Source of the DNA: Allotamlana fucoidanivorans
GTDB taxonomy: Bacteria > Bacteroidota > Bacteroidia > Flavobacteriales > Flavobacteriaceae
Assembly (NCBI RefSeq): GCF_006265225.1
Contig: NZ_VDCS01000012.1
Coordinates: 1 to 64,000 of the forward strand
DNA: 64,000 nt
Direction of reading: 5' to 3'
Positions within the stretch are counted from its first letter, which is position 1. Every line of letters starts with the position of its first letter. Positions 1-64,000 of this stretch are shown one piece after another. The position numbers and the translations under genes are program-made. Under the pieces are notes generated by a model. The model was given only the letters and a program-made list of their open reading frames with translations, did no database searches and was not told the DNA's origin.

Positions 1-123
1 ATATCGGTTTCTCAAGTGGTAAAACCATTACTGCCATTTTTGCTAATCATGGTATTGGTACTCCTTTTAATAACCTATATCCCTGAAATTTCTATGTATT
101 TACCAAATTTGTTTGGGCTTTAA
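1..123 (+). CDS. TRAP transporter large permease (DctM-like), C-terminal end only
   Basis: The window opens inside a gene. The last 40 residues, read in frame from base 1 to a TAA stop, are a very hydrophobic segment followed by a short tail containing ITYIPEIS and ending in LPNLFGL. That ending is typical of the large membrane subunit of TRAP (tripartite ATP-independent periplasmic) transporters, which import organic acids using an ion gradient. The rest of the gene and its partners (small permease DctQ, binding protein DctP) would lie upstream of the window. The assignment rests on this short tail alone and is an inference from recognition of the C-terminal pattern. Confidence 0.6.
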   Translation: MSVSQVVKPLLPFLLIMVLVLLLITYIPEISMYLPNLFGL

Positions 124-227
124 GAACAGCCTATTAAAATATAGCGATAGAAGAGTAGTTTTTTGCTCTAAAGCACACGTGGCATAAGTGGATATAATAA
201 TTCTAAAAACTTTTTTAAAGAAGTATT

Positions 228-380
228 TTAGTCTAGGGCATTTCTAGTCACATACCAACGCCAACCAATAATTGCTAATTGAAATTTAGTAGCCTTTGAA
301 AGATCCAACTTTTTTTTAGAATAGCTGGGTAAAATAGCTTTATTAATTTTAGCCAAAACGTTAAAAACTTGCTTTTTCAT
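228..380 (-). CDS. Small conserved-looking flavobacterial protein, 50 aa
   Basis: A 50-codon frame on the minus strand starts with ATG and ends with TAA. It encodes a basic peptide beginning MKKQVFNVLAKINKAILPSY, with a central LDLSKATKFQLA segment and a final IIGWRWYVTRNALD. The balanced, ungapped composition resembles a short protein I recognise from many Flavobacteriaceae genomes, where it is sometimes mislabelled as an SsrA-binding protein. No catalytic motif is visible and the function is unknown. It lies convergent to the TRAP permease tail. The call rests on recollection of the family and sensible codon content, so confidence is moderate. Confidence 0.55.
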   Translation of the reverse strand: MKKQVFNVLAKINKAILPSYSKKKLDLSKATKFQLAIIGWRWYVTRNALD

Positions 381-940
381 AGAACAAAAATAGTAAAACT
401 TATTCTAGACTAAGTTTTACATTCTTCTGATTAAATAATTGAAAGTATAAAGAGTATAAATTCAACTAAAAGTTTGGCAAGTATGATCATTAGTTTTGGT
501 TTTAAGGGTTAATAAATAGATGTTGTTTGCTCAATGAGTTTTCAATATATATTTTAGAGTATATTATCTCCAAACGTTTTGATAAAAATTGATGAAATTG
601 AATACTAATGTGTAAGTGAAAAAACAAATTACGTTTCGATATTTTATATTGTATCTTTGAATTTGTTTTTAATTGAAACTTATTTTTGTTTTTTAATTGT
701 TTTTTGAAATAATTCAAGAGGGTTTTATGCCTGCTTTTTATAAACCAAGGAGGATTTTGCTATTAAAATCATGGTTTTCTTACATTTCGTTTTTTTGGAA
801 CAGAATTATTACCGTTAAATGTATTGAGTTTTGCTCCGTTATTATTAATATAAAAATGCTTTATTTTAATGTTTTTGTTTTTGTTAGAAATAAGTAACTT
901 GTTGGCAAAAACAAGGTTGTTAAATATAATTTTTTAGGGT
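381..940. other. Very A+T-rich intergenic stretch with one promoter-like box
   Basis: About 560 bases separate the 50-aa minus-strand gene from the SYLF gene. Open frames exist on both strands (minus 502-717, plus 697-897), but their products are low-complexity, rich in Lys/Asn/Phe, and look like chance frames in A+T-rich DNA. A TATCTTTG box at 652-659 fits the Bacteroidota -7 consensus TAnnTTTG and could start a transcript with a leader of roughly 270 nt into the SYLF gene. I see no convincing -33 TTG at the right distance and no clear repeat. Confidence 0.4.
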
Positions 941-1492
941 ATGGAATTTAAAGTCTTAAAAGGTAGTCAATTACTTATTTTGGTGTTTGTGTTCACATTT
1001 GTGGGTTCTGCTATCTCTCAAGTTGGTGGTTGGAAACCAGAATTAGAAAATGATGCAAATAATGCATTGTCTGAAATGATAAGCAATAGTCCTAAATTAA
1101 ATACATTTAAGGAAAAAGCTTATGGATATGTTGTATTTCCAAAGGTAACAAAAGCCGGGTTAGGTATTGGCGGGGCAGCAGGTTCTGGAATGGTTTATCT
1201 TAGTCATGAACCTGTGGGGATTTCAAAATTAAAGCAAGCATCTTTTGGCTTGCAAGCCGGAGGTCAGCAATACAGTGAAGTTATATTCTTTGAAAACAAA
1301 GAAGCTTTTGACCGTTTTACAAGTGGTAAGTTAAAATTTGATGCGCAAGCTTCAGCGGTGGCTATAACGGCAGGAGCTTCTGTTGATGTCGCCTATCAAA
1401 ATGGCGTTGCTGTTTTTACACATACATTAGGCGGTTTAATGTATGAAGCTTCTATTGGCGGACAACACTTTTCATATAAACCAAAGAAGTAA
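941..1492 (+). CDS. SYLF-domain (DUF500/Ysc84-type) secreted lipid-binding protein
   Basis: The 183-aa product has an N-terminal hydrophobic signal segment (about residues 9-27). It then shows the SYLF pattern: a helical start with AYGYVVFPKVTKAGLGIGG, a glycine-rich strand region, and a late FDAQASAVAITAGASVDVAYQNGVAVFTHTLGG-like stretch ending in a short strand tail. SYLF domains bind phosphoinositides in eukaryotes. The bacterial secreted forms are assumed to act in the periplasm or envelope, and their substrate is unknown. The length is normal for a single-domain bacterial member. The gene stands alone, 176 bases before the cation exchanger on the same strand. Family identity is clear from the conserved VFP and glycine motifs; the role is inferred. 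Confidence 0.85.
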   Translation: MEFKVLKGSQLLILVFVFTFVGSAISQVGGWKPELENDANNALSEMISNSPKLNTFKEKAYGYVVFPKVTKAGLGIGGAAGSGMVYLSHEPVGISKLKQASFGLQAGGQQYSEVIFFENKEAFDRFTSGKLKFDAQASAVAITAGASVDVAYQNGVAVFTHTLGGLMYEASIGGQHFSYKPKK

Positions 1493-1668
1493 TCATAGTA
1501 AACCTGAGCTATAAGTTTAAGTGCATTCAAGCTAAAACAAAATCTGATTATAAGGATGGGAGGTTGCTTGATGATTAATAGGTTGAAGTATAAGTAGTCT
1601 TTAAGTAAAATGTCAATTCAAGTTGATTATAACGTTTTACTTTCAGTTATATTCGCAAAAAAAAGTTT

Positions 1669-2610
1669 ATGAGTATACTTTGGGTTGTATTAGGTTTTAT
1701 TTTATTAGTTGTTGGCGGTGAGTATTTGGTAAGGTCTTCAGTAGCCCTTTCTTTTAAGTTCAACGTTTCGAAGATGGTTATAGGTATGACGGTTGTTTCT
1801 TTTGCAACGTCTGCTCCAGAGCTTTTAGTGAGTTTACAAGCTGCTCTAACAGGTTCTCCAGCTATAGCGATTAATAATGTAGTAGGATCTAATATCGCCA
1901 ATATAGGTTTAGTTTTAGGGGTTACGGCTATGATTGGATTCATTACTGTTGATAGATCTTTCTATAGGTTGAACTGGCCAGCAATGATGTTGTTTTCCAT
2001 GTTACTCTATTATTTTTTGAAGAATGATAATAAACTATCAACCATTGAAGGAGGTATTTTATTTGCGGGTTTGCTCGTTTTTTTAATCGTTTTGATGAAA
2101 AGTGCAAAAAAGGAAGTGGTTGTTGAAGAAGTAGATGAGGCTTTAGCTATAGTGTCTAACTTTAAAATAATTTTATGGATGCTCATTGGGGCAACGGCAC
2201 TTTACTTTGGTAGTGAGTGGTTAGTTGATGGGGCAAAAACTATTGCGCGTTCATTGGGTGTAAGTGAATCTGTAATAGGGGTTTCTCTCATTGCTATAGG
2301 AACCAGTGTGCCAGAAATGGCAGCTTCGGTAATAGCGGCCGCTAGAAAAGAGAAAGCCATTTCTTTGGGAAATTTGATAGGCTCTAATATTTTTAATATC
2401 GGTTCAGTTTTAGGTTTAACAGCTTTAGTAAAACCGATTCCTGTAACAGAGACTTCTATATTAACTGTGGATGTTGTTTGGATGCTTGCTTATGCAGCTC
2501 TTTTATTGCCGCTTATATTCTTGCCTAAAAGCATGCAAATAAGCAGGTGGAAAGGTTTTGTGTTAGTAATAGGTTACGGCGTTTTTATGTTTTTATTATT
2601 TACTTCGTAA
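1669..2610 (+). CDS. yrbG: Calcium/sodium antiporter of the CaCA family (YrbG-like)
   Basis: The 313-residue inner-membrane protein has about ten hydrophobic segments arranged as two homologous halves. Each half carries an alpha-repeat: ATSAPELLVS near residue 46 followed by GSNIANIG, and GTSVPEMAAS near residue 211 followed by GSNIFNIG. These acidic Pro-Glu signatures form the ion-binding sites of the K+-independent Na+/Ca2+ exchanger family. The length matches bacterial YrbG-type members of about 310-325 aa. A charged loop rich in Glu/Lys/Val near residues 145-160 separates the halves. The gene is followed by a near-perfect hairpin at 2648-2679 shared with the convergent glnII. Transport of Ca2+ against Na+ is family knowledge and is not proved here. 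Confidence 0.92.
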   Translation: MSILWVVLGFILLVVGGEYLVRSSVALSFKFNVSKMVIGMTVVSFATSAPELLVSLQAALTGSPAIAINNVVGSNIANIGLVLGVTAMIGFITVDRSFYRLNWPAMMLFSMLLYYFLKNDNKLSTIEGGILFAGLLVFLIVLMKSAKKEVVVEEVDEALAIVSNFKIILWMLIGATALYFGSEWLVDGAKTIARSLGVSESVIGVSLIAIGTSVPEMAASVIAAARKEKAISLGNLIGSNIFNIGSVLGLTALVKPIPVTETSILTVDVVWMLAYAALLLPLIFLPKSMQISRWKGFVLVIGYGVFMFLLFTS

Positions 2611-2647
2611 ATATGAAAGTAGAATTAATTGGTAAAAGTAAATAAAT

Positions 2648-2679
2648 AAAAAACTCACATTGTTAAATGTGAGTTTTTT
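2648..2679. terminator. Bidirectional intrinsic terminator between yrbG-like gene and glnII
   Basis: A 14-bp perfect inverted repeat (AAAAAACTCACATT and its complement) is separated by a 4-base GTTA loop. Its A- and T-rich outer ends give a T run in either direction. It sits between two convergent genes, so it can stop both transcripts. Confidence 0.85.
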
Positions 2680-2705
2680 ATTATGAACAAAACTAGCGTT
2701 ATATA

Positions 2706-3728
2706 TTAAACGTTTGCAGATTTAACCGTTTTAATAATTCTAGCCGCAATTTTATAAGGGTCACCGTTTGAAGCTGGTCTTCTATCTTCAAGCCATCCTT
2801 TGTACCCTTTTTCAACAGTGATAATAGGAATACGAATTGATGCACCACGGTCAGAAACTCCATAAGAGAAATCAGTAATAGCAGCGGTTTCGTGTAACCC
2901 TGTTAAACGTTGGTCGTTAAACTCACCGTAAACAGCAATGTGCTCATCAACTACAGGACGGAAAGCTTCACATATTTTTTCATAAATCTCTTTAGAACCA
3001 CAAGTTCTTAAAGTATTGTTAGAGAAGTTGGCATGCATGCCAGAACCATTCCAGTCCATATCTTTACCTAATGGTTTTGGGTGGTAATCAATGTAGTATC
3101 CGTATTTTTCTGTTAAACGGTCTAATAAATATCTAGCAACCCAAATTTCGTCACCAGCTTTTTTAGCACCTTTAGCAAATAATTGGAATTCCCATTGTCC
3201 ACAAGCAACCTCTTGGTTGATTCCTTCAAAATTTAATCCAGCAGCAATACATAAATCAGCATGCTCTTCAACTAAATCTCTACCGTGTGTGTTTTTTCCA
3301 CCTACTGAACAGTAATACATACCTTGAGGAGCTGGATAACCACCAACAGGGAATCCTAAAGGTAGTTGTGTTGCAGTATCCATGATAAAATATTCTTGCT
3401 CAAAACCAAACCAGAAATCATCATCCTCATCATCAATGGTAGCTCTACCGTTAGAAACGTGAGGCGTTCCATCTGCATTCATAACTTCAGTCATTACTAA
3501 ATAACCATTAACACGCTCTGGGTCAGGGTAAATAGCAACAGGAACTAATAAACAGTCAGAAGAACCTCCTTCAGCTTGTCTTGTTGAAGATCCGTCAAAA
3601 GACCAATTTCCAATTTCTTCTAATGTTCCTTGGAAGTTTTCATGCTCCTCTACTTTGGTTTTACTTCTCATATTCTGAGTTGGGAAATACCCATCTAACC
3701 AAATGTATTCTAATTTAATTTTTGCCAT
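2706..3728 (-). CDS. glnII: Type II glutamine synthetase (beta-grasp GSII)
   Basis: The 340-aa enzyme condenses glutamate and ammonia at the cost of ATP to make glutamine in the cytoplasm. The N-terminus shows the short beta-grasp domain of GSII (IKLEYIWLDGYFPTQNMRSK), with WSFDGSSTRQAEG near residue 40. The catalytic core shows FWFGFEQEYFIMD and the ammonia/ATP-site segment WNGSGMHANFSN, then SDRGASIRIP near the end. The length is that of bacterial and eukaryotic GSII (about 330-370 aa), far shorter than GSI. I chose the ATG giving MAKIKLEYIW, because the 33 in-frame residues further upstream are low-complexity and run through the promoter-like box. It is divergent from the type III enzyme glnN, an unusual but recurring pairing in Bacteroidota. 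Confidence 0.93.
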   Translation of the reverse strand: MAKIKLEYIWLDGYFPTQNMRSKTKVEEHENFQGTLEEIGNWSFDGSSTRQAEGGSSDCLLVPVAIYPDPERVNGYLVMTEVMNADGTPHVSNGRATIDDEDDDFWFGFEQEYFIMDTATQLPLGFPVGGYPAPQGMYYCSVGGKNTHGRDLVEEHADLCIAAGLNFEGINQEVACGQWEFQLFAKGAKKAGDEIWVARYLLDRLTEKYGYYIDYHPKPLGKDMDWNGSGMHANFSNNTLRTCGSKEIYEKICEAFRPVVDEHIAVYGEFNDQRLTGLHETAAITDFSYGVSDRGASIRIPIITVEKGYKGWLEDRRPASNGDPYKIAARIIKTVKSANV

Positions 3729-3767
3729 AATAAATATTTTATGATTGTAATATTGATAATAATGACA

Positions 3768-3775
3768 CAAATATA
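3768..3775 (-). promoter_or_regulatory. Putative glnII -7 promoter box
   Basis: On the minus strand this reads TATATTTG, a perfect match to the Bacteroidota -7 consensus TAnnTTTG, placed 40 bases before the glnII start codon. No obvious TTG -33 element lies upstream, which suggests activator dependence or a weak promoter. Confidence 0.55.
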
Positions 3776-3839
3776 AATTTTTATATAAATACTCTATATA
3801 TTTAGGGGGTGTTTTCCTAAACATCAAACTTATTTTTAT

Positions 3840-3865
3840 TTATACCCTATTTTTTTTGGGTATAA
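3840..3865. promoter_or_regulatory. Inverted repeat in the glnII-glnN divergent region (candidate operator)
   Basis: TTATACCC and GGGTATAA form a perfect 8-bp inverted repeat with a 10-base, T-rich spacer. It lies between the divergent glnII and glnN genes and is the only G+C-bearing symmetric element in that 266-base region. It could bind a nitrogen-responsive dimeric regulator. It has no long T tail, so it is not a terminator. Confidence 0.4.
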
Positions 3866-3994
3866 TTAAAAAATAATTGGTTTTTTTATTTAAAAACTGA
3901 AAAAATGTTAACAATAAATTTTTGAGTTGTAAGGCTTATTTGATGAAGCTGATTATTTTTGCTTTTCAATTCATTTTCAATTCATTTTTAAAGA

Positions 3995-6181
3995 ATGGCT
4001 ACATTAAGATTACATGCTATTAAAAAGTCTCTTGATTCAAAACCAGTCGTTTTTGAGGAACATGAGCGCCGATCAGTTTTGTTTGGAAAAAATGTGTTTA
4101 ATGAAAACACAATGCGTCAATATTTAACCAAAGATGCCTTTTTAGGGGTGATGGATGCCGTTCGGTATGGTAAAAAAATAGACAGAGCCATTGCAGATCA
4201 AGTCGCTTCTTCAATGAAAGATTGGGCTCTATCTAAAGGTGTGACCCACTACACACATTGGTTTCAACCCTTAACAGGTGCTACGGCCGAGAAGCATGAT
4301 GCGTTCTTTGAAACGGTTGGAGAAGGCAATTCTATTGAAAAGTTTGGAGGCTCGCAATTGGTACAGCAAGAGCCTGATGCGTCTAGTTTTCCAAGTGGAG
4401 GTATTCGGAATACCTTCGAGGCTAGAGGTTATACAGCGTGGGATCCTACTTCGCCAGCTTTTATTTATGATACTACGCTGTGCATACCTACCATCTTTGT
4501 GGCTTATACCGGAGAGGCTTTAGATTATAAAACACCGCTTTTAAGAGCGTTACACGCTGTTGATGATGCGGCTACAGCGGTTTGTAAATATTTTGATAAG
4601 AATGTTAAAAAAGTTGTTTCCTCTTTGGGGTGGGAGCAGGAATATTTTTTGATAGACAAGCGGTTAGCAACTAGCCGCCCCGATATTATGTTAACGGGAC
4701 GAACTTTATTAGGACATTCGTCAGCCAAAGGACAGCAACTCGATGATCATTATTTTGGATCGATTCCTAAAAGAGCATTAAATTTCATGAAAGAGTTGGA
4801 AACCGAATGTATGCTTTTAGGGATTCCATTGAAGACAAGACATAATGAAGTGGCTCCTAATCAATTTGAATTGGCTCCTATTTTTGAAGAGGCCAATCTG
4901 GCTGTAGATCATAATGCTTTATTAATGGATATTATGGGGCGGGTGGCTTCAAAACATAATTTTAAGGTACTGCTTCATGAAAAACCATTTGCAGGAGTGA
5001 ATGGCTCGGGAAAACACAATAACTGGTCGCTGTCTACAGATACGGGTGTAAATCTTCTAGCTCCAGGAAAAACACCAATGAGTAGCCTTCAATTTCTTAC
5101 ATTTTTTATTAATACTATAAAGGCGGTACACGAACATGAAGCATTGTTAAGAGCTGCTATTGCGTCTGCTAGTAATGATCATAGATTAGGAGCCAACGAA
5201 GCGCCGCCGGCAATAATTTCTGTGTTTATAGGAGAGCAATTAACGCGAGTTTTAGAGGAGTTAGAAGGGGTGACTAAAGGGAAATTGTCGCCTAAAGAGA
5301 AAACAGAACTCAAGTTAAATGTGGTGGGTAAAATTCCAGACGTACTTTTAGATAATACAGATAGGAATAGAACGTCACCTTTTGCATTTACGGGAAATAA
5401 ATTTGAGTTTAGGGCAGTAGGATCAATGGCAAATTGCGGAAATCCCATGACAGTGTTAAATACCATTGTGGCAAAGCAGTTGAAAGATTTTAAGAAAGAA
5501 GTTGATACGTTAATAGATAAGAAAGATTTAAAGAAAGATGAAGCGGTATTTAATGTGCTAAGAGAATATATAAAGTCAACAAAGCCTATTCTTTTTGAAG
5601 GTAATGGCTATGATGCTGCCTGGGAAGCTGAAGCGAAAAAAAGAGGGTTAAGTAACAATAAAACCACTCCTGAGGCTTTAAAAGCTAGAATATCTAAGGC
5701 TTCAATAGCTTTGTTTGAAGAAATGGGGGTAATGAGTGCTATTGAAACTAAAGCGCGTTATGAAATTGAAATTGAAGCTTATATTTTGCATATTCAAATT
5801 GAGAGTCGCGTCTTGGCTGATGTGGCAAGAAATCATATAGTGCCAACGGCTGTAAAGTATCAAAATATTCTGATTGAAAATGTAAGAGGCTTGAAAGAGA
5901 TTTTTGAAAATAACTACAAAACGGTTTCTAAAGAACAAATTAATTTAATTGAGCAAATATCAAGTCATATTGAAGGTATTAATGCTAATGTGACTAAAAT
6001 GATTGAAGCCAGAAAACATGCCAATCAAATGGATAACATAGAAAAGAAGGCAGAGTATTATTGTAACCATGTAAAGTCACTTTTTGATGATATTAGATAT
6101 CATTGCGATAAATTAGAATTGCTTGTTGATGATGAAATTTGGCCCTTAACAAAGTATAGAGAGTTATTATTTACAAGATAG
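3995..6181 (+). CDS. glnN: Type III glutamine synthetase (GSIII, GlnN)
   Basis: The 728-aa protein matches the length of GSIII (about 700-730 aa), the long hexameric-ring glutamine synthetase of Bacteroidota and cyanobacteria. Visible signatures are the N-terminal VFGKNVF-like segment (here RSVLFGKNVFNENTMR), THYTHWFQPLTG near residue 87 (the family's FQPLTG signature), SLGWEQEYFLID for metal binding, RHNEVAPNQFELAP, and NGSGKHNNWSLST for the ATP/ammonia site. The C-terminal third is a helical domain particular to GSIII. It catalyses the same ATP-dependent reaction as the adjacent glnII product, so the cell carries two unrelated isoforms side by side, probably used at different ammonia levels. 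It is followed by a clear terminator. Confidence 0.95.
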   Translation: MATLRLHAIKKSLDSKPVVFEEHERRSVLFGKNVFNENTMRQYLTKDAFLGVMDAVRYGKKIDRAIADQVASSMKDWALSKGVTHYTHWFQPLTGATAEKHDAFFETVGEGNSIEKFGGSQLVQQEPDASSFPSGGIRNTFEARGYTAWDPTSPAFIYDTTLCIPTIFVAYTGEALDYKTPLLRALHAVDDAATAVCKYFDKNVKKVVSSLGWEQEYFLIDKRLATSRPDIMLTGRTLLGHSSAKGQQLDDHYFGSIPKRALNFMKELETECMLLGIPLKTRHNEVAPNQFELAPIFEEANLAVDHNALLMDIMGRVASKHNFKVLLHEKPFAGVNGSGKHNNWSLSTDTGVNLLAPGKTPMSSLQFLTFFINTIKAVHEHEALLRAAIASASNDHRLGANEAPPAIISVFIGEQLTRVLEELEGVTKGKLSPKEKTELKLNVVGKIPDVLLDNTDRNRTSPFAFTGNKFEFRAVGSMANCGNPMTVLNTIVAKQLKDFKKEVDTLIDKKDLKKDEAVFNVLREYIKSTKPILFEGNGYDAAWEAEAKKRGLSNNKTTPEALKARISKASIALFEEMGVMSAIETKARYEIEIEAYILHIQIESRVLADVARNHIVPTAVKYQNILIENVRGLKEIFENNYKTVSKEQINLIEQISSHIEGINANVTKMIEARKHANQMDNIEKKAEYYCNHVKSLFDDIRYHCDKLELLVDDEIWPLTKYRELLFTR

Positions 6182-6193
6182 TTTATAACTTAT

Positions 6194-6224
6194 AAAATCC
6201 TGCTTGAAAAAGGCAGGATTTTTT
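6194..6224 (+). terminator. Intrinsic terminator after glnN
   Basis: A 10-bp inverted repeat (AAAATCCTGC with GCAGGATTTT) around a 9-base loop runs into a T tract, 13 bases after the glnN stop codon. Confidence 0.85.
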
Positions 6225-6236
6225 AATTCAAAAAAG

Positions 6237-6244
6237 TAAATTTG
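6237..6244 (+). promoter_or_regulatory. Putative -7 promoter box for the PurM-like gene
   Basis: TAAATTTG matches TAnnTTTG and lies 17 bases before the start codon, directly after the glnN terminator. The transcript would have a leader of only about ten bases. No well-spaced TTG was found. Confidence 0.45.
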
Positions 6245-6261
6245 CACCACAATATAACATT

Positions 6262-7440
6262 ATGAGTCAAGAAGTTTCAAAAAGGTATGCCCAACGTGGT
6301 GTTTCGGCATCAAAAGAAGATGTGCACAATGCAATAAAAAATATTGATAAAGGCTTATTTCCTAAAGCGTTTTGTAAAATAGTGCCCGACTATCTTACAG
6401 ATGATGAGGATTATTGCTTAATTATGCATGCAGATGGGGCTGGAACAAAATCATCATTGGCTTACATGTACTGGAAAGAAACAGGTGATCTTTCAGTGTG
6501 GAAGGGTATTGCGCAAGACGCCTTAATCATGAATATTGATGATTTGTTATGTGTTGGTGCTACAGATAATATTATGTTGTCTTCAACTATTGGTAGAAAC
6601 AAGAATGTAATTCCAGGAGAGGTTATTTCTGCTATCATTAATGGTACAGAAGAGCTTTTAAAAGATTTGAAATTGTTTGGCGTTACCATTTATTCTACCG
6701 GGGGTGAAACTGCTGATGTTGGTGATTTGGTTAGAACCATTATTGTGGATTCTACAGTGACCGCTAGAATGAAGCGAAGCGATGTTATAGATAATGCAAA
6801 TATTCAAGCTGGAGATGTAATTGTGGGCTTAGAAAGTTTTGGTCAAGCAAGTTATGAGAAAGACTATAACGGCGGTATGGGGAGTAATGGTTTAACTTCT
6901 GCTAGGCATGATGTGTTTAGTAAGTATTTAGCTGAAAAATATCCTGAAAGTTTTGATGCTTCTGTTCCTGAAGACTTGGTGTATTCGGGTGGGGTACGAT
7001 TAACAGATGCTGTGGCAAATGCGCCAATTGACGCAGGTAAACTGGTGTTATCACCAACAAGAACCTATGCACCTATCATAAAAAAGATTTTATCGAAATA
7101 TAACAGAGCTAACATTCATGGTATGGTGCACTGCTCAGGTGGTGCTCAAACTAAAATTCTTCATTTTGTTGATCAGTTTCATATTGTGAAAGATAATATG
7201 TTCTCAATTCCACCTTTATTCAAATTGATTCAAGAGCAATCAAAAACAGATTGGAAAGAAATGTATCAAGTGTTTAATTGTGGACACCGAATGGAATTGT
7301 ACGTTTCTCCTGATGTGGCTGAAAATATAATAGAGATTTCTAAATCGTTTAATGTTGATGCTAAAATTATAGGAAGAGTTGAAGCTTCAAAAACTAAAAA
7401 GCTTACAATAAAATCAGAATACGGTGAGTTTACATATTAA
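6262..7440 (+). CDS. purM: Phosphoribosylformylglycinamidine cyclo-ligase (AIR synthase, PurM-type)
   Basis: The 392-aa product belongs to the PurM/AIR-synthase fold, which closes the imidazole ring of FGAM with ATP to give AIR in purine synthesis. Visible features are the metal- and nucleotide-binding N-terminal half (HADGAGTKSSLAYMYWKETG, DALIMNIDDLLCVGAT), the central GVTIYSTGGETADVGDLVRT segment, and the C-terminal AIRS_C half with the GLTSARHDVF and MVHCSGG motifs. It is about 45 residues longer than enterobacterial PurM and diverged from it, as is usual for Bacteroidota. No other pur gene is adjacent. The fold is certain. That it is the cell's purine-pathway enzyme, rather than a related ATP-dependent synthase, is likely but inferred. 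Confidence 0.85.
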   Translation: MSQEVSKRYAQRGVSASKEDVHNAIKNIDKGLFPKAFCKIVPDYLTDDEDYCLIMHADGAGTKSSLAYMYWKETGDLSVWKGIAQDALIMNIDDLLCVGATDNIMLSSTIGRNKNVIPGEVISAIINGTEELLKDLKLFGVTIYSTGGETADVGDLVRTIIVDSTVTARMKRSDVIDNANIQAGDVIVGLESFGQASYEKDYNGGMGSNGLTSARHDVFSKYLAEKYPESFDASVPEDLVYSGGVRLTDAVANAPIDAGKLVLSPTRTYAPIIKKILSKYNRANIHGMVHCSGGAQTKILHFVDQFHIVKDNMFSIPPLFKLIQEQSKTDWKEMYQVFNCGHRMELYVSPDVAENIIEISKSFNVDAKIIGRVEASKTKKLTIKSEYGEFTY

Positions 7441-7516
7441 TATTTGCATTTTTGTTGAAATGGAATAATTTTTGATAACAAATGTACTTTGTTAAATTAA
7501 CCTTTTGTTTTTGTAT

Positions 7517-8479
7517 ATGAGAATACTCCTTTTTCTTGTGGTTTGCATGGTATTTAATAATGCTTATACACAACCTAATTGGTTGTTTTTAAGGGAAAAG
7601 GAGAAGGTATATGAAGGGCCGCAGTGGAAACAAGTTAACAAGGCTTCTTTAGATTTAAATCAATCTTCATTTGTAAACTGGAATGCTGGGGGTACCAATT
7701 CTATCTCTGGGCTTGTAGATGGCAAGTCTATGCTAAATTACAAGGATAAGTTTTATGTTTGGAACAATGATATTCATATGCGGTATGGTATCAATGCACA
7801 ACAGGATAGAGAAACAAGAAAAACAGATGATTTAATAGAATTGAATTCTAATATTGGGTATCGATCAGATTCAAAGTCTAATTGGTACTACATGGCTCGA
7901 ATGAATTTTAGAACCCAATTTACAAATGGGTATAAATACCCAAATACTGAAAATCCTATCTCTAAATTTATGGCACCTGGTTATGTGTTTTTTGGGGGAG
8001 GAATAGAGTATGGTAAGGATATTCAAGAGTTGTCGTTCTATTTTTCACCACTTACCTTAAAAGGCACATTTGTGTTAGATGAAAATTTGGCTAATTCGGG
8101 GTCTTTTGGGGTAACTCCTGCTGTTTATGATGATGAGGGAAATCTGATAACGCCAGGTGAGCGATTTAGAAAAGAATTTGGGGTGTTGTTAACCAATGCT
8201 TATGAAATGGATCTGGCTCAAAACATTAATGTAAAACATCAAATTAGTTTGTATTCTGATTATCTTAATAAATTTGGAAATATAGACCTAGATTGGCGTT
8301 TAGATTTTGCGTTTAAAGTAAATAGTTTTATGAGGGCTACTTTAGGGTCTCATATGCGTTATGATGATGATGTAAAAACAAAAGTTCCTTCAGAGGAAAA
8401 TCCAGGCGAATTTGATGAAAGAGGCGCTAAATTACAGTGGAAACAGTTTCTTGGTATTGGTGTGGCTTTTGATTTTTAA
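7517..8479 (+). CDS. DUF3078 family putative outer-membrane protein
   Basis: The ATG at 7517 gives a 320-aa protein with a signal peptide (MRILLFLVVCMVFNNAYTQ) and alternating beta-strand pattern typical of outer-membrane barrels. It shows the DUF3078 hallmark SFVNWNAGGTNSISG near residue 50, then repeated strands such as KFYVWNNDIHMRYGI and SNWYYMARMNFRTQF, and it ends on an aromatic residue (VAFDF), as barrel proteins do. An in-frame TTG twelve bases upstream is a less likely start. The family is widespread in Bacteroidota and has no proven function. It follows the PurM-like gene on the same strand after 76 bases and may be separately transcribed. Confidence 0.8.
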   Translation: MRILLFLVVCMVFNNAYTQPNWLFLREKEKVYEGPQWKQVNKASLDLNQSSFVNWNAGGTNSISGLVDGKSMLNYKDKFYVWNNDIHMRYGINAQQDRETRKTDDLIELNSNIGYRSDSKSNWYYMARMNFRTQFTNGYKYPNTENPISKFMAPGYVFFGGGIEYGKDIQELSFYFSPLTLKGTFVLDENLANSGSFGVTPAVYDDEGNLITPGERFRKEFGVLLTNAYEMDLAQNINVKHQISLYSDYLNKFGNIDLDWRLDFAFKVNSFMRATLGSHMRYDDDVKTKVPSEENPGEFDERGAKLQWKQFLGIGVAFDF

Positions 8480-8610
8480 TAATTAATATTCAAGTTTTCT
8501 TAGAATTATTTGTTAACTTTTTCTTGTTGATAAATTTTTAACTTATTGTATAGCAGTGTTTTAGGTTGTTTTTGTGGTGAACTTTATGATTTTTGTCATA
8601 TTTTTAATTG

Positions 8611-8618
8611 TACATTTG
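8611..8618 (+). promoter_or_regulatory. Putative -7 promoter box for the B12-dependent ribonucleotide reductase
   Basis: TACATTTG is a perfect TAnnTTTG match 51 bases before the reductase start, with a TTG 15 bases upstream at 8593-8595, a shorter spacing than usual. No cobalamin-riboswitch B12 box is visible between 8480 and 8669. Confidence 0.5.
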
Positions 8619-8669
8619 TACTTCCTTTATAGTTAATTAATCTAATCTGCTAAAACCTAGAAATCATCA

Positions 8670-11225
8670 ATGAAGACAAAACTCACTGAAAGTAATCAAA
8701 AAGTTTACACACAAGAAGAAGCTTTTGAAGCCTCTTTAAAATACTTTAATAATGACGATTTAGCGGCCCGTGTTTGGCTAAATAAATATGCGCTTAAAGA
8801 TTCTGATGGGAATATTTATGAAATATCTCCAGATGATATGCATAGACGTATTGCTAAAGAAATTGCTTCGGTTGAGGCAAAATATGCCAACCCAATGTCT
8901 GAAGATGATGTTTATAATTTAATTAAAAACTTCAAGTATATCGTTCCTCAAGGAAGCCCAATGGCTGGTATTGGTAATCCGTTTCAAATAGCGTCTTTGT
9001 CTAATTGTTTTGTTATAGGTAATAATGGTGAGTCTGATTCCTATGGTGGCATCATGAAAATAGATCAAGAGCAAGTACAACTTATGAAACGTCGTGGTGG
9101 TGTGGGGCATGATTTATCCCATATCAGACCAAAAGGGTCTGCCGTAAAGAATTCGGCGTTAACCTCTACAGGTATTGTACCTTTTATGGAACGTTATTCT
9201 AATTCAACTAGAGAGGTTGCTCAAGATGGAAGACGAGGGGCTTTAATGTTATCAGTATCTATAAATCATCCAGATTCTGAAGATTTTATTGATGCCAAAT
9301 TAGAACAAGGAAAGGTTACTGGTGCTAATGTATCGGTGAGGATAGATGATGCCTTTATGAAAGCTGTAAAAAATGGAACAGATTATACCCAAAAGTATCC
9401 TATTTTTAGTGAGCATCCTAAAGTGTCAAAATTGGTTGATGCCAACAGTATTTGGAAAAAAATTGTGCACAATGCATGGAAATCTGCTGAACCTGGTATT
9501 TTATTTTGGGATACTATTATTAATGAGTCGGTTCCAGATTGTTATGCCGATTTGGGGTATAAAACAGTTTCAACAAATCCATGTGGTGAAATTCCCTTAT
9601 GCCCTTATGATTCATGTAGGTTACTAGCTATTAATTTATTTTCCTATGTAGAAAATCCATTTACTTCTAAAGCGACGTTTAATTTTGAGCTTTTCAGAGA
9701 GCATGTAGCTGCAGCACAACGTATTATGGATGATATTATTGATTTAGAATTACAGAAAATTGATAATATTATGAAAAAGATTGATGCTGACCCTGAATTA
9801 GATGAAGTAAAAGCTACAGAACGTAATTTATGGTTAAATATTAGAAAAAAGGCTGAAGAAGGCCGAAGAACAGGTGTAGGCATCACAGCCGAAGGTGATA
9901 TGTTGGCTGCTTTAGGGATTCAATATGGTAGTGAAGCGGGTAATGCCTTTTCTCTTGAAGTACATAAAACAATTGCTATTGAAGCGTATCGAGCTTCGGT
10001 ACACTTGGCAAAAGAACGTGGGGCATTCGCTATTTTTGATGCTGAACGTGAAAAGAATAATCCATTTATTCTAAGACTGAAAGAAGCAGATAGTAAGTTG
10101 TACTATGAAATGTTAGAGTATGGACGACGTAATATAGCATTGCTAACCATTGCACCAACAGGAACTACAAGTTTAATGACACAAACTACTTCGGGTATTG
10201 AGCCTGTTTTTATGCCTGTATATAAAAGAAGACGAAAGGTAAATCCAAATGATAAAGAGGTTCGAGTAGATTTTGTGGACGAAGTTGGAGATTCTTGGGA
10301 GGAATATGTAGTATTTCATCATCGTTTTAAACAATGGATGGAGGTAAAAGGTATAGATACAGATAAGAATTATTCGCAAGATGAAATTAATGACCTTATA
10401 AAAAAATCACCTTATTATGGAGCAACTTCAAATGATGTTGATTGGTTGAGTAAAGTGAGCATGCAAGGCGCTATTCAAAAATGGGTAGATCATTCTATTA
10501 GTGTGACTATTAATTTACCTAGTGATGTGTCTGAAGATTTGGTAGGTGAATTGTATTTAAAAGCTTGGGAAGTAGGTTGTAAAGGGGTTACTGTTTATAG
10601 AGACGGATCGCGTTCTGGAGTATTAATATCAAATGAAGAAAAGAAGGAAGAACAAAATGATACTACATTAACAGCATTTCCAACAAAACGTCCGCAAGTG
10701 CTGGAGGCTGATGTGGTGCGTTTTCAAAACAATAAAGAAAAATGGATTGCTTTTATAGGGTTAATTGATGACCAGCCTTATGAGGTGTTTACTGGTTTAG
10801 CTGATGATGAAGATGGTATTTTAATTCCTAGGTGGGTTACGGAAGGACTCATCATCAAGAATAAAGATGAAGAAGGCAATACGCGTTATGATTTTCAATA
10901 CAAAAATACTAGAGGATACAAAACAACCATTGAAGGCTTGTCTCATAAGTTTAATCCAGAGTTTTGGAACTATGCTAAGCTTATTTCAAGTACGTTGCGT
11001 CATGGTATGCCTATTGATAAAATTGTTGATTTAATTAATAGTTTACAGTTAGATAGCGCATCTATTAATACTTGGAAGAATGGGGTAGGTCGTGCTTTAA
11101 AGCGCTATGTAGCTGATGGTACAAAGGCTAAAGGACAACAATGTGATAATTGTAAATCTGAAAATTTAATTTATCAAGAAGGATGCTTAACCTGCAAAGA
11201 TTGTGGATCTTCAAAATGTGGTTAA
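8670..11225 (+). CDS. nrdJ: Adenosylcobalamin-dependent (class II) ribonucleotide reductase
   Basis: The 851-aa enzyme reduces ribonucleotides to deoxyribonucleotides using an adenosylcobalamin-generated thiyl radical and does not need oxygen. Key residues are visible: the redox cysteine in SNCFVIGN (about C113), the active-site NPCGEI with radical Cys305 and Glu307, the second redox cysteine at about 316 (PYDSC), and the phosphate-binding IAPTGTTSLM. The C-terminus carries a cysteine-rich tail (CDNCKSENL, CLTCKDCGSSKC) that fits both a zinc-ribbon and the shuttle cysteines that re-reduce the active site. Length and order match NrdJ of the Thermotoga type. It depends on B12, as does the mutase at 18 kb. 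It is closed by a perfect terminator. Confidence 0.95.
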   Translation: MKTKLTESNQKVYTQEEAFEASLKYFNNDDLAARVWLNKYALKDSDGNIYEISPDDMHRRIAKEIASVEAKYANPMSEDDVYNLIKNFKYIVPQGSPMAGIGNPFQIASLSNCFVIGNNGESDSYGGIMKIDQEQVQLMKRRGGVGHDLSHIRPKGSAVKNSALTSTGIVPFMERYSNSTREVAQDGRRGALMLSVSINHPDSEDFIDAKLEQGKVTGANVSVRIDDAFMKAVKNGTDYTQKYPIFSEHPKVSKLVDANSIWKKIVHNAWKSAEPGILFWDTIINESVPDCYADLGYKTVSTNPCGEIPLCPYDSCRLLAINLFSYVENPFTSKATFNFELFREHVAAAQRIMDDIIDLELQKIDNIMKKIDADPELDEVKATERNLWLNIRKKAEEGRRTGVGITAEGDMLAALGIQYGSEAGNAFSLEVHKTIAIEAYRASVHLAKERGAFAIFDAEREKNNPFILRLKEADSKLYYEMLEYGRRNIALLTIAPTGTTSLMTQTTSGIEPVFMPVYKRRRKVNPNDKEVRVDFVDEVGDSWEEYVVFHHRFKQWMEVKGIDTDKNYSQDEINDLIKKSPYYGATSNDVDWLSKVSMQGAIQKWVDHSISVTINLPSDVSEDLVGELYLKAWEVGCKGVTVYRDGSRSGVLISNEEKKEEQNDTTLTAFPTKRPQVLEADVVRFQNNKEKWIAFIGLIDDQPYEVFTGLADDEDGILIPRWVTEGLIIKNKDEEGNTRYDFQYKNTRGYKTTIEGLSHKFNPEFWNYAKLISSTLRHGMPIDKIVDLINSLQLDSASINTWKNGVGRALKRYVADGTKAKGQQCDNCKSENLIYQEGCLTCKDCGSSKCG

Positions 11226-11247
11226 TCTTAAGGTAAACCCATTTGTG

Positions 11248-11279
11248 AAAAAAGGAAGTCTTTTTAGACTTCCTTTTTT
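11248..11279. terminator. Bidirectional terminator between nrdJ and the small ABC system
   Basis: A perfect 14-bp inverted repeat (AAAAAAGGAAGTCT and complement) with a TTTT loop gives a T run in both directions. It overlaps the last codons of the convergent ABC ATPase gene, so the terminator is partly coding sequence. Confidence 0.9.
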
Positions 11280-11947
11280 ACTATGTTACTTAACGAACTA
11301 TGACTTAAGTATTGATATGTTTCAAGGAGTTTTAAGTCGGTAACCAATTTACTATGCCCATTTTTTAAAAGGTAAATGTTTTCAGAAATAGCAATAATAT
11401 GTTCATACATATGATCTGTAATTATAATTGCTTTTCTATGTTTTTCAACTTGAATTATAGCTTTTATGGTTTCAACGTATAAGGGTGATAAATGAGAAAA
11501 GGGTTCGTCCAATAGTATTATTCTTCTATCACTTTTTAATACGATGAAGATTTCTACTAAACGTTGCTCTCCCCCAGATAAATGATTAAATCTAGTGTTT
11601 TTTCGTTCCTTGAAATCCTTAAAATAAGCAATGAAATCGTACCAATTCACATTAAATAAATTAAATACCGTACTTAGTTTGTAGGTCTTTGGTATGAAAT
11701 GATGTTGTGGAAGGTAACTAACAAGATTTGTTTTGTATAATGCTTTTACAATGGGTTTGTTATTTATTCTAACAAGTTTATACTTGGGTTTTAAACTTCC
11801 AAAAATAATATTCATCAAACAGCTTTTTCCACAGCCGTTACTACCTAAAATACCCGTTATTTTTCCAGTTTCACCTTTTATATAGATACCATTCAGAATA
11901 CTTTTTTCTTTAAAGTATAATTCAATATTGTCTATTTCTAGTGTCAT
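11264..11947 (-). CDS. ABC transporter ATP-binding protein (stand-alone)
   Basis: The 227-aa ATPase subunit shows Walker A GSNGCGKS (residues 35-42), the Q-loop region YLPQHHF, the signature LSGGEQ (residues 123-128), Walker B RIILLDEP and the switch histidine in IITDHMYEH. It would drive a membrane partner by ATP hydrolysis at the cytoplasmic face. The start codon overlaps the stop of the upstream 95-aa membrane protein by four bases (ATGA), so the two are translationally coupled. The only membrane gene nearby is that very small one. The substrate is unknown; the geometry recalls small export or efflux systems. The C-terminus overlaps the nrdJ terminator. Confidence 0.85.
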   Translation of the reverse strand: MTLEIDNIELYFKEKSILNGIYIKGETGKITGILGSNGCGKSCLMNIIFGSLKPKYKLVRINNKPIVKALYKTNLVSYLPQHHFIPKTYKLSTVFNLFNVNWYDFIAYFKDFKERKNTRFNHLSGGEQRLVEIFIVLKSDRRIILLDEPFSHLSPLYVETIKAIIQVEKHRKAIIITDHMYEHIIAISENIYLLKNGHSKLVTDLKLLETYQYLSHSSLSNIVKKEV

Positions 11948-12231
11948 GAAAATGCATTAAAAATTATTAAAAAGGGTGTTGATAATATGGTGTCAATTAA
12001 GAATATGGACAAAAACAATTTTAGAGGCGAGAGACCAAGATTTTCATAAAAGATAAGTTGCTTCTTTCCTTCTACTTGATTAAATACATAGCATACGAAT
12101 GTCATCAATATTAGTTTTATAAAAAGGATAATTAAAATAGGTGTTTTAGCAAATGGAAGAAACACATTTATACCAATGGACCAGAGAATAAAAGATTTGT
12201 AAAAAATAAATATGGCTAGAAACTTTTGCAT
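11944..12231 (-). CDS. Small membrane protein coupled to ABC ATPase
   Basis: This 95-aa protein consists of about three hydrophobic segments (residues 5-25, 28-50 and 72-92) with a short charged loop, NQVEGKKQLIFYENLGLSPLK, between the second and third. Its four-base overlap with the ABC ATPase start makes it the likely membrane partner. It is far smaller than a normal ABC permease, which has at least five or six helices. The loop could be a coupling helix contacting the ATPase. Oligomerisation, a missing second membrane subunit, or a non-transport role are all possible. I do not recognise the family. Confidence 0.65.
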   Translation of the reverse strand: MQKFLAIFIFYKSFILWSIGINVFLPFAKTPILIILFIKLILMTFVCYVFNQVEGKKQLIFYENLGLSPLKLFLSIFLIDTILSTPFLIIFNAFS

Positions 12232-12320
12232 CTAAGACTAATATAAGATTTTATCTTTTAAATTATGTTTCTTTTACATATTAGGGTAGAGAGAAACTAC
12301 AAAAAAATCATAAATTATCG

Positions 12321-12328
12321 TATTTTTG
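12321..12328 (+). promoter_or_regulatory. Putative -7 promoter box for the prfA operon
   Basis: TATTTTTG matches TAnnTTTG 21 bases before the prfA start codon. The -33 region has no clear TTG. Confidence 0.45.
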
Positions 12329-12349
12329 GTTCCCAATTAAAAAAGGCAG

Positions 12350-13426
12350 ATGTTAGAGAAATTACAAATTGTAAAGCAACGTTTTGATGAGGTGAGTGAT
12401 TTAATCATTCAACCTGATATTATTTCCGATCAAAAGCGTTATGTTGAGCTAAATAGAGAGTATAAAGACTTACGTATTCTTATGGATAAACGTGAGCAAT
12501 ATATAGAGTTAACCAATAATTTGGCAGAAGCCGAAGAAATCATATCTGATGGTAGTGATGCTGAAATGGTTGAAATGGCTAAAATGCAATATGAGGAGGC
12601 TAAAGAGGGAATACCTAAATTAGAGGAAGAAATAAAAGTGCTACTTATACCTAAAGATCCTGAAGATGCTAAGAATGCGGTGGTTGAATTACGTGCAGGT
12701 ACTGGAGGTGATGAAGCAAGTATTTTTGCTGGCGATTTATTTAGAATGTACACTAAGTATTGTGAAAGTAAAGGGTGGCGTGTTGATACGGTAGATTTTA
12801 GTGAAGGTACTAATGGCGGTTTTAAAGAAATTCAATTTGAAGTTTCTGGGGAAGACGTTTATGGAACCTTAAAGTTTGAAGCTGGGGTACATCGTGTACA
12901 ACGTGTGCCACAAACAGAAACACAAGGTCGTGTTCATACAAGTGCTGCTACCGTGATGGTTTTTCCAGAAGCCGAAGAGTTTGATGTAGAGATTGATCCT
13001 AAAGAGGTAAGAATTGATTATTTCTGTTCCTCAGGACCAGGCGGACAGTCGGTAAATACTACTTATTCTGCGGTGCGTTTAACGCACATCCCAACAGGGT
13101 TGGTTGCGCAATGTCAAGATCAAAAGTCACAGCATAAAAATAAAGAGAAAGCCTTTAAAGTGTTACGCTCAAGATTATACGATTTAGAACTCGCTAAAAA
13201 GCAAGAAGAAGATGCTGCAAAACGTGGTAGTATGGTGTCTTCAGGTGACAGAAGTGCAAAAATTAGAACCTATAACTATCCACAAGGTCGTGTAACAGAC
13301 CATAGAATAGGCTTAACTCTCTATGATTTGCAAAACATTGTAAACGGAGATATTCAAAAAATAATTGATGAATTACAGCTAGCTGAAAATACTGAAAAGT
13401 TAAAGGCTAGTAGTGATGAAATTTAA
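12350..13426 (+). CDS. prfA: Peptide chain release factor 1
   Basis: The 358-aa factor recognises UAA and UAG stop codons in the ribosomal A site and triggers peptide release. It has the helical N-terminal domain, the tripeptide stop-recognition region [17 protein letters not shown] (Pro-x-Thr here is PQT), and the catalytic GGQ at residues 231-233 in [17 protein letters not shown], followed by [11 protein letters not shown]2 would carry an SPF motif instead, so this is RF1. It heads an operon: pyrF begins ten bases after its stop codon and the BtuF-like gene follows. Confidence 0.96.
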
Positions 13427-13436
13427 CCTGATATAA

Positions 13437-14249
13437 GTGACAACAAGCCAACTCGTTCAAGAGATTAAAAAAAAGAAATCCTTTCTATGTATTGGATTAG
13501 ATGTAGATTTAAATAAAATTCCTGAACACCTCTTAAAGGAAGAAGATCCTATTTTTGAATTTAACAAAGCTATTGTTGACGCTACACATCACTTATGTGT
13601 AGCTTATAAACCTAATACGGCCTTTTATGAAGCTTATGGGTTAAAAGGGTGGAGCGCCTTAGAAAAAACTATAAACTATATTAATAAAAATTATCCAGAG
13701 CTGTTCACTATAGCCGATGCTAAACGTGGTGATATAGGTAATACAAGTACCATGTATGCTAAAGCTTTTTTTGAAGATTTAGCGTTCGATTCTGTTACCG
13801 TGGCGCCTTATATGGGGAAAGATTCTGTTGAGCCGTTTTTGACTTTTAAGGATAAACACACCATTTTACTTGCCTTAACATCCAATCAAGGTGCTTTTGA
13901 TTTTCAAACAAAAAACGCTGAGGGTAAAGAACTTTATAAGCAGGTTTTGGAAACGTCAAAAACTTGGAACAATGCTCAAAATTTAATGTATGTTGTGGGA
14001 GCAACAAAAGCCGAATTTTTGGCTGATATTAGACAAATAATTCCTGACAGTTTTCTTTTGGTTCCTGGAGTTGGTGCTCAAGGAGGAAATTTGCAAGATG
14101 TTTGTAAATATGGTATGAATGACTCCGTAGGCTTACTTATCAATTCATCACGTGGTATTATTTATGCCTCTAAAGAGACCGATTTTGCTAAAGCTGCAGC
14201 TTCAAAAGCTTCTGAACTTCAAGTTGAAATGGCTCAAATTCTTGGGTAA
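13437..14249 (+). CDS. pyrF: Orotidine 5'-phosphate decarboxylase, type 2
   Basis: The 270-aa enzyme decarboxylates OMP to UMP, the last step of de novo pyrimidine synthesis. It begins with a GTG codon, placed ten bases after prfA. Visible motifs are [14 protein letters not shown] at the start, the catalytic Asp/Lys segment [13 protein letters not shown] (Asp94, Lys96), [14 protein letters not shown], and the phosphate-binding VPGVGAQGG with [11 protein letters not shown] near the end. The length of about 270 aa and the KRGDIGNT context mark the longer type 2 subfamily (mycobacterial/Bacteroidota), not the short E. coli type. Confidence 0.95.
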
Positions 14250-14262
14250 GATTTAGCTAGAT

Positions 14263-15072
14263 GTGAAAGGCTATACAGACCAATTACAAAGAACTTTATT
14301 TTTACAAGAAACACCCAGGCGTATAGTATCGTTGGTGCCTAGCCAAACAGAACTTTTATGTGATTTGGGTTTAGAATCAGCACTGGTAGGTGTTACCAAG
14401 TTTTGTGTTCATCCGTCGCATATTAGAAAATTGGTGAAAGTTGTTGGAGGTACCAAACAAATCCATATTGAAAAGATAAAGGGTTTAAAGCCAGATATTA
14501 TTGTATGCAACAAAGAAGAAAATACCAAAGATATTGTTGCTGCATGCCAAGCTATTTGTCCTGTTCATGTGTCTGATATTTATAATATTCAGGGTAGTTT
14601 ACAACTCATATCTCAATACGGTGTTATTTTTAAGGTACAAGATAAGGCTGAGTCCATGATTGCAAAGCTTAAACAGGAATTAGAAGATTTTCAGTTGTTT
14701 ATAAAAGACAAGCCTCAATATAGAGTTGCATATTTTATTTGGAAAGCCCCTTGGATGGTAGCCGCTAATACTACATTTATACAGTACCTTTTAGAACTCA
14801 ATAATTTTGAGAATATTTACAAGCACCTTAATAGGTATCCTGAAATTAAGGTGGAGGAGGTAAATAAAGAAGAGCAGGTTGATTTTGTGTTATTATCGTC
14901 AGAACCATATCCCTTTAATAAAACACATGAGGCAGAATTTGGGCGCTACTATCCCAACTCCACTATTGTTTTAGTAGATGGAGAAATGTTTTCTTGGTAT
15001 GGCTCAAGATTAACAAAAGCTTTTCAATATTTTAAAAAGCTCCGCTTAAGTATTCAGATAAATCAAGCTTAG
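14263..15072 (+). CDS. Helical-backbone metal receptor, BtuF-like cobalamin/siderophore binding protein
   Basis: The 269-aa protein fits the type III periplasmic-binding fold used for vitamin B12 and iron-siderophores: TPRRIVSLVPSQTELLCDLGLESALVGVTKFC at the front, KVVGGTKQIHIEKIKGLKPDIIVCNKEEN, and a helical hinge before the second lobe. The start is a GTG 13 bases after pyrF. No signal peptide or lipobox is visible at this or any later start, so the product appears cytoplasmic, which is odd for a transport receptor. No permease or ATPase gene is adjacent. Because a B12-dependent reductase and a B12-dependent mutase lie nearby, a cobalamin-related role is tempting, but the ligand is unknown. 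Confidence 0.75.
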   Translation: MKGYTDQLQRTLFLQETPRRIVSLVPSQTELLCDLGLESALVGVTKFCVHPSHIRKLVKVVGGTKQIHIEKIKGLKPDIIVCNKEENTKDIVAACQAICPVHVSDIYNIQGSLQLISQYGVIFKVQDKAESMIAKLKQELEDFQLFIKDKPQYRVAYFIWKAPWMVAANTTFIQYLLELNNFENIYKHLNRYPEIKVEEVNKEEQVDFVLLSSEPYPFNKTHEAEFGRYYPNSTIVLVDGEMFSWYGSRLTKAFQYFKKLRLSIQINQA

Positions 15073-15258
15073 TTCTGTCCTCAACATAATTAGCTATTCT
15101 ATTTTCTAGTTGTTTTAAACTAATAAGTTCATTTAGGTTGGGTTTTATTCTTCCCACTCTGCAAAAATGTGTGTTCATGTTTTTTTTATTTTAAATTACG
15201 CTTAAGGATATTATTTAGGTATCATCAAACAGTTAATAAAAGGCTAAATGTTAAGTGC

Positions 15259-15444
15259 TTATTTTTTAGGGGCGTTAACATAAAGAAATTGTAATCTATT
15301 TATTTCGTTAAGAATTTTAATGGATTTATATTCAAATATATCGCTAAGGGGCGCATCAATTTGTCTAAAGTTATAAGCCAACTCTATAAGCTGCTTGTAT
15401 TTTGCTTTTAATTTATTTTGATGATTTCTTATCTGGGTATTCAT
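15259..15444 (-). CDS. Small helical protein (DUF6435/Lacal_2735-like), copy 1
   Basis: This 61-aa basic protein is predicted to be two amphipathic helices. It shares a long pattern with the next gene: K-LK-Y-x-L-x-E-AYNFRQ-D-x-x-LSDI-EYK-KIL-x-x-NRLxxLY. The spacing recalls the short Lacal_2735/DUF6435 family of flavobacteria, which also carries a Y..L..EA....R..SD..Y...  skeleton. It is cytoplasmic by its lack of signal or membrane segment. Function is unknown. It is the second of two tandem paralogues, separated by about 75 bases, on the minus strand. Confidence 0.6.
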   Translation of the reverse strand: MNTQIRNHQNKLKAKYKQLIELAYNFRQIDAPLSDIFEYKSIKILNEINRLQFLYVNAPKK

Positions 15445-15521
15445 GACGTTAAGATTTATACAATAATTACGTCAATAATTAAGCTGCAGACGTGTAGAAA
15501 TCGTTAAAAAAATGGTAAAAA

Positions 15522-15719
15522 TTAAATAGCAGTTCTATTTTGGTCTCTGTAGAGGTATTTTAGTCTATTAAGCTTGTTAAGTAATTTAATAGCTTTATAT
15601 TCAGAGATATCGCTTAAAGCAGAATCGGTTTGACGAAAATTATAAGCTTGCTCAACAAGTGTTTTATATTCTTGTTTTAGTTTGTCTTGCTTATATTTTA
15701 TAATGTCAATACGCTTCAT
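15522..15719 (-). CDS. Small helical protein (DUF6435/Lacal_2735-like), copy 2
   Basis: This 65-aa paralogue of the preceding gene begins at the ATG giving MKRIDIIKYKQ, which aligns with the first copy better than an in-frame upstream start eight codons earlier. The shared core reads AYNFRQTDSALSDISEYKAI followed by KLLNKLNRLKYLY. The duplication has diverged at about half of positions, so both copies seem under selection as separate genes. Function is unknown. The upstream region is very A+T rich. Confidence 0.6.
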   Translation of the reverse strand: MKRIDIIKYKQDKLKQEYKTLVEQAYNFRQTDSALSDISEYKAIKLLNKLNRLKYLYRDQNRTAI

Positions 15720-15906
15720 TGCTATTAACTGATTAACAGGCACTTAAATATACAAGTTTTATTTTAATATTAAAATTATATTTATTAAAATTTTGGAATA
15801 TCAGTGTGACTTGTTATTGGTAGTAAAGCTTCAGGTATTTAGGGTATTGTCATTGTTGGTTTTAATTTTAAGTTTTTTAAATCTTATTACTATCAAAAGT
15901 ACCGAA

Positions 15907-16026
15907 ATGATCAATTGGATTGTAAAACCAGAAATTGAGCAAAAAATGCGCCAGCTCTCGCCAAAAATAAATACTTCTAAGCATCGTTTTAAACGTTCCA
16001 ATCAAAAGAGCTATCGTAGGAGATAA
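15907..16026 (+). CDS. Possible small basic protein
   Basis: An ATG at 15907 opens a 39-codon frame giving MINWIVKPEIEQKMRQLSPK and a tail rich in Arg/Lys ending in SYRRR. The frame stays open upstream to a TTG at 15793 through a hydrophobic stretch, so a 77-aa version with one membrane segment is also possible. The strongly basic tail with clustered Arg is non-random, but I recognise no family. It sits alone between minus-strand genes. The call is weak. Confidence 0.3.
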   Translation: MINWIVKPEIEQKMRQLSPKINTSKHRFKRSNQKSYRRR

Positions 16027-16199
16027 TACTAAAATAAAGGGGCTTTTTAGTTTGTTCGTTATTTTGTTTAATTCAATTTTTAATGTTTATTCTATAAGGT
16101 TATACAGTTGCGTTTTGAGTTTGCTGTATGTTAGAAAGATTACCCCTAATAATTACCGTAAGCCAGAGTATTCGGTTTTAACTATTTATAATGTATAGC

Positions 16200-16904
16200 C
16201 TAATCTTGTAGGGCAAACACTTTTTTAAGTAGATCGGTGGTTCTTGAATTTAGTTGTGTTCTTATTTCTTTTTCTTCAACCGCTATCATGGTGTAAACCC
16301 CATTAAGTGCTTCCTTGGTAACATAATCAGTCAGGTCTGGATTTACTTTGTTTGTAAACGGTATACTGTTGTATTTACTAATAAGGTTCGTCCAAATTTG
16401 ATCTGCTCCAACCTTATTAAATGAATGTTTTATAACAGGATTAAACTTATCATACAGCGCTGTTTCTGTTTTATGGGTAAGATACATGGTTGCGGCATTA
16501 TCATTGCCAAGTAGTATGTTTTTGGCATCACTAAAAGTAATACTTTTTACAGCATCAATAAATATGGGAGTAGCTTCTTTTACAGCATCTTCGGCGGCAC
16601 GGTTTATGGCTTTTAAGCCTTCGTCAGCTAAATTACCTAAACCAATATCACGCAATGTTTTATCAACTTTTTGCAATTCTTCTGGTAGTAAAATTTTAAC
16701 TAAATCATTTTTATAAAACCCATCGGTTTCAGTGAGTTTACTCACTTGTTTGTCAATGCCAAAATCTAGAGCTTGTCTTAATCCAGCTGCAATATCGCCA
16801 TTGCTTATGGGTGTGTTTTGAGGTAATTGATGAACAACTTGTTGAAGTTCAGCACAGGCGGTTAGGTTAAAAATTAATACACAGGAAAGAATAATATGTT
16901 TCAT
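16200..16904 (-). CDS. DUF4197 lipoprotein
   Basis: The 234-aa protein starts with a lipoprotein signal peptide ending in LTAC (Cys17), so it is exported and lipid-anchored. It then shows the DUF4197 pattern: ISNGDIAAGLRQALDFGIDK, a central EGLKAINRAAEDAVKEATPIF-type helix region, the segment SITFSDAKNILLGNDNAAT, and a C-terminal TKEALNGVYTMIAVEEKEIR. These are the characteristic helices and GNDNAAT-like turn of the family. The family is widespread in Bacteroidota and Proteobacteria and has no proven role. The gene is separated from purU by 78 bases on the same strand. Confidence 0.88.
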   Translation of the reverse strand: MKHIILSCVLIFNLTACAELQQVVHQLPQNTPISNGDIAAGLRQALDFGIDKQVSKLTETDGFYKNDLVKILLPEELQKVDKTLRDIGLGNLADEGLKAINRAAEDAVKEATPIFIDAVKSITFSDAKNILLGNDNAATMYLTHKTETALYDKFNPVIKHSFNKVGADQIWTNLISKYNSIPFTNKVNPDLTDYVTKEALNGVYTMIAVEEKEIRTQLNSRTTDLLKKVFALQD

Positions 16905-16982
16905 GGTTTTGGGGTTTGTTTGTTTTGAATCCGCTATCGTTTTATGACCCTAAATAGAAGGTTAAGGTCACTAATCAGCTGT

Positions 16983-17837
16983 TTAGGTAAATATAACAGT
17001 TTTGTTATTGTAAACCATTACCTTTCTATCGGCGTGCAGTTTAACAGCGTTTGCCAGCACAACTTTTTCTAAATCTCTTCCTTTGGCAATTAAGTCGGTT
17101 ATTTTATGGGTATGCGACACTCGGGTAACATCTTGTTCAATAATAGGACCAGCATCAAGCTCCTCTGTAACATAATGGCTAGTGGCTCCAATAATTTTTA
17201 CACCGCGTTTATAAGCAGAATGATATGGTTTTGCGCCCACAAAGGCAGGTAAAAATGAGTGGTGAATGTTTATAATTTTGTTTGGATACTGACTAATGAG
17301 TTTACTAGATACAATTTGCATATAACGCGCAAGGACAATAAAATCGATACTGTGTTTTTGTAAAAGCTCCAGTTGTTTGTTTTCGGCTTTTTCTTTTGTG
17401 GTTTTTGTTACTGGAATATGGTAAAACGGAATATTGAAGTTGTCGGCAATAGGCTTTAAGTCTGAATGATTACTTATAATAAACGGAATTTCTAAATTAA
17501 GTTCGCCAGAATTATAACGCCCAAGCAAGTCATACAAGCAGTGATCATATTTTGAGATAAATAAGGCCATTTTAGGCTTCTTTTCAGAAGAATAAATGCG
17601 CCACTTCATCTTGAATGTTTCGGCCAAATCATTTTTAAAGTCAAGTTTAAAATCGATGGTCGAAAAATCATCCGTAGAAAATTCACTTTCTAAACGCATA
17701 AAGAAAATGTTCTGCTCTCTATCAACGTATTGATCAATGTATACAATGTTTCCTCCCTTTTTTGCAATAAAATTTGTGATTGAAGCAATGATATTAGGGC
17801 GATCCTTACAGTGAATTAAAATGGTGATTTTATTCAT
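16983..17837 (-). CDS. purU: Formyltetrahydrofolate deformylase
   Basis: The 284-aa enzyme hydrolyses 10-formyltetrahydrofolate to formate and tetrahydrofolate, which balances the one-carbon pool. An N-terminal ACT regulatory domain (ITILIHCKDRPNIIASITNF, GGNIVYIDQYVD) is followed by a formyltransferase-fold catalytic domain. The latter contains the active-site IINIHHSFLPAFVGAKPY (with Asn and His) and ELDAGPIIEQDV (catalytic Asp). The ACT plus formyltransferase order and the length are exactly those of PurU, and distinguish it from PurN, which lacks ACT. In E. coli PurU is regulated by Met/Gly; whether that applies here is unknown. Confidence 0.95.
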   Translation of the reverse strand: MNKITILIHCKDRPNIIASITNFIAKKGGNIVYIDQYVDREQNIFFMRLESEFSTDDFSTIDFKLDFKNDLAETFKMKWRIYSSEKKPKMALFISKYDHCLYDLLGRYNSGELNLEIPFIISNHSDLKPIADNFNIPFYHIPVTKTTKEKAENKQLELLQKHSIDFIVLARYMQIVSSKLISQYPNKIINIHHSFLPAFVGAKPYHSAYKRGVKIIGATSHYVTEELDAGPIIEQDVTRVSHTHKITDLIAKGRDLEKVVLANAVKLHADRKVMVYNNKTVIFT

Positions 17838-17882
17838 AATATGCTTGTGTTTTCTGGCTCAAAATTAGTTTAAAATTGATAA

Positions 17883-17922
17883 ACACCCTATGTTTATAAC
17901 GGTTTTAGATAATCATGGGTGT
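17883..17922. promoter_or_regulatory. Inverted repeat upstream of the fused B12 mutase gene
   Basis: ACACCCTATG and CATGGGTGT pair over nine positions with one bulged base, with a 21-base spacer, in the purU-icmF divergent region. It could be an operator or a leader hairpin. The fit is imperfect and no T tract follows. Confidence 0.25.
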
Positions 17923-17982
17923 ATGTTGGTTTTTTTTGAATATTCATTAAATTGCGGCTTAAAAAAATAAGAATCTTTACGA

Positions 17983-20900
17983 ATGATCCAGCAAAATCCT
18001 TATAAACCTAAGAATAAAGTTCGTGTAGTTACTGCGGCTTCGCTATTTGATGGGCATGATGCCTCTATAAACATTATGCGCCGTATCATCCAATCAACGG
18101 GGGTTGAAGTGATTCACTTAGGACATGACAGAAGTGTTGAAGAAGTTGTTAATACTGCTGTTCAAGAAGATGTTAACGCTATTTGCTTAACATCTTATCA
18201 AGGCGGACATAACGAGTATTTTAAATACATGTTTGATTTGCTGAAAGAAAAAGGAGCAGAGCATATTAAGATTTTTGGTGGTGGCGGTGGCGTTATTCTA
18301 CCTTCAGAGATAAAAGATTTGATGGATTATGGGATAACAAGAATTTATTCGCCTGATGATGGTAGAGAAATGGGCTTGCAGGGAATGATAAATGATTTAG
18401 TGTCACAATCTGATTTTCCTTTAGGTCAGGAATTGCTCTTTGAGTTGACGGATATAAAGCAAAAAAACACAAATGCCATAGCTAGGGTTATTTCTTCAGC
18501 GGAAAATTTTGAAGATATAGCAAAACACTTATTGGAAGAAATAAAAACTGAAAATCAAAATGCTACTATTCCTGTATTGGGAATTACAGGAACAGGAGGT
18601 GCAGGAAAGTCTAGTTTGGTTGATGAGCTGGTAAGACGGTTTTTGACTGATTTTCCAGATAAATCGGTGGGAATCATTTCGGTAGACCCCTCAAAGCGCA
18701 AAACAGGAGGGGCACTTTTAGGAGATAGAATCAGGATGAATGCTATAAACTCACCTAGGGTTTATATGCGAAGTTTGGCTACCCGACAATCTAATTTAGC
18801 CTTATCAAAGCATGCTAGCGATGCTATTGCTGTTTTAAAGGCGGCCAAATTTGATTTGATCATTCTTGAAACCTCTGGTATAGGGCAGTCAGATACAGAA
18901 ATTGTTGAGCATGCTGATGTGTCACTCTATGTTATGACGCCAGAGTTTGGAGCGGCAACACAGTTGGAAAAAATTGATATGTTAGATTTTGCCGATTTGG
19001 TGGCCATCAACAAGTTTGATAAACGTGGTGCACAAGATGCTTTACGGGATGTTAAGAAGCAATACATGCGTAATAACCATTTATGGGATACACCTCAGGA
19101 TGAGTTACCCGTTTTTGGTACCATAGCCTCTCAGTTTAATGATTCAGGCATGAACAACTTATATTGTGCTGTTTTAGGGCAACTGAAGAAAAAACTAGGG
19201 GTAGATTTGAATACTCTTGAAAAACCAATACCTAGTACTAGTGAGAAAACGTATGTTATCCCACCAGCAAGAACACGGTATTTATCTGAGATTTCAGAAA
19301 ACAACAGGGCGTATGATGCAAAAGTAAAATCACAAGCAGATATAGCCCAGAAATTATTCGGTATTTTTAAAACTATTTTTACCGTAGGAAAGTTATCAGC
19401 TTCTTATGAATACTTAAACGAAACTGGCTTAGATCAGGAACAAATTTTAGCACAAATTGAGGCAGATCAAATACCAATTGTAAGATTGCTTCTGGCCGAA
19501 TTTGATAAATTGAAAATGGATTTAGATCCAGACAATTGGAACATGATTTTAGGTTGGCGTAGAACAATAGATACCTATAAAAATCCTATTTATACATTCA
19601 AAGTACGAGATAAAGAGATTAATATTGAAACGCATACCACATCATTATCACATACCCAAATTCCTAAAGTAGCCTTACCCAAGTATGAAGCTTGGGGTGA
19701 TGTTTTAGGCTGGTGTTTACAAGAAAATGTACCTGGTGTGTTTCCGTTCACTTCAGGACTTTATCCGTTTAAGAGAACAGGGGAGGATCCAGCACGTATG
19801 TTTGCGGGCGAAGGCGGCCCAGAGCGCACTAATAAACGCTTTCATTATGTGAGTCAGGGTATGCCAGCCAAGCGATTGTCAACCGCATTTGATAGTGTAA
19901 CGTTATATGGGAATGACCCTGATTCTAGACCAGATATATACGGTAAAATTGGTAATGCAGGGGTATCGATATGTTGTTTAGATGACGCCAAAAAGTTGTA
20001 TTCTGGATTTAACTTGGCAGATGTAAAAACTTCGGTTAGTATGACCATTAATGGGCCAGCTCCTATGCTTTTAGCGTACTTTATGAATGCGGCCATAGAT
20101 CAGCAGTGCGAGATTTATATCAAGGAAAATAAATTAGAAGCGGAAGTAGAGGAGAAAATAGCAGCGCTTTATAAAGGCAAGGAACGTCCTGTTTATCATG
20201 GCAAACTACCAGAAGGAAATGATGGTTTAGGGCTAATGTTACTTGGCGTGACGGGAGACCAAGTGTTGCCACAAGAGGTTTACGCTAGTATTAAGGCTAA
20301 AACTATGGCTCAAGTGAGAGGAACCGTTCAAGCCGATATTTTAAAAGAAGATCAAGCTCAAAATACCTGTATTTTTTCTACAGAATTTGCCTTGCGGTTA
20401 ATGGGCGATGTTCAAGAATATTTTATAGATCATAACATCCGCAATTTTTATTCTGTTTCTATTTCGGGATACCACATTGCAGAGGCAGGTGCCAATCCAA
20501 TCACGCAATTGGCATTAACCCTATCAAATGGCTTTACTTATGTGGAGTATTACTTGAGTCGCGGGATGGATATCAATAAATTTGGTCCTAATTTATCCTT
20601 TTTCTTTTCCAATGGTATCGATCCAGAATATGCTGTAATTGGTAGAGTAGCACGAAAGATTTGGTCTAAGGCTATGAAGTATAAGTATGGTGCTAATGAA
20701 CGATCACAGATGTTAAAATACCATATTCAAACATCAGGACGGAGTTTACATGCACAAGAAATAGACTTCAATGATATAAGAACGACACTTCAGGCCTTAT
20801 ACGCTATTTATGATAATTGTAACTCATTGCACACAAACGCCTATGATGAAGCTATAACAACCCCTACAGAAGAATCGGTAAGGCGTGCTATGGCTATTCA

Positions 20901-21411
20901 GCTTATTATTAATAAAGAGTTAGGTTTGGCTAAAAATGAGAATCCAATTCAAGGATCTTTTATTATAGAAGAGTTGACAGACCTAGTGGAAGAGGCTGTG
21001 CTTGTAGAGTTTGATAGAATAACTGAGCGTGGGGGTGTCTTAGGTGCCATGGAAACCATGTATCAAAGAAGTAAAATTCAGGAAGAGAGTTTGTACTATG
21101 AAACCCTTAAGCATAGTGGAGCGTTTCCTATAATTGGGGTAAATACATTTTTAAGTAGTAAAGGTTCTCCAACGGTATTACCAGTTGAGGTGATTAGAGC
21201 CACAGAAGACGAAAAACAACGTCAAATAAAAACACTAGAGCAGTTGCACCAACATTATGAAACAAATGGTTTGCTAAATGATTTAAAAACTAAGGCTGTA
21301 AATAATGAAAATATTTTTGAAGCCCTAATGGAGGTTTGTAAAGTTTGTTCCCTTGGACAAATAACGAGCACACTTTTTGAAGTAGGGGGGCAGTATAGAC
21401 GAAATATGTAA
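17983..21411 (+). CDS. icmF: Fused isobutyryl-CoA-type mutase (B12 domain, MeaB-like GTPase, mutase)
   Basis: The 1142-aa protein has the IcmF order. Residues about 12-140 form the cobalamin-binding domain, with DGHDASIN holding the B12-ligating His25. Residues about 195-420 are a MeaB-like chaperone GTPase with P-loop GTGGAGKSS (from about 202), [30 protein letters not shown] and the base motif NKFD. A linker leads to the substrate-binding TIM-barrel half, with [18 protein letters not shown] near residue 587 and [19 protein letters not shown]. The enzyme performs radical carbon-skeleton rearrangement of short acyl-CoAs. IcmF proteins act on isobutyryl/butyryl-CoA and sometimes isovaleryl-CoA. 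The exact substrate here cannot be read with certainty. It is single-gene, about 145 bases from divergent purU. Confidence 0.93.
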
Positions 21412-21608
21412 TAAAATATTATACAGATTTTTTCAATGTACTCATTTCAGCACCACGCACTTTACATCATTAACAGACTTATAGCATTTCATCACTATTA
21501 AATAGGAGTTTTTCACTAAATAAAAAGTCAAATGAGTTTAAAGTCAAAATGAAATTCATTTAAATTACCTGCGGTTTAATATATGGTATTTTAAAGAAAT
21601 CTAAGGCT

Positions 21609-22045
21609 ATGAAAAATTATTATTTATTGTTATTATATTTTGTTTTAACAGTAATATTTTTTAATTGCACCGATGACGATGAGAATCAATCTCCTGTATT
21701 TACAGAACCTACACTTCAGGGGACTCGGATTTTGGTTGGAGAGAAAAAGAGGGATACAGATTATAGTAATTCATTTGATCTGGTGACGAGTGAAAAAGAA
21801 TTCAGTTTTTAGAAGATAATACATTGGCGGTAAATAGTACTTTATGCTCTATGTCAAATAGTGTAGGATCAACAATTTATACGGGTGTCTATAAGGTATT
21901 TGAAGGTGTGAATATAGCAGATGGTGAAATAATACCTGATAGTTGTACAGATGTTAATATATATTATACAATTGTAGAATCTAGCTTAATATTAACTTAT
22001 GATTGTAGTTCGCAACATTGTGAACAAAAGTATGTAAAGATATAA
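21609..22045 (+). pseudogene. Lipocalin-like lipoprotein interrupted by a frameshift
   Basis: The first part (21609-21812) begins with a lipoprotein signal MKNYYLLLLYFVLTVIFFNC and runs to a TAG. The second part continues in another frame to 22045. Around 21793-21798 the frame passes through a run of five A. One extra A there would fuse both parts into a protein of about 145 aa reading SEKRIQFLEDNTLAVNSTLC across the join. The second part has the ending I expect for small flavobacterial lipocalin-like lipoproteins (ESSLILTYDCSSQHCEQKYVKI-like strand, cysteine pair, final KYVKI). I infer one gene broken by a one-base deletion, a phase-variable tract, or a sequencing error. It stands alone after icmF. 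Confidence 0.65.
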
Positions 22046-22060
22046 AGATATAATGTTACA

Positions 22061-22456
22061 TTACAGCGTAAGCAACCATTTACGCTGTAATTTTTTAAAC
22101 TTTTTTAATTCACTTCTTAAAATAGGAAGAAAATCTTTGCCATTACTGTTTGATCTTTCTAATCGGTAGGAGTTTTTATAAAGCCGATTAGTAAGTCTTC
22201 TTAAGGATGCAATATGTTTATGTTTTCTGTCTGAGTGTCGTTCTAATTCAGCATTTAAAATTTCAGGTGCTAAAGACACCGATTGCTGAACAATATCTCC
22301 GGAAAAATAAATATGATGATCTTCAGTGCCATCTGGTTTCAAAGCAGATAAATCATCATTAAGGTATGTTGAGATATTTTGCGATAAAGCAAAAATATCA
22401 AGTGCCTTTTTATAAATCGGTAATTCCGATAGGTTTGATGGGGTATTAGTCAACAT
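22061..22456 (-). CDS. Four-helix-type hypothetical protein
   Basis: The 131-aa protein is predicted all-helical and basic, with no signal peptide or membrane segment. The start reads MLTNTPSNLSELPIYKKALD, then FALSQNISTYLNDDLSAL, an EDHHIYFSGDIVQQSVSLAP segment, and a helical C-terminus rich in Lys/Leu (ILRSELKKFKKLQRKWLLTL). The pattern of IYKKALDIFALSQNIS followed by a gap and SLAPEILNAE recalls the four-helix bundle proteins of the S23/intervening-sequence type, but the match is loose. The gene is convergent with the frameshifted lipoprotein and divergent from the Lrp regulator, about 120 bases away. Function is unknown. Confidence 0.6.
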   Translation of the reverse strand: MLTNTPSNLSELPIYKKALDIFALSQNISTYLNDDLSALKPDGTEDHHIYFSGDIVQQSVSLAPEILNAELERHSDRKHKHIASLRRLTNRLYKNSYRLERSNSNGKDFLPILRSELKKFKKLQRKWLLTL

Positions 22457-22512
22457 ACTTTTTTATCTTTTTCAATTTATTCAAAATTACTCACTAGAAG
22501 CTAGATTTGACT

Positions 22513-22554
22513 TTAATAATTAAAGCAAAACATTATATTTGCTTTAATTATTAA
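22513..22554. promoter_or_regulatory. Perfect long palindrome overlapping the lrp-type promoter (autoregulatory operator)
   Basis: Two 17-bp arms (TTAATAATTAAAGCAAA and its exact complement) flank an 8-base spacer. Inside the element, TATATTTG at 22534-22541 is a perfect -7 box for the regulator gene starting at 22580, and TTG at 22507 could be a distant -33. A dimeric regulator bound here would block the promoter. Lrp/AsnC proteins commonly bind such A+T-rich symmetric sites upstream of their own genes. Confidence 0.7.
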
Positions 22555-22579
22555 TTTTTTAGTCTAAAATTTCTTTTAA

Positions 22580-23026
22580 ATGGTATTGGATGCTATAAAC
22601 ATAAAGATTTTGAAATGTTTGCAGGAAAATGCACGGCTTTCAAATGCTGAAATAGGTAGACAAGTTGGAATTACCTCTCCAGCGGTTTCTGAACGTATAA
22701 AAAAGATGGAGGATATGGGGATTATTGAAGGGTATCAAGCCATTGTGTCACCCTTTGAAATTGGGTATCAGCTTAAAGCCATCATCACATTGAGAGCCTT
22801 TATGGGTAAGTTAAAACCTTTTTTAGAAAAGGTAAAAACCTATGATGAGGTTATTAATTGCTATAGAATTACTGGTGATGAAAATATTGTTATGGAAGTC
22901 GTATTAAAAAATCAAAAACACCTTGAATCCTTTATTGACCAATTGATTAGTTATGGTGAATCAAAGACTCAAATTGTACTGTCTAGAGTTATTAAACAAA
23001 AGGAGGTTATTCCAATAACAAAATGA
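22580..23026 (+). CDS. Lrp/AsnC family transcriptional regulator
   Basis: The 148-aa regulator has an N-terminal winged helix-turn-helix (DAINIKILKCLQENARLSNA, then EIGRQVGITSPAVSERIKKM near residues 22-41) and a C-terminal RAM ligand-binding/oligomerisation domain (YQAIVSPFEIGYQLKAIITL and RITGDENIVMEVV). Members sense amino acids and form dimers to octamers on DNA. Start and length are standard. A perfect palindrome covers its own promoter, so negative autoregulation is likely. It is convergent, three bases apart, with the VOC/YpdA/MFS operon; that operon or the divergent hypothetical gene could also be targets. The effector is unknown. Confidence 0.93.
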   Translation: MVLDAINIKILKCLQENARLSNAEIGRQVGITSPAVSERIKKMEDMGIIEGYQAIVSPFEIGYQLKAIITLRAFMGKLKPFLEKVKTYDEVINCYRITGDENIVMEVVLKNQKHLESFIDQLISYGESKTQIVLSRVIKQKEVIPITK

Positions 23027-23029
23027 GGC

Positions 23030-23407
23030 TTAATGGATACGCCATGGCGGATTTTTTCTGTTTTCACCTGCATGATATAAAATGATATGATTGCCATCTG
23101 GGTCTAAAAGACGTGCTTCACGCCACAACCAAGGTTTGTCATTGGGTAACTCTTTAAATTCTATACCTTTTTTTTGAAGATTATGCACCCACGTATCTAA
23201 ATGTTCCTCTTCAAAATAAATAGATATACCATGTTCTGGCATTATGTGGTCTACTTTGTGGATAGAAAATGTGGCTGAACCATCAGGGCATTCAAATCTT
23301 ACATATTTAGGTAGGGCATTTACAATTAACTTAAGCCCTAATGTTTTATAAAATCGGGTTGCTTTTTCAACATTTAGTGACGGAATGGTAACTTGATTTA
23401 AATTCAT
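23030..23407 (-). CDS. VOC-family (glyoxalase/bleomycin-resistance-like) protein
   Basis: The 125-aa protein has the vicinal-oxygen-chelate fold as two beta-alpha-beta-beta-beta modules: TIPSLNVEKATRFYKTLGLKL at the start, and LWREARLLDPDGNHIILYHAG at the end with the metal-ligand style DPDGN turn. Possible metal-binding residues include His30-type and Glu positions typical of the family, but they are not all certain. It is the last gene of a minus-strand operon, two bases after ypdA, so it is probably co-expressed with that redox enzyme. VOC members include thiol-transferring enzymes (such as FosB), yet its length and motifs do not single out one reaction. Confidence 0.85.
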   Translation of the reverse strand: MNLNQVTIPSLNVEKATRFYKTLGLKLIVNALPKYVRFECPDGSATFSIHKVDHIMPEHGISIYFEEEHLDTWVHNLQKKGIEFKELPNDKPWLWREARLLDPDGNHIILYHAGENRKNPPWRIH

Positions 23408-23409
23408 GG

Positions 23410-24387
23410 TTAGGAAAAAATTTGTTGGCTTTCAATATGCGCAGCAATACGTTTGGCATGAATTCGTGAGTTTTCTATAAACCATTTGTGTGTTTCTGTT
23501 CCACCGCAAATAACACCTGCTAGATATAAACCCTTAATATTTGATTCCATGGTATGGGCATCGTATTCTGGAATCATTTTGTCGTTTGATAAGGCAATAC
23601 CACAAGATTTTAAGAGTTCAAAGTTGGGCAAATACCCAGTTAAAGCCACAACATAATCATTTGGAATAACCTTAGAGCCTTCGGGTGTTGAAATAGTAAG
23701 GTTTTGTTCTCTTATGTCTTTAATCTCTGAATTAAAATAAGCTTTTATACTACCTTCTTCAATGCGGTTAATAATATCAGGTCGAACCCAATATTTTACC
23801 CGTTCTCCAATACTTTCACCACGTATTACCATGGAAACGTATCCGCCCTTTCTGTAAATTTCTAAAGCAGCATCAACAGCAGAATTACTTGCGCCAACAA
23901 CCACAACATGCTGTAGTACGTAATTATGCGCTTCCTTATAGTAATGGGTTACCTTATTCAGGTTTTCTCCTGGTACATGTAATAGTTTAGGAATATCATA
24001 AAACCCAGTAGCTATGATAACTTTTTTAGCGGTATAGGTATGTTTATTCGTTTCTACATGAAATTGTTTAGAACCCTTATCAATATTAATAACTGTTTCA
24101 TATAAATTTATATTCAGATTGTTGGAGGTTGTAACGCGTCGGTAATATTCTAAGGCTTCATCTCTATTAGGTTTAGGGTTGTTACTTATAAAAGGGATAG
24201 CATCAATTTCTAACTTTTCAGAAGTTGAAAAAAAAGTCATATTTTTTGGGTAATTGAAAAGCGAGTTGGTTAAAGCCCCCTTTTCAATTACCAAATAATT
24301 CCAGTTTCTTTTTTTACATTCTAGGGCACAAGCAATACCAATGGGGCCTGCACCAATAATTATGATATCTGTAGTTATATCTTTCAA
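23410..24387 (-). CDS. ypdA: YpdA-type putative bacillithiol disulfide reductase
   Basis: The 325-aa flavoprotein has an N-terminal FAD Rossmann motif (IIIIGAGPIGIACALEC) and a second dinucleotide motif (VVVVGASNSAVDAALEIYRKGG) for NADPH. It ends with the segment NIKGLYLAGVICGGTETHKWFIENSR. The pattern is that of YpdA (Bdr), which reduces bacillithiol disulfide using NADPH. It lacks a CxxC redox-pair in the first half, in line with the family. The four-base overlap with the upstream MFS gene and two-base gap to the VOC gene show one operon. Whether the organism makes bacillithiol cannot be seen here. A general flavoprotein role is the alternative. Confidence 0.85.
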   Translation of the reverse strand: MKDITTDIIIIGAGPIGIACALECKKRNWNYLVIEKGALTNSLFNYPKNMTFFSTSEKLEIDAIPFISNNPKPNRDEALEYYRRVTTSNNLNINLYETVINIDKGSKQFHVETNKHTYTAKKVIIATGFYDIPKLLHVPGENLNKVTHYYKEAHNYVLQHVVVVGASNSAVDAALEIYRKGGYVSMVIRGESIGERVKYWVRPDIINRIEEGSIKAYFNSEIKDIREQNLTISTPEGSKVIPNDYVVALTGYLPNFELLKSCGIALSNDKMIPEYDAHTMESNIKGLYLAGVICGGTETHKWFIENSRIHAKRIAAHIESQQIFS

Positions 24388-25613
24388 ATTATTATTTTTT
24401 TATACTTAGATTTCTTTATATGATTTAAATATTTGCTTAAAATAAACAGTAAAAATACACAAAGAGTGGCAAGTAGCGTTACAATAATCCAGGTACTATC
24501 AAAACCCAAGGCCTCAACCAAACGCATACCTGTATTGTGACCAAAAATATGGGCAATTGAGAAGGCGATAGAATACAAAGCCATATACTCTCCTTGATTG
24601 CCTTTTTTAGCTCTATCCATGGCAAATGCATTAGAGAAGGGAAAAGCTATCATTTCACCAAAAGTCATAAGCAACATACCAATGATTAATACACCACTCC
24701 AACTTGTAAAGTTTAAAATAACAAAGCTTAACCCAGTTAAAATAGCTCCAAAAAGCATTAAGCCACTTTTGGTAAATGAGGTGTTTTCTAGCCATTTAAT
24801 TAAGGGCATTTCAAAAACAAAAATGAGAAATCCGTTCATACCTAAAAGTAAGCCAATTTCAAACTCGCTTAACAACCGAACATCTTTATAGTAAAGCGGC
24901 ATGGTAGAAAAGTATTGTAGAAATACAATACCAAAAAGTATCATAGCTATCAGGAATATCAAGAATGCTTTGTCTTGATACGCAGATTCTGGATGTTCAT
25001 TGGTTACGGTATCAAGAGTTTTCGCTTTTTTAGGATTTAAAACCTTAACAAGTACCAATGTAGCAATCAGGCAAGTAATGCCGTCAATCCAAAATAACCC
25101 ACCATAACTTATCGACGTTATAATAAAACCTCCAACCGCTGGTCCTGCTGAAAACCCTAAATTTATAGCAAGCCTAATGAGTGTTACTGAACGGGTTTTA
25201 TTCTCTGGTTTACTATAGGCGCTAAGGGCCACAAACATAGCCGGGCGAAAACTATCAGCAACAAGCATTACTAAAAAGATTCCAATACAGAAGGATGCAA
25301 AAGTGGTCAATACTTGGAGCCATATAAATAACACACCAGTTATAACAAGACTAAATACCATGACTTTATAATACCCAATTTTATCTGTGAGTTTGCCGCC
25401 TAACCAAGAGCCCACTACAGAACCCAAACCAAAGGCACTCATAACCCAACCTACATCACTTAAAGAAAAGTTTAAACGTTTGGTTAGGTAAAGCGATAAG
25501 AACGGTATAACCATAGTGCCTGCTCTATTAATAAGTGTGATGAGTGCTAACCACCACACCTCTCTAGAAAGGCCTTTAAATGTGTTTAGGTAATTGTGAA
25601 ATAAAGTTCGCAT
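24384..25613 (-). CDS. MFS transporter (drug/multisolute efflux type)
   Basis: The 409-aa protein shows about twelve hydrophobic helices and the major-facilitator motif in the loop after helix 2 (GSWLGGKLTDKIGYYKVM), with the central hydrophilic loop near residues 190-210. The second half includes FEMPLIKWLE and IGMLLMTFGEMIAFPFSNAF. The composition suits a proton-driven efflux pump of the DHA1 kind; the substrate is unknown. It is the first gene of an operon with ypdA (ATGA overlap) and the VOC gene, which hints at joint detoxification of an electrophile or thiol-reactive compound. A strong terminator-like hairpin lies about 70 bases upstream of its start. Confidence 0.88.
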   Translation of the reverse strand: MRTLFHNYLNTFKGLSREVWWLALITLINRAGTMVIPFLSLYLTKRLNFSLSDVGWVMSAFGLGSVVGSWLGGKLTDKIGYYKVMVFSLVITGVLFIWLQVLTTFASFCIGIFLVMLVADSFRPAMFVALSAYSKPENKTRSVTLIRLAINLGFSAGPAVGGFIITSISYGGLFWIDGITCLIATLVLVKVLNPKKAKTLDTVTNEHPESAYQDKAFLIFLIAMILFGIVFLQYFSTMPLYYKDVRLLSEFEIGLLLGMNGFLIFVFEMPLIKWLENTSFTKSGLMLFGAILTGLSFVILNFTSWSGVLIIGMLLMTFGEMIAFPFSNAFAMDRAKKGNQGEYMALYSIAFSIAHIFGHNTGMRLVEALGFDSTWIIVTLLATLCVFLLFILSKYLNHIKKSKYKKIII

Positions 25614-25979
25614 GAGTTCTAAGTGTTCAATGTTATTTTTTTACATGTATTTATTTGTTGAATTCGATTTAGACTAAAAATAAAAAGTCCGACTGCGAAG
25701 TCGGACTTTTAAATATTGTAATATTTTATAACTATATCAACACAATATATAATAAGACCAACATCTTCTCTTTAAACAAGAGGTCCATTGTTTTCTATAA
25801 ATTGTGACGTTATGACGCATTTTTATTTGTTTTTGAGACATCAAAGCTATGTAAAATTTTTATAAGTTGTATTTTTGAATTGAATTTTTTTGAAAATCAT
25901 AAATTTAATTCAGAATATTTTTTGTTGTTTGATAGCGTTGCCTTTAATAAATTTCAAAGGCATTAATACACCTAACTTT
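25614..25979. other. Intergenic region between the MFS operon and the DUF1684 lipoprotein
   Basis: This 366-base divergent region contains one strong hairpin (25683-25710) and a TATTTTTG -7-like box at 25870-25877. Otherwise it is A+T rich, with no gene I can support. A TTG-initiated frame from 25890 runs into the DUF1684 gene, but its first thirty residues look like leader sequence. Confidence 0.45.
25683..25710. terminator. Strong hairpin with T tract in a divergent intergenic region
   Basis: AAAAGTCCGACT and its exact complement surround a GCGA loop, ending in TTTT on the plus strand and, by symmetry, on the minus strand. A terminator here has no obvious upstream gene in either direction, since both flanking genes start outward. 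It may end an unannotated transcript, be a relic, or insulate the two genes. Confidence 0.6.
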
Positions 25980-26588
25980 ATGAAAATAAAATATGCTTTT
26001 TGCTTTGTAGTTATTGTGCTATTGGTAGGTTGCAGTGAAAAGAAAAGACCGATAAAAGGAGACACCGAGTTTCAAAGGACATTGAATGCCGAATTCAAAG
26101 ATGCTACAACCTCCCCTTTAAAAGTGAAGGACAGAAAGCAGTTTGATGGATTAAATTTTTTTAAGTTTGATTCTACTTATGTGGTAAACGCAAAGTTTGT
26201 GAGAACACCTGATGAGTTGCCTTTTAAAATGAAAACAACTACAAATCGTTTACCTGAATATGTTAAATATGGAGAGCTTCATTTTCAAATAAAAGGGGAG
26301 TCTTTTAAGCTTAATGTGTATCAAGATGAAAGTTTAAAACAAGAAAAAGGGTATGACGATTATTTGTTTTTGCCTTTTTTAGATGAAACAAGCGGTTTTG
26401 AAAGCTATGGTGGTGGACGCTATCTTGATGTAAGCATTCCAAAAGGAAATGAGTTAGTCATAGATTTTAATAAATCTTATAATCCGTATTGCGCGTATAA
26501 TGATAAGTACTCATGCCCTGTAGTACCCAGAGAAAATTACTTAAAAACAAAAATTGAAGCTGGGGTAAAAGCGTTTAAAAAGAACTAA
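25980..26588 (+). CDS. DUF1684 lipoprotein
   Basis: The ATG at 25980 gives a 202-aa protein with a lipoprotein signal ending LLVGC. The body has the DUF1684 pattern: a lysine-rich segment around PLKVKDRKQFDGLNFFKFD, a small strand-rich region (YGELHFQIKGESFKLNVYQD), then YDDYLFLPFLDETSGFESYGGGRYLDV and the conserved ending VIDFNKSYNPYCAYNDKYSCPVVPREN. The YNPYCAY...CP.P motif holds two cysteines that probably pair. The family occurs in many bacteria and its function is unproven. I rejected a TTG start 30 codons upstream, since the lipobox would then be too far in. Confidence 0.88.
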   Translation: MKIKYAFCFVVIVLLVGCSEKKRPIKGDTEFQRTLNAEFKDATTSPLKVKDRKQFDGLNFFKFDSTYVVNAKFVRTPDELPFKMKTTTNRLPEYVKYGELHFQIKGESFKLNVYQDESLKQEKGYDDYLFLPFLDETSGFESYGGGRYLDVSIPKGNELVIDFNKSYNPYCAYNDKYSCPVVPRENYLKTKIEAGVKAFKKN

Positions 26589-26592
26589 TGTT

Positions 26593-27615
26593 TTACTTTA
26601 TAGCAATGTATATTTCAGTGATCCATGCTGCAGGGTTCTCTATTCGATTTGGATCTGTGAGATAGGTTTCAAGCATAGGGCCATTTTCAACAACCTCTAA
26701 ATTATTTTCAGAAATATAATTCATGGCTGTATCCCAGGCTTCCTTTAAGTTTTCATAATCTCCCTTTAAGGTTGTTTTTATGGCTTTAAAAGGTGATAGC
26801 TGTCCGGTTAAAATATCAGGTTCAGTAGAGATAATTTTTTCAGTTGTAGGAATACAGCAGGAAAACATAACAGCATTATTCGCTTCATCCCATTTGTGGT
26901 AATACACAAAAGGCGCCCCAGCAATTGGAATGTTATTTTTATTGGCGTATGTGGCAATTTTAGGGAGCATGACCTGCATTGTGTTGGCTAAATCTGAAAT
27001 TTTGCAAGATGTTGAATTGTAAATATAAAAACCGCCGCCATGTTCGGTCAATCCATTTACTGCTACACTATAAGCTTTCATATCTCGAGTTACTACACTA
27101 TCTAACTTAAATAAACCTCTATCAAAATCAGGTGCGGTATTCTCTTCAATAGATCCTGCAAATGTCGTGTACATTTTAGTCATAAAATCTTGCTCGCCTT
27201 TCATACCCCAAGTTACGGTGGTCCCTGCTTCTGTTTCTTCAAAAGTCCAATTAATATAAGATTCAGATTCAAAAGGTTTAATAAATTCTATATGTTGGGA
27301 AATGGAGGCATTATCATTAACAGCTAAGGTTGTCATTTTTCCTTCACCTAAAATAGCACCTTTCCATGAATAGCTGGCATTTACTCCCGATGTTTGTTCG
27401 CCATACGTTATTGTTGCATTGGGTTCTTGCTCAATCCATGGTGAAAAACTAGGCCAGTTTTTATAGTCGTTAACTTTTTCAAACAAAAGTGATTTAGGAG
27501 CTTTTATCACTCTGCTTCTTGAAAAATCAAATTGATTGGGTTGCACAGCAATGTATATAGACAGTCCAATTATAATGATAAGAAGAAGAAAAAGAACATA
27601 TTTTAAAGCTTTCAT
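26593..27615 (-). CDS. Membrane-anchored SRPBCC plus GyrI-like effector-binding domain protein
   Basis: The 340-aa protein has one N-terminal membrane segment (MKALKYVLFLLLIIIIGLSI). Next comes a START/SRPBCC lipid-binding-like domain, residues about 30-175 (RSRVIKAPKSLLFEKVNDYK, WPSFSPWIEQEP, WKGAILGEGKMT, WTFEE). A GyrI/AraC effector-binding-like domain follows, about 190-340 (ISDLANTMQVMLPKIATYAN, PFVYYHKWD, LSPFKAIKTTLKGDYENLKE). Both are small-molecule-binding folds. The protein probably faces the periplasm through the anchor. Its ligand and role are unknown. The gene is convergent with the DUF1684 gene, four bases apart. Confidence 0.85.
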   Translation of the reverse strand: MKALKYVLFLLLIIIIGLSIYIAVQPNQFDFSRSRVIKAPKSLLFEKVNDYKNWPSFSPWIEQEPNATITYGEQTSGVNASYSWKGAILGEGKMTTLAVNDNASISQHIEFIKPFESESYINWTFEETEAGTTVTWGMKGEQDFMTKMYTTFAGSIEENTAPDFDRGLFKLDSVVTRDMKAYSVAVNGLTEHGGGFYIYNSTSCKISDLANTMQVMLPKIATYANKNNIPIAGAPFVYYHKWDEANNAVMFSCCIPTTEKIISTEPDILTGQLSPFKAIKTTLKGDYENLKEAWDTAMNYISENNLEVVENGPMLETYLTDPNRIENPAAWITEIYIAIK

Positions 27616-27680
27616 ATGGCTAGTTTGATAATATTGTTAAATCAAAGATAATCAATTTTATATTTTGGTTTTTAAATTGT

Positions 27681-27688
27681 TACATTTG
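27681..27688 (+). promoter_or_regulatory. Putative -7 promoter box upstream of the M49 peptidase
   Basis: TACATTTG matches TAnnTTTG, 111 bases before the start codon. A TTG lies 13 bases upstream, shorter than typical spacing. Confidence 0.4.
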
Positions 27689-27799
27689 TAGTTTATTGGT
27701 GATTGTTTTTTAGTTAATCTTTGTTTTATGGTTTTAATTAAAAGTATAAACAAAGGTTTTTGTTTAATTTTTATAAGTGATTAATTTTTTATTTTCAAT

Positions 27800-29839
27800 A
27801 TGCGACTAAACTTTATTCTAAATGTGATGCTCGTTGGGGCAATCATTACATCATGTGGTAATGAAAAAAATAAAACAAACAATAATGAGGTTTCTGTAAA
27901 AGAAGAGGTTTCTTTTGATTATAATGTTGAGCAATTTGCCGACGTTAAGGTTTTAAGATATCAAATTCCAGGTTTTGAAAAATTATCATTAAAAGAGAAA
28001 AAACTGGTGTACTATTTAACCCAGGCAGGACTGTCTGGTAGAGATATTATTTGGGATCAAAATTATAGGCACAATCTAAAGATTAGAAATGCTCTTGAAA
28101 ACGTCTATAAGCATTATAATGGCGATAAAAATTCAAATGAATGGAACGCTTTTGAGGCGTATTTGAAACGTGTTTGGTTTAGTAATGGTATTCATCATCA
28201 TTACTCAAATGATAAGCTTAAGCCTGGATTTTCACCTGAGTACTTGAATGAACTGTTGACTCAAACCAGCACAACATTAACAGGAGAACCGTTTGATGTT
28301 ATTTTTAACGATAAAGATGTTAAAAAAGTAAATCAAGCTAAAGGTGTTGATAATGTGGCGCTTTCGGCCGTTAATTTTTATGGTAGTAACGTAACAAATT
28401 CAGATGTAGAACATTTTTATAAAACCAAAATATCACCAGATGCAAATAAACCACTGTCCTTTGGTTTAAACTCTCAATTGGTAAAAGAGAATGGGGTTTT
28501 GAAAGAACGCGTGTATAAGTCAGGAGGACTGTACGGTTCTGCGATTGATGAAATCATTAAATGGTTGGAGCTGGCTAAAAGTGTAGCAGAAAATGAACCA
28601 CAAGCCAATGCTTTAGGTTTGTTGATTGACTATTATAAAACAGGCAATTTGCAAACTTGGGATGATTATAACATAGCTTGGACTAAGGCAACTGAGGGAA
28701 ATATTGACTACATCAATAGTTTTATTGAGGTGTATAATGATCCACTAGGTTACCGCGGATCTTATGAAAGTATCATTCAAATTAACGATTTTGATATGTC
28801 TCAAAAAATGAAAGTGCTATCTGATAATGCGCAATGGTTTGAAGACAACTCTACTTTAATGGAAGCACATAAAAAGAAAAATGTGGTAGGGGTTACATAC
28901 AAAGTTGTAAATGTGGCGGGAGAATCAGGGGATGCTTCTCCAAGTACGCCAATAGGTGTAAATCTGCCAAATGCCAATTGGATTCGTGCTGCCGTGGGAA
29001 GTAAATCGGTGTCTTTAGGAAATATAATTCATGCCTATAATAATGCAGGAAGCACAGGTAGATTAAAAGAGTTTGTTCATGATGATGAAGAATATCAGCT
29101 AGAGGAAAAGTATGGTCAATTGGCTGATAAATTGCATACAGCTTTACATGAGGTTATAGGTCATGCGTCAGGGCAACTAAACCCAGGTGTGGCCGAGACA
29201 AAAGAAACTTTAAAAAATTATAAGTCTACTTTAGAAGAAGGACGCGCTGATTTAGTAGGGTTGTATTATTTATATAATTCTAAGTTACAAGAATTAGGCC
29301 TGGTTGACGATTGGAAATCTGTTGGAAAAGCAGCTTACGATGGGTATATAAGAAATGGACTGATGACGCAACTCATTCGATTAAACTTGGGGGATGATGT
29401 AGAAGAGGCTCACATGAGAAACAGACAATGGGTTTCTGCTTGGGTGTTTGAAAAAGGCAAGGCCGATAAGGTTATTGAGAAAGTGACAAGAGATGGAAAA
29501 ACATATTTTGATATAAAGAATTATGATAAACTGCGTGAACTTTTTGGGGAATTGCTTCGCGAAGCACAACGCATAAAATCAGAAGGTGATTTTGAGGCTG
29601 TTCAAGCTTTAGTAGAAGGCTATGGTGTTAAAGTAGATCAAGCACTACATGCAGAAGTTTTAGAACGTAACAAGCAGTTTACATCGGCACCATATAGCGG
29701 GTTTGTTAATCCTGTATTAATTCCAGAGAAAAATGAAGCAGGTGAAATTATAGATGTGAAAGTAAATCAACCAGAAACATTTTCAGGACAAATGTTAACG
29801 TATAGTGAAGACTACAGTTTTTTACCAGAGGTAAATTAG
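27800..29839 (+). CDS. Dipeptidyl-peptidase III-like lipoprotein (peptidase M49)
   Basis: The 679-aa protein begins with a lipoprotein signal ending ITSC (about residue 20), so it is probably anchored in the cell envelope. The zinc site of family M49 is complete: HEVIGH (His450, His455) and EEGRAD (Glu480 as third ligand), with catalytic Glu451. M49 enzymes release dipeptides from the N-termini of oligopeptides. Many Bacteroidota relatives are mislabelled dihydrofolate reductase; I see no such domain. An exported, lipid-anchored M49 peptidase suits trimming of imported or surface-bound peptides. The gene is alone, with a terminator after the stop. Confidence 0.9.
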   Translation: MRLNFILNVMLVGAIITSCGNEKNKTNNNEVSVKEEVSFDYNVEQFADVKVLRYQIPGFEKLSLKEKKLVYYLTQAGLSGRDIIWDQNYRHNLKIRNALENVYKHYNGDKNSNEWNAFEAYLKRVWFSNGIHHHYSNDKLKPGFSPEYLNELLTQTSTTLTGEPFDVIFNDKDVKKVNQAKGVDNVALSAVNFYGSNVTNSDVEHFYKTKISPDANKPLSFGLNSQLVKENGVLKERVYKSGGLYGSAIDEIIKWLELAKSVAENEPQANALGLLIDYYKTGNLQTWDDYNIAWTKATEGNIDYINSFIEVYNDPLGYRGSYESIIQINDFDMSQKMKVLSDNAQWFEDNSTLMEAHKKKNVVGVTYKVVNVAGESGDASPSTPIGVNLPNANWIRAAVGSKSVSLGNIIHAYNNAGSTGRLKEFVHDDEEYQLEEKYGQLADKLHTALHEVIGHASGQLNPGVAETKETLKNYKSTLEEGRADLVGLYYLYNSKLQELGLVDDWKSVGKAAYDGYIRNGLMTQLIRLNLGDDVEEAHMRNRQWVSAWVFEKGKADKVIEKVTRDGKTYFDIKNYDKLRELFGELLREAQRIKSEGDFEAVQALVEGYGVKVDQALHAEVLERNKQFTSAPYSGFVNPVLIPEKNEAGEIIDVKVNQPETFSGQMLTYSEDYSFLPEVN

Positions 29840-29865
29840 TTGAGTTTGTTATAGTGAAAAGAAAG

Positions 29866-29895
29866 CAGAATCTTAAATCAAGGTTCTGTTTTTTT
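29866..29895 (+). terminator. Intrinsic terminator after the M49 peptidase gene
   Basis: CAGAATCTT and AAGGTTCTG pair over nine positions (one G-T) across a five-base loop and run into seven T. It overlaps the end of a possible minus-strand 28-aa peptide gene. Confidence 0.8.
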
Positions 29896-29964
29896 GTTTA
29901 CACTAAAAACTAAAAGAATTAAATTTACAACAGTCAGGGCACTTAAGATAAGTAGAATCTTCAT
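29878..29964 (-). CDS. Possible 28-aa single-membrane-segment peptide
   Basis: A short frame encodes MKILLILSALTVVNLILLVF and a tail SVNKKTEP. One hydrophobic helix with a basic end is typical of small flavobacterial membrane peptides. I recall similar MK-LL-LS-LTVVNL peptides in this family, but this is recognition, not a search. It overlaps the M49 terminator on the opposite strand. Confidence 0.35.
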   Translation of the reverse strand: MKILLILSALTVVNLILLVFSVNKKTEP

Positions 29965-30064
29965 GTTAGTTTGTTTTGATTAAACATAGCTATTTTAAAG
30001 ATGCAACTAACAGAAAAAGGTTGCGTTAGATAAGACGTTATTTTTTAAAATAAAAAATAAAGAG

Positions 30065-30250
30065 CTACTTAAAGAAAAACTTTATTGCAGAAATTAAAAG
30101 AATAAAACCAATAAAGGCCAAAAGCATCCATATGCTTCCTTTGTAGAATTTTTTATGAAGTTTTAAATCTTTACGGTATGTGTACGCAATAATTACAGAA
30201 AATACCACAAAAAATAAAACTCCAAAAATGATTTGACCTTTACTGAACAT
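30065..30250 (-). CDS. Small two-helix membrane protein
   Basis: The ATG at 30250 gives a 61-aa protein starting MFSKGQIIFGVLFFVVFSVI, with a basic turn YTYRKDLKLHKKFYKGS and a second membrane helix ending in KFFFK. Two transmembrane helices joined by a strongly basic cytoplasmic loop form a pattern often seen in flavobacterial genomes. Function is unknown. A TTG six codons upstream is in frame but less likely. It is divergent from the pyrophosphohydrolase gene, about 70 bases away. Confidence 0.6.
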   Translation of the reverse strand: MFSKGQIIFGVLFFVVFSVIIAYTYRKDLKLHKKFYKGSIWMLLAFIGFILLISAIKFFFK

Positions 30251-30322
30251 ATACTTATTTTTAGGCAAATTTAACTAATAATCATTAAAATCGGGTCTTC
30301 GGATTTGTTATAAATACCATTT

Positions 30323-30709
30323 ATGAAAAATAAAATAGAGGCAGTAAAAGCGTTTCATACGGCTTTTAAAATAGGGCATAGAGAATCTCCTAAAGCCAAT
30401 TTAGGGTTAGAAAAAAATATGTTGCGTTATAAATTGATGCGTGAGGAGAATGAAGAGTATTTAGACGCAGCAAATAATAACGATTTGGTTGAAGTGGCCG
30501 ATGCCCTAGGCGATATGTTGTATATTTTATGCGGTACCATTATTGAGCATGGGTTGCAGTATAAAATAGAAGAAGTTTTTGATGAAATTCAGCGTAGTAA
30601 TATGAGTAAACTTGGGGCAGACGGAAAGCCCATTTATCGTGAAGATGGTAAGGTGTTAAAAGGACCAAATTACTTTAAACCCAATATTGAATCTATATTA
30701 GACAAATAA
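30323..30709 (+). CDS. MazG-like/all-alpha NTP pyrophosphohydrolase
   Basis: The 128-aa all-helical protein shows the MazG-type fold: KLMREENEEYLDAANNNDLV, with the metal-binding Glu cluster (EENEE), followed by EVADALGDMLYILCGTIIEHG holding the second Glu/Asp pair. The short tail GKPIYREDGKVLKGPNYFKPN is typical of the phosphoribosyl-ATP pyrophosphohydrolase-like subfamily found in Bacteroidota. The enzyme would cleave (d)NTP-like substrates to monophosphate and pyrophosphate with Mg2+; the real substrate is unknown. It ends against a shared terminator with the convergent ilvE. Confidence 0.88.
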   Translation: MKNKIEAVKAFHTAFKIGHRESPKANLGLEKNMLRYKLMREENEEYLDAANNNDLVEVADALGDMLYILCGTIIEHGLQYKIEEVFDEIQRSNMSKLGADGKPIYREDGKVLKGPNYFKPNIESILDK

Positions 30710-30735
30710 AAAAAGAGCCTTTCGGCTCTCTTTTT
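30708..30735. terminator. Terminator shared by the MazG-like gene and ilvE
   Basis: AGAGCC and GGCTCT form a six-bp stem with a TTTC loop, flanked by A and T runs. It overlaps both stop codons of the convergent genes. Confidence 0.75.
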
Positions 30736-31801
30736 ATTTTACACTATATCTCCACCCAAAAGGATCATCCGTTTTATTGGTTTGAATATCGGTAATGCAT
30801 TTTTTTAAGAAACTCGCATAGGTGTTATCTAATTTTGGTAAATCATAATCAACCTCCTTATATCCAAATCCAGATATAGGAGAAATGACAGCAGCTGTAC
30901 CAGCGCCAAACATTTCTTTTAAGGAGCCATTCTTAGCAGCTTCAACTACTTCGGTTACTGTAATTTTTCTTACTTCAACGGGAATATATTCAGATTTTGC
31001 CAGCTCAATAATACTTTTACGGGTTATACCGTCCAAGATTCTATCACTTGTAGGACCTGTTATTAGCGTGTCATTAATACGAACAAATATATTCATAGCA
31101 CCAGCTTCTTCAATATACTCGTGCGTGTTATCATCGGTCCAAATAACTTGTTGGTATCCTTTTTCTACGGCCAGTTGTGTTGGGTAAAATTGTCCTGCAT
31201 AATTCCCTCCAGCTTTAGCATAACCAACGCCACCATTTGCAGAGCGAGAATATTTTTCCTCAATTAAAACTTTTACTTCACCAGCAAAATAAGCACCTGA
31301 AGGCGCTGTACAAATAATAAATTTATACGCATCTGCAGGTGAGGCATGGAAACCATTTCCTGAAGCAAAAATAAATGGTCTTATGTATAGTGAACTCCCT
31401 TCGTTTTGAGGAATCCAATCTTCGTCAACTTCTAGCAAGGCTTTTAGTCCTTCCATAAAATAATCTTCAGGTAATTCAGGAATGGCTAATCGTTTTGCCG
31501 AAATGTTTAAGCGTTTATAATTATCTAAAGGTCTAAAGAGCCATACTTTCCCTTCGGTATCTTTATAGGCTTTCATACCTTCAAAGACGGATTGACCGTA
31601 ATGAAAAATTTTTGCAGACGGATCTAAAGTTATGGGTTGGTAAGGAACCACTTTTGGTTTTTCCCAATTACCGTTTTTATAGTTACACTCAAGCATGTGG
31701 TCTGAAAACACATGGCCAAATTTTAAATTATCAAAATCTACATCATTAATCTTTGTAGCTTTTGCTTTTATAATCTCAATATCATTGATTATAGCACTCA
31801 T
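30734..31801 (-). CDS. ilvE: Branched-chain amino acid aminotransferase
   Basis: The 355-aa PLP enzyme moves amino groups between glutamate and the branched-chain keto acids, the final step of Leu/Ile/Val synthesis. It has the BCAT type II (eukaryote-like) pattern: HYGQSVFEGMKAYKDTEGKV, FRPLDNYKRLNISAKRLAIP, YIRPFIFASG, the PLP-lysine segment VGYAKAGGNYAG with Lys196 as the likely Schiff base, and EEAGAMNIFVRI. The length of about 355 fits this group and not the shorter type I IlvE. It appears monocistronic with a TAAATTTG -7 box on its own strand 21 bases upstream of the start. Confidence 0.94.
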   Translation of the reverse strand: MSAIINDIEIIKAKATKINDVDFDNLKFGHVFSDHMLECNYKNGNWEKPKVVPYQPITLDPSAKIFHYGQSVFEGMKAYKDTEGKVWLFRPLDNYKRLNISAKRLAIPELPEDYFMEGLKALLEVDEDWIPQNEGSSLYIRPFIFASGNGFHASPADAYKFIICTAPSGAYFAGEVKVLIEEKYSRSANGGVGYAKAGGNYAGQFYPTQLAVEKGYQQVIWTDDNTHEYIEEAGAMNIFVRINDTLITGPTSDRILDGITRKSIIELAKSEYIPVEVRKITVTEVVEAAKNGSLKEMFGAGTAAVISPISGFGYKEVDYDLPKLDNTYASFLKKCITDIQTNKTDDPFGWRYSVK

Positions 31802-31821
31802 AGTCCTGTGATTTTATCATA

Positions 31822-31829
31822 CAAATTTA
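31822..31829 (-). promoter_or_regulatory. Putative ilvE -7 promoter box
   Basis: The minus strand reads TAAATTTG, a perfect TAnnTTTG match, 20 bases before the ilvE start codon. The TTG element is not clear. Confidence 0.45.
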
Positions 31830-32045
31830 AGTAAAATCGACTTTAAAAAAACTATATTTACTGATTATGATTTTTATTTATGTTTTTTTAAAATAAGATA
31901 GTGTTTAATACTTGTCTTAATGAGTCTTTTAGTTTATTCTTGTTAATCAAGAAAAGAAATCACTAATAGTATTCTACCCAAGAAAGATTTTGTATGTTGT
32001 TACAAATAGAGCTTTGTTTCTATTATAAAAAAGAGCTTTTATATT

Positions 32046-32735
32046 TTGAAACGTGAAATTATTATAACATCTGATGGATCTTCAACTATCCATTTACCAG
32101 ATTGGAATGAACAATATCATTCTAAGCATGGTGCTATACAAGAAGCCTATCATGTGTTTATAAAGCATGGGTTTCATTATTACAAGCAACCACAATTAAT
32201 AGGACATAAAAATGACCAAACAGTTGCTATTCTTGAAATTGGATTTGGTACGGGCTTAAATGCTTTAATTACTTTTTTAGAAAGCCATAAGCATCAGGTA
32301 TATATTGATTATACTGGAGTAGAAGCTTTTCCTGTTTCTATTGACGAAGTTAGTTTACTGAATTACAGTAATCACTTATCAAGTGAATTGGAAGTGTCAA
32401 ATGTTTTTAAGGAGATACATGAAATACCATGGGAACACCACCACCAAATGTCACCTTATTTTACTCTTAAGAAAGAAAAAAAGTTTTTTAAGGAGATTCA
32501 AAATAAATCAGCTTTTAATCTTATTTATTTTGACGCCTTTGGAGCGCGCGTACAACCCGAATTATGGACGGAGTCTATGTTTAAAATTATGTATGAAGCG
32601 TTGAAACCAGGCGGTGTTTTAGTCACGTATTCGGCTAAAGGAAGCGTAAGAAGAGCTATGATTAACGTGGGGTTTGCTGTTGAAAAACTACCCGGTCCTC
32701 CAGGTAAAAGAGAAATGCTTCGTGCCAAGAAGTAA
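32046..32735 (+). CDS. mnmD: tRNA 5-methylaminomethyl-2-thiouridine methyltransferase (MnmD)
   Basis: The 229-aa protein matches the methyltransferase half of MnmC, the stand-alone MnmD. It uses S-adenosylmethionine to make mnm5s2U at the wobble base of tRNAs. Motifs include the start MKREIIITSDGSSTIHLPDW, the typical QYHSKHGAIQEAYHVFIKHG, the SAM-binding VAILEIGFGTGLNALI, and the ending GPPGKREMLRAKK. The start is a TTG codon: no ATG is available upstream in frame and the conserved N-terminal residues begin here. The oxidase domain of full-length MnmC is absent, as in other Bacteroidota. Confidence 0.9.
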   Translation: MKREIIITSDGSSTIHLPDWNEQYHSKHGAIQEAYHVFIKHGFHYYKQPQLIGHKNDQTVAILEIGFGTGLNALITFLESHKHQVYIDYTGVEAFPVSIDEVSLLNYSNHLSSELEVSNVFKEIHEIPWEHHHQMSPYFTLKKEKKFFKEIQNKSAFNLIYFDAFGARVQPELWTESMFKIMYEALKPGGVLVTYSAKGSVRRAMINVGFAVEKLPGPPGKREMLRAKK

Positions 32736-32838
32736 TAAATGACTTACTATACTTTCTTGAAAAAAAGCGTTATTCTGTTAAACCTTATATAAAACTGTAG
32801 CTGTAAGGGTTGGCATTTTGTATTTTTAAAAGAAAAAT

Positions 32839-33744
32839 ATGCGCGTTTTAATAACAGGAGCCACAGGTTTAATAGGGTCAAGGATAGTTGGGCTTTGTCA
32901 TAAAAACAATATTCAGGTTAATTATCTTACCACCAGTAAGTCCAAAATTGAATATAAAAATGATTATAGAGGATTTTATTGGAATCTAAAAACGCAAGAG
33001 ATTGACACAACATGTTTTGAAGACGTAAGTACTATTATACATCTTACTGGGGCTTCAATTTCAAAACGATGGACTTCAAAATATAAAAAAGAAATTATTG
33101 AAAGCAGAACCACATCAACGGCCTTATTGATCAATGCCTTAAAAGGAGAATCTCATGGCATAAAACAGGTTATTTCAGCTAGTGCCATTGGGGTGTACCC
33201 TCATTCCCTTATTAATTATTATGATGAAGGGAATAAAGCTATAAATGATTCATTTTTAGGTAAGGTTGTGACTGTTTGGGAGCAATCTGTAGATGGATTT
33301 TCAAAATTAGGAATTGAAGTTGCTAAGATTAGAATAGGATTGGTTTTAGCTGAAAATGGAGGTGCTTTGCAAGAAATAGTCAAACCTATAAAGTATGGTT
33401 TTGGAGCGGCTTTTGGTAGCGGAAAACAATGGCAATCTTGGATTCATATACAAGATTTGTCAAACTTATTTATTTTTGTGTTAAAATACAGATTACAGGG
33501 GGTTTTTAATGGCGTAGCACCAAATCCTGTAACCAATAAAGACCTTATAAAAACAACAGCACAGGTGTTAAGAAAACCTTTAATCTTGCCCAATATTCCT
33601 GAAATTTTAATGAAAATGATTCTAGGAGAGATGCACATCATATTGTTTGAAAGTCAAAGAGTGAGTTCTAAAAAACTTCAAAATAAAGGTTTTAATTTCA
33701 AATTCAATTATTTAGAATCAGCTCTTAAAGATTTACTCGCATAA
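32839..33744 (+). CDS. TIGR01777 family NAD(P)-binding epimerase-like oxidoreductase
   Basis: The 301-aa short-chain dehydrogenase-like protein starts with a Rossmann glycine motif, ITGATGLIGSRIV. It continues with TIIHLTGASISKRWTSKYK, ASAIGVYPHS, the WEQSVDGFSKLGIEVAKIRI segment and a C-terminal MILGEMHIILFESQRVSSKK part (DUF1731-like). This order defines the YfcH/SulA-cell-division-inhibitor-like group called TIGR01777. The cofactor is presumably NADP. The substrate is unknown, and older annotation as a cell-division inhibitor is not supported. It is separated by about 100 bases from mnmD and is convergent to the next membrane protein, seven bases apart. Confidence 0.9.
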   Translation: MRVLITGATGLIGSRIVGLCHKNNIQVNYLTTSKSKIEYKNDYRGFYWNLKTQEIDTTCFEDVSTIIHLTGASISKRWTSKYKKEIIESRTTSTALLINALKGESHGIKQVISASAIGVYPHSLINYYDEGNKAINDSFLGKVVTVWEQSVDGFSKLGIEVAKIRIGLVLAENGGALQEIVKPIKYGFGAAFGSGKQWQSWIHIQDLSNLFIFVLKYRLQGVFNGVAPNPVTNKDLIKTTAQVLRKPLILPNIPEILMKMILGEMHIILFESQRVSSKKLQNKGFNFKFNYLESALKDLLA

Positions 33745-33751
33745 AGATTGT

Positions 33752-34309
33752 TTAAACATAACCTATACCTTGCAAAAAATAATTCAATACAAAAAAGGCT
33801 AACAAAAAAATAGTGAAAACCACATGAACCCAGTATTTTTTTGTGAATATTAGTATAATATAAAATACAGAGAGTATAAGGGGTAACATCCAAGCGTATT
33901 TATGTTCGTACATAATAAATCGGTTAAGGGTGTACGAAAAAACGAATAGTGTGAGGAGTGTGAAATAATATTTTCGTTGTCCAAAATACCATTCTAACAG
34001 ATTAAAGCCATCATCAGGCTCTCGGTCTGGCAAAACGGTAAGCATAACTAAGAGGATTAAAATAATGGGGACCAGCCATATAAAAAAGCCTAGGCTTGTG
34101 GCAATGAGAGGCGAATTGAGCTCCGCTTGAATATTATACCAAATAATAATCATGGCCTGAAAACTCATAAATGTATGTGCTAGTGGTAACCAATGCCATG
34201 AAATTGTATGGCGTTTTCTTAAAAGTCTATGAAAACTATGAATTAAATCTGTAAGACCTAATCCAGCAAGTATGGCTATGAATGTAATTAGAAGATCTTG
34301 ATTTATCAT
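33752..34309 (-). CDS. Integral membrane protein of unknown function
   Basis: The 185-aa protein has about six hydrophobic segments. The first carries ITFIAILAGLGLTDLIHSFH, then a basic loop RLLRKRHTISWHWLPLAHTF, three central helices with ILLVMLTVLPDREPDDG between them, and two C-terminal helices ending FLQGIGYV. The GLGLTDLIHSFHRLLR start resembles a group of uncharacterised bacterial membrane proteins in which this Asp/His pair sits near the membrane surface. No signal for transport or enzyme activity is visible. The gene is monocistronic and minus strand. Confidence 0.65.
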   Translation of the reverse strand: MINQDLLITFIAILAGLGLTDLIHSFHRLLRKRHTISWHWLPLAHTFMSFQAMIIIWYNIQAELNSPLIATSLGFFIWLVPIILILLVMLTVLPDREPDDGFNLLEWYFGQRKYYFTLLTLFVFSYTLNRFIMYEHKYAWMLPLILSVFYIILIFTKKYWVHVVFTIFLLAFFVLNYFLQGIGYV

Positions 34310-34439
34310 AATTGAAATGTTAGAATTTAAAAAGTATCTCTAAAAACTAAAGTAGTAGAAAAAAAAGAAATACAATCTTAAACAAATGCAAAACCACCCT
34401 AATCGTAGAGTGGTTTTCCTGATATGCATGTGTGTTATA

Positions 34440-35099
34440 TTATTTTTCTAAAGCAATGATGATGTTCAATTCAATTTCATCATTGATGAATTTATCCCCT
34501 AAATCGCCAAATATTGATTTAGACTTATATTTGATGTCCCATTTTGTGCGGTCAATTGTAAAAGTTGCACTAGATAATGTTAAGGTACTATTATCTTGAG
34601 TGATAGTCACAGGAAATTCAATGGTATTTGCAATGTTCTTAATAGTTAGGTTCCCAGAGATGACAGTAGCGCCATCTTTTTCTACGGTATTTAATACATT
34701 AAAAGTCGCTGTTGAATAAGTGTCTACACTAAAGAAATCATCACTTTTTAAATGATTAAGCAATTTTGCATGATTTTTATCTTCTTTAGGCATGTCTTGA
34801 ATATCAATTGATGTCATATCAATTTCAAAAGAACCTGCTGAAATAATACCATCTGTAACGGTTAATGAACCATTTTTTAATGACACGGTACCAAAATGAG
34901 TTCCTGTGGGTTTTGATGCTTTCCAATTTATTTTTGAACTAGCTGTATTAGCCGTGTAGTTACCTGAATTTAATGTCGTTTTAGAGGGCGAAATCGTGGT
35001 GTCTTCAGAGGTGTTTTGTTCTTTTGATGTGTTTTTACAAGCGGTTAGTGTGCTAACCAGAAGTAGTGCACATACTATTATATTAAAAGCTTTTTTCAT
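34440..35099 (-). CDS. YceI-family lipid-binding lipoprotein
   Basis: The ATG at 35099 gives a 219-aa protein with a lipoprotein signal ending LTAC. The body is a YceI beta-barrel: ANTASSKINWKASKPTGTHF, the ISAGSFEIDMTSIDI strand, NHAKLLNHLKSDDFFSVDTY, and TIDRTKWDIKYKSKSIFGDL near the end. YceI proteins are lipocalin-like and bind isoprenoid chains. This one would act at the periplasmic or outer-membrane surface. I rejected an upstream in-frame start fourteen codons earlier because it would push the lipobox too far in. It stands alone, divergent from grpE. Confidence 0.92.
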   Translation of the reverse strand: MKKAFNIIVCALLLVSTLTACKNTSKEQNTSEDTTISPSKTTLNSGNYTANTASSKINWKASKPTGTHFGTVSLKNGSLTVTDGIISAGSFEIDMTSIDIQDMPKEDKNHAKLLNHLKSDDFFSVDTYSTATFNVLNTVEKDGATVISGNLTIKNIANTIEFPVTITQDNSTLTLSSATFTIDRTKWDIKYKSKSIFGDLGDKFINDEIELNIIIALEK

Positions 35100-35205
35100 A
35101 TTTAAATTGTTTTTAGTGTTTATTAGGATAAAAATATACAATCATATCTTAAAAAAAAATTAAAATTATTTTCGTGACATTATGACATTTTTATAATAAT
35201 GGCAG

Positions 35206-35213
35206 TACTTTTG
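35206..35213 (+). promoter_or_regulatory. Putative grpE-dnaJ -7 promoter box
   Basis: TACTTTTG matches TAnnTTTG 38 bases before the grpE start. No CIRCE inverted repeat is visible nearby. Confidence 0.5.
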
Positions 35214-35250
35214 CCAACTAATTTCAGTATTGCAAAAAAATGAGTTTACC

Positions 35251-35802
35251 ATGAGTAAAGAAGATAAAAAGAACGATATAGAAAAAGAGCAAGTAGACGG
35301 TGCACAAAATGAAGCTGTTGAAGTAGAAGAGCCTGTAGTTGAAGAACAAACAGCCGAAGAAAAATTAGAAGCAGATCTTAAACAAGAAAAAGATAAGTTT
35401 TTACGCTTATTTGCCGAGTTTGAAAACTATAAAAGACGTACAGCTAAAGAGCGCATAGAGTTGTTTGCAACCGCGAGTGAAGGAGTAATGAAAAATTTAT
35501 TGCCTATACTTGATGATTTTGAGAGAGCTTTAAGTCATATTGAAGACGATAAAGAAGCCGAAGAATTAAGAAAAGGGGTGTTATTAATTTATCAAAAGTT
35601 AGTAAGCACTTTAGAAAAAGACGGCCTAAAAGCAATAGAAGTTGCTAATGGCGATGTTTTTGATGCCGATATACACGAAGCAATAACTCAAATTCCAGCA
35701 CCGAGTGATGATTTAAAAGGAAAAATTATTGATACAGTAGAAAAAGGCTACAAGTTAGGAGATAAAATTATTCGTTTTCCAAAAGTGGTTATAGGACAAT
35801 AA
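35251..35802 (+). CDS. grpE: Nucleotide exchange factor GrpE
   Basis: The 183-aa protein has an acidic, disordered N-terminus (Glu/Val rich, residues 1-45), a long coiled coil with [20 protein letters not shown], and a small C-terminal beta-wing domain with [16 protein letters not shown] and [17 protein letters not shown]. GrpE releases ADP from DnaK in the Hsp70 cycle. I chose the ATG giving [10 protein letters not shown] over an upstream TTG. It is followed after eight bases by dnaJ, so the pair is co-transcribed; dnaK is not in this window. Confidence 0.95.
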
Positions 35803-35810
35803 GAAAAGAC

Positions 35811-36926
35811 ATGGCGAAAAGAGATTATTACGAGGTATTAGGAGTTAGTAAAGGAGCAAGTGCTGCTGAAATTAAGAAAGCTTACCGAAAAAAAGCGATA
35901 GAATTTCATCCAGATAAAAACCCAAATAATAAAGAGGCTGAGGCTAAATTTAAAGAGGCCGCTGAAGCCTATGAGGTTTTAAGCGACGAGAATAAAAAAG
36001 CACGTTATGACCAATTTGGTCACCAAGCCTTTGAAAATGGCGGTGGCGGTTTTGGCGGTGGCGGTATGAATATGGAAGACATATTTAGCCAGTTTGGAGA
36101 TATTTTTGGCGGCGGTTTTGGTGGAGGCTTTTCAGGGTTTGGTGGCGGTGGTCAACGCCGGGCAAAGGGCAGTAACTTAAGAATTCGAGTAAGATTAACC
36201 CTTGAAGAAGTAGCAAACGGCGTTGAAAAAAAGGTTAAAGTTAAGAGAAAAGTTCAGGCACCAGGCACCACTTATAAAACGTGCTCTACCTGTAATGGAA
36301 GTGGGCAAGTCACTCGTATAGCAAACACCATTTTAGGAAGAATGCAAACCTCTGCTCCTTGTAATGTATGTGGTGGTTCCGGGCAAATGATAGATAAAAA
36401 ACCAAGTGATGCCGATGCACAAGGACTTAAGGTAGCGGAAGAAACTGTATCTATAAAAATACCAGCAGGTGTTGTTGATGGTATGCAATTGAAAGTATCA
36501 GGAAAGGGTAATGAAGCGCCTGGAAATGGTATATCAGGTGATTTAATTGTGGTTATAGAAGAAGCGGATCATGATAAACTTCAAAGAGAAGGTGATAATC
36601 TTCATTATGATTTATATGTTAGTTTTCCGGAGGCGGTGTTAGGAACCTCAAAAGAAATTGATACCGTGTCAGGTAAAGTGCGTATTAAAGTTGAAGCTGG
36701 TGTACAATCTGGTAAAATATTACGTTTACGTGGAAAAGGTATTCCTAGTATTAATGGTTACGGTAAAGGAGATCTCTTGGTTCATGTGAATGTATGGACA
36801 CCTAAAACACTTAATAAACAGCAGAAAGAGTTTTTTGAGGCTATGCAAAATGATGAACATTTTATACCTAAACCAGAAAGCTCAGATAAATCATTCTTTG
36901 AAAAAGTTAAAGATATGTTTTCGTAA
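35811..36926 (+). CDS. dnaJ: Chaperone DnaJ with a reduced zinc region
   Basis: The 371-aa co-chaperone stimulates DnaK ATPase. Residues 1-70 are the J domain with the essential HPD in [12 protein letters not shown] Gly/Phe-rich linker (about 75-120) follows, then substrate-binding strands and a C-terminal domain ending in KVKDMFS. Classical DnaJ has four CxxCxGxG repeats making two zinc sites. Here only two are present, CSTCNGSG and CNVCGGSG, and these are the only four cysteines. Their spacing aligns with repeats II and III, so the second zinc site (Zn2) is kept and the first is gone. A terminator follows. Confidence 0.95.
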
Positions 36927-36946
36927 GGAAAGGACTAAATTATTTT

Positions 36947-36973
36947 AAATCCGCTTTTAAAGCGGATTTTTTT
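36947..36973 (+). terminator. Intrinsic terminator after dnaJ
   Basis: AAATCCGCTT and AAGCGGATTT form a ten-bp stem with a small loop, followed by a T tract, 21 bases after the dnaJ stop. Confidence 0.85.
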
Positions 36974-37002
36974 GCTTAAAAACAGTAAGATATCTAATAG
37001 TT

Positions 37003-37035
37003 TTGCTATTAGTATTGAAAAAAAAACTATATTTG
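37003..37035 (+). promoter_or_regulatory. Well-formed flavobacterial promoter before the envelope operon
   Basis: TTG at 37003-37005 and TATATTTG at 37028-37035 are separated by 22 bases, fitting the Bacteroidota pattern of TTG then TAnnTTTG. Transcription should begin near 37042, inside the palindrome that follows. Confidence 0.6.
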
Positions 37036-37038
37036 GAC

Positions 37039-37058
37039 ATCACTAATTAATTAGTGAT
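37039..37058. promoter_or_regulatory. Perfect 20-bp palindrome at the expected transcription start
   Basis: ATCACTAATTAATTAGTGAT is an uninterrupted perfect palindrome four bases after the -7 box. It could be a repressor operator, or a hairpin at the 5' end of the RNA. Confidence 0.6.
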
Positions 37059-37086
37059 AATTTTTCTTTTTCATAGCAATTTTTTT

Positions 37087-37124
37087 CCCATCCTTAATTT
37101 TATTGAGGGTGGGTTTTGTTTTTT
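37087..37124 (+). terminator. Terminator-like hairpin ahead of the ABC operon
   Basis: CCCATCCT and AGGGTGGG pair over eight positions (one G-T), around an 11-base A+T loop, and run into TTTTGTTTTTT. With the promoter at 37003-37035 it would bound a transcript of about 80 nt, or act as an attenuator for the ABC operon. Confidence 0.55.
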
Positions 37125-37229
37125 AGGTGTTTTATAGCCCCTTAAAGGTTGGTTGTTCAGGGACTGAATTTTATCAAAATGCGTCAATAATCTGGTTGAA
37201 CATTTAATATATTTACACAAAAATTATCT

Positions 37230-38156
37230 ATGACTAATTTATTGGAGGTTGATAAAGTTTCAAAGAATTTCGGAAATTTTAAAGCTCTAAATAACGTTTC
37301 AATTTCTGTTCCTAAAGGAAGTATTTTTGGTCTGTTAGGCCCCAATGGCGCTGGTAAAACCACATTAATTCGTGTGGTCAATCAAATTACCATGCCAGAT
37401 GGTGGTCATGTAAGTTTAGATGGAGAACCGTTATGTGCAAAGCATATTCAAGATATTGGATACTTACCTGAGGAACGCGGACTCTACAAATCAATGAAAG
37501 TTGGCGAACAAGCACTTTACTTAGCACAATTAAAAGGGTTGAGTAAAGTAGAAGCAAAAAAGCGTTTGCATTATTGGTTTGACAGATTGGAAATAGGTGA
37601 TTGGTGGAATAAGAAAATTCAAGAACTATCAAAAGGAATGGCGCAAAAAATACAGTTTGTAGTAACCGTTTTGCACCAACCTAAATTGCTGATTTTTGAT
37701 GAACCTTTTTCAGGATTTGATCCAATAAATGCTAATTTAATTAAGGATGAAATTTTACGTTTAAGAGATAATGGCGCTACCGTTATTTTTTCAACGCACA
37801 GAATGGAATCGGTAGAAGAACTTTGTGATGAAATTGCTTTAATTCATAAATCAAATAAAATACTTGATGGCAAGCTTATTGACGTAAAACGTCAGTTTAA
37901 AACTAATACTTACGAAGTAGGCATTAGAGCTACCCATGAAACTGTGTTAGCAAAGGAACTTTCTGATAAGTTTAGTGTAACCAAGGCAGATTTTAAATCC
38001 TTAGAAAATGAGCTCAAATTCAATATTAAATTACATAGCGGTGAAAAACCCAATGATCTGCTTACGTTTTTAACCTCAAAAGGCGAGGTGTCACATTTTG
38101 TTGAGTTGATACCTAGTGTTAATGATATTTTTATTCAAACCATTAAGAATAATTAA
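37230..38156 (+). CDS. ABC transporter ATP-binding protein (Nat-type, DUF4162 tail)
   Basis: The 308-aa ATPase has Walker A GPNGAGKTT (from residue 37), the Q-loop, the signature region IQELSKGMAQKIQFV (LSKGM in place of LSGGQ), Walker B LLIFDEPFSGFDP and the switch His in IFSTHRME. A C-terminal extension of about 80 residues fits DUF4162, typical of Na+/drug exporters such as NatA. The next gene begins immediately after the stop, so the permease is its partner. It is the first gene of a five-gene operon behind a promoter, palindrome and hairpin. Confidence 0.9.
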   Translation: MTNLLEVDKVSKNFGNFKALNNVSISVPKGSIFGLLGPNGAGKTTLIRVVNQITMPDGGHVSLDGEPLCAKHIQDIGYLPEERGLYKSMKVGEQALYLAQLKGLSKVEAKKRLHYWFDRLEIGDWWNKKIQELSKGMAQKIQFVVTVLHQPKLLIFDEPFSGFDPINANLIKDEILRLRDNGATVIFSTHRMESVEELCDEIALIHKSNKILDGKLIDVKRQFKTNTYEVGIRATHETVLAKELSDKFSVTKADFKSLENELKFNIKLHSGEKPNDLLTFLTSKGEVSHFVELIPSVNDIFIQTIKNN

Positions 38157-39464
38157 ATGAACCATTTACCACTCATTATAAAACGAGAATATCTAACTAA
38201 AGTTAGAAATAAATCGTTTATAATAATGACTTTTTTAAGTCCGCTTATATTTATCGCTTTAATAGCGTTTGTGGCCTATTTATCGCAATTAAATAGTGAT
38301 AAAATAAGAGTTATAACCATCTTAGATGAAACAGGCATGATTCATGATGTTTTTAAAAATTCAGATAAAACCACTTACAATATTCTCCATGGCATGTCTC
38401 TTGAAGACGCCAAAAAGGTAGTAAAAGAAACTGAAGCCACAGGGTTATTACATGTTGTTTATATTGTAAATGAAAAGACACCGCGAGTGACTTTTTATTC
38501 AGAAGAATCCCCTTCTTTAAATTTAATTTCAGCCTTAGAAAGCAACATAGAGAAGAAACTAACAAATATTAATTTAGAAGAAAATGGAGTAGATGTTGAA
38601 AAAATTAACGCATCACGCGTTAATATTGACATAGCTCAGGAGAGTTTTGAAGGTGAAAAAACCTCGAAAATGGATAGCATTATAAAACTCATTTTTGGTG
38701 GAGCCGCAGGGTATTTGCTTTTTATGTTTATCATCATTTATGGTAATATGATTATGAGAAGTGTTATTGAAGAAAAAACGAGTAGAATTATTGAAGTTAT
38801 CATTTCGTCGGTAAAGCCTGTACAATTAATGTTGGGTAAAATAATAGGAACATCGTTAGCAGGTATTACTCAGTTTGTTGTTTGGCTAATTGTTGGTAGT
38901 ATTTTAATGACTATTACTTCATTTGTATTAGGGATTGACATGGTACAATTACAAACGCCTCAACAAGAAATGATGAAACAAGCCATGGAAAATCCTGAAA
39001 TGAATATGCAAGCTCAAAATATTTTTAATGCGTTTTACCATTTACCATTAACCAACTTGATAATCGCTTTTATTTTGTTTTTTATAGGTGGTTATTTATT
39101 ATATAGTTCATTATATGCAGCAATTGGCGCCGCTGTTGATAACGAAACAGATACCCAGCAATTTATGATGCCTATAATTATGCCGCTCATTTTGGCGGTT
39201 TATATAGGAATATTTACGGTTATTGAAGATCCACACGGTATGGTTTCAACAGTTTTTTCGTTTATACCGTTAACCTCTCCAGTAGTTATGCTTATGCGTA
39301 TTCCTTTTGGAGTTCCTATTTGGCAACAAATTTTATCTTTAGTACTTTTAATAGGCTCATTTATGTGTACCGTATGGTTTGCTGCAAAAATTTATAGAGT
39401 GGGCATTTTAATGTATGGTAAAAAGCCAAGCTATAAAGAGCTGGCAAAGTGGATTAAATATTAA
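38157..39464 (+). CDS. ABC transporter permease (NatB-like, ABC-2 type)
   Basis: The 435-aa membrane protein has one N-terminal helix (SFIIMTFLSPLIFIALIAFV), a large extracytoplasmic domain of about 130 residues, then a cluster of about five helices (from about residue 175) with MRSVIEEKTSRIIEVIISSVKPVQLMLGK. This is the coupling-helix motif of ABC-2 permeases of the NatB/YhaP kind. It ends with a short cytoplasmic tail, KPSYKELAKWIKY. It starts immediately after the ATPase stop. Export of Na+ or small amphiphiles is the family theme; the substrate is unknown. The MscS gene starts 12 bases later. Confidence 0.9.
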   Translation: MNHLPLIIKREYLTKVRNKSFIIMTFLSPLIFIALIAFVAYLSQLNSDKIRVITILDETGMIHDVFKNSDKTTYNILHGMSLEDAKKVVKETEATGLLHVVYIVNEKTPRVTFYSEESPSLNLISALESNIEKKLTNINLEENGVDVEKINASRVNIDIAQESFEGEKTSKMDSIIKLIFGGAAGYLLFMFIIIYGNMIMRSVIEEKTSRIIEVIISSVKPVQLMLGKIIGTSLAGITQFVVWLIVGSILMTITSFVLGIDMVQLQTPQQEMMKQAMENPEMNMQAQNIFNAFYHLPLTNLIIAFILFFIGGYLLYSSLYAAIGAAVDNETDTQQFMMPIIMPLILAVYIGIFTVIEDPHGMVSTVFSFIPLTSPVVMLMRIPFGVPIWQQILSLVLLIGSFMCTVWFAAKIYRVGILMYGKKPSYKELAKWIKY

Positions 39465-39475
39465 ATTTTAGTGAA

Positions 39476-40408
39476 ATGCAAGAGAAAAAGGCATCCGATA
39501 AAATAGAAGAAGGAGTAGAAAAGGTAAGCGAAGTCATTACAGAGAGTTCTTTATGGGAAAAATTTGTGGAGTTTCTTGAGTATAAGATTATTAATTTTAA
39601 TTATGGTGTAGGAGATGAAGCCCATGTCATTGTACTTAAGGTAAAGTATGTGATACTGGTAGCCATTGTTTTAATGGGAACCACCTATGTTTTAAGATGG
39701 GTAAAACGATTGGTAACCCGAAAAATGCCAGATGAAGATAAGGTTAAATTTAATACTGTTTTTTCATTTGCTAGGTGGCTTATTTATTTAATAGTTATAC
39801 TTGTTGTTTTTGACTCTATAGGTATTAATGTCACGGCCATTTTTGCAGCCTCAGCAGCCTTATTAATCGGTATTGGTTTAGCCTTACAAACCTTGTTTCA
39901 AGATATTATATCGGGTATTTTTATTCTTGTTGACCAGTCTGTTCACGTAGGAGATATTATCGAAATTGATGGTAAAGTTGGTCGTGTTGAAGAGATAAAG
40001 TTGCGCACTACCAGAGCAGTAACCATTGATAATAAAGTGTTGGTCATTCCTAATCATCTCTACCTCGAAAACATGTTATTTAACTGGACACAAAATGGAA
40101 CACTCACCAGAGAGTCTGTAAGCGTTGGTGTGGCCTATGGTAGTGATGTTCAGTTGGTAAAAAAACTACTTATTCAAGCCGCGAGTACTCATCCAGATAT
40201 ATTAAGTACTCCTGAACCCTCAGTTATTTTTATGGACTTTGGGAGTAGTTCTTTAGATTTTAAGCTTATTTTTACCATAAATGATAGCTTCAAGTCACAA
40301 TTTCCTAAAAGTGATTTACGTTTTGAAATAGATAGATTATTCAGAGAAAATAATATTAGTATTCCATTTCCGCAACGCGATATTCATATTATTAAGAAAT
40401 TAGAGTAA
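39476..40408 (+). CDS. Small-conductance mechanosensitive channel (MscS family)
   Basis: The 310-aa protein has three or more membrane helices (from about residues 57, 92 and 115). The pore helix TM3 is glycine/alanine rich (IFAASAALLIGIGLALQTLF), followed by the QDIISGIFILVDQSVHVGDIIEIDGKVGRVEEI beta domain that marks MscS. The C-terminal alpha/beta part closes with PFPQRDIHIIKKLE, an ending that is strongly conserved in the family. It opens under membrane tension to release solutes. A charged, coiled N-terminal extension (residues 1-40) precedes the first helix. It is co-transcribed with the ABC exporter and the outer-membrane barrel. Confidence 0.95.
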   Translation: MQEKKASDKIEEGVEKVSEVITESSLWEKFVEFLEYKIINFNYGVGDEAHVIVLKVKYVILVAIVLMGTTYVLRWVKRLVTRKMPDEDKVKFNTVFSFARWLIYLIVILVVFDSIGINVTAIFAASAALLIGIGLALQTLFQDIISGIFILVDQSVHVGDIIEIDGKVGRVEEIKLRTTRAVTIDNKVLVIPNHLYLENMLFNWTQNGTLTRESVSVGVAYGSDVQLVKKLLIQAASTHPDILSTPEPSVIFMDFGSSSLDFKLIFTINDSFKSQFPKSDLRFEIDRLFRENNISIPFPQRDIHIIKKLE

Positions 40409-40429
40409 AGAAGCCGCAAAGAAAAGTTT

Positions 40430-41314
40430 ATGATTAATAACAAAATCAAATTATTTATTGGGATAAGTTTGTGTTTTGTTATTCAGTTTTCTCATGCTCA
40501 ATTAACAGATTTAGCTCGTTTGGAGTATTCCTACATACCTAAAAGTAGGTCTGAAGATAGATACACTAGGCTTAAAGCCTCGCTCAATTACCCCATAAGG
40601 ATAAGCGAAGATGGTTACCTTGTTGTTGGCGGTGAGTATAATAGAATACTACTGCATTTAGATGAGTCTTATCCTTTTGATACGTCTGGATTACACAGAA
40701 TTCATATAATAGATTTCAATTTAGGGTATACTTTTAAATTAAGCTCAGGTTGGAGAATAGGAATGAATTTTAATCCAAGAATAGCCTCTACATTAACAAA
40801 AAGGTTGAACTCAGATGATTATTTTATGAATGGAGGTCTGTTTTTTATTTCTGATAGGCTGAAGGATCAAAACATAAGGCACCCTTACAGATTGATTCTT
40901 GGATTAACTTATAACGCTACAACTGGACTGCCATTTCCGTTGCCTTTTGTAAGTTATTATCGAGAAATTAATAACAAGTGGAGTTTTAATGCAGGAATAC
41001 CAAAATCGAATGTGAAGTATAGTATTAATGAACATAATAATTTACAGGCCTTTGTAGGCTTAGATGGATATTTAGCACATTTGCAAGAACCCTCTATGGT
41101 GAATGGTCAGCATGTAGATCATATTTCATTATCTGTTGTGGTTGGTGGAGTTGGGTACGAATATTGCTTTACAAAACATTTGGTAGCCTATTTGTATTCT
41201 GGATATACCTTTAGGCTCAATAATGTTTTAAGAAATAAAAACAGAAAAGAAGTTTTTAAGTTGAACGATATCAATGCGTTTTATTTAAGAACTGGAATAA
41301 AATTTAAAATTTAA
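40430..41314 (+). CDS. DUF6268-like outer-membrane beta-barrel protein
   Basis: The 294-aa protein has a cleavable signal peptide (hydrophobic residues 7-22, ending SHAQ). It then shows alternating strands with aromatic girdles: LARLEYSYIPKS, YLVVGGEYNRILL, WRIGMNFNPRIAS, ending in YLRTGIKFKI. The LTDLARLEYSYIPKSRSEDR opening recalls DUF6268 barrels of Bacteroidota. It sits between the MscS channel and the sigma-54 regulator with short spacers (22 and 6 bases). Its role is unknown; a partner that links the inner-membrane parts to the outer membrane is conceivable. Confidence 0.7.
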   Translation: MINNKIKLFIGISLCFVIQFSHAQLTDLARLEYSYIPKSRSEDRYTRLKASLNYPIRISEDGYLVVGGEYNRILLHLDESYPFDTSGLHRIHIIDFNLGYTFKLSSGWRIGMNFNPRIASTLTKRLNSDDYFMNGGLFFISDRLKDQNIRHPYRLILGLTYNATTGLPFPLPFVSYYREINNKWSFNAGIPKSNVKYSINEHNNLQAFVGLDGYLAHLQEPSMVNGQHVDHISLSVVVGGVGYEYCFTKHLVAYLYSGYTFRLNNVLRNKNRKEVFKLNDINAFYLRTGIKFKI

Positions 41315-41320
41315 ATAAGT

Positions 41321-42484
41321 ATGTCAAAAATATTAGTAATTGAGGATGAATCGGCTATTAGACGCGTGCTGGTTAAGATTCTTTCAGAGGAAAATGATAC
41401 CTATTTGGTTGAAGAAGCAGTGGACGGCTTAGTAGGAGTTGAAAAAATAAAAAATGACGACTATGACCTTGTCCTATGTGATATTAAAATGCCAAAAATG
41501 GATGGCGTAGAAGTGCTTGAGGCGGTTAAAAAAATAAAACCTGAAACGCCCATTGTTATGATTTCTGGACATGGTGATTTAGATACTGCCGTAAACACCA
41601 TGCGATTAGGGGCTTATGACTATATTTCGAAACCACCAGATTTAAATAGGTTGTTAAATACCGTAAGGAATGCTTTAGATAGAAAAGAGCTTGTTGTTGA
41701 AAACAAAATTTTGAAAAGAAAAGTAAGCAAGAAATACGAAATGATAGGTGAGAGCAAACCTATTGTTCAAATCAAAGAAATTATAGATAAAGTAGCTCCT
41801 ACTGATGCAAGGGTTTTAATTACTGGCCCCAATGGTACTGGAAAAGAATTGGTGGCTCATTGGTTGCATGAAAAAAGTGCCAGAGCCAAAGGTAATTTAA
41901 TAGAAGTGAATTGCGCGGCTATACCTTCAGAACTTATTGAAAGTGAGTTGTTTGGTCATGTTAAAGGGGCGTTTACCAGTGCAAATAAAGACAGGGCAGG
42001 GAAGTTTGAAGCGGCCAACGGTGGTACTATTTTTCTTGATGAAATAGGCGATATGAGCTTGTCTGCGCAAGCCAAAGTGTTAAGAGCCTTGCAAGAGAAT
42101 AAAATTCAAAGGGTTGGTAGTGATAAAGATATTAAGGTTGATGTGCGTGTTATTGCTGCTACCAACAAAAATTTAAAAAAGGAAATTGCTGATGGGAAAT
42201 TCAGAGAAGATTTGTATCACAGACTGGCAGTTATTTTAATAAAAGTACCTGCGTTGAATGATAGACGTGATGATATTCCTATGTTGGTTAAACATTTTTC
42301 TATGAAAATTGCTGATGAACAAGGAACAACTCAAAAAGACTTTTCTAATCAAGCGCTTAAGTTGCTCCAGGAATATGATTGGACAGGTAATATTAGAGAG
42401 CTTAGAAACGTTGTTGAGCGCTTAATTATTCTGGGCGGAAGAGAGGTTAGCGAAGAAGATGTGAAGCTGTTTGCTAGTAAATAA
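41321..42484 (+). CDS. Sigma-54-dependent response regulator without a DNA-binding domain
   Basis: The 387-aa protein has an N-terminal receiver (phosphoacceptor Asp54 in LVLCDIKMPK, Lys in ISKPP), then an AAA+ sigma-54 activator domain: Walker A TGPNGTGKE, the sigma-54-contacting loop GAFTSA (GAFTGA consensus), Walker B GGTIFLDEIGDM, and arginine-finger regions ending WTGNIRELRNVVERL. NtrC-type proteins continue for about 60-80 residues with a Fis-type HTH. Here the chain stops at KLFASK soon after the AAA+ domain. It would hydrolyse ATP to open sigma-54 promoters. No histidine kinase is nearby. A perfect terminator follows. Confidence 0.93.
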   Translation: MSKILVIEDESAIRRVLVKILSEENDTYLVEEAVDGLVGVEKIKNDDYDLVLCDIKMPKMDGVEVLEAVKKIKPETPIVMISGHGDLDTAVNTMRLGAYDYISKPPDLNRLLNTVRNALDRKELVVENKILKRKVSKKYEMIGESKPIVQIKEIIDKVAPTDARVLITGPNGTGKELVAHWLHEKSARAKGNLIEVNCAAIPSELIESELFGHVKGAFTSANKDRAGKFEAANGGTIFLDEIGDMSLSAQAKVLRALQENKIQRVGSDKDIKVDVRVIAATNKNLKKEIADGKFREDLYHRLAVILIKVPALNDRRDDIPMLVKHFSMKIADEQGTTQKDFSNQALKLLQEYDWTGNIRELRNVVERLIILGGREVSEEDVKLFASK

Positions 42485-42485
42485 G

Positions 42486-42521
42486 AAAAAAGTCTCGAAA
42501 TTTTTATTTCGAGACTTTTTT
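42486..42521. terminator. Bidirectional terminator between the sigma-54 regulator and the coiled-coil gene
   Basis: A perfect 16-bp inverted repeat (AAAAAAGTCTCGAAAT and complement) with a TTTT loop ends both convergent transcripts. Confidence 0.9.
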
Positions 42522-42532
42522 ATACAAGTTTT

Positions 42533-43294
42533 TTAATTACACTGATTTAATTCAGCTATATAATCAGACGCTAATGCTTTTAAATTTTCTGTAAAATAGT
42601 GTTTAATTTCATCTATAGATTTTGATGATAAATCTTCAGAAATGGTTGTATTTTCAAAAGCTTTATGTTGGCAATGACAAACAGATAATGACTCATTATA
42701 GGTCTTTACGTTGTTAGACATCACTTTTTTATACGAGGCAATAATTTGCTTCTTTTTTAAGCTTTCAGCTTCTAGTTTTTGAGCGGCTAATTTTGATTTT
42801 ATTTCAGCTTCTTGTTTTTTTAAGGCCTCTTGTTGCTGTTGCAATTTAAGCTGTTCTTTTTGTAGGTCACTCAGTTGAGTGCTAGTATTATTAGGAGTTT
42901 CTACTGTTTGCGTACTCGTTTCTTGATAGTTGTTAAAAGCACATTGATCCATTTCAATGACGCTTTGTTTGGCAAATTCTCTACCGCGTTTTACAAAAAA
43001 ACGACCATCTTCAAACGTTTCCTCTTGTTCCACTTTAAGCAATGCCTCAATGGCTTTATTTGCAAATTCTAGAGCCTTACTACACGGGCAATCTTTGAGT
43101 TGTTTTTTTGCAAGCTGGAAGGCTTCCACAGAACGATTGGCATAGTATTTTAAATGGCTAATATTATTTGATTCGTAGGAATCCTTTGCATGCGCGTAGG
43201 CATTAACTAAATAAGAATTGGCATTATCACAACTGTTTTGAGCATTAACAGTATATATGCTTATAAAAAATAGAATAAAGTAAACGTTTTTCAT
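42533..43294 (-). CDS. Secreted coiled-coil protein with cysteine pairs
   Basis: The 253-aa protein has a signal peptide (about residues 1-18, ending VNAQ), then a helical part with NSCDNANSYLVNAYAHAKDS and KKQLKDCPCSKALEFANKAI. A Thr/Asn linker near residue 130 leads into a coiled coil rich in Gln/Lys/Glu (LQKEQLKLQQQQEALKKQEA, residues about 143-185). The C-terminal part holds another cysteine pair (SVCHCQHKAF) and a terminal Cys (LNQCN). Cysteines in CxC arrangement and the exported location suggest disulfides. The first third looks like helical-repeat (TPR-like) structure. I recognise the general flavobacterial type but not a function. Confidence 0.65.
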   Translation of the reverse strand: MKNVYFILFFISIYTVNAQNSCDNANSYLVNAYAHAKDSYESNNISHLKYYANRSVEAFQLAKKQLKDCPCSKALEFANKAIEALLKVEQEETFEDGRFFVKRGREFAKQSVIEMDQCAFNNYQETSTQTVETPNNTSTQLSDLQKEQLKLQQQQEALKKQEAEIKSKLAAQKLEAESLKKKQIIASYKKVMSNNVKTYNESLSVCHCQHKAFENTTISEDLSSKSIDEIKHYFTENLKALASDYIAELNQCN

Positions 43295-43429
43295 AGATTA
43301 TGGGTTAAAAACATAAATAGGTAGAGCGAAAGTATTAAAATCGTAGCACTTATAGCTGTCGTTCATCGAAATTATGGATTTACTATATTTATAGGTTTAA
43401 AATAATCCTTCAATAAATTAATTATAAAA

Positions 43430-44287
43430 ATGCAGATAGATCACTATAAAATCAATGGAAACATATCCTTAAAAAAAGTAAACACAAGAGAGGTTATTGA
43501 GGATGCGGAAAAGGAATTAAAATCAGTAAGAAAAAAGTTGGGAAAGCTTCAGGACACCCTATATGCTCATGGAAAGTACGCTGTTTTAATCTGTTTACAA
43601 GGCATGGATACCGCAGGTAAAGACAGTTTGATTCGTGAAGTTTTTAAAGATTTTAACGTCCGAGGGGTTGTGGTTCATAGTTTTAAAGTGCCAACGGAAT
43701 TAGAATTAAAACACGATTATTTATGGCGTCATTATATAGCGCTTCCTGCCCGTGGAAAATTTGGAGTATTTAATAGAACACATTATGAGAATGTATTAGT
43801 AACACGCGTACATCCTGAATATATTTTAGGAGAGCATATTCCAACCATTAACAAGGTTGAAGATGTTAATGAGGCATTTTGGGATCAGCGTTTTGAACAG
43901 ATAAATAATTTTGAAAAACATATCGCTGAAAATGGTACCCTCATTTTTAAATTCTTTTTAAATCTCTCAAAAGAAGAGCAAAAGAATAGGTTATTACGAA
44001 GATTGAATAAAGAAGAAAAGAACTGGAAATTTTCTGCAGGTGATTTAAAAGAACGAAAATTATGGGACAATTATCAAGATTGTTATGAAGATGTTTTGAA
44101 TAGAACATCACAGCCCCATGCTCCTTGGTTTGTTATTCCAGCCGATGATAAACCAACAGCTAGGTATATCGTGGCAAAAATCATCTATGATACACTTAAA
44201 AGCTATTCAAATATCAAGGAACCTGAATTAGATGATGATATTAAAGCGCATATTGAACGTTATAAACAGCAATTGAAAAATGAATAG
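43430..44287 (+). CDS. ppk2: Polyphosphate kinase 2 family protein
   Basis: The 285-aa protein contains the PPK2 domain: Walker A LQGMDTAGKDS (residues 58-66), VVHSFKVPTELELKHDYLWR, the lid region FGVFNRTHYENVLVTRVHPE, and Walker B-like TLIFKFFLNLSKEEQKNRLL. The typical ending WFVIPADDKPTARYIVAKII is present. PPK2 moves phosphate from polyphosphate to nucleoside mono- or diphosphates, regenerating ADP/ATP or GTP. The single-domain length is that of class I/III members; I cannot tell which. The gene stands alone between secreted proteins. Confidence 0.92.
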   Translation: MQIDHYKINGNISLKKVNTREVIEDAEKELKSVRKKLGKLQDTLYAHGKYAVLICLQGMDTAGKDSLIREVFKDFNVRGVVVHSFKVPTELELKHDYLWRHYIALPARGKFGVFNRTHYENVLVTRVHPEYILGEHIPTINKVEDVNEAFWDQRFEQINNFEKHIAENGTLIFKFFLNLSKEEQKNRLLRRLNKEEKNWKFSAGDLKERKLWDNYQDCYEDVLNRTSQPHAPWFVIPADDKPTARYIVAKIIYDTLKSYSNIKEPELDDDIKAHIERYKQQLKNE

Positions 44288-44443
44288 TAGTAACGGTAAA
44301 TATATAACCTATTTGTTTTTTGTAAACTAAAAAGGATTTGCTCATGTGGCATAAACTATCATTGCGGTCTTAACATAAATTTAGGGTTAGATGTTACGGG
44401 CTATTGATAAGATATATTATCTTTCCGCCGAAAAAAATAATTT

Positions 44444-45838
44444 ATGAATAGGATTAAGTTAGTACTTACCTTAATACTATGTCTTTGTGTTTTGCCCATG
44501 AAGGCGCAATCAGATGAAGCGGTTTTAAAAACCATTTATACACAAGCATTAACAAATGGTCATAGTTACGAATGGTTAAATTATTTATCGAATCAGATAG
44601 GGAGTAGGTTATCGGGTTCTTTAGGCGCCTCAAAAGCTGTTACCTATACTAAAGAAACATTTGAACAATTAGGTTTAGATAAGGTTTGGCTTCAACCCGT
44701 TATGGTACCGCGTTGGGTAAGAGGAACTAAAGAATATGCTTTTATTGAAGGGGTGTCTGGAAAAACCACCACGGTAAATATTTGTGCTTTAGGAGGTTCT
44801 GTGGCCACGCCTGCTTTAGGTGTTAAGGCTCAGGTGGTTGAAGTAAAAAGTATGGAAGAGCTTCAAGCGCTAGGCAAAGAAATCGTGCATGGTAAAATCG
44901 TTTTTTTTAACAAACCTTTACCTGCAGAACATATAAATCCTATAGAGGCCTACAACGCATGTGTACATTTGCGCGAACAAGGGGCTACCGAAGCCGCAAA
45001 ATATGGGGCGGTTGGTATTATTGTTCGTTCCTTAACTTTTCGTATGCATGATTTACCACATACAGGTAGTATGACTTATAATGGGTTACCCGATAACGAA
45101 CGAATTCCTGCTGCAGCCATTAGCACTAATGATGCCGAGCTACTCAGCACCATGTTAAAGTTAAATAATAACATTCAATTTTATTTTAAACAGAGTTGCA
45201 AACAGCTTAAGGAGGTTCAATCTTATAATGTTATAGGGGAGATCAAAGGAAGCAAATATCCGAATAAATATATTATTGTTGGGGCACATCTGGACTCTTG
45301 GGATTTAGGAGACGGAGCTCATGATAATGGGGCAGGTGTGGTACAAGCCATGGAGGTTTTACACTTACTAAAGAAATTAGATATTAAGCCCAAGCACAGT
45401 ATTCGGGTGGTGCTATTTATGAATCAGGAAAACGGTTTACGTGGTGCTTCTACCTATGCCGAAGCGGTGAAACAAAACGATGAAAACCATATGTTTGCTA
45501 TTGAAAGTGATACAGGTGGATTCAGCCCTAGAGGATTTAATTTTGATTGTAATGATCAGGCTTATAATCAAATGTTAAGTTGGCAGGGTTTATTTGAGCC
45601 TTATCTTGTGCATTCTTTTGAAAAAAATGAAAGTGAAGCAGATGTAAAACCATTAAAATCAGAGCATAACGTTGTTGCTGGACTGTTTACAGATAATCAG
45701 CGCTATTTTGATTATCATCATGCCAGTAATGATACCTTTGAGACGGTGAACAAACGAGAACTAGAACTAGGAGCAGCAACTATGGCAGCGTTAGTTTATT
45801 TGGTTGATAAATACGGTATAAAGGGCACTAAAAATTAG
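44444..45838 (+). CDS. Secreted M28-family zinc aminopeptidase
   Basis: The 464-aa enzyme has a signal peptide (residues 1-22, ending MKAQ), a PA-like insert near residues 100-220 and a catalytic M28 core. Zinc ligands visible: GAHLDSWD (His282), DGAHDNGAG (Asp294, bridging), the catalytic/ligand Glu pair in NQENGLRG, Asp in IESDTGGF, and HHASNDTFETV near the end. The layout matches glutamate carboxypeptidase/plasma aminopeptidase-like (carboxypeptidase Q) proteins. It should remove N-terminal residues or cleave dipeptides outside the cytoplasm. The DinB-like gene follows after 60 bases. Confidence 0.9.
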   Translation: MNRIKLVLTLILCLCVLPMKAQSDEAVLKTIYTQALTNGHSYEWLNYLSNQIGSRLSGSLGASKAVTYTKETFEQLGLDKVWLQPVMVPRWVRGTKEYAFIEGVSGKTTTVNICALGGSVATPALGVKAQVVEVKSMEELQALGKEIVHGKIVFFNKPLPAEHINPIEAYNACVHLREQGATEAAKYGAVGIIVRSLTFRMHDLPHTGSMTYNGLPDNERIPAAAISTNDAELLSTMLKLNNNIQFYFKQSCKQLKEVQSYNVIGEIKGSKYPNKYIIVGAHLDSWDLGDGAHDNGAGVVQAMEVLHLLKKLDIKPKHSIRVVLFMNQENGLRGASTYAEAVKQNDENHMFAIESDTGGFSPRGFNFDCNDQAYNQMLSWQGLFEPYLVHSFEKNESEADVKPLKSEHNVVAGLFTDNQRYFDYHHASNDTFETVNKRELELGAATMAALVYLVDKYGIKGTKN

Positions 45839-45897
45839 GCAGAGCTTTCTCAATGGCATTGAGGTATATTTAAAGAAAAAGATTTCAAAACAATCTG

Positions 45898-46458
45898 ATG
45901 AAACATATTTTAATGATATTTAGTATACTAACTACTTTAGTAACTATGGGGCAAAATATAGATAACTTACCTTACCACGAAATTCCAGATTACCCAGAAA
46001 CGTATACATCAAGAACAGTGGCAGCAAGAATGATTGATGGTTTAGGATTTAGATACTATTGGGCTACAGAAGGATTAACTAGCAAAGATTTATCGTATAA
46101 GTCTAGTGAGTCGAGCAGAACCAGTGAAGAGGTGCTCAATCATATTTATGAATTGTCAAAGTTCATTAGAAATAGTGTTTTAAGTGATAATAAGGATATG
46201 ACAGAAAAAGAGGAATTGTTTGAATTTGAGGAAAAAAGAAGACAAACTTTGATGAACCTTAAAGTGGTTTCAGAGGCATTAACTGATACAAAAGGCCTTA
46301 TAAAATTAGAAGATACAGAAGTGCCCTTTTGGAATATGATCAACGGCCCTATAGCCGATGCAATTTGGCACTGCGGACAAATAGTAATGCTTAGGCGCGC
46401 TTCTGGAAACCCTTTTAATTCAAAAGTGTCGTTGTTTTCAGGAAAACTGAGAAATTAA
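45898..46458 (+). CDS. Secreted DinB-like four-helix protein
   Basis: The 186-aa protein has a signal peptide (MKHILMIFSILTTLVTMGQ) and a helical body. Residue patterns fit the DinB/YfiT fold: RMIDGLGFRYYWATEGLTSK, LNHIYELSKFIRN (with a His of the metal triad) and ADAIWHCGQIVMLRRASGNP, the family's typical His-containing last helix. Two of the three expected histidines are clear; the third is uncertain. Export of a DinB-fold protein is less common but known in flavobacteria. It may use bound metal for a thiol-dependent reaction. It lies 60 bases after the peptidase and could be co-expressed with it. Confidence 0.75.
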   Translation: MKHILMIFSILTTLVTMGQNIDNLPYHEIPDYPETYTSRTVAARMIDGLGFRYYWATEGLTSKDLSYKSSESSRTSEEVLNHIYELSKFIRNSVLSDNKDMTEKEELFEFEEKRRQTLMNLKVVSEALTDTKGLIKLEDTEVPFWNMINGPIADAIWHCGQIVMLRRASGNPFNSKVSLFSGKLRN

Positions 46459-46711
46459 TATGTTTTTGTTGATACTATTTCAGTGATTAAGGTTAGATAG
46501 TTACGTTTCAAAGGAAGTAAATTCATTCAAAAATAGTCTTTAAACGAAAAAATCAATTAGAAACAAATCTTTTACATGAGATAGTTTGTTAGTATTTAAT
46601 AAATAAAAAAATAAACATTAATTTTAAAACAAAAATACGTTGTATATATCATAAAAAGCTAGATATATTTATCGAAGTTGTTTTAAATGATACAACAATG
46701 GGAATCACTAA

Positions 46712-47854
46712 ATGATTATTGAAAGTTATTTTGAACTGATTTTGTTGATGGGAGGCGTATTGTCTTTTCTCCTAGCCATGTATCTTATTTTTTATCCAAG
46801 TAATTTTTATCCAAATAAAATTTTGGGTGCTTTAGTTTTTTCTTGGTCGGTAACCGTTTTCGTGTTTATTTTACACACCACAGATTTCTATCAACGCTAT
46901 GTTCATTTATATGCTGTGCTAGATGTTTTTACATTAATGTTTTTTCCATTAATGTTCCTCTATTTAAGAAACTACTTGTACCGCGACATAAAGAAACCCA
47001 TGCGGCAACTGTATCATTTTATACCAGCAGTTCTTTACTTATTGGTTTTAACGCCGTTTTTTGCGAAGTCCTCTGATGCAAAACTAGAAATGCTTCAAAA
47101 TGGATTTCCTGTGTGGTATCTTATAGCGCAGTCTGTTTTTAATATTGTAATTATTATTCAAGGGATTTTCTATAGTATATTTTGTTTGAGAACCATTCAC
47201 CGTTTTCAATATTTTAGAAAAAAACATCTTTCAGCATTTCAGTTATCCACATTAGTTTGGTTAAGACTGTTTGTGTTTATAAATATTATATTGTGGACTT
47301 TTGGTACTACAGGTGCTATATTGGAGTTGGCTGGCATTAAATTGTTTTTTAATCTATTTAATGTTTTTTATGCAGGTTTAACCTTATTTACAATTGTTTT
47401 AGGAATTTTTACCACCATGCGACCTGAACTTTTTTCTGAGTCTGAGGATATAAAAAATTTAATACGCACTAGTAAAAATAAACCTAGGTCTATTTCTGAT
47501 CAAAATAATGAAGACTTTGAGGTATTATCGCAATATATTGAAAAGGAAAAACCATATTTAAAGACCGATCTTAAAATGCAGGATTTAGTAGAGTCCACAG
47601 GCATCACTTATAAGCGTATTTCAGAAGTGTTCAATAAAAATTTCAATAAATCCTTTTATGAAGTTATGAATGAGTATCGGTTAGAAGAAGCTAAGCATTT
47701 AATAGCTCAAGGATTTCATCAACATCACACACTAAATTATTTGGCCGAGAAAGCAGGATTCAATTCTAAAACAACATTTAATAGAATTTTTAAAAAATAT
47801 ACCGATCAAACCCCTTCGGATTATATTAAAAATCTAGATGATTCTATCATCTAA
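46712..47854 (+). CDS. Membrane-anchored AraC-family transcriptional regulator
   Basis: The 380-aa protein has six to seven hydrophobic segments in residues 1-235. A linker (ESEDIKNLIRTSKNKPRSIS) follows, then an AraC-type double helix-turn-helix (residues about 270-370): LKMQDLVESTGITYKRISEV, FYEVMNEYRLEEAKHLIAQG and LNYLAEKAGFNSKTTFNRIF, with the terminal KKYTDQTPSDYIK. It is a one-component membrane sensor-regulator. The next genes downstream, 388 bases away on the same strand, form the SusCD/protease locus, whose expression it might control. Direct evidence is lacking. Upstream, a TTG with TATATTTA suggests a promoter. Confidence 0.88.
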   Translation: MIIESYFELILLMGGVLSFLLAMYLIFYPSNFYPNKILGALVFSWSVTVFVFILHTTDFYQRYVHLYAVLDVFTLMFFPLMFLYLRNYLYRDIKKPMRQLYHFIPAVLYLLVLTPFFAKSSDAKLEMLQNGFPVWYLIAQSVFNIVIIIQGIFYSIFCLRTIHRFQYFRKKHLSAFQLSTLVWLRLFVFINIILWTFGTTGAILELAGIKLFFNLFNVFYAGLTLFTIVLGIFTTMRPELFSESEDIKNLIRTSKNKPRSISDQNNEDFEVLSQYIEKEKPYLKTDLKMQDLVESTGITYKRISEVFNKNFNKSFYEVMNEYRLEEAKHLIAQGFHQHHTLNYLAEKAGFNSKTTFNRIFKKYTDQTPSDYIKNLDDSII

Positions 47855-48242
47855 ATTCACCTAATTTTTACTTTTAAAGCGGTTATATTTTTTTTTAATG
47901 GTGCCCTGATATTAGTTTTCAGCAAAACACACTTTATGATTTCATGTTCTGATGAGTAAGAAATATGTTTCTTTTTAACATGTTTATGGCATTAAACGAA
48001 AGCGTTATTAGTTCCTTTATGGAAATATTGGGCGTTTAAAAGGTTTTTAAGTTTTTTGTTTTTAATATGTTGTTTATTAATAAGTTAGAACATGTGTATC
48101 ATTGCATAATATGTGTCAATTCATGCAATGACACCTAAAAACACCTAGTGGGGCTTTAAATTTTAAGTAAATAATTAATTATGCCACAGCGGAAAGCAAT
48201 TTTAACTAACCCTTAAAAAATAATTAACTTAAAATTTAAATT
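47855..48242. other. Regulatory region upstream of the SusCD/protease locus
   Basis: A 388-base A+T-rich stretch with no supported gene. It contains an imperfect inverted repeat at 48094-48134 and no strong TAnnTTTG box that I can see, so transcription of the locus may need an activator. Confidence 0.45.
48094..48134. promoter_or_regulatory. Imperfect inverted repeat, candidate operator of the locus
   Basis: GTGTATCATTGCAT at 48094-48107 and ATGCAATGACAC at 48123-48134 are complementary over 12 positions with a two-base insertion, with a 15-base spacer. It is 109 bases before the first gene of the locus. Confidence 0.4.
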
Positions 48243-49919
48243 ATGAAAATTAAAACTATTTCCTGTTTGGTTCTTGCAGGTATGTTGTCCTTAAATAGTT
48301 GTGTTAAAGGAGACATAGATGAACTTCAAAATCAAATTAACGACTTAAATGAAAAAGTAAATGATTTAGAGTCAACACAACAAGAAGCCTTATTGGCTGC
48401 TATTGCAAAATTAGAAGCAGATTTAGCGGCTTTAAATTCTGAACTGGTTGGAGATTTAGAGTTATTAGAGCAGGAAATTGCAAATAATGCTAATGCTGTT
48501 TATTACGGTAATGTTATAACCGATGAAGATTATGCGGCTTTAACGGCTCAAGGTGCTACCATTATTACAGGTAGAGTTGTTGTAGGTGGTGATGCACACG
48601 TGAGTGCACTTTCAACAATTAAGTTAATTGGTAAAAGTCTTGAAGTTAATGGTGGAACGACCATTACAATGGATGCCTTACAAAGTATTGGTGAAAACTT
48701 AATTATTGAAGGTGTTGAAGCTGATGCTACCGTAAACTTTGCAGTGTTAGCTTCTATTGGTGGAGATTTTGAAGTTGTGGAAAATGCTGGGCTTACTAGT
48801 GTTGTGGCTGATGAATTGGTCTTAATTTCTGGAGCTTTAGCTACCGAAGAAAGTGAAATGTTAGCAACTTTATCTTTAGCAAAGCTTGATCAAGTTGGTG
48901 AATTAAGTATTGATAATTATTATGCCGATGATCCTACCTATATTAATATAGGTGCGCTTTCTAATTTAGATTTATCAGGTACAAATGTTTTAGGTGATGC
49001 TCATTTAAATTATTTGGGTGATGTTGAAGTGGTGTCTTTAGGAGATATTCACGGAAACTTTGATTTTGTTCAAGGTAATGTAGTAAAACTTTCTATTTCA
49101 GGAGAAACGGTAGATGGCAATTTCACACTGTCTTTTAATAAAAGATTAAAAACAGTTGAAACCCCTAATCTTAAATCAATTAATGGAAGTTTAGATATTT
49201 CTGGTAATTCTGATTGGCAGTTGGCAGGAGCCTCTTTAGAAGCATTGCCTAGTTTCCCAGCTTTAGAATTTATTGGAGGAAATGTGACTATTGGAAGTAA
49301 TTCAGATTTAGTTTCTATTGATGCCTTTAATAACGTGACTCAATTAACAGGAGATATTAGTTTATCAGAAAGTGCTAAGATTGAGAGTGTTAATATCTTT
49401 AATGCATTAGTTGAAACAGGAGCAAATCAGTGGTCAAATGCTAATATATACATCAGTTTTCAAACCAATTGGTTTAATGGATTTAATGAATTGCTTGAAG
49501 CTGGAGAAGTAACAATTACTGTTAAAGTACCAAGTGCTGATGACGGTGGAATTGGTATTAGCTCAACATCTTCTGCAAGTGCTTTAGCTGATGTTGCTAA
49601 AATGGAAGGTTTTGCAAAATTAACAGAGTCTACAAACATGCAACTATATTTTAGTGAAGTAACTGAATTTAATGCTTTTGCATCTTATACAAATTTCAAA
49701 AGAACTTACGGAACTGGTTTTAAATTACAAATGCCAGCTGAAGGAATTGGTATGTGCGCCATGGAGCCATTCTTAACCAAAGTAAAAAATGGTGATTTTG
49801 GAACAAAACCAATGGTTTTTGAAGAAATGGCAGAAAACGAATGGGGATGGATGGTGCCTACTGAAGTAGATAAAGATACTGCAGTAGATAGACTTCTTGC
49901 GCCTTGTACTACACCATAA
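48243..49919 (+). CDS. Surface lipoprotein with coiled coil and beta-solenoid-like repeats
   Basis: The 558-aa protein has a lipoprotein signal ending SLNSC (Cys20). A coiled coil (about residues 25-90, LQNQINDLNEKVNDLESTQQ) acts as a stalk. Repeats of about 20-25 residues then carry I-G-G/L-I strand patterns, e.g. LQSIGENLIIEGVEADATVN, LASIGGDFEVVENAGLTSVV, LEFIGGNVTIGSNSDLVSID, resembling receptor-L-domain or leucine-rich solenoids used in surface binding. A C-terminal part (about 470-558) has Cys pairs and acidic segments. It is upstream of susC, so it probably acts as a ligand- or substrate-binding surface protein. I do not recognise a precise family. Confidence 0.75.
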   Translation: MKIKTISCLVLAGMLSLNSCVKGDIDELQNQINDLNEKVNDLESTQQEALLAAIAKLEADLAALNSELVGDLELLEQEIANNANAVYYGNVITDEDYAALTAQGATIITGRVVVGGDAHVSALSTIKLIGKSLEVNGGTTITMDALQSIGENLIIEGVEADATVNFAVLASIGGDFEVVENAGLTSVVADELVLISGALATEESEMLATLSLAKLDQVGELSIDNYYADDPTYINIGALSNLDLSGTNVLGDAHLNYLGDVEVVSLGDIHGNFDFVQGNVVKLSISGETVDGNFTLSFNKRLKTVETPNLKSINGSLDISGNSDWQLAGASLEALPSFPALEFIGGNVTIGSNSDLVSIDAFNNVTQLTGDISLSESAKIESVNIFNALVETGANQWSNANIYISFQTNWFNGFNELLEAGEVTITVKVPSADDGGIGISSTSSASALADVAKMEGFAKLTESTNMQLYFSEVTEFNAFASYTNFKRTYGTGFKLQMPAEGIGMCAMEPFLTKVKNGDFGTKPMVFEEMAENEWGWMVPTEVDKDTAVDRLLAPCTTP

Positions 49920-49956
49920 TTATAATAAATAAGTGATTAATAGTTAATAATGTCTC

Positions 49957-49977
49957 GGCACCCCTTTTTGGGGTGTA
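49957..49977 (+). terminator. G+C-rich hairpin between the lipoprotein gene and susC
   Basis: CACCCC and GGGGTG pair with a TTTTT-rich loop 40 bases after the lipoprotein stop. There is no long T tail, so it may be a processing or attenuation signal that separates expression levels of the two genes. Confidence 0.35.
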
Positions 49978-50060
49978 GGGGTGTTATTACCAAAACCATA
50001 TTAGTTAATCTTAATTAGCTATTTTCCTAAGAAATTAAGATGCTATAATTCAAATAAACA

Positions 50061-53000
50061 ATGAAAAAACTATTAGGCTGCCTAATATTATTCTGCCTTA
50101 TGAGTGTTAACATGACTTACGCTCAATCTATAACGGTAGAGGGCCATGTTAATGATGAAAGTGGGTTACCCTTACCAGGAGTGACCATTGTAGTAGAGGG
50201 AACAAACCAAGGAACTACAACAGATTTTGAAGGTTTTTATACCATTTCAATTCCTAGTGGCGAGGCAAAACTTGTTTTTTCGTATGTTGGAATGCAAACC
50301 CTTACTGAAGCAGTAAATAATAGAACTACTGTTGATGTGGTTTTAAAAGAAAATTTAGAAGAATTAGAATCCGTAATCGTTGTAGCTTACGGTACTTCTA
50401 CAAAAGAAGCGTACACAGGAGCAGCTTCGGTGGTTGATAATGAAATTATTGAAAACCGTCCGGTAAGTTCTTTTGAAAAAGCTTTGCAAGGTACTACACC
50501 AGGGCTTATGGTATCTAGTGCTTCAGGACAACCAGGGGCAGGTTCAACGGTTAGAATCAGAGGTATTGGTTCCTTAAGTGCAAGCAGTGCGCCTTTATTT
50601 GTTCTTGACGGTGTACCCATGTCAGGATCTATTTCAGATATCAATCCCAATGATATTGAGAGTGTAACAGTTCTAAAAGATGCAGCCGCATCATCACTCT
50701 ATGGCTCACGTGCAGCCAACGGTGTTATCTTGATCACCACAAAACAAGGAAAATCAGGCACCACAAAAATTGATTTTACAAGTCAATTAGGTGTTTCAGA
50801 ACGTATTTCAAAAGGGTATGATTTAATGAATTCTACCCAATTTTATGAGCAATCTTGGATGGGACTTTATAACCAAGCCCTTCTTGATGGGCAATCTGTT
50901 ACAGAGGCAAAAGCCTATGCGCATGATGAGGTTGAACAAATAGTAGGTTATAACCCATTTGGGGTAGATAAACCCTTAGATGATAATGGTAAATTAATAC
51001 CAGGAACACAGGTTCGTACCAACACAGATTGGCGCGATGAAGTTTATAAAAACGGGATTATTCAAACTTATAACTTAAATGTTTCAGGAGGTTCAGATAT
51101 TACTAAAGTTTTTATGTCCTTAGGATATTTTAAAGACTCAGGAACAACTATAGGGGCTAACTTTAATAGAATAACTAACAAAATTAATGTATCACATCAA
51201 ATCAATAGTTTTTTAAAAGCAGGGATTAATTCTCATTTATCATATTCAAAAACAAATGCACCGCCAAGTGGAACGGGCGGTGCTAACCCTGTGAGGTCGG
51301 CCGAAATTATTAATGCTGCTTCACCGGTTTATGATGGTTCAGGAAATTTTGAATGGGGTAACAAAGCTATTTTTGATTTTAATCCAGTAGGCTTAGCAGC
51401 TCTTGATAAGTATGAGTACAAAACCAAAAGAGCAGTTGTAAACACGTATTTAGATATTGATATCTCACCATCTTTTAAATTTAGAACAACAGGAGGTATT
51501 GATACGAGTTTAGATGACGGATTAAATTATTATAATCCAGAGCATGGTAATGGGGCAGGTGTAAACGGAAGAAGTTCAGCCTCACATTCTGATAACTTGG
51601 CTTGGAATATTTCTAATATATTAACCTATTCAAAATCATCTGATAAATCTTATTTTGAAGTGTTACTAGGGCATGAAGCCCTTGGCGCTGATTTCTCAGT
51701 GTTATCTGCCGAGGTTACTGATTTTTCTGTGCCAGGTAAACCTGATTTGGTTTGGGGATCTAAACCAGAACAGCCAGGAAGCTTTACGTCTTCTTGGAAT
51801 ATGGTATCTTATTTATCTCAGGTAAAGTACGATTATGATAACCGCTTGTATTTATCAGGAAGTGCGCGTGTTGATGGTAGTTCAAGATTTGGAAAAAACA
51901 ACAAGTATGGTCTATTCTATTCTGTAGGCGCAGGATGGAATATTTCAAAAGAAAACTGGATGCCAGAATGGTCATGGCTTGGTAATGCTAAGTTAAGAGC
52001 TAGTTATGGTACTTCTGGTAATAATAACATTGGTAATTATGCATCTTTGGGGCTTTACGGCAGTGGTGCCAACTATGGTGGTTTCCCAGGATTAACGCCT
52101 GTACAATTATCAAATGCTGATTTAAGCTGGGAAAAGATTGAAAGTTTTAACATTGGTTTAGACCTTAATATCTTCAGAAGATTTGATGCCACTTTCGAAT
52201 TTTATAACAGAAATTCAGATGGTTTGTTGTTTGCTAGACCATTATCGGCTGGTAATGGATTTGGCTCCATTCTGTCTAATCTAGGAGCAATGAAAAATAC
52301 GGGTGTTGAGGCATCATTTAAGTATTTACTAATTGATAATGGCAATTTTAACAGTTCTATTGGCTTTAATATTTCAACCAATACCAACGAGATTTTACAG
52401 TTAACTACAGAAAAAATTGTTTCAGGTACTAAATTACTGGAAGAAGGAAGCAGTATTTATCAATTTTACATGCGTGAATGGGCTGGTGTAAATCCTGATA
52501 ACGGCTTACCAATGTGGTATGTAAATGCCGATTCTGATGATAAAGATGACAATACCATTCCAAACTCAGCATATAATGATCCGTTAGGTTCAGGAAGACA
52601 AGTAACCAGCGAATATAATGATGCCGAAAGAAAACGCTTAGGAAATTCACTGCCAACAGTATTTGGTGGTATTAACTACGATTTAAGTTACAAAAACCTG
52701 TCCCTTAATTTTTACTTGTACTACAGTTTAGGCGGGAAAGTATATAACAGTGACTACGCGGCCAATATGCATGACGGTACCAATACGGGGACAAACTTAG
52801 CCGCTGACGCAGCAAATGCTTGGACACCAAATAATAGGTTTACCAATGTACCAAGATATGTAACCAATAACACTGATCAATCCAATCAAATGTCTTCAAG
52901 ATTTATTGAAGATGCGTCATACTTGAGATTGAAAAATATTAATGTGGCTTATCAATTTCCAGAAAAGTTATGTAAAGCCATTAAGTTGAACAGTTTAAGA

Positions 53001-53138
53001 GCATTTATATCTGCAGAAAACCTTTTAACCTTTACTAAGTTTAAAGGTTTTGACCCAGAAGTAGCCATAAACGGAACAACCAATGGTAGAATCCCTGGTG
53101 TTAAAGTTGTAACCATGGGCTTAAAATTAGAGCTATAG
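50061..53138 (+). CDS. SusC/RagA-family TonB-dependent outer-membrane transporter
   Basis: The 1025-aa protein has a signal peptide (ending MTYAQ). A carboxypeptidase-D-like N-terminal domain (VEGHVNDESGLPLPGVTIVV) is followed by a TonB-box region (LEELESVIVVAYGTSTKEAY) and a plug domain (SFEKALQGTTPGLMVSSASG, VRIRGIGSLSASSAPLFVLD, the GDVPM-like segment GVPMSGSISDINPNDIESV). The large 22-strand barrel ends GVKVVTMGLKLEL. This is the TonB-powered pore of SusCD systems. It pairs with the SusD gene starting about 20 bases later. Substrate class cannot be read from the barrel; the neighbours suggest peptides. Confidence 0.96.
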   Translation: MKKLLGCLILFCLMSVNMTYAQSITVEGHVNDESGLPLPGVTIVVEGTNQGTTTDFEGFYTISIPSGEAKLVFSYVGMQTLTEAVNNRTTVDVVLKENLEELESVIVVAYGTSTKEAYTGAASVVDNEIIENRPVSSFEKALQGTTPGLMVSSASGQPGAGSTVRIRGIGSLSASSAPLFVLDGVPMSGSISDINPNDIESVTVLKDAAASSLYGSRAANGVILITTKQGKSGTTKIDFTSQLGVSERISKGYDLMNSTQFYEQSWMGLYNQALLDGQSVTEAKAYAHDEVEQIVGYNPFGVDKPLDDNGKLIPGTQVRTNTDWRDEVYKNGIIQTYNLNVSGGSDITKVFMSLGYFKDSGTTIGANFNRITNKINVSHQINSFLKAGINSHLSYSKTNAPPSGTGGANPVRSAEIINAASPVYDGSGNFEWGNKAIFDFNPVGLAALDKYEYKTKRAVVNTYLDIDISPSFKFRTTGGIDTSLDDGLNYYNPEHGNGAGVNGRSSASHSDNLAWNISNILTYSKSSDKSYFEVLLGHEALGADFSVLSAEVTDFSVPGKPDLVWGSKPEQPGSFTSSWNMVSYLSQVKYDYDNRLYLSGSARVDGSSRFGKNNKYGLFYSVGAGWNISKENWMPEWSWLGNAKLRASYGTSGNNNIGNYASLGLYGSGANYGGFPGLTPVQLSNADLSWEKIESFNIGLDLNIFRRFDATFEFYNRNSDGLLFARPLSAGNGFGSILSNLGAMKNTGVEASFKYLLIDNGNFNSSIGFNISTNTNEILQLTTEKIVSGTKLLEEGSSIYQFYMREWAGVNPDNGLPMWYVNADSDDKDDNTIPNSAYNDPLGSGRQVTSEYNDAERKRLGNSLPTVFGGINYDLSYKNLSLNFYLYYSLGGKVYNSDYAANMHDGTNTGTNLAADAANAWTPNNRFTNVPRYVTNNTDQSNQMSSRFIEDASYLRLKNINVAYQFPEKLCKAIKLNSLRAFISAENLLTFTKFKGFDPEVAINGTTNGRIPGVKVVTMGLKLEL

Positions 53139-53157
53139 AAAAATGAGATCATATATC

Positions 53158-54573
53158 ATGAAGAATAGAATAAAACATATAATAATAACTACGGTATTAG
53201 GACTGATATTGGTAGGATGTAGTAATGATTTTTTAGAGCTTGAACCTACAGATTCCATTTCTGAGGACAAAGTTTTTGATTCATACGTAACAGCAAATTC
53301 AGCTTTAATCGGTGCTTACAATCAATTAAGTAGCTTCAATTTTGAAGGTTTATACAACCCCATTATGGCAGATATTATGGGGGAAGACCTTATGGTAAAT
53401 GCCGTTGATAACTGGAACTGGTTTATATCTGTATACCAAATGGATGTATTACCTAACTATGTGTATGTTGATAACCCTTGGTGGTCTGGTTATAAGTTAA
53501 TTTATGATGCAAACAATATTATCAACAATGCCATTTATATTCCAGACGCGACTACAGAACAGATAGATAATTTAGTAGGCCAAGCAAGAGTACTTCGGGC
53601 TTATACATGGCTTAAGTTAGCACAAATGTATGCTCCGGCATATACCAAAGATCCAGATGCACCGTCAATTTTACTCAATACAGTAACTGGAGAAATTAAA
53701 TCGGGTTTTCAACGTGCCCCACTATCAGAAGTGTATGCTCAAATTGAAAACGATTTGTTGGCAGCTACCAATCAATTGAAAGAAAATAGTGATAAAGGTT
53801 TTTTTGATTTACGCGCAGCACACGCTGTTTTAGCTCGTTTGTATTTAGAAATGGGTAATTGGTCCTCAGCCAGAGACCATGCCAAATTGGCTTCAGAAGG
53901 TTTAGAGTTAATGGATATCAACACCATGTTCTCTGGGTTTAACAGAAGAAACTCTGAAACTATTTATACCATTGCTTATACACAAGATGATAATAACACC
54001 TATTTATCTATTCCCTCATTTTATTGGCCAGTAGGAGGCTACAGTTCTATGCGCGCTGATAGTGAGTTTGTAAACACCTTTACTGCCGCAGATGCCAGAA
54101 AGTCGTTCTTTTTAAAGGTAGATGATATTGACCCAGATAGGTATCTTATCGTCAAGTTTGCCCACAATAATTCGGTTGGAAATGCCGAACGCATTTGTAT
54201 TCGTGCATCAGAGATGTTACTTATAGAGGCAGAGTGTGAGGCAGAGTTAGGAAATTTCTCAGAAGCTCAAGATGCTTTATATGAGGTGCAAAGAAGATCT
54301 AACCCTGGCGTGTCAAAGAGTACATCAACAGGTCAAACCTTAATAGACGAGGTTTTATTAGAAAGACGTAAAGAGTTATTTGGTGAAGGTTTTAGATGGA
54401 ATGATATTAAAAGAAGACAACTACCATTCCATAGAGCAGGAGAGCACTGGGTAAAATTATCATTTACAGCTCAAGATCCTGATTATTACAGAATGACTTT
54501 CCCTATACCTCAATCTGAAATTGATGCGAACGATGCATTAGATAATTCAGATCAAAATATTGGATATAAATAA
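53158..54573 (+). CDS. SusD/RagB-family substrate-binding lipoprotein
   Basis: The ATG at 53158 gives a 471-aa protein with a lipoprotein signal ending LVGC, placing it on the outer face of the outer membrane over the SusC pore. The fold is helical with TPR-like repeats: FLELEPTDSISEDKVFDSYV, QARVLRAYTWLKLAQMYAPA, AHAVLARLYLEMGNWSSARD, and the standard C-terminal ERRKELFGEGFRWNDIKRRQ. An ATG at 53143 is also in frame, five codons earlier. SusD lids bind the ligand and open with TonB action. The length is at the short end of the family, like peptide-binding RagB. Confidence 0.95.
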   Translation: MKNRIKHIIITTVLGLILVGCSNDFLELEPTDSISEDKVFDSYVTANSALIGAYNQLSSFNFEGLYNPIMADIMGEDLMVNAVDNWNWFISVYQMDVLPNYVYVDNPWWSGYKLIYDANNIINNAIYIPDATTEQIDNLVGQARVLRAYTWLKLAQMYAPAYTKDPDAPSILLNTVTGEIKSGFQRAPLSEVYAQIENDLLAATNQLKENSDKGFFDLRAAHAVLARLYLEMGNWSSARDHAKLASEGLELMDINTMFSGFNRRNSETIYTIAYTQDDNNTYLSIPSFYWPVGGYSSMRADSEFVNTFTAADARKSFFLKVDDIDPDRYLIVKFAHNNSVGNAERICIRASEMLLIEAECEAELGNFSEAQDALYEVQRRSNPGVSKSTSTGQTLIDEVLLERRKELFGEGFRWNDIKRRQLPFHRAGEHWVKLSFTAQDPDYYRMTFPIPQSEIDANDALDNSDQNIGYK

Positions 54574-54583
54574 AATCAGGAAG

Positions 54584-56062
54584 ATGCTGAAAAACAAAGT
54601 GGTAACACATACAAATTTTAAACGGTTGGTGAGTATTGTAATGCTCTTAATAGCCTTTGGGTTATTAATGCAAGCCTGTTCACCTGATGAAGAACCTATA
54701 AACCTAAACCCTAATGCTGGGCCTAGTTTTATTGATATTGAAAATGACGGTTATGTGATACAGCTAAGTGCGGTTCCAGTAAAACCACCGTTAGTAGGTA
54801 CATGGCGTATTTACAATGGAGAAAATGGACGCTTTGAAGACATTCATGACCCAAGAACTTTATTTTATGGAGAACCTGGTGAAACCTATACTATTGGATG
54901 GGAAGTTAGTCATGGCGATGCTTATGAGGCCGCTTCAATAACCGTGTCTTTTAAACCACTTATCCCTATCATTATTGAGCCTAAAGCTAGTGTAGATACC
55001 CTGAAGAATAATGTGTCCGCTTATCTTAAAGCAGAGGCTCCAAAATATGGTGCAACTGGAAAATGGGAAGTGATTAATGGTGATGGAAGAATTGAGAATG
55101 CTGATAATTTTAAAGCTGAATTTATAGGTAAGGAGAAATCTGAATATAAATTACGTTGGACTTTGAGCTATGGTTCAAAAGCGGTTTTTCAGGAGGTTGA
55201 CTTTGTAACCGATGTGCTGAATGCCTACGCAGGTCCTGATCAACTCGATATTAAAAATGAAAAGGGTGCTGAGGATAAATATTTTACCCTTGAAGCCTAT
55301 CTACCCGCCGGTGCCACAGCAGAATGGGAAGTTGTTAAAAACGCAAATCTCGCTACGGTTTATGGTAAAAACAATCCTAACTCTTTAATAAAAGGAGTGG
55401 CAGATTCCCTATACACCTTAAAATGGAAAGTTGTTCTTGATGCTTACACCTCAGTTGATAGTGTAGATATCAGGTTCCGTGGTAAATGGGGGATGTTTAA
55501 AGATAGTCGTGATAACCAAACTTACAAATACGCAGAGATAAATGGTTTGGAATGGATGGCAGAAAATTTTAATTATGCTGCCGATCCTGGAAATGGTTCT
55601 TGGTATTATGGGCATGCCTATAGAAGCATAATCGAAGAAGGGTTCCCTTTAGAAACCAAGGAAGATCGTAAAAAGTACGGACGCTTATACTCTTATTTCG
55701 CTGCTAGAGATTATGCTCCTGAAGGTTGGCGATTACCAACGCCACAAGAATATGGAGATTTAATTGTGTCACAGGGAGGTACTTTATATGCCAAAGACAA
55801 ATTAGTTGAAGGGGGCCCAACAGGGTTCGATTTGGGCTATCCTGGGTATTTGGAATTCTCTAGCAGTTCAGATCCGGCTTTTAGGAACGTTTTTAGAGAA
55901 CAAGATAAAACAGGTATATACTGGACGAACACTTATGTAGAAAGTAATGGTTCCTCTGTTGTATTATATATAACATTGAATGGTGCATCTGTAGATCCAG
56001 TGGTTTTGCCTGCTAATTTCTATGCGCTTCCTGTGAGATATGTAAGAGAGATTCAAGATTAA
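54584..56062 (+). CDS. Lipoprotein with PKD-like repeats and a FISUMP domain
   Basis: The ATG at 54584, ten bases after the SusD stop, gives a 492-aa protein with a lipoprotein signal ending LLMQAC (about residue 32). Three tandem Ig/PKD-like modules of about 90 residues follow, each with G-TW-x-I-NG-GR or KWEV-NG patterns (GTWRIYNGENGRFEDIHDPR, GKWEVINGDGRIENADNF, AEWEVVKNANLATVYG). A C-terminal FISUMP-type domain carries the FKDSRDNQTYKYAEINGLEW, WMAENFNYAADPGNGSWYY, KKYGRLYSYFAARDYAPEGW and RLPTPQEYGDLI motifs. It is placed like the SusE/SusF surface lipoproteins and probably binds substrate. The exact ligand is unknown. Confidence 0.85.
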   Translation: MLKNKVVTHTNFKRLVSIVMLLIAFGLLMQACSPDEEPINLNPNAGPSFIDIENDGYVIQLSAVPVKPPLVGTWRIYNGENGRFEDIHDPRTLFYGEPGETYTIGWEVSHGDAYEAASITVSFKPLIPIIIEPKASVDTLKNNVSAYLKAEAPKYGATGKWEVINGDGRIENADNFKAEFIGKEKSEYKLRWTLSYGSKAVFQEVDFVTDVLNAYAGPDQLDIKNEKGAEDKYFTLEAYLPAGATAEWEVVKNANLATVYGKNNPNSLIKGVADSLYTLKWKVVLDAYTSVDSVDIRFRGKWGMFKDSRDNQTYKYAEINGLEWMAENFNYAADPGNGSWYYGHAYRSIIEEGFPLETKEDRKKYGRLYSYFAARDYAPEGWRLPTPQEYGDLIVSQGGTLYAKDKLVEGGPTGFDLGYPGYLEFSSSSDPAFRNVFREQDKTGIYWTNTYVESNGSSVVLYITLNGASVDPVVLPANFYALPVRYVREIQD

Positions 56063-56095
56063 TATTCCCATTTGACAAATAAAAAATTGAGAAAA

Positions 56096-59000
56096 ATGAA
56101 AAACATTAAAATATTTATACTGCTACTTTTGGGAATGCTCCATTTTGGAGTGATGCAGGCTCAAGATGAAAGGCAATCAGAAGATGATATCCTAAGTGGT
56201 AAAATCCGATTAAAATTTAAGCAAGAGGCCATAAACCAATCTAAAAGTTTTAAGGTGGCTACGGGTAAAACAACCTCAAAAGAAGTTGGTTTGCCTAATG
56301 TAGATAAAGTAAGTAATCAAATAGGTATAAAACAAATAAAGCGTGTGTTTCCTTTTTCTCCAAAATTTGAAGCAAAACACAGAAAATACGGACTTCATTT
56401 ATGGTATGAAGTAGAGTTCGATTCTAGCAAATCTGCTAAAGAAGTTATGAAACAATATGAGAGTATTGCTGACATTGACATTATAAAGCCTATCTATAAG
56501 AAAACCCAGATTGATGGAGGAAAAGAGCCTGTAGTGTTTAAATCTGATGAAGTGAAAAGTGCTATGGATGAGTCGATTGTACTAGAGTCTGATGATCCAA
56601 AATTATCAGAGCAGTGGCATTATGAAAGTAACGACAGGTTTGGAGAGTTTAGCTCTGATGTTGAATTATTTGAAGCATGGGAAACTACAACAGGGCATTC
56701 TGATATTATTGTAGCCATTGTTGACCAGGGTATTGATTTTAATCATGAAGATTTAAAAGATAATATGTGGCAGAATGAGGCCGAAATTAATGGAGTGGAA
56801 GGCGTTGATGATGATGGAAATGGTTATATAGATGATTTTTACGGATATAACTTTAATGTACGAGGTGCTATTACACCAGGTAATCATGGTACGCATGTTG
56901 CAGGAACAGTTGGTGCTGTTGGAAACAATGGTATTGGTGTTGCCGGAGTTGCTGGGGGCGATGGTTCAGGTAATGGTGTAAAATTAATATCTGCTCAGGT
57001 ATTTGATAGTCGTACCAATGGGGGGCTTAATTTCGCAGAGGCTATAGTTTATGGAGCAGATAATGGTGCTGTAATTTCACAAAATTCTTGGGGGTATAAT
57101 CGTCCAGATTATTATGAACCAGAGGTGCTTGATGCTATTCGTTATTTCATTGCTGAGGCTGGTCAATACCCAGGTAGCCCAATGAAAGGAGGTATTCTCT
57201 TCTTTGCAGCTGGTAATGACGCTGTAGAAAGCAATCGCTATCCAGGAGCCTTTGATGAGGTTGTAGCAGTTAGTAGCACAGGACCAACTGGGTTGCCAGC
57301 ACCTTATACCAATTTTGGTGATTGGGTAGATATTTGTGCGCCCGGTGGCGATATGACAAATTTTGGTGAAGAAGGCGGCGTATTGAGTACCATTACGAAT
57401 AATCAGTATGGTTATATTGAAGGTACCTCTATGGCATGTCCACATGTTTCAGGAGTTGCGGCTTTAGTCTTAGCTAAAAATATCAATGAGGGTAATACTA
57501 TTACACCTGACGATTTACGCAGAATTATTATTAATTCAACAACCCCCTTTAGATTTATTCACAACAGTAAGTATGGGAAAGGTATCTTAAATGCTGCTAA
57601 AGCATTAGTGGATGATAACCGAATTCCGCCCAATGCAATTACCGACTTACGTGCTGCTGAAAGTTTTCATAATGAAATACGATTAGCATGGACAGTGCCT
57701 AATGATGATGACGGATTTAGTCCTAGTTATTATTATTTAGCAATAGGGGAAGAACCCATAACGGCATCTAATTTTGAAAATCAAGGCCTCTTTTTGGTAG
57801 AAAATAATGTTGAAGCAGGGCAAACGTTCAATATAAATATTGGTGGCTTAATAAAAGAAACAGATTACTGGTTTGCGGTTAAATCTTTAGATCAGTTTGA
57901 AAATATTTCAGAGATCTCTAATATTCTGGCTACAACAACCTCTAGTGAGCCACATTTTATGGAATCGACCAAAAGTATCGATTTGACCATTGATGTAACC
58001 GATAATCCGTTGGCAAATGTCCCTGTTACTTTTTCAAACATTTCTGAAGGAATTATTTACTGGGAAAGCTTAATTTCTAACGAAACCTATTTCAGACCTC
58101 TAGAAACCGCCAGTGCTTCAGCTAAAACGGTCACATATAAATCCGATAGTATAGCAAATACTTCCAATGATGATTTAGGTGAGCCATTTGAAGCTATTCG
58201 CTATTTAACAGATAGTGACTTGTCTCAGGCCTCGCTATCATCCTTCGAGCACTGGAAAAATGATACTCCAGAGTATATCGCAGGGTTGTCATATGAAAAT
58301 GGTACACCTCCAGCATTCTTAGCCGGAACAGGTAATACCAATGCGGGGTTAATTATGGGAACACGATTTGATATTCCGTACGATTTTTCATTTAATTTAA
58401 CGCACCTTGAAGTAGCATTATTTCCTGAAACTAATGAGTTTCCTATCACTATTGAAATTAGAAAAGGTTCAAGAAATGATATGAATAAGGCTGAAACTGT
58501 ATATCAGCAAGAATATTATCCTGATGTGGCGAACGAATTTAAGTATTACAGAATTCCTATTTATAAGCCACAAAAGTTTCAGGATAATGAATCGTTTTGG
58601 GTGGTGTTTAATTTCCCAAAGGAGATGCTTAATCCTCAGGTGATGCAATTTGGTGGGGGAGAGTTTAATGAACGTTTTGTTGTGTCTAGAGATAATGGAA
58701 GAACCTATATTATAGCAAGAGATTTATTGTTCAGACCGGCTATTCCTATGCTTAGAGCATTTAGTACGGGAGAAAACGGATCATTTGTTTTTCTAGATCC
58801 TAATAACGGTGAAATTCAGGAGTTCTCAAATCAAGACATAAATATTACGGTTGATGCAAATAATTTAACTAATGGCAATCATTTAGCATCGGTTGGTGTT
58901 TTAACAAACGATATTCATAAACCTGTCGTAAATATTGAACTAAAACTAGAAGTAGTTGGCCAGGTAGCCGTTGTTGACAATACAGCATTACATGAATATG

Positions 59001-62000
59001 AAGTATTTACCAACGTAGAAAATGATCTTGAATTAGAGGTTGAAAATAAGGGATTATCAAATTTTGAAGTGTATGGTTATACGGTTGAAGGAGCAGGAAA
59101 TACTGAAGTATATGCAGATACGTTGATTGTGAATCCTGGAAATTTAGATAAGGTACCGTTTAAATATACACCAAGTCTTGAAGGCGCTATTAATGATAAA
59201 ATAACGCTTAACACAAATATTGGCGATTTACCTTTTGCCTTACGCCTCATTAGTGAGCAAGGACCAGACATTGCGTTGAGTGTATCAGCTTCAACAATTG
59301 ATGTTAATTATGAATCAAAAAGACAAGTGTCATTGTCTATTACAAATAATGGAACTGGGGCTTCTTTAAATTATGATTTGAATCATTACAATATTGCGAA
59401 TAAAAACTCTGGTTTAATGGGGCAGAAGCTCCATTATACTATGAGTTCTTCATTAGATATTGATGGCCCGGCGGCAAACTTGTGGGATGATATTTCAGAC
59501 TTTGGTACTGTGTTTTCAAGAGAAGAATTAAGAAATGCAATTCCTTTAGGTATGAAATTCCCATTCTTTAATCAAATGATGGAATCGCTAAGTGTTGATC
59601 TTTTAGGAACTGTAAATCTGTTTGGTTATAGAGCCTTAGTACCACTGAACATTCAGGGATCACCTTTAAATGTTAATCGATTAATTTATCATGCTTTTGG
59701 TGATAAAATTGTGTTAACATTTGAATGTCATTTAATGCGAAGTGGCTCTAAAGGGTATGCACATTATGGGGATACCGTAGAGTTTCAGGTTGTATTGTTT
59801 AAAAATGGCGCTATAGAATATCGTTATAAGGATGTAGATGACGTAACGCCAGATAAAGATTATACCATTTACGTGCAAGGGATATTGTCTGAAGATAAGC
59901 TAACGTTTAGAGATTACGGTGATACCCAAGAATTAGTAAATGGGTTGGTTGTAAGGTTTACGCCAGACCGAACTATTTCCATGATTGGAGAAACCAACAA
60001 ATTAGAAGGAACCATTTTAAGTGGAAATACCGAAGTGGTCAATTTAAATATAGAACCTAAAGCTTATGGCTTAACTGAAGGCACCTACAATGATACTATT
60101 GTTGTTTATAATAATACAGCGGCAAAATTTAATAAAGTGCCTGTAGTGATTAATGTTTCAGGAACACCAGAAGTTACGGTTAATGATTCTGTTCATTTTA
60201 AAGAGCCAGTATTTATTGGTGCTTCGAAAACTAAGTATTTAAAGGTTGAAAACAAAGGGGCGCAAGCTATTAATATAACGGCATTATCATCTGGTTTAGC
60301 GCAGTTTACCATAGATGCTTCAGTGTTGCCAATAATGTTAAATGCCACATCTAATGTAATGTTACCCGTAACATTTACTCCTACAAATTCTAATGAGTTA
60401 GTAGGCAATGTAACGGTTGGCTTTGAAGATGGTTCTATTCAACAAGCGGTTTTAAGGGCTAAGGGGCTAGATGATGCGCACTACACACATGATTTACCAC
60501 TACCTATTTCCGTGAGTTTAGGAGGTGGAGAAAAAACATCGGTACCTTTTAATATTACAAATACGAGTAGTGCTGTGGGACTGGAGTATGTGTTTAGAAA
60601 CAGCACATTTGCATCGGTAGCGAATGAAAGTACTGGTAAGGCCATAGGAGCAAATAACAGAAAAGCAACTGAAGATTATGGGTATGCCTGGAAATTAAGC
60701 GATTCCTTAAAAGTGTTTCATAAATGGGACATGATTGATTTAAATGAAGGCAGATTAGAGCTAGAAGAAAATGGGTATACCTCTGTAGAATTACCTTTTG
60801 AGTTTCCATTTTATGGTGAATATTATAGTACTATTTGGATTTCTATTAACGGATATATCTCCGTTAAGAAACCAAGTAATCAACCAGGAGAACCAACCTT
60901 TGTAATTGGAGATGATTTCAATGGGGTTATAGCACCGTTATGGACTAATTTAAAGCTACTAGAAAACAATAATGGCTTAAATTATAAACTTGAAGATGAT
61001 ACATTGGTAGTGCAGTGGTATAAACTAGTAGGGCAAAATGCTTCAATGAGCCCTGGTGAAGTGTCTTTTCAAGTAGAAATAAATAATGACGGTTATATTA
61101 AATTTCATTATGACGATATTGAGACTTGGGGCGGATTAATACAATATGGTATTAAGAGTCCAGATGGTACTGAGTTTCTTCAAGAGGAAAAAGCATTAAT
61201 AATGAGTTGGGCTAATATAAAAAACCATACCTCATACATTATAGCCCCACCACAGGTAGGAAGCGTTAGTACCCAACAGCAAGAAGCTTTAAACCTAACG
61301 GTTTCCGCTGAAGACATCTATTATCCTGGAATTTACAGTGATACTATTAGCTTAGTGTCAAATAGTAATAGTCAAAAAACTTTGGAAGTTCCAGTTGAAA
61401 TACATGTTACAGGGGCGCCAAAAATAGCCGTTACTGACACGCTAAGTTGGGATAATATTGTTTTTAGAAATAACTTAATCTTAACTAAAACGCTAAAAAT
61501 AACCAATAAAGGATACGATATTTTAAAAGTAACGCAAATCGCTTCTGAAGGCTTAGATGGATTTAATTTGTATGATGAAGCAGGTAATAAGATTATTAGA
61601 AGCAGTTCGGGTGTATTATTGAGTGCTATCAATATCAAGCCATGGGAAACTGTTACACTTACTGCAGAAATTGCGGTGTTGGTCAACCAAAACCAAATTG
61701 GGAAGATTATTTATACCAGTAATTCAGGTGCTGATGAAACGGTTGTAGAAGCTGCCATTGTAGATTCTCCAATGTTTAGTTGGAATGCTCAAGATCAAGA
61801 GTATACACTTACAAATATAGAGAAAGAGGTTTATACCTTTAATATAGAGAATAAAGGTGATTCAAAGTTATTCTATAATTTATCACCTGCAACGGTACCA
61901 CAAGTTGCTCCTACGCCAACAGAGCCTTATATCTCTGACCTGGAAGGAGAATATGATTTGCAAAAAAGGGTGACCGTTGATTCATTAGCTATTGAAACCA

Positions 62001-63568
62001 AAGAAGTTGGTGATGGTGTGTTTACACCGTTTGCAGTAGGGGCTAATTTGGCATTCTCTAATCGGTTTACAGCTCCGACAGGTGGTTTTAGTTTAACCCA
62101 TGTTAGAGCCTATACGTATTTAGATAAAATTGAAGAGCTTATCACTGTAATGGTTTATAAAGGAGGCGATTTGCCCCAAGATGGTGTAAAGCTATACGAA
62201 CAACAATTTGTAATTAATCAAAGAGTAGATAGTGAATGGATTTATTTCCCTCTAGAACAACCATTTTTCATACCAGAAGGAGAACAATTTTATATAATAG
62301 TTACACTTCCTGTTTCTAATAAATATATGGGATTTGATAATTCTGAAGACGAATCTATCCTTGAGGAGAGTTTTTCAGGGGTATATCAAGGTAATGAAAA
62401 GTATTACTGGTGGGCAAATTATGTACAAAGCATGCGTGTTCTCTGGAAAATAAGACCCTTAACGGCATCAGGTAAAAACCAGTGGTTAACTCTAGATACG
62501 TATGAAGGCGAGGTTTTAGGAGGAGAAACAGTAGCTATTAATGCTACCATAGACCCAGAAATAGCTGGGAAAGGTACACATTCAGGAAAGATTATAGCAA
62601 CCTCTAACGATATTAATAATCCAAGAGAGGAGGTAACTATTACCTTAAATGTGAATGGGGCTCCAGAGTTAAATTTCTATCCGAATATTTATAAAGATAC
62701 TTTGAATCTTGTTGAAACCGAATCTAAAGTGTTTAATTATTTATTTGAAGATGTTGAAGGAGATGCTATTACTGTTTCTATTGATGATAGTATTAAAGGT
62801 ATTGAATATGAGTTGACACAGACCGATGCAAACACAGCTCAGGTTACTGTAGAAACAGATTATGAAAGCGAAGGGAATTATAAAGTACCGCTAGCTTTTA
62901 CGGATGCCGTAGGCAATGTGACTAATGATACGATTGTAATTAACGTAATTGAGAAAAACCGTGCTCCAATTTTTAATACAGATTATGAGGTTGTTACCCT
63001 TAATCTCGCTGATAAAAATAGTGCAGTAACCATAGATCCTAACGAGATTTTTACAGATCCTGACGGTGATGTTTTTCAGTTCTTAGCTGGTAATTATAAT
63101 CCAGAGGTTGTTGATATGGCCTTTGGAAATCAGTTCATAAACTTAAACCCTATAAAAGTAGGCACAGGGCAATTGGTTTTTGCTGCAGATGATGGTAAGG
63201 AAGATGGTTTTGTAATTCATTTGGTTTACGTAAATGTAATTGATGATTCAGAAACGGCGTCGGGTGTTCCAGATGGTTTGTTTAATGATGTCCATTTTGA
63301 TGCATCAGATTTGCCAGCCATATTCACTCCAAATCCAGTAGTGAACGGAATGGCTAAACTGTATTACAAACTAGATGAAACTGCTGATGTGAGTATTCAA
63401 CTATTTAATTCAAATGGCCAATTACAATACACAACAAGCAAATCTAATGTGCCAGTTGGTGAACATGTGGAAGTATTATCATTGAATAAGCTAGCACCAG
63501 GTTTTTATATCTGCGTGTTAAATGCAGAGGATAAGGCGTATAAGAGTTTTAAAATAATAGTGAAGTAA
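56096..63568 (+). CDS. Giant T9SS-secreted subtilisin-family (S8) protease
   Basis: The ATG at 56096 gives a 2490-aa protein with signal peptide (ending VMQAQ) and an inhibitory propeptide-like region (about 30-150). The S8 catalytic domain (about 190-510) has Asp210 in VAIVDQGID, His267 in NHGTHVAGT, Asn330 in NSWGYN and Ser445 in GTSMACPHVSG. Behind it lie an Fn3-like domain (about 512-615), two beta-sandwich modules (near 760 and 1995), two FPF-x-G lectin-like modules (near 1150 and 1570), choice-of-anchor and cadherin-like modules (about 2195-2400), and a T9SS type A sorting domain ending FYICVLNAEDKAYKSFKIIV. The S8 aspartate motif is DQG, not DTG/DSG. It should be surface-attached and degrade protein. 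Confidence 0.93.
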   Translation: MKNIKIFILLLLGMLHFGVMQAQDERQSEDDILSGKIRLKFKQEAINQSKSFKVATGKTTSKEVGLPNVDKVSNQIGIKQIKRVFPFSPKFEAKHRKYGLHLWYEVEFDSSKSAKEVMKQYESIADIDIIKPIYKKTQIDGGKEPVVFKSDEVKSAMDESIVLESDDPKLSEQWHYESNDRFGEFSSDVELFEAWETTTGHSDIIVAIVDQGIDFNHEDLKDNMWQNEAEINGVEGVDDDGNGYIDDFYGYNFNVRGAITPGNHGTHVAGTVGAVGNNGIGVAGVAGGDGSGNGVKLISAQVFDSRTNGGLNFAEAIVYGADNGAVISQNSWGYNRPDYYEPEVLDAIRYFIAEAGQYPGSPMKGGILFFAAGNDAVESNRYPGAFDEVVAVSSTGPTGLPAPYTNFGDWVDICAPGGDMTNFGEEGGVLSTITNNQYGYIEGTSMACPHVSGVAALVLAKNINEGNTITPDDLRRIIINSTTPFRFIHNSKYGKGILNAAKALVDDNRIPPNAITDLRAAESFHNEIRLAWTVPNDDDGFSPSYYYLAIGEEPITASNFENQGLFLVENNVEAGQTFNINIGGLIKETDYWFAVKSLDQFENISEISNILATTTSSEPHFMESTKSIDLTIDVTDNPLANVPVTFSNISEGIIYWESLISNETYFRPLETASASAKTVTYKSDSIANTSNDDLGEPFEAIRYLTDSDLSQASLSSFEHWKNDTPEYIAGLSYENGTPPAFLAGTGNTNAGLIMGTRFDIPYDFSFNLTHLEVALFPETNEFPITIEIRKGSRNDMNKAETVYQQEYYPDVANEFKYYRIPIYKPQKFQDNESFWVVFNFPKEMLNPQVMQFGGGEFNERFVVSRDNGRTYIIARDLLFRPAIPMLRAFSTGENGSFVFLDPNNGEIQEFSNQDINITVDANNLTNGNHLASVGVLTNDIHKPVVNIELKLEVVGQVAVVDNTALHEYEVFTNVENDLELEVENKGLSNFEVYGYTVEGAGNTEVYADTLIVNPGNLDKVPFKYTPSLEGAINDKITLNTNIGDLPFALRLISEQGPDIALSVSASTIDVNYESKRQVSLSITNNGTGASLNYDLNHYNIANKNSGLMGQKLHYTMSSSLDIDGPAANLWDDISDFGTVFSREELRNAIPLGMKFPFFNQMMESLSVDLLGTVNLFGYRALVPLNIQGSPLNVNRLIYHAFGDKIVLTFECHLMRSGSKGYAHYGDTVEFQVVLFKNGAIEYRYKDVDDVTPDKDYTIYVQGILSEDKLTFRDYGDTQELVNGLVVRFTPDRTISMIGETNKLEGTILSGNTEVVNLNIEPKAYGLTEGTYNDTIVVYNNTAAKFNKVPVVINVSGTPEVTVNDSVHFKEPVFIGASKTKYLKVENKGAQAINITALSSGLAQFTIDASVLPIMLNATSNVMLPVTFTPTNSNELVGNVTVGFEDGSIQQAVLRAKGLDDAHYTHDLPLPISVSLGGGEKTSVPFNITNTSSAVGLEYVFRNSTFASVANESTGKAIGANNRKATEDYGYAWKLSDSLKVFHKWDMIDLNEGRLELEENGYTSVELPFEFPFYGEYYSTIWISINGYISVKKPSNQPGEPTFVIGDDFNGVIAPLWTNLKLLENNNGLNYKLEDDTLVVQWYKLVGQNASMSPGEVSFQVEINNDGYIKFHYDDIETWGGLIQYGIKSPDGTEFLQEEKALIMSWANIKNHTSYIIAPPQVGSVSTQQQEALNLTVSAEDIYYPGIYSDTISLVSNSNSQKTLEVPVEIHVTGAPKIAVTDTLSWDNIVFRNNLILTKTLKITNKGYDILKVTQIASEGLDGFNLYDEAGNKIIRSSSGVLLSAINIKPWETVTLTAEIAVLVNQNQIGKIIYTSNSGADETVVEAAIVDSPMFSWNAQDQEYTLTNIEKEVYTFNIENKGDSKLFYNLSPATVPQVAPTPTEPYISDLEGEYDLQKRVTVDSLAIETKEVGDGVFTPFAVGANLAFSNRFTAPTGGFSLTHVRAYTYLDKIEELITVMVYKGGDLPQDGVKLYEQQFVINQRVDSEWIYFPLEQPFFIPEGEQFYIIVTLPVSNKYMGFDNSEDESILEESFSGVYQGNEKYYWWANYVQSMRVLWKIRPLTASGKNQWLTLDTYEGEVLGGETVAINATIDPEIAGKGTHSGKIIATSNDINNPREEVTITLNVNGAPELNFYPNIYKDTLNLVETESKVFNYLFEDVEGDAITVSIDDSIKGIEYELTQTDANTAQVTVETDYESEGNYKVPLAFTDAVGNVTNDTIVINVIEKNRAPIFNTDYEVVTLNLADKNSAVTIDPNEIFTDPDGDVFQFLAGNYNPEVVDMAFGNQFINLNPIKVGTGQLVFAADDGKEDGFVIHLVYVNVIDDSETASGVPDGLFNDVHFDASDLPAIFTPNPVVNGMAKLYYKLDETADVSIQLFNSNGQLQYTTSKSNVPVGEHVEVLSLNKLAPGFYICVLNAEDKAYKSFKIIVK

Positions 63569-63578
63569 AATTTATAAT

Positions 63579-63617
63579 AAAATGGTTGGAGCATACCATG
63601 TGTTCCAACCATTTTAA
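63579..63617 (+). terminator. Strong intrinsic terminator closing the SusCD/protease locus
   Basis: AAAATGGTTGGA and TCCAACCATTTT pair perfectly over 12 positions, extended by GCA/TGT, around a 7-base loop, and are followed by A-rich then T-bearing sequence. It lies 10 bases after the protease stop. Confidence 0.8.
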
Positions 63618-63708
63618 AAGTTAAGGGATTGATTGACAATAACCAATTAACACCACATCGTTTAACTGAGTTAGTATGTATTGGGATAATTTAAAAATAT
63701 TAAGGAAT

Positions 63709-64000
63709 ATGGGGAATCATAATCTAAATTCATCAAAAGACTCACCTGAGGAAGAGTATGAAATTATTAGTGCAGAAGCAAGACATTGTCATGGACAGAA
63801 GAAGGTAACAGGTGAATTAATGATTACTAATAAGCGCATTGTATTCTCTTCAAAACAAAATGAAGATGTTGTATTGGGCTTAGATGAGATTGAGTTAGTA
63901 AAGTCAAATAAACATTTATTTGCTGTAAAAGATAAACTTACCATTATTGGTAAGAAGAAAGAAAATGTATTCTGTCTTAATTATTCAGAAGATTGGATGG
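63709..64000 (+). CDS. GRAM/PH-like domain protein, N-terminal part
   Basis: The gene continues past the window. The visible 97 residues begin MGNHNLNSSKDSPEEEYEII and show a PH/GRAM-like sandwich: KKVTGELMITNKRIVFSSKQ, then EDVVLGLDEIELVKSNKHLF and KLTIIGKKKENVFCLNYSED. The pattern GELxITNxRIVFxS and DEIxxV is typical of bacterial PH-like membrane/lipid-interacting domains. An in-frame ATG at 63676 gives 11 more residues. No signal peptide is visible, so it is probably cytoplasmic or peripheral. It follows the protease terminator and is likely an independent gene. The remainder cannot be judged. Confidence 0.6.
   Translation, partial: MGNHNLNSSKDSPEEEYEIISAEARHCHGQKKVTGELMITNKRIVFSSKQNEDVVLGLDEIELVKSNKHLFAVKDKLTIIGKKKENVFCLNYSEDWM

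Follow-up and report, generated by a model that had tools for sequence, protein, structure and literature searches.

A conserved SusCD locus with a giant S8 protease in Allotamlana fucoidanivorans as a candidate protein-utilisation cassette

SusCD pairs are usually markers of sugar-uptake loci (PMC10132118; this and the other papers given by PMC number are cited from excerpts), and a pair with no sugar enzyme beside it is difficult to assign. One such pair lies in the 64,000 nucleotides of Allotamlana fucoidanivorans analysed here (the window), at positions 48243-63568, in a block that also encodes two lipoproteins and a giant S8 protease. What does this locus import? A preliminary description, made from the letters alone, had proposed that the block serves the use of protein. 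We give a probability of about 0.7 to that reading, in which the block would be a protein-utilisation cassette whose S8 protease cuts, whose lipoproteins hold, whose SusCD pair imports peptides and whose AraC-type protein controls the set.

Layout and conserved gene order

By reading of the open reading frames the block consists of five collinear genes flanked by an AraC-type gene, all on the forward strand. The features are as follows.

46712-47854, forward: AraC-type regulator, 380 aa, hydrophobic N-terminal half (PF12833, 59.9 bits)
48243-49919, forward: lipoprotein, 558 aa, predicted N-terminal helices and beta-solenoid, presumed binder (lipobox, AlphaFold2 model)
49945-49989, forward: hairpin between the lipoprotein and SusC genes (core CACCCCTTTTTGGGGTG identical in Gaetbulibacter, flanks differing)
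50061-53138, forward: SusC, TonB-dependent outer-membrane transporter, 1025 aa (TIGR04056, 826 bits; tree clade with RagA)
53143-54573, forward: SusD, lipoprotein lid, 476 aa (PF07980, PF14322; lipobox LVGC by sequence reading)
54584-56062, forward: FISUMP lipoprotein, 492 aa, presumed second binder (TIGR02145, 74.6 bits)
56096-63568, forward: giant T9SS-tailed S8 protease, 2490 aa (PF00082, PF16361, TIGR04183)
56198-56626, forward: Peptidase_S8_N propeptide domain (PF16361, 113-119 bits)
56699-57583, forward: subtilase catalytic domain (PF00082, 152-158 bits; D210, H264, N374, S445)
63326-63565, forward: T9SS type A sorting tail (TIGR04183, residues 2419-2498 of the 2498-aa reading)
63676-64000, forward: small GRAM/PH-like gene 3' of the protease, extending beyond the window, uncertain member (GRAM match below cut-off)

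The five genes named in the preliminary description, including SusC, SusD, the FISUMP lipoprotein and the S8 protease, are thus present on one strand. That description had left out the upstream AraC-type gene, which belongs to the cassette and is its likely regulator; a membrane location for its product was judged by eye from the hydrophobic N-terminal half. SusC carries the SusCD importer signature, with 826 bits against a cut-off of 368 (NCBIfam), and SusD matches PF07980 with 88 bits and PF14322 with 82 bits (Pfam). The genes are closely spaced, with gaps of 4 nt (SusC-SusD), 10 nt (SusD-FISUMP) and 33 nt (FISUMP-S8) and a wider one of 141 nt between the first lipoprotein and SusC. The starts of the FISUMP gene (ATG 54584) and the protease gene (ATG 56096) were set by alignment to their Gaetbulibacter orthologues.

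The preliminary description had asked for a search for conserved synteny, and the five-gene order is indeed kept in Gaetbulibacter and on two Persicobacter megaplasmids. In Gaetbulibacter saemankumensis (Flavobacteriales; stretch L012) the AraC-type gene, the five genes and the GRAM-like gene all stand in the window's order, with identities of 80% for the AraC-type protein, 52-53% for the first lipoprotein, 83% for SusC, 75% for SusD, 81% for the FISUMP lipoprotein, 82% for the full-length protease and 70-72% for the GRAM-like protein. Over both flavobacteria the spacing is 4 nt, 10-11 nt and 33-35 nt for SusC-SusD, SusD-FISUMP and FISUMP-S8. Outside the segment from AraC to GRAM, no gene pair common to the two was found at E 1e-10 when the window and about 16 kb of its right flank were compared with the Gaetbulibacter stretches. 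A protein search of plasmids found all five genes in the same order on two Persicobacter megaplasmids (Cytophagales; CP012852.1 and NZ_AP025293.1), whose module frames were called in this analysis; identities are 36% for the lipoprotein, 62-65% for SusC, 52-58% for SusD, 49-51% for the FISUMP lipoprotein and 37-41% for the protease. Their AraC orthologues (43-46%) lie near the module on the opposite strand, upstream on one megaplasmid and downstream on the other, and blastp found no GRAM-like match among frames of at least 50 aa in the two module loci. None of the three other records has an extra gene between the five. Because the same order recurs in these records, two of them from another bacterial order, the five-gene set is a real unit.

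Recent transfer between the window's genome and Gaetbulibacter is not indicated, since the identities of protease (82%) and SusC (83%) are near that of a housekeeping gene (84%), which we take by eye to encode alanyl-tRNA synthetase. A mobile origin of the module was considered and rejected: all 28 matched plasmid records are typed as non-mobilizable, though frames next to the L084 copy of the module look transposase-like by eye. The module on Persicobacter pPP1 is followed by another SusCD pair from the same clade (L083, 26501-36779), downstream of which comes a Vps10/BNR-repeat, T9SS-tailed protein.

The giant protease and the two lipoproteins

The protease combines the S8 domain PF00082, the propeptide PF16361, ASH/HYDIN-like Ig repeats and a T9SS tail (Pfam/NCBIfam), behind what reads as a plain signal peptide without a lipobox. 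The catalytic triad noticed earlier is intact, and so is the oxyanion Asn: D210, H264, N374 and S445 (2490-aa numbering), whose roles are those of the corresponding residues in subtilisin, are identical in all ten aligned giant proteases. The sorting tail is likewise borne out by TIGR04183 (31.8 bits, cut-off 23). A second tail model, PF18962, stays below its cut-off of 27 for the window's protease, with 22.1 bits, but passes for the two Persicobacter orthologues, with 31.2 and 27.6 bits. The best-kept part is the catalytic domain, which in the proteases other than that of Gaetbulibacter is 50-66% identical to the window's; the remainder is much less conserved, at 50% or less in the compared stretches. 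The best solved-structure match is the subtilase deseasin MCP-01. This enzyme cuts collagen, and we take the likeness as a hint at the substrate and nothing beyond.

Elsewhere, G330 encodes a protein of 2480 aa (L053, 10819-18258) whose ASH/HYDIN-like Ig repeats and T9SS tail resemble those of the giant protease but which lacks an S8 domain. G619 (L055) has a relative of 2467 aa, and the stalk of the giant protease may be reused with other heads. The corresponding frames (2488 and 2473 aa) match only the middle of the protease query, and that of G330 has no S8 domain; they were not counted as giant proteases.

The first lipoprotein has a lipobox ending in LNSC, with Cys20 invariant in the four orthologues. 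No family passes its cut-off in the Pfam scan of this protein; among the orthologues, only that of Persicobacter L083 passes the cut-off of the Receptor L domain (PF01030), as a whole protein, with no single stretch passing alone. AlphaFold2 predicts a beta-solenoid core behind N-terminal helices, with a mean pLDDT of 63.7 and block means of 68-92 in residues 151-320. In a VIA structure comparison the best match is a tailspike, 7eea_C (Z 18.2, rmsd 4.5, 389 aligned residues), and Foldseek with the model gave no match at E<=0.001. Relatives were found in 1 of 395 genomes of the class, the window's own, with at most three candidates per genome scored, so that distant ones could be missed. This lipoprotein is the fastest-changing part of the cassette: its two flavobacterial versions are 52-53% identical, while SusC, SusD, the FISUMP lipoprotein and the protease reach 75-83%. 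Against Gaetbulibacter its N-terminal quarter is better kept (0.80 and 0.75) and later parts fall to 0.30. Its dN/dS is below 1 (0.375/1.23), which points to faster change under overall constraint, positive selection not being proven. A changing solenoid face would be as expected of a substrate binder, though surface proteins drift for other reasons too.

The FISUMP lipoprotein, with Cys32 of its lipobox invariant in the four orthologues, carries the domain for which it is named at the C-terminus (PF09603, 65.5 bits; TIGR02145, 74.6 bits). The PKD label that it had received found no confirmation: Pfam detects no PKD domain and leaves the N-terminal half without any match. A structure model was discarded for its mean pLDDT of 33. 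By Pfam, a FISUMP domain also adjoins another SusCD pair of the same genome (L072).

The gap between the first lipoprotein gene and SusC holds a strong hairpin (49945-49989). It has a counterpart in Gaetbulibacter (L012, 3848-3903), and a core of 17 bases is the same in both despite differing flanks. No T run follows it in the window; the hairpin may therefore set the ratio of lipoprotein to SusC mRNA instead of terminating transcription.

Ancestry of the SusCD pair and its probable cargo

Peptide and sugar importers cannot be told apart by the likeness of their SusCs to solved structures alone. With phmmer the window's SusC scores 426 bits against 5T3R and 419 against 8AA4, the SusCs for levan and dextran (PMC7782687, PMC7618045), and 389 against RagA; a single-sequence phmmer search with SusD has no RagB-named or RagAB-entry row among its 19 matches. 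In a full-length tree of 34 SusCs (980 columns; unrooted, with most comparison rows from one genome) the window's SusC groups with RagA and apart from the glycan importers, and this grouping is well supported. The 12 protease-linked SusCs kept in the tree form, with RagA and three others, one clade of 16 rows (support 96/97). Within it the SusCs of Bacteroides-type S8 loci are the sister group of RagA (100/99), and the window's SusC falls in a sub-clade of 11 rows (98/97). Outside stand 5T3R, 8AA4 and the SusCs of the GH2, PL8, GH92, sulfatase, GH3 and CBM loci. The three clade members without a paired S8 gene are that of G021, which at 44% is the closest SusC found outside the module; one from the window's own genome (L067), with no peptidase among the three neighbours scanned; and L083_26501, about 3 kb after the module's protease on pPP1. 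No shuffling of the labels out of 500 needed as few changes, a result that near-copies help. Three successive trees omitted 4, 6 and 8 long-branch rows, the full-length tree 8. The omitted rows include the protease-linked L033_725 (12 of 13 such rows being kept) and L077_7959, from a locus with an M16 peptidase; with the long rows in, these two pair as long branches inside the protease-linked part and were not counted. With half-length sequences the tree did not resolve how the two protease-linked clades join.

The block contains no carbohydrate enzyme, as had been noted before: Pfam and NCBIfam find no sugar-cutting enzyme domain in the five proteins or the AraC neighbour. Nor was a sugar enzyme seen among the other genes of the window that were scanned, namely 20 further genes, an M28 peptidase gene, the AraC-type gene and the cut GRAM-like gene. 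The nearest sugar-type gene seen is GH63-like and lies about 5.7 kb past the protease, outside the window and beyond genes on the opposite strand. The genome has 24 SusC places above the family cut-off, and the other 23 fall in 19 of 20 fetched loci, the twentieth (L078) being below the cut-off. By blastp, neither the first lipoprotein nor the FISUMP protein has a relative in the loci around these 23. For 18 of the 20 loci a single neighbouring gene was scanned; six gave GH2, PL8, GH92, sulfatase, GH3 and GH13, one gave a CBM, and the remainder belong to other or unnamed families. Peptidases occur elsewhere in this genome. The window has an M49 peptidase at 27800-29839 and an M28 peptidase at 44444-45838; the latter, judged by eye to carry a signal peptide, stops about 0.9 kb short of the AraC-type gene and is unmatched in the Gaetbulibacter stretches. 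L077 (7959-19391) is another candidate peptide locus, with a very divergent SusC in its SusCD pair and an M16 peptidase gene a few genes past SusD.

The strongest alternative, though an unlikely one, is a glycoprotein locus. The protease would open a glycoprotein or mucin-like matrix, the lipoproteins would bind its sugars, and SusCD would import glycopeptides, or sugars trimmed by enzymes encoded elsewhere. C-type-lectin-like binding by the FISUMP domain would suit a glycoprotein. In Gaetbulibacter a sulfatase gene and beta-helix genes lie just downstream on the other strand; the sulfatase, however, is outside the conserved part. The SusCD locus BT4240-50 of Bacteroides thetaiotaomicron, which joins a surface M60 mucin protease to glycosidases, offers a precedent (PMC11992087), as do peptidases of a CAZyme locus that are thought to target glycoprotein (PMC6298971). 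Against these stand the want of any extra gene among the five in the other three records, the lack of a sugar-enzyme domain in the window's five proteins, and the grouping of SusC with RagA rather than with the SusCs of sugar-enzyme loci.

A second alternative, which we consider improbable, is that the protease acts as a secreted enzyme of general use or as a surface protein, loosely tied to a SusCD pair that imports something unrelated. It bears on the linkage of such proteases to SusCD elsewhere, which the preliminary description had made a test of its model and which turned out to be frequent but not universal. Seven of the ten aligned giant S8 proteins adjoin SusC-SusD, namely those of the four modules, both tandem proteases of G037 and that of Persicobacter pPP4. 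The other three do not (G273, G571, G804), although G571 has a SusCD pair about 16 kb off. The searches for giant proteases over many genomes scored two candidates per genome, so that a genome without a hit is weak evidence of absence. In G037 the two tandem giant proteases (L028, 8280-15938 and 533-8029) stand directly before SusC-SusD, and ahead of them come a gene of TPR-LuxR type and one for a T9SS-tailed protein of 1276 aa. The pPP4 record itself annotates an S8 peptidase, a TonB receptor and RagB/SusD.

The propeptide PF16361 was also sampled in the family of G197, taken as Bacteroidaceae because its Bacteroidales-like loci match Bacteroides finegoldii records. It occurs in 21 of 121 genomes, with 22 hits, of which 21 lie in frames of about 600-1100 aa, so that giant size is not essential. 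By blastp of the surroundings, 12 of the 22 are in the same run as SusC and/or SusD: seven in a DUF4984-BACON-LRR-S8-DUF1573-lipocalin layout (L039 without a match to two parts), two in a DUF4843/PKD_2 layout (L033 and L044, the PKD_2 of L044 slightly below cut-off) and three with one unnamed gene separating SusD and S8. Eight have no SusCD in the stretches read; L037 runs through accessory genes to the contig end, and L038 is cut. Two B. finegoldii plasmid records (L087, L088) annotate the DUF4984-BACON-LRR-S8 layout themselves, and blastp finds no SusCD in two further named records that have S8 hits (L086, L089). Directly 3' of the S8 gene in L033 lies a PorV-like gene (12352-13341; a T9SS protein by Pfam). 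The following place in L041 (12476-13426) gives a PorV match below cut-off, and frames of 317-330 aa occupy it in L040, L042, L043, L045, L046 and L047. A private PorV partner for the S8 proteases of this family is possible.

The three giant proteases without an adjacent pair, and the same-clade SusCD pairs without an S8 gene (L067, L079), are what a loose tie would predict. Yet the five genes keep one order across two bacterial orders while their neighbours differ in the window-Gaetbulibacter pair, and the linkage of S8 and SusCD recurs in other arrangements. That the genes are chance neighbours without a common role might be suggested by the rarity of the module, whose SusC is found at E<=1e-200 in 3 of 169 sampled genomes of the family (the window's, Gaetbulibacter and G021, where the SusCD pair lies between an AraC-type gene and sigma/FecR genes with no S8 match nearby), but this is refuted by the gene order kept in four records and by the spacing kept in both flavobacteria.

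The protein-utilisation model of the preliminary description is therefore plausible, and better supported than before, by the gene order conserved over two orders, the frequent placing of S8/PF16361 proteases beside SusCD and the position of SusC in a tree with RagA. For the surface assembly, the binding of substrate by the lipoproteins, the import of peptides, the regulation and the identity of the substrate, we infer the following course. The giant protease would leave the cell through the type IX system, be held at or near the surface and cleave a large protein outside the cell. Close to the transporter, the FISUMP lipoprotein and the one with the predicted solenoid would keep hold of the substrate or its fragments, SusD would close over oligopeptides on SusC, and SusC, by analogy with RagAB, would take them up with TonB energy. 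The adjacent AraC-type protein would regulate the set. Beside the well-known SusCD systems that eat sugars, the locus makes a good candidate for one that eats protein.

A wider suggestion, which we hold at slightly less than even confidence, is that RagAB is one branch of a broad, old SusCD lineage that travels with surface proteases, and that SusC ancestry predicts import of peptides and not of sugars. Of the forms seen here, that of the window would then be the most complete in itself: six genes, for a regulator, two binders, SusCD and a giant T9SS protease, would make up a transferable "protein utilisome" common to genomes of Flavobacteriales and megaplasmids of Cytophagales. If true, a lineage of protease-linked SusCs with RagA among them would allow peptide and sugar importers to be told apart by sequence across Bacteroidota genomes.

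Comparison with known systems

The preliminary description had suggested that the locus may be of an undescribed type. As to the kind of system, this goes too far. Published examples include SusCDs that import peptides, SusCD loci with peptidases and one that has a mucin protease, and S8-SusCD loci are annotated in Bacteroides; a unit of FISUMP lipoprotein, solenoid lipoprotein, SusCD and giant S8 protease was not found described in the open-licence literature, part of which was available as excerpts.

Among the closest known systems are the SusC-SusD-DUF4984-DUF5003-DUF4458(LRR)-BACON-S8-DUF1573-lipocalin loci of B. finegoldii (L087, L088). Like the cassette, in which the solenoid is a predicted one, they join SusCD to an LRR-solenoid protein and an S8 protease, and their annotation shows no sugar enzyme in between; the G197 copy has the PF16361 propeptide. 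Their protease, however, is about 700 aa long, their accessory proteins are more numerous and different, with no FISUMP named, and the G197 copy has no T9SS tail hit. The loci of G037 and of Persicobacter psychrovividus pPP4 share an S8 protease of about 2500 aa directly beside SusC-SusD, alignable nearly end to end in the case of G037. They differ in that the protease precedes SusC, a TPR-LuxR type gene replaces AraC, and no relative of the FISUMP or solenoid lipoprotein was seen.

In known utilisomes the enzyme is usually a lipoprotein, whereas the cassette protease has a plain signal peptide and a T9SS tail. The levan and dextran utilisomes of B. thetaiotaomicron resemble the cassette in having SusCD, a surface binding lipoprotein and a surface enzyme (PMC7618045), but there the enzyme is a glycoside hydrolase assembled on SusCD, here a T9SS-tailed protease, and the utilisome SusCs fall outside the clade. 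In Flavobacterium collinsii a SusCD locus with five peptidases is predicted to take up peptides (PMC10132118), and in Muricauda SusC genes adjoin peptidases (PMC7029141). The F. collinsii peptidases belong to families S9, S37, M24 and M43, and the excerpts of these two papers name no giant S8 protease for either organism. In F. psychrophilum a SusCD pair is linked with collagenase expression (PMC9723704).

RagAB of Porphyromonas gingivalis and the cassette both have a SusC/SusD pair, their SusCs share a clade, and the cassette is proposed, like RagAB, to import peptides made by secreted proteases. The gingipains of P. gingivalis are of another protease family than the S8 enzyme of the cassette and are not known to be linked to ragAB, and the nearest relatives of RagA in the tree are the SusCs of Bacteroides-type S8 loci, not that of the window. 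RagAB and BT2263-2264 import oligopeptides (PMC10132118; PMC11817032), RagAB is fed by gingipains, and a RagAB utilisome with surface binders and peptidases has been speculated upon (PMC11817032). As read from its genes, the cassette is a RagAB-like SusCD pair with the protease and two presumed binding lipoproteins built into the same block, and since it encodes all the parts together it would offer a clean system for the question of a RagAB utilisome raised in that paper.
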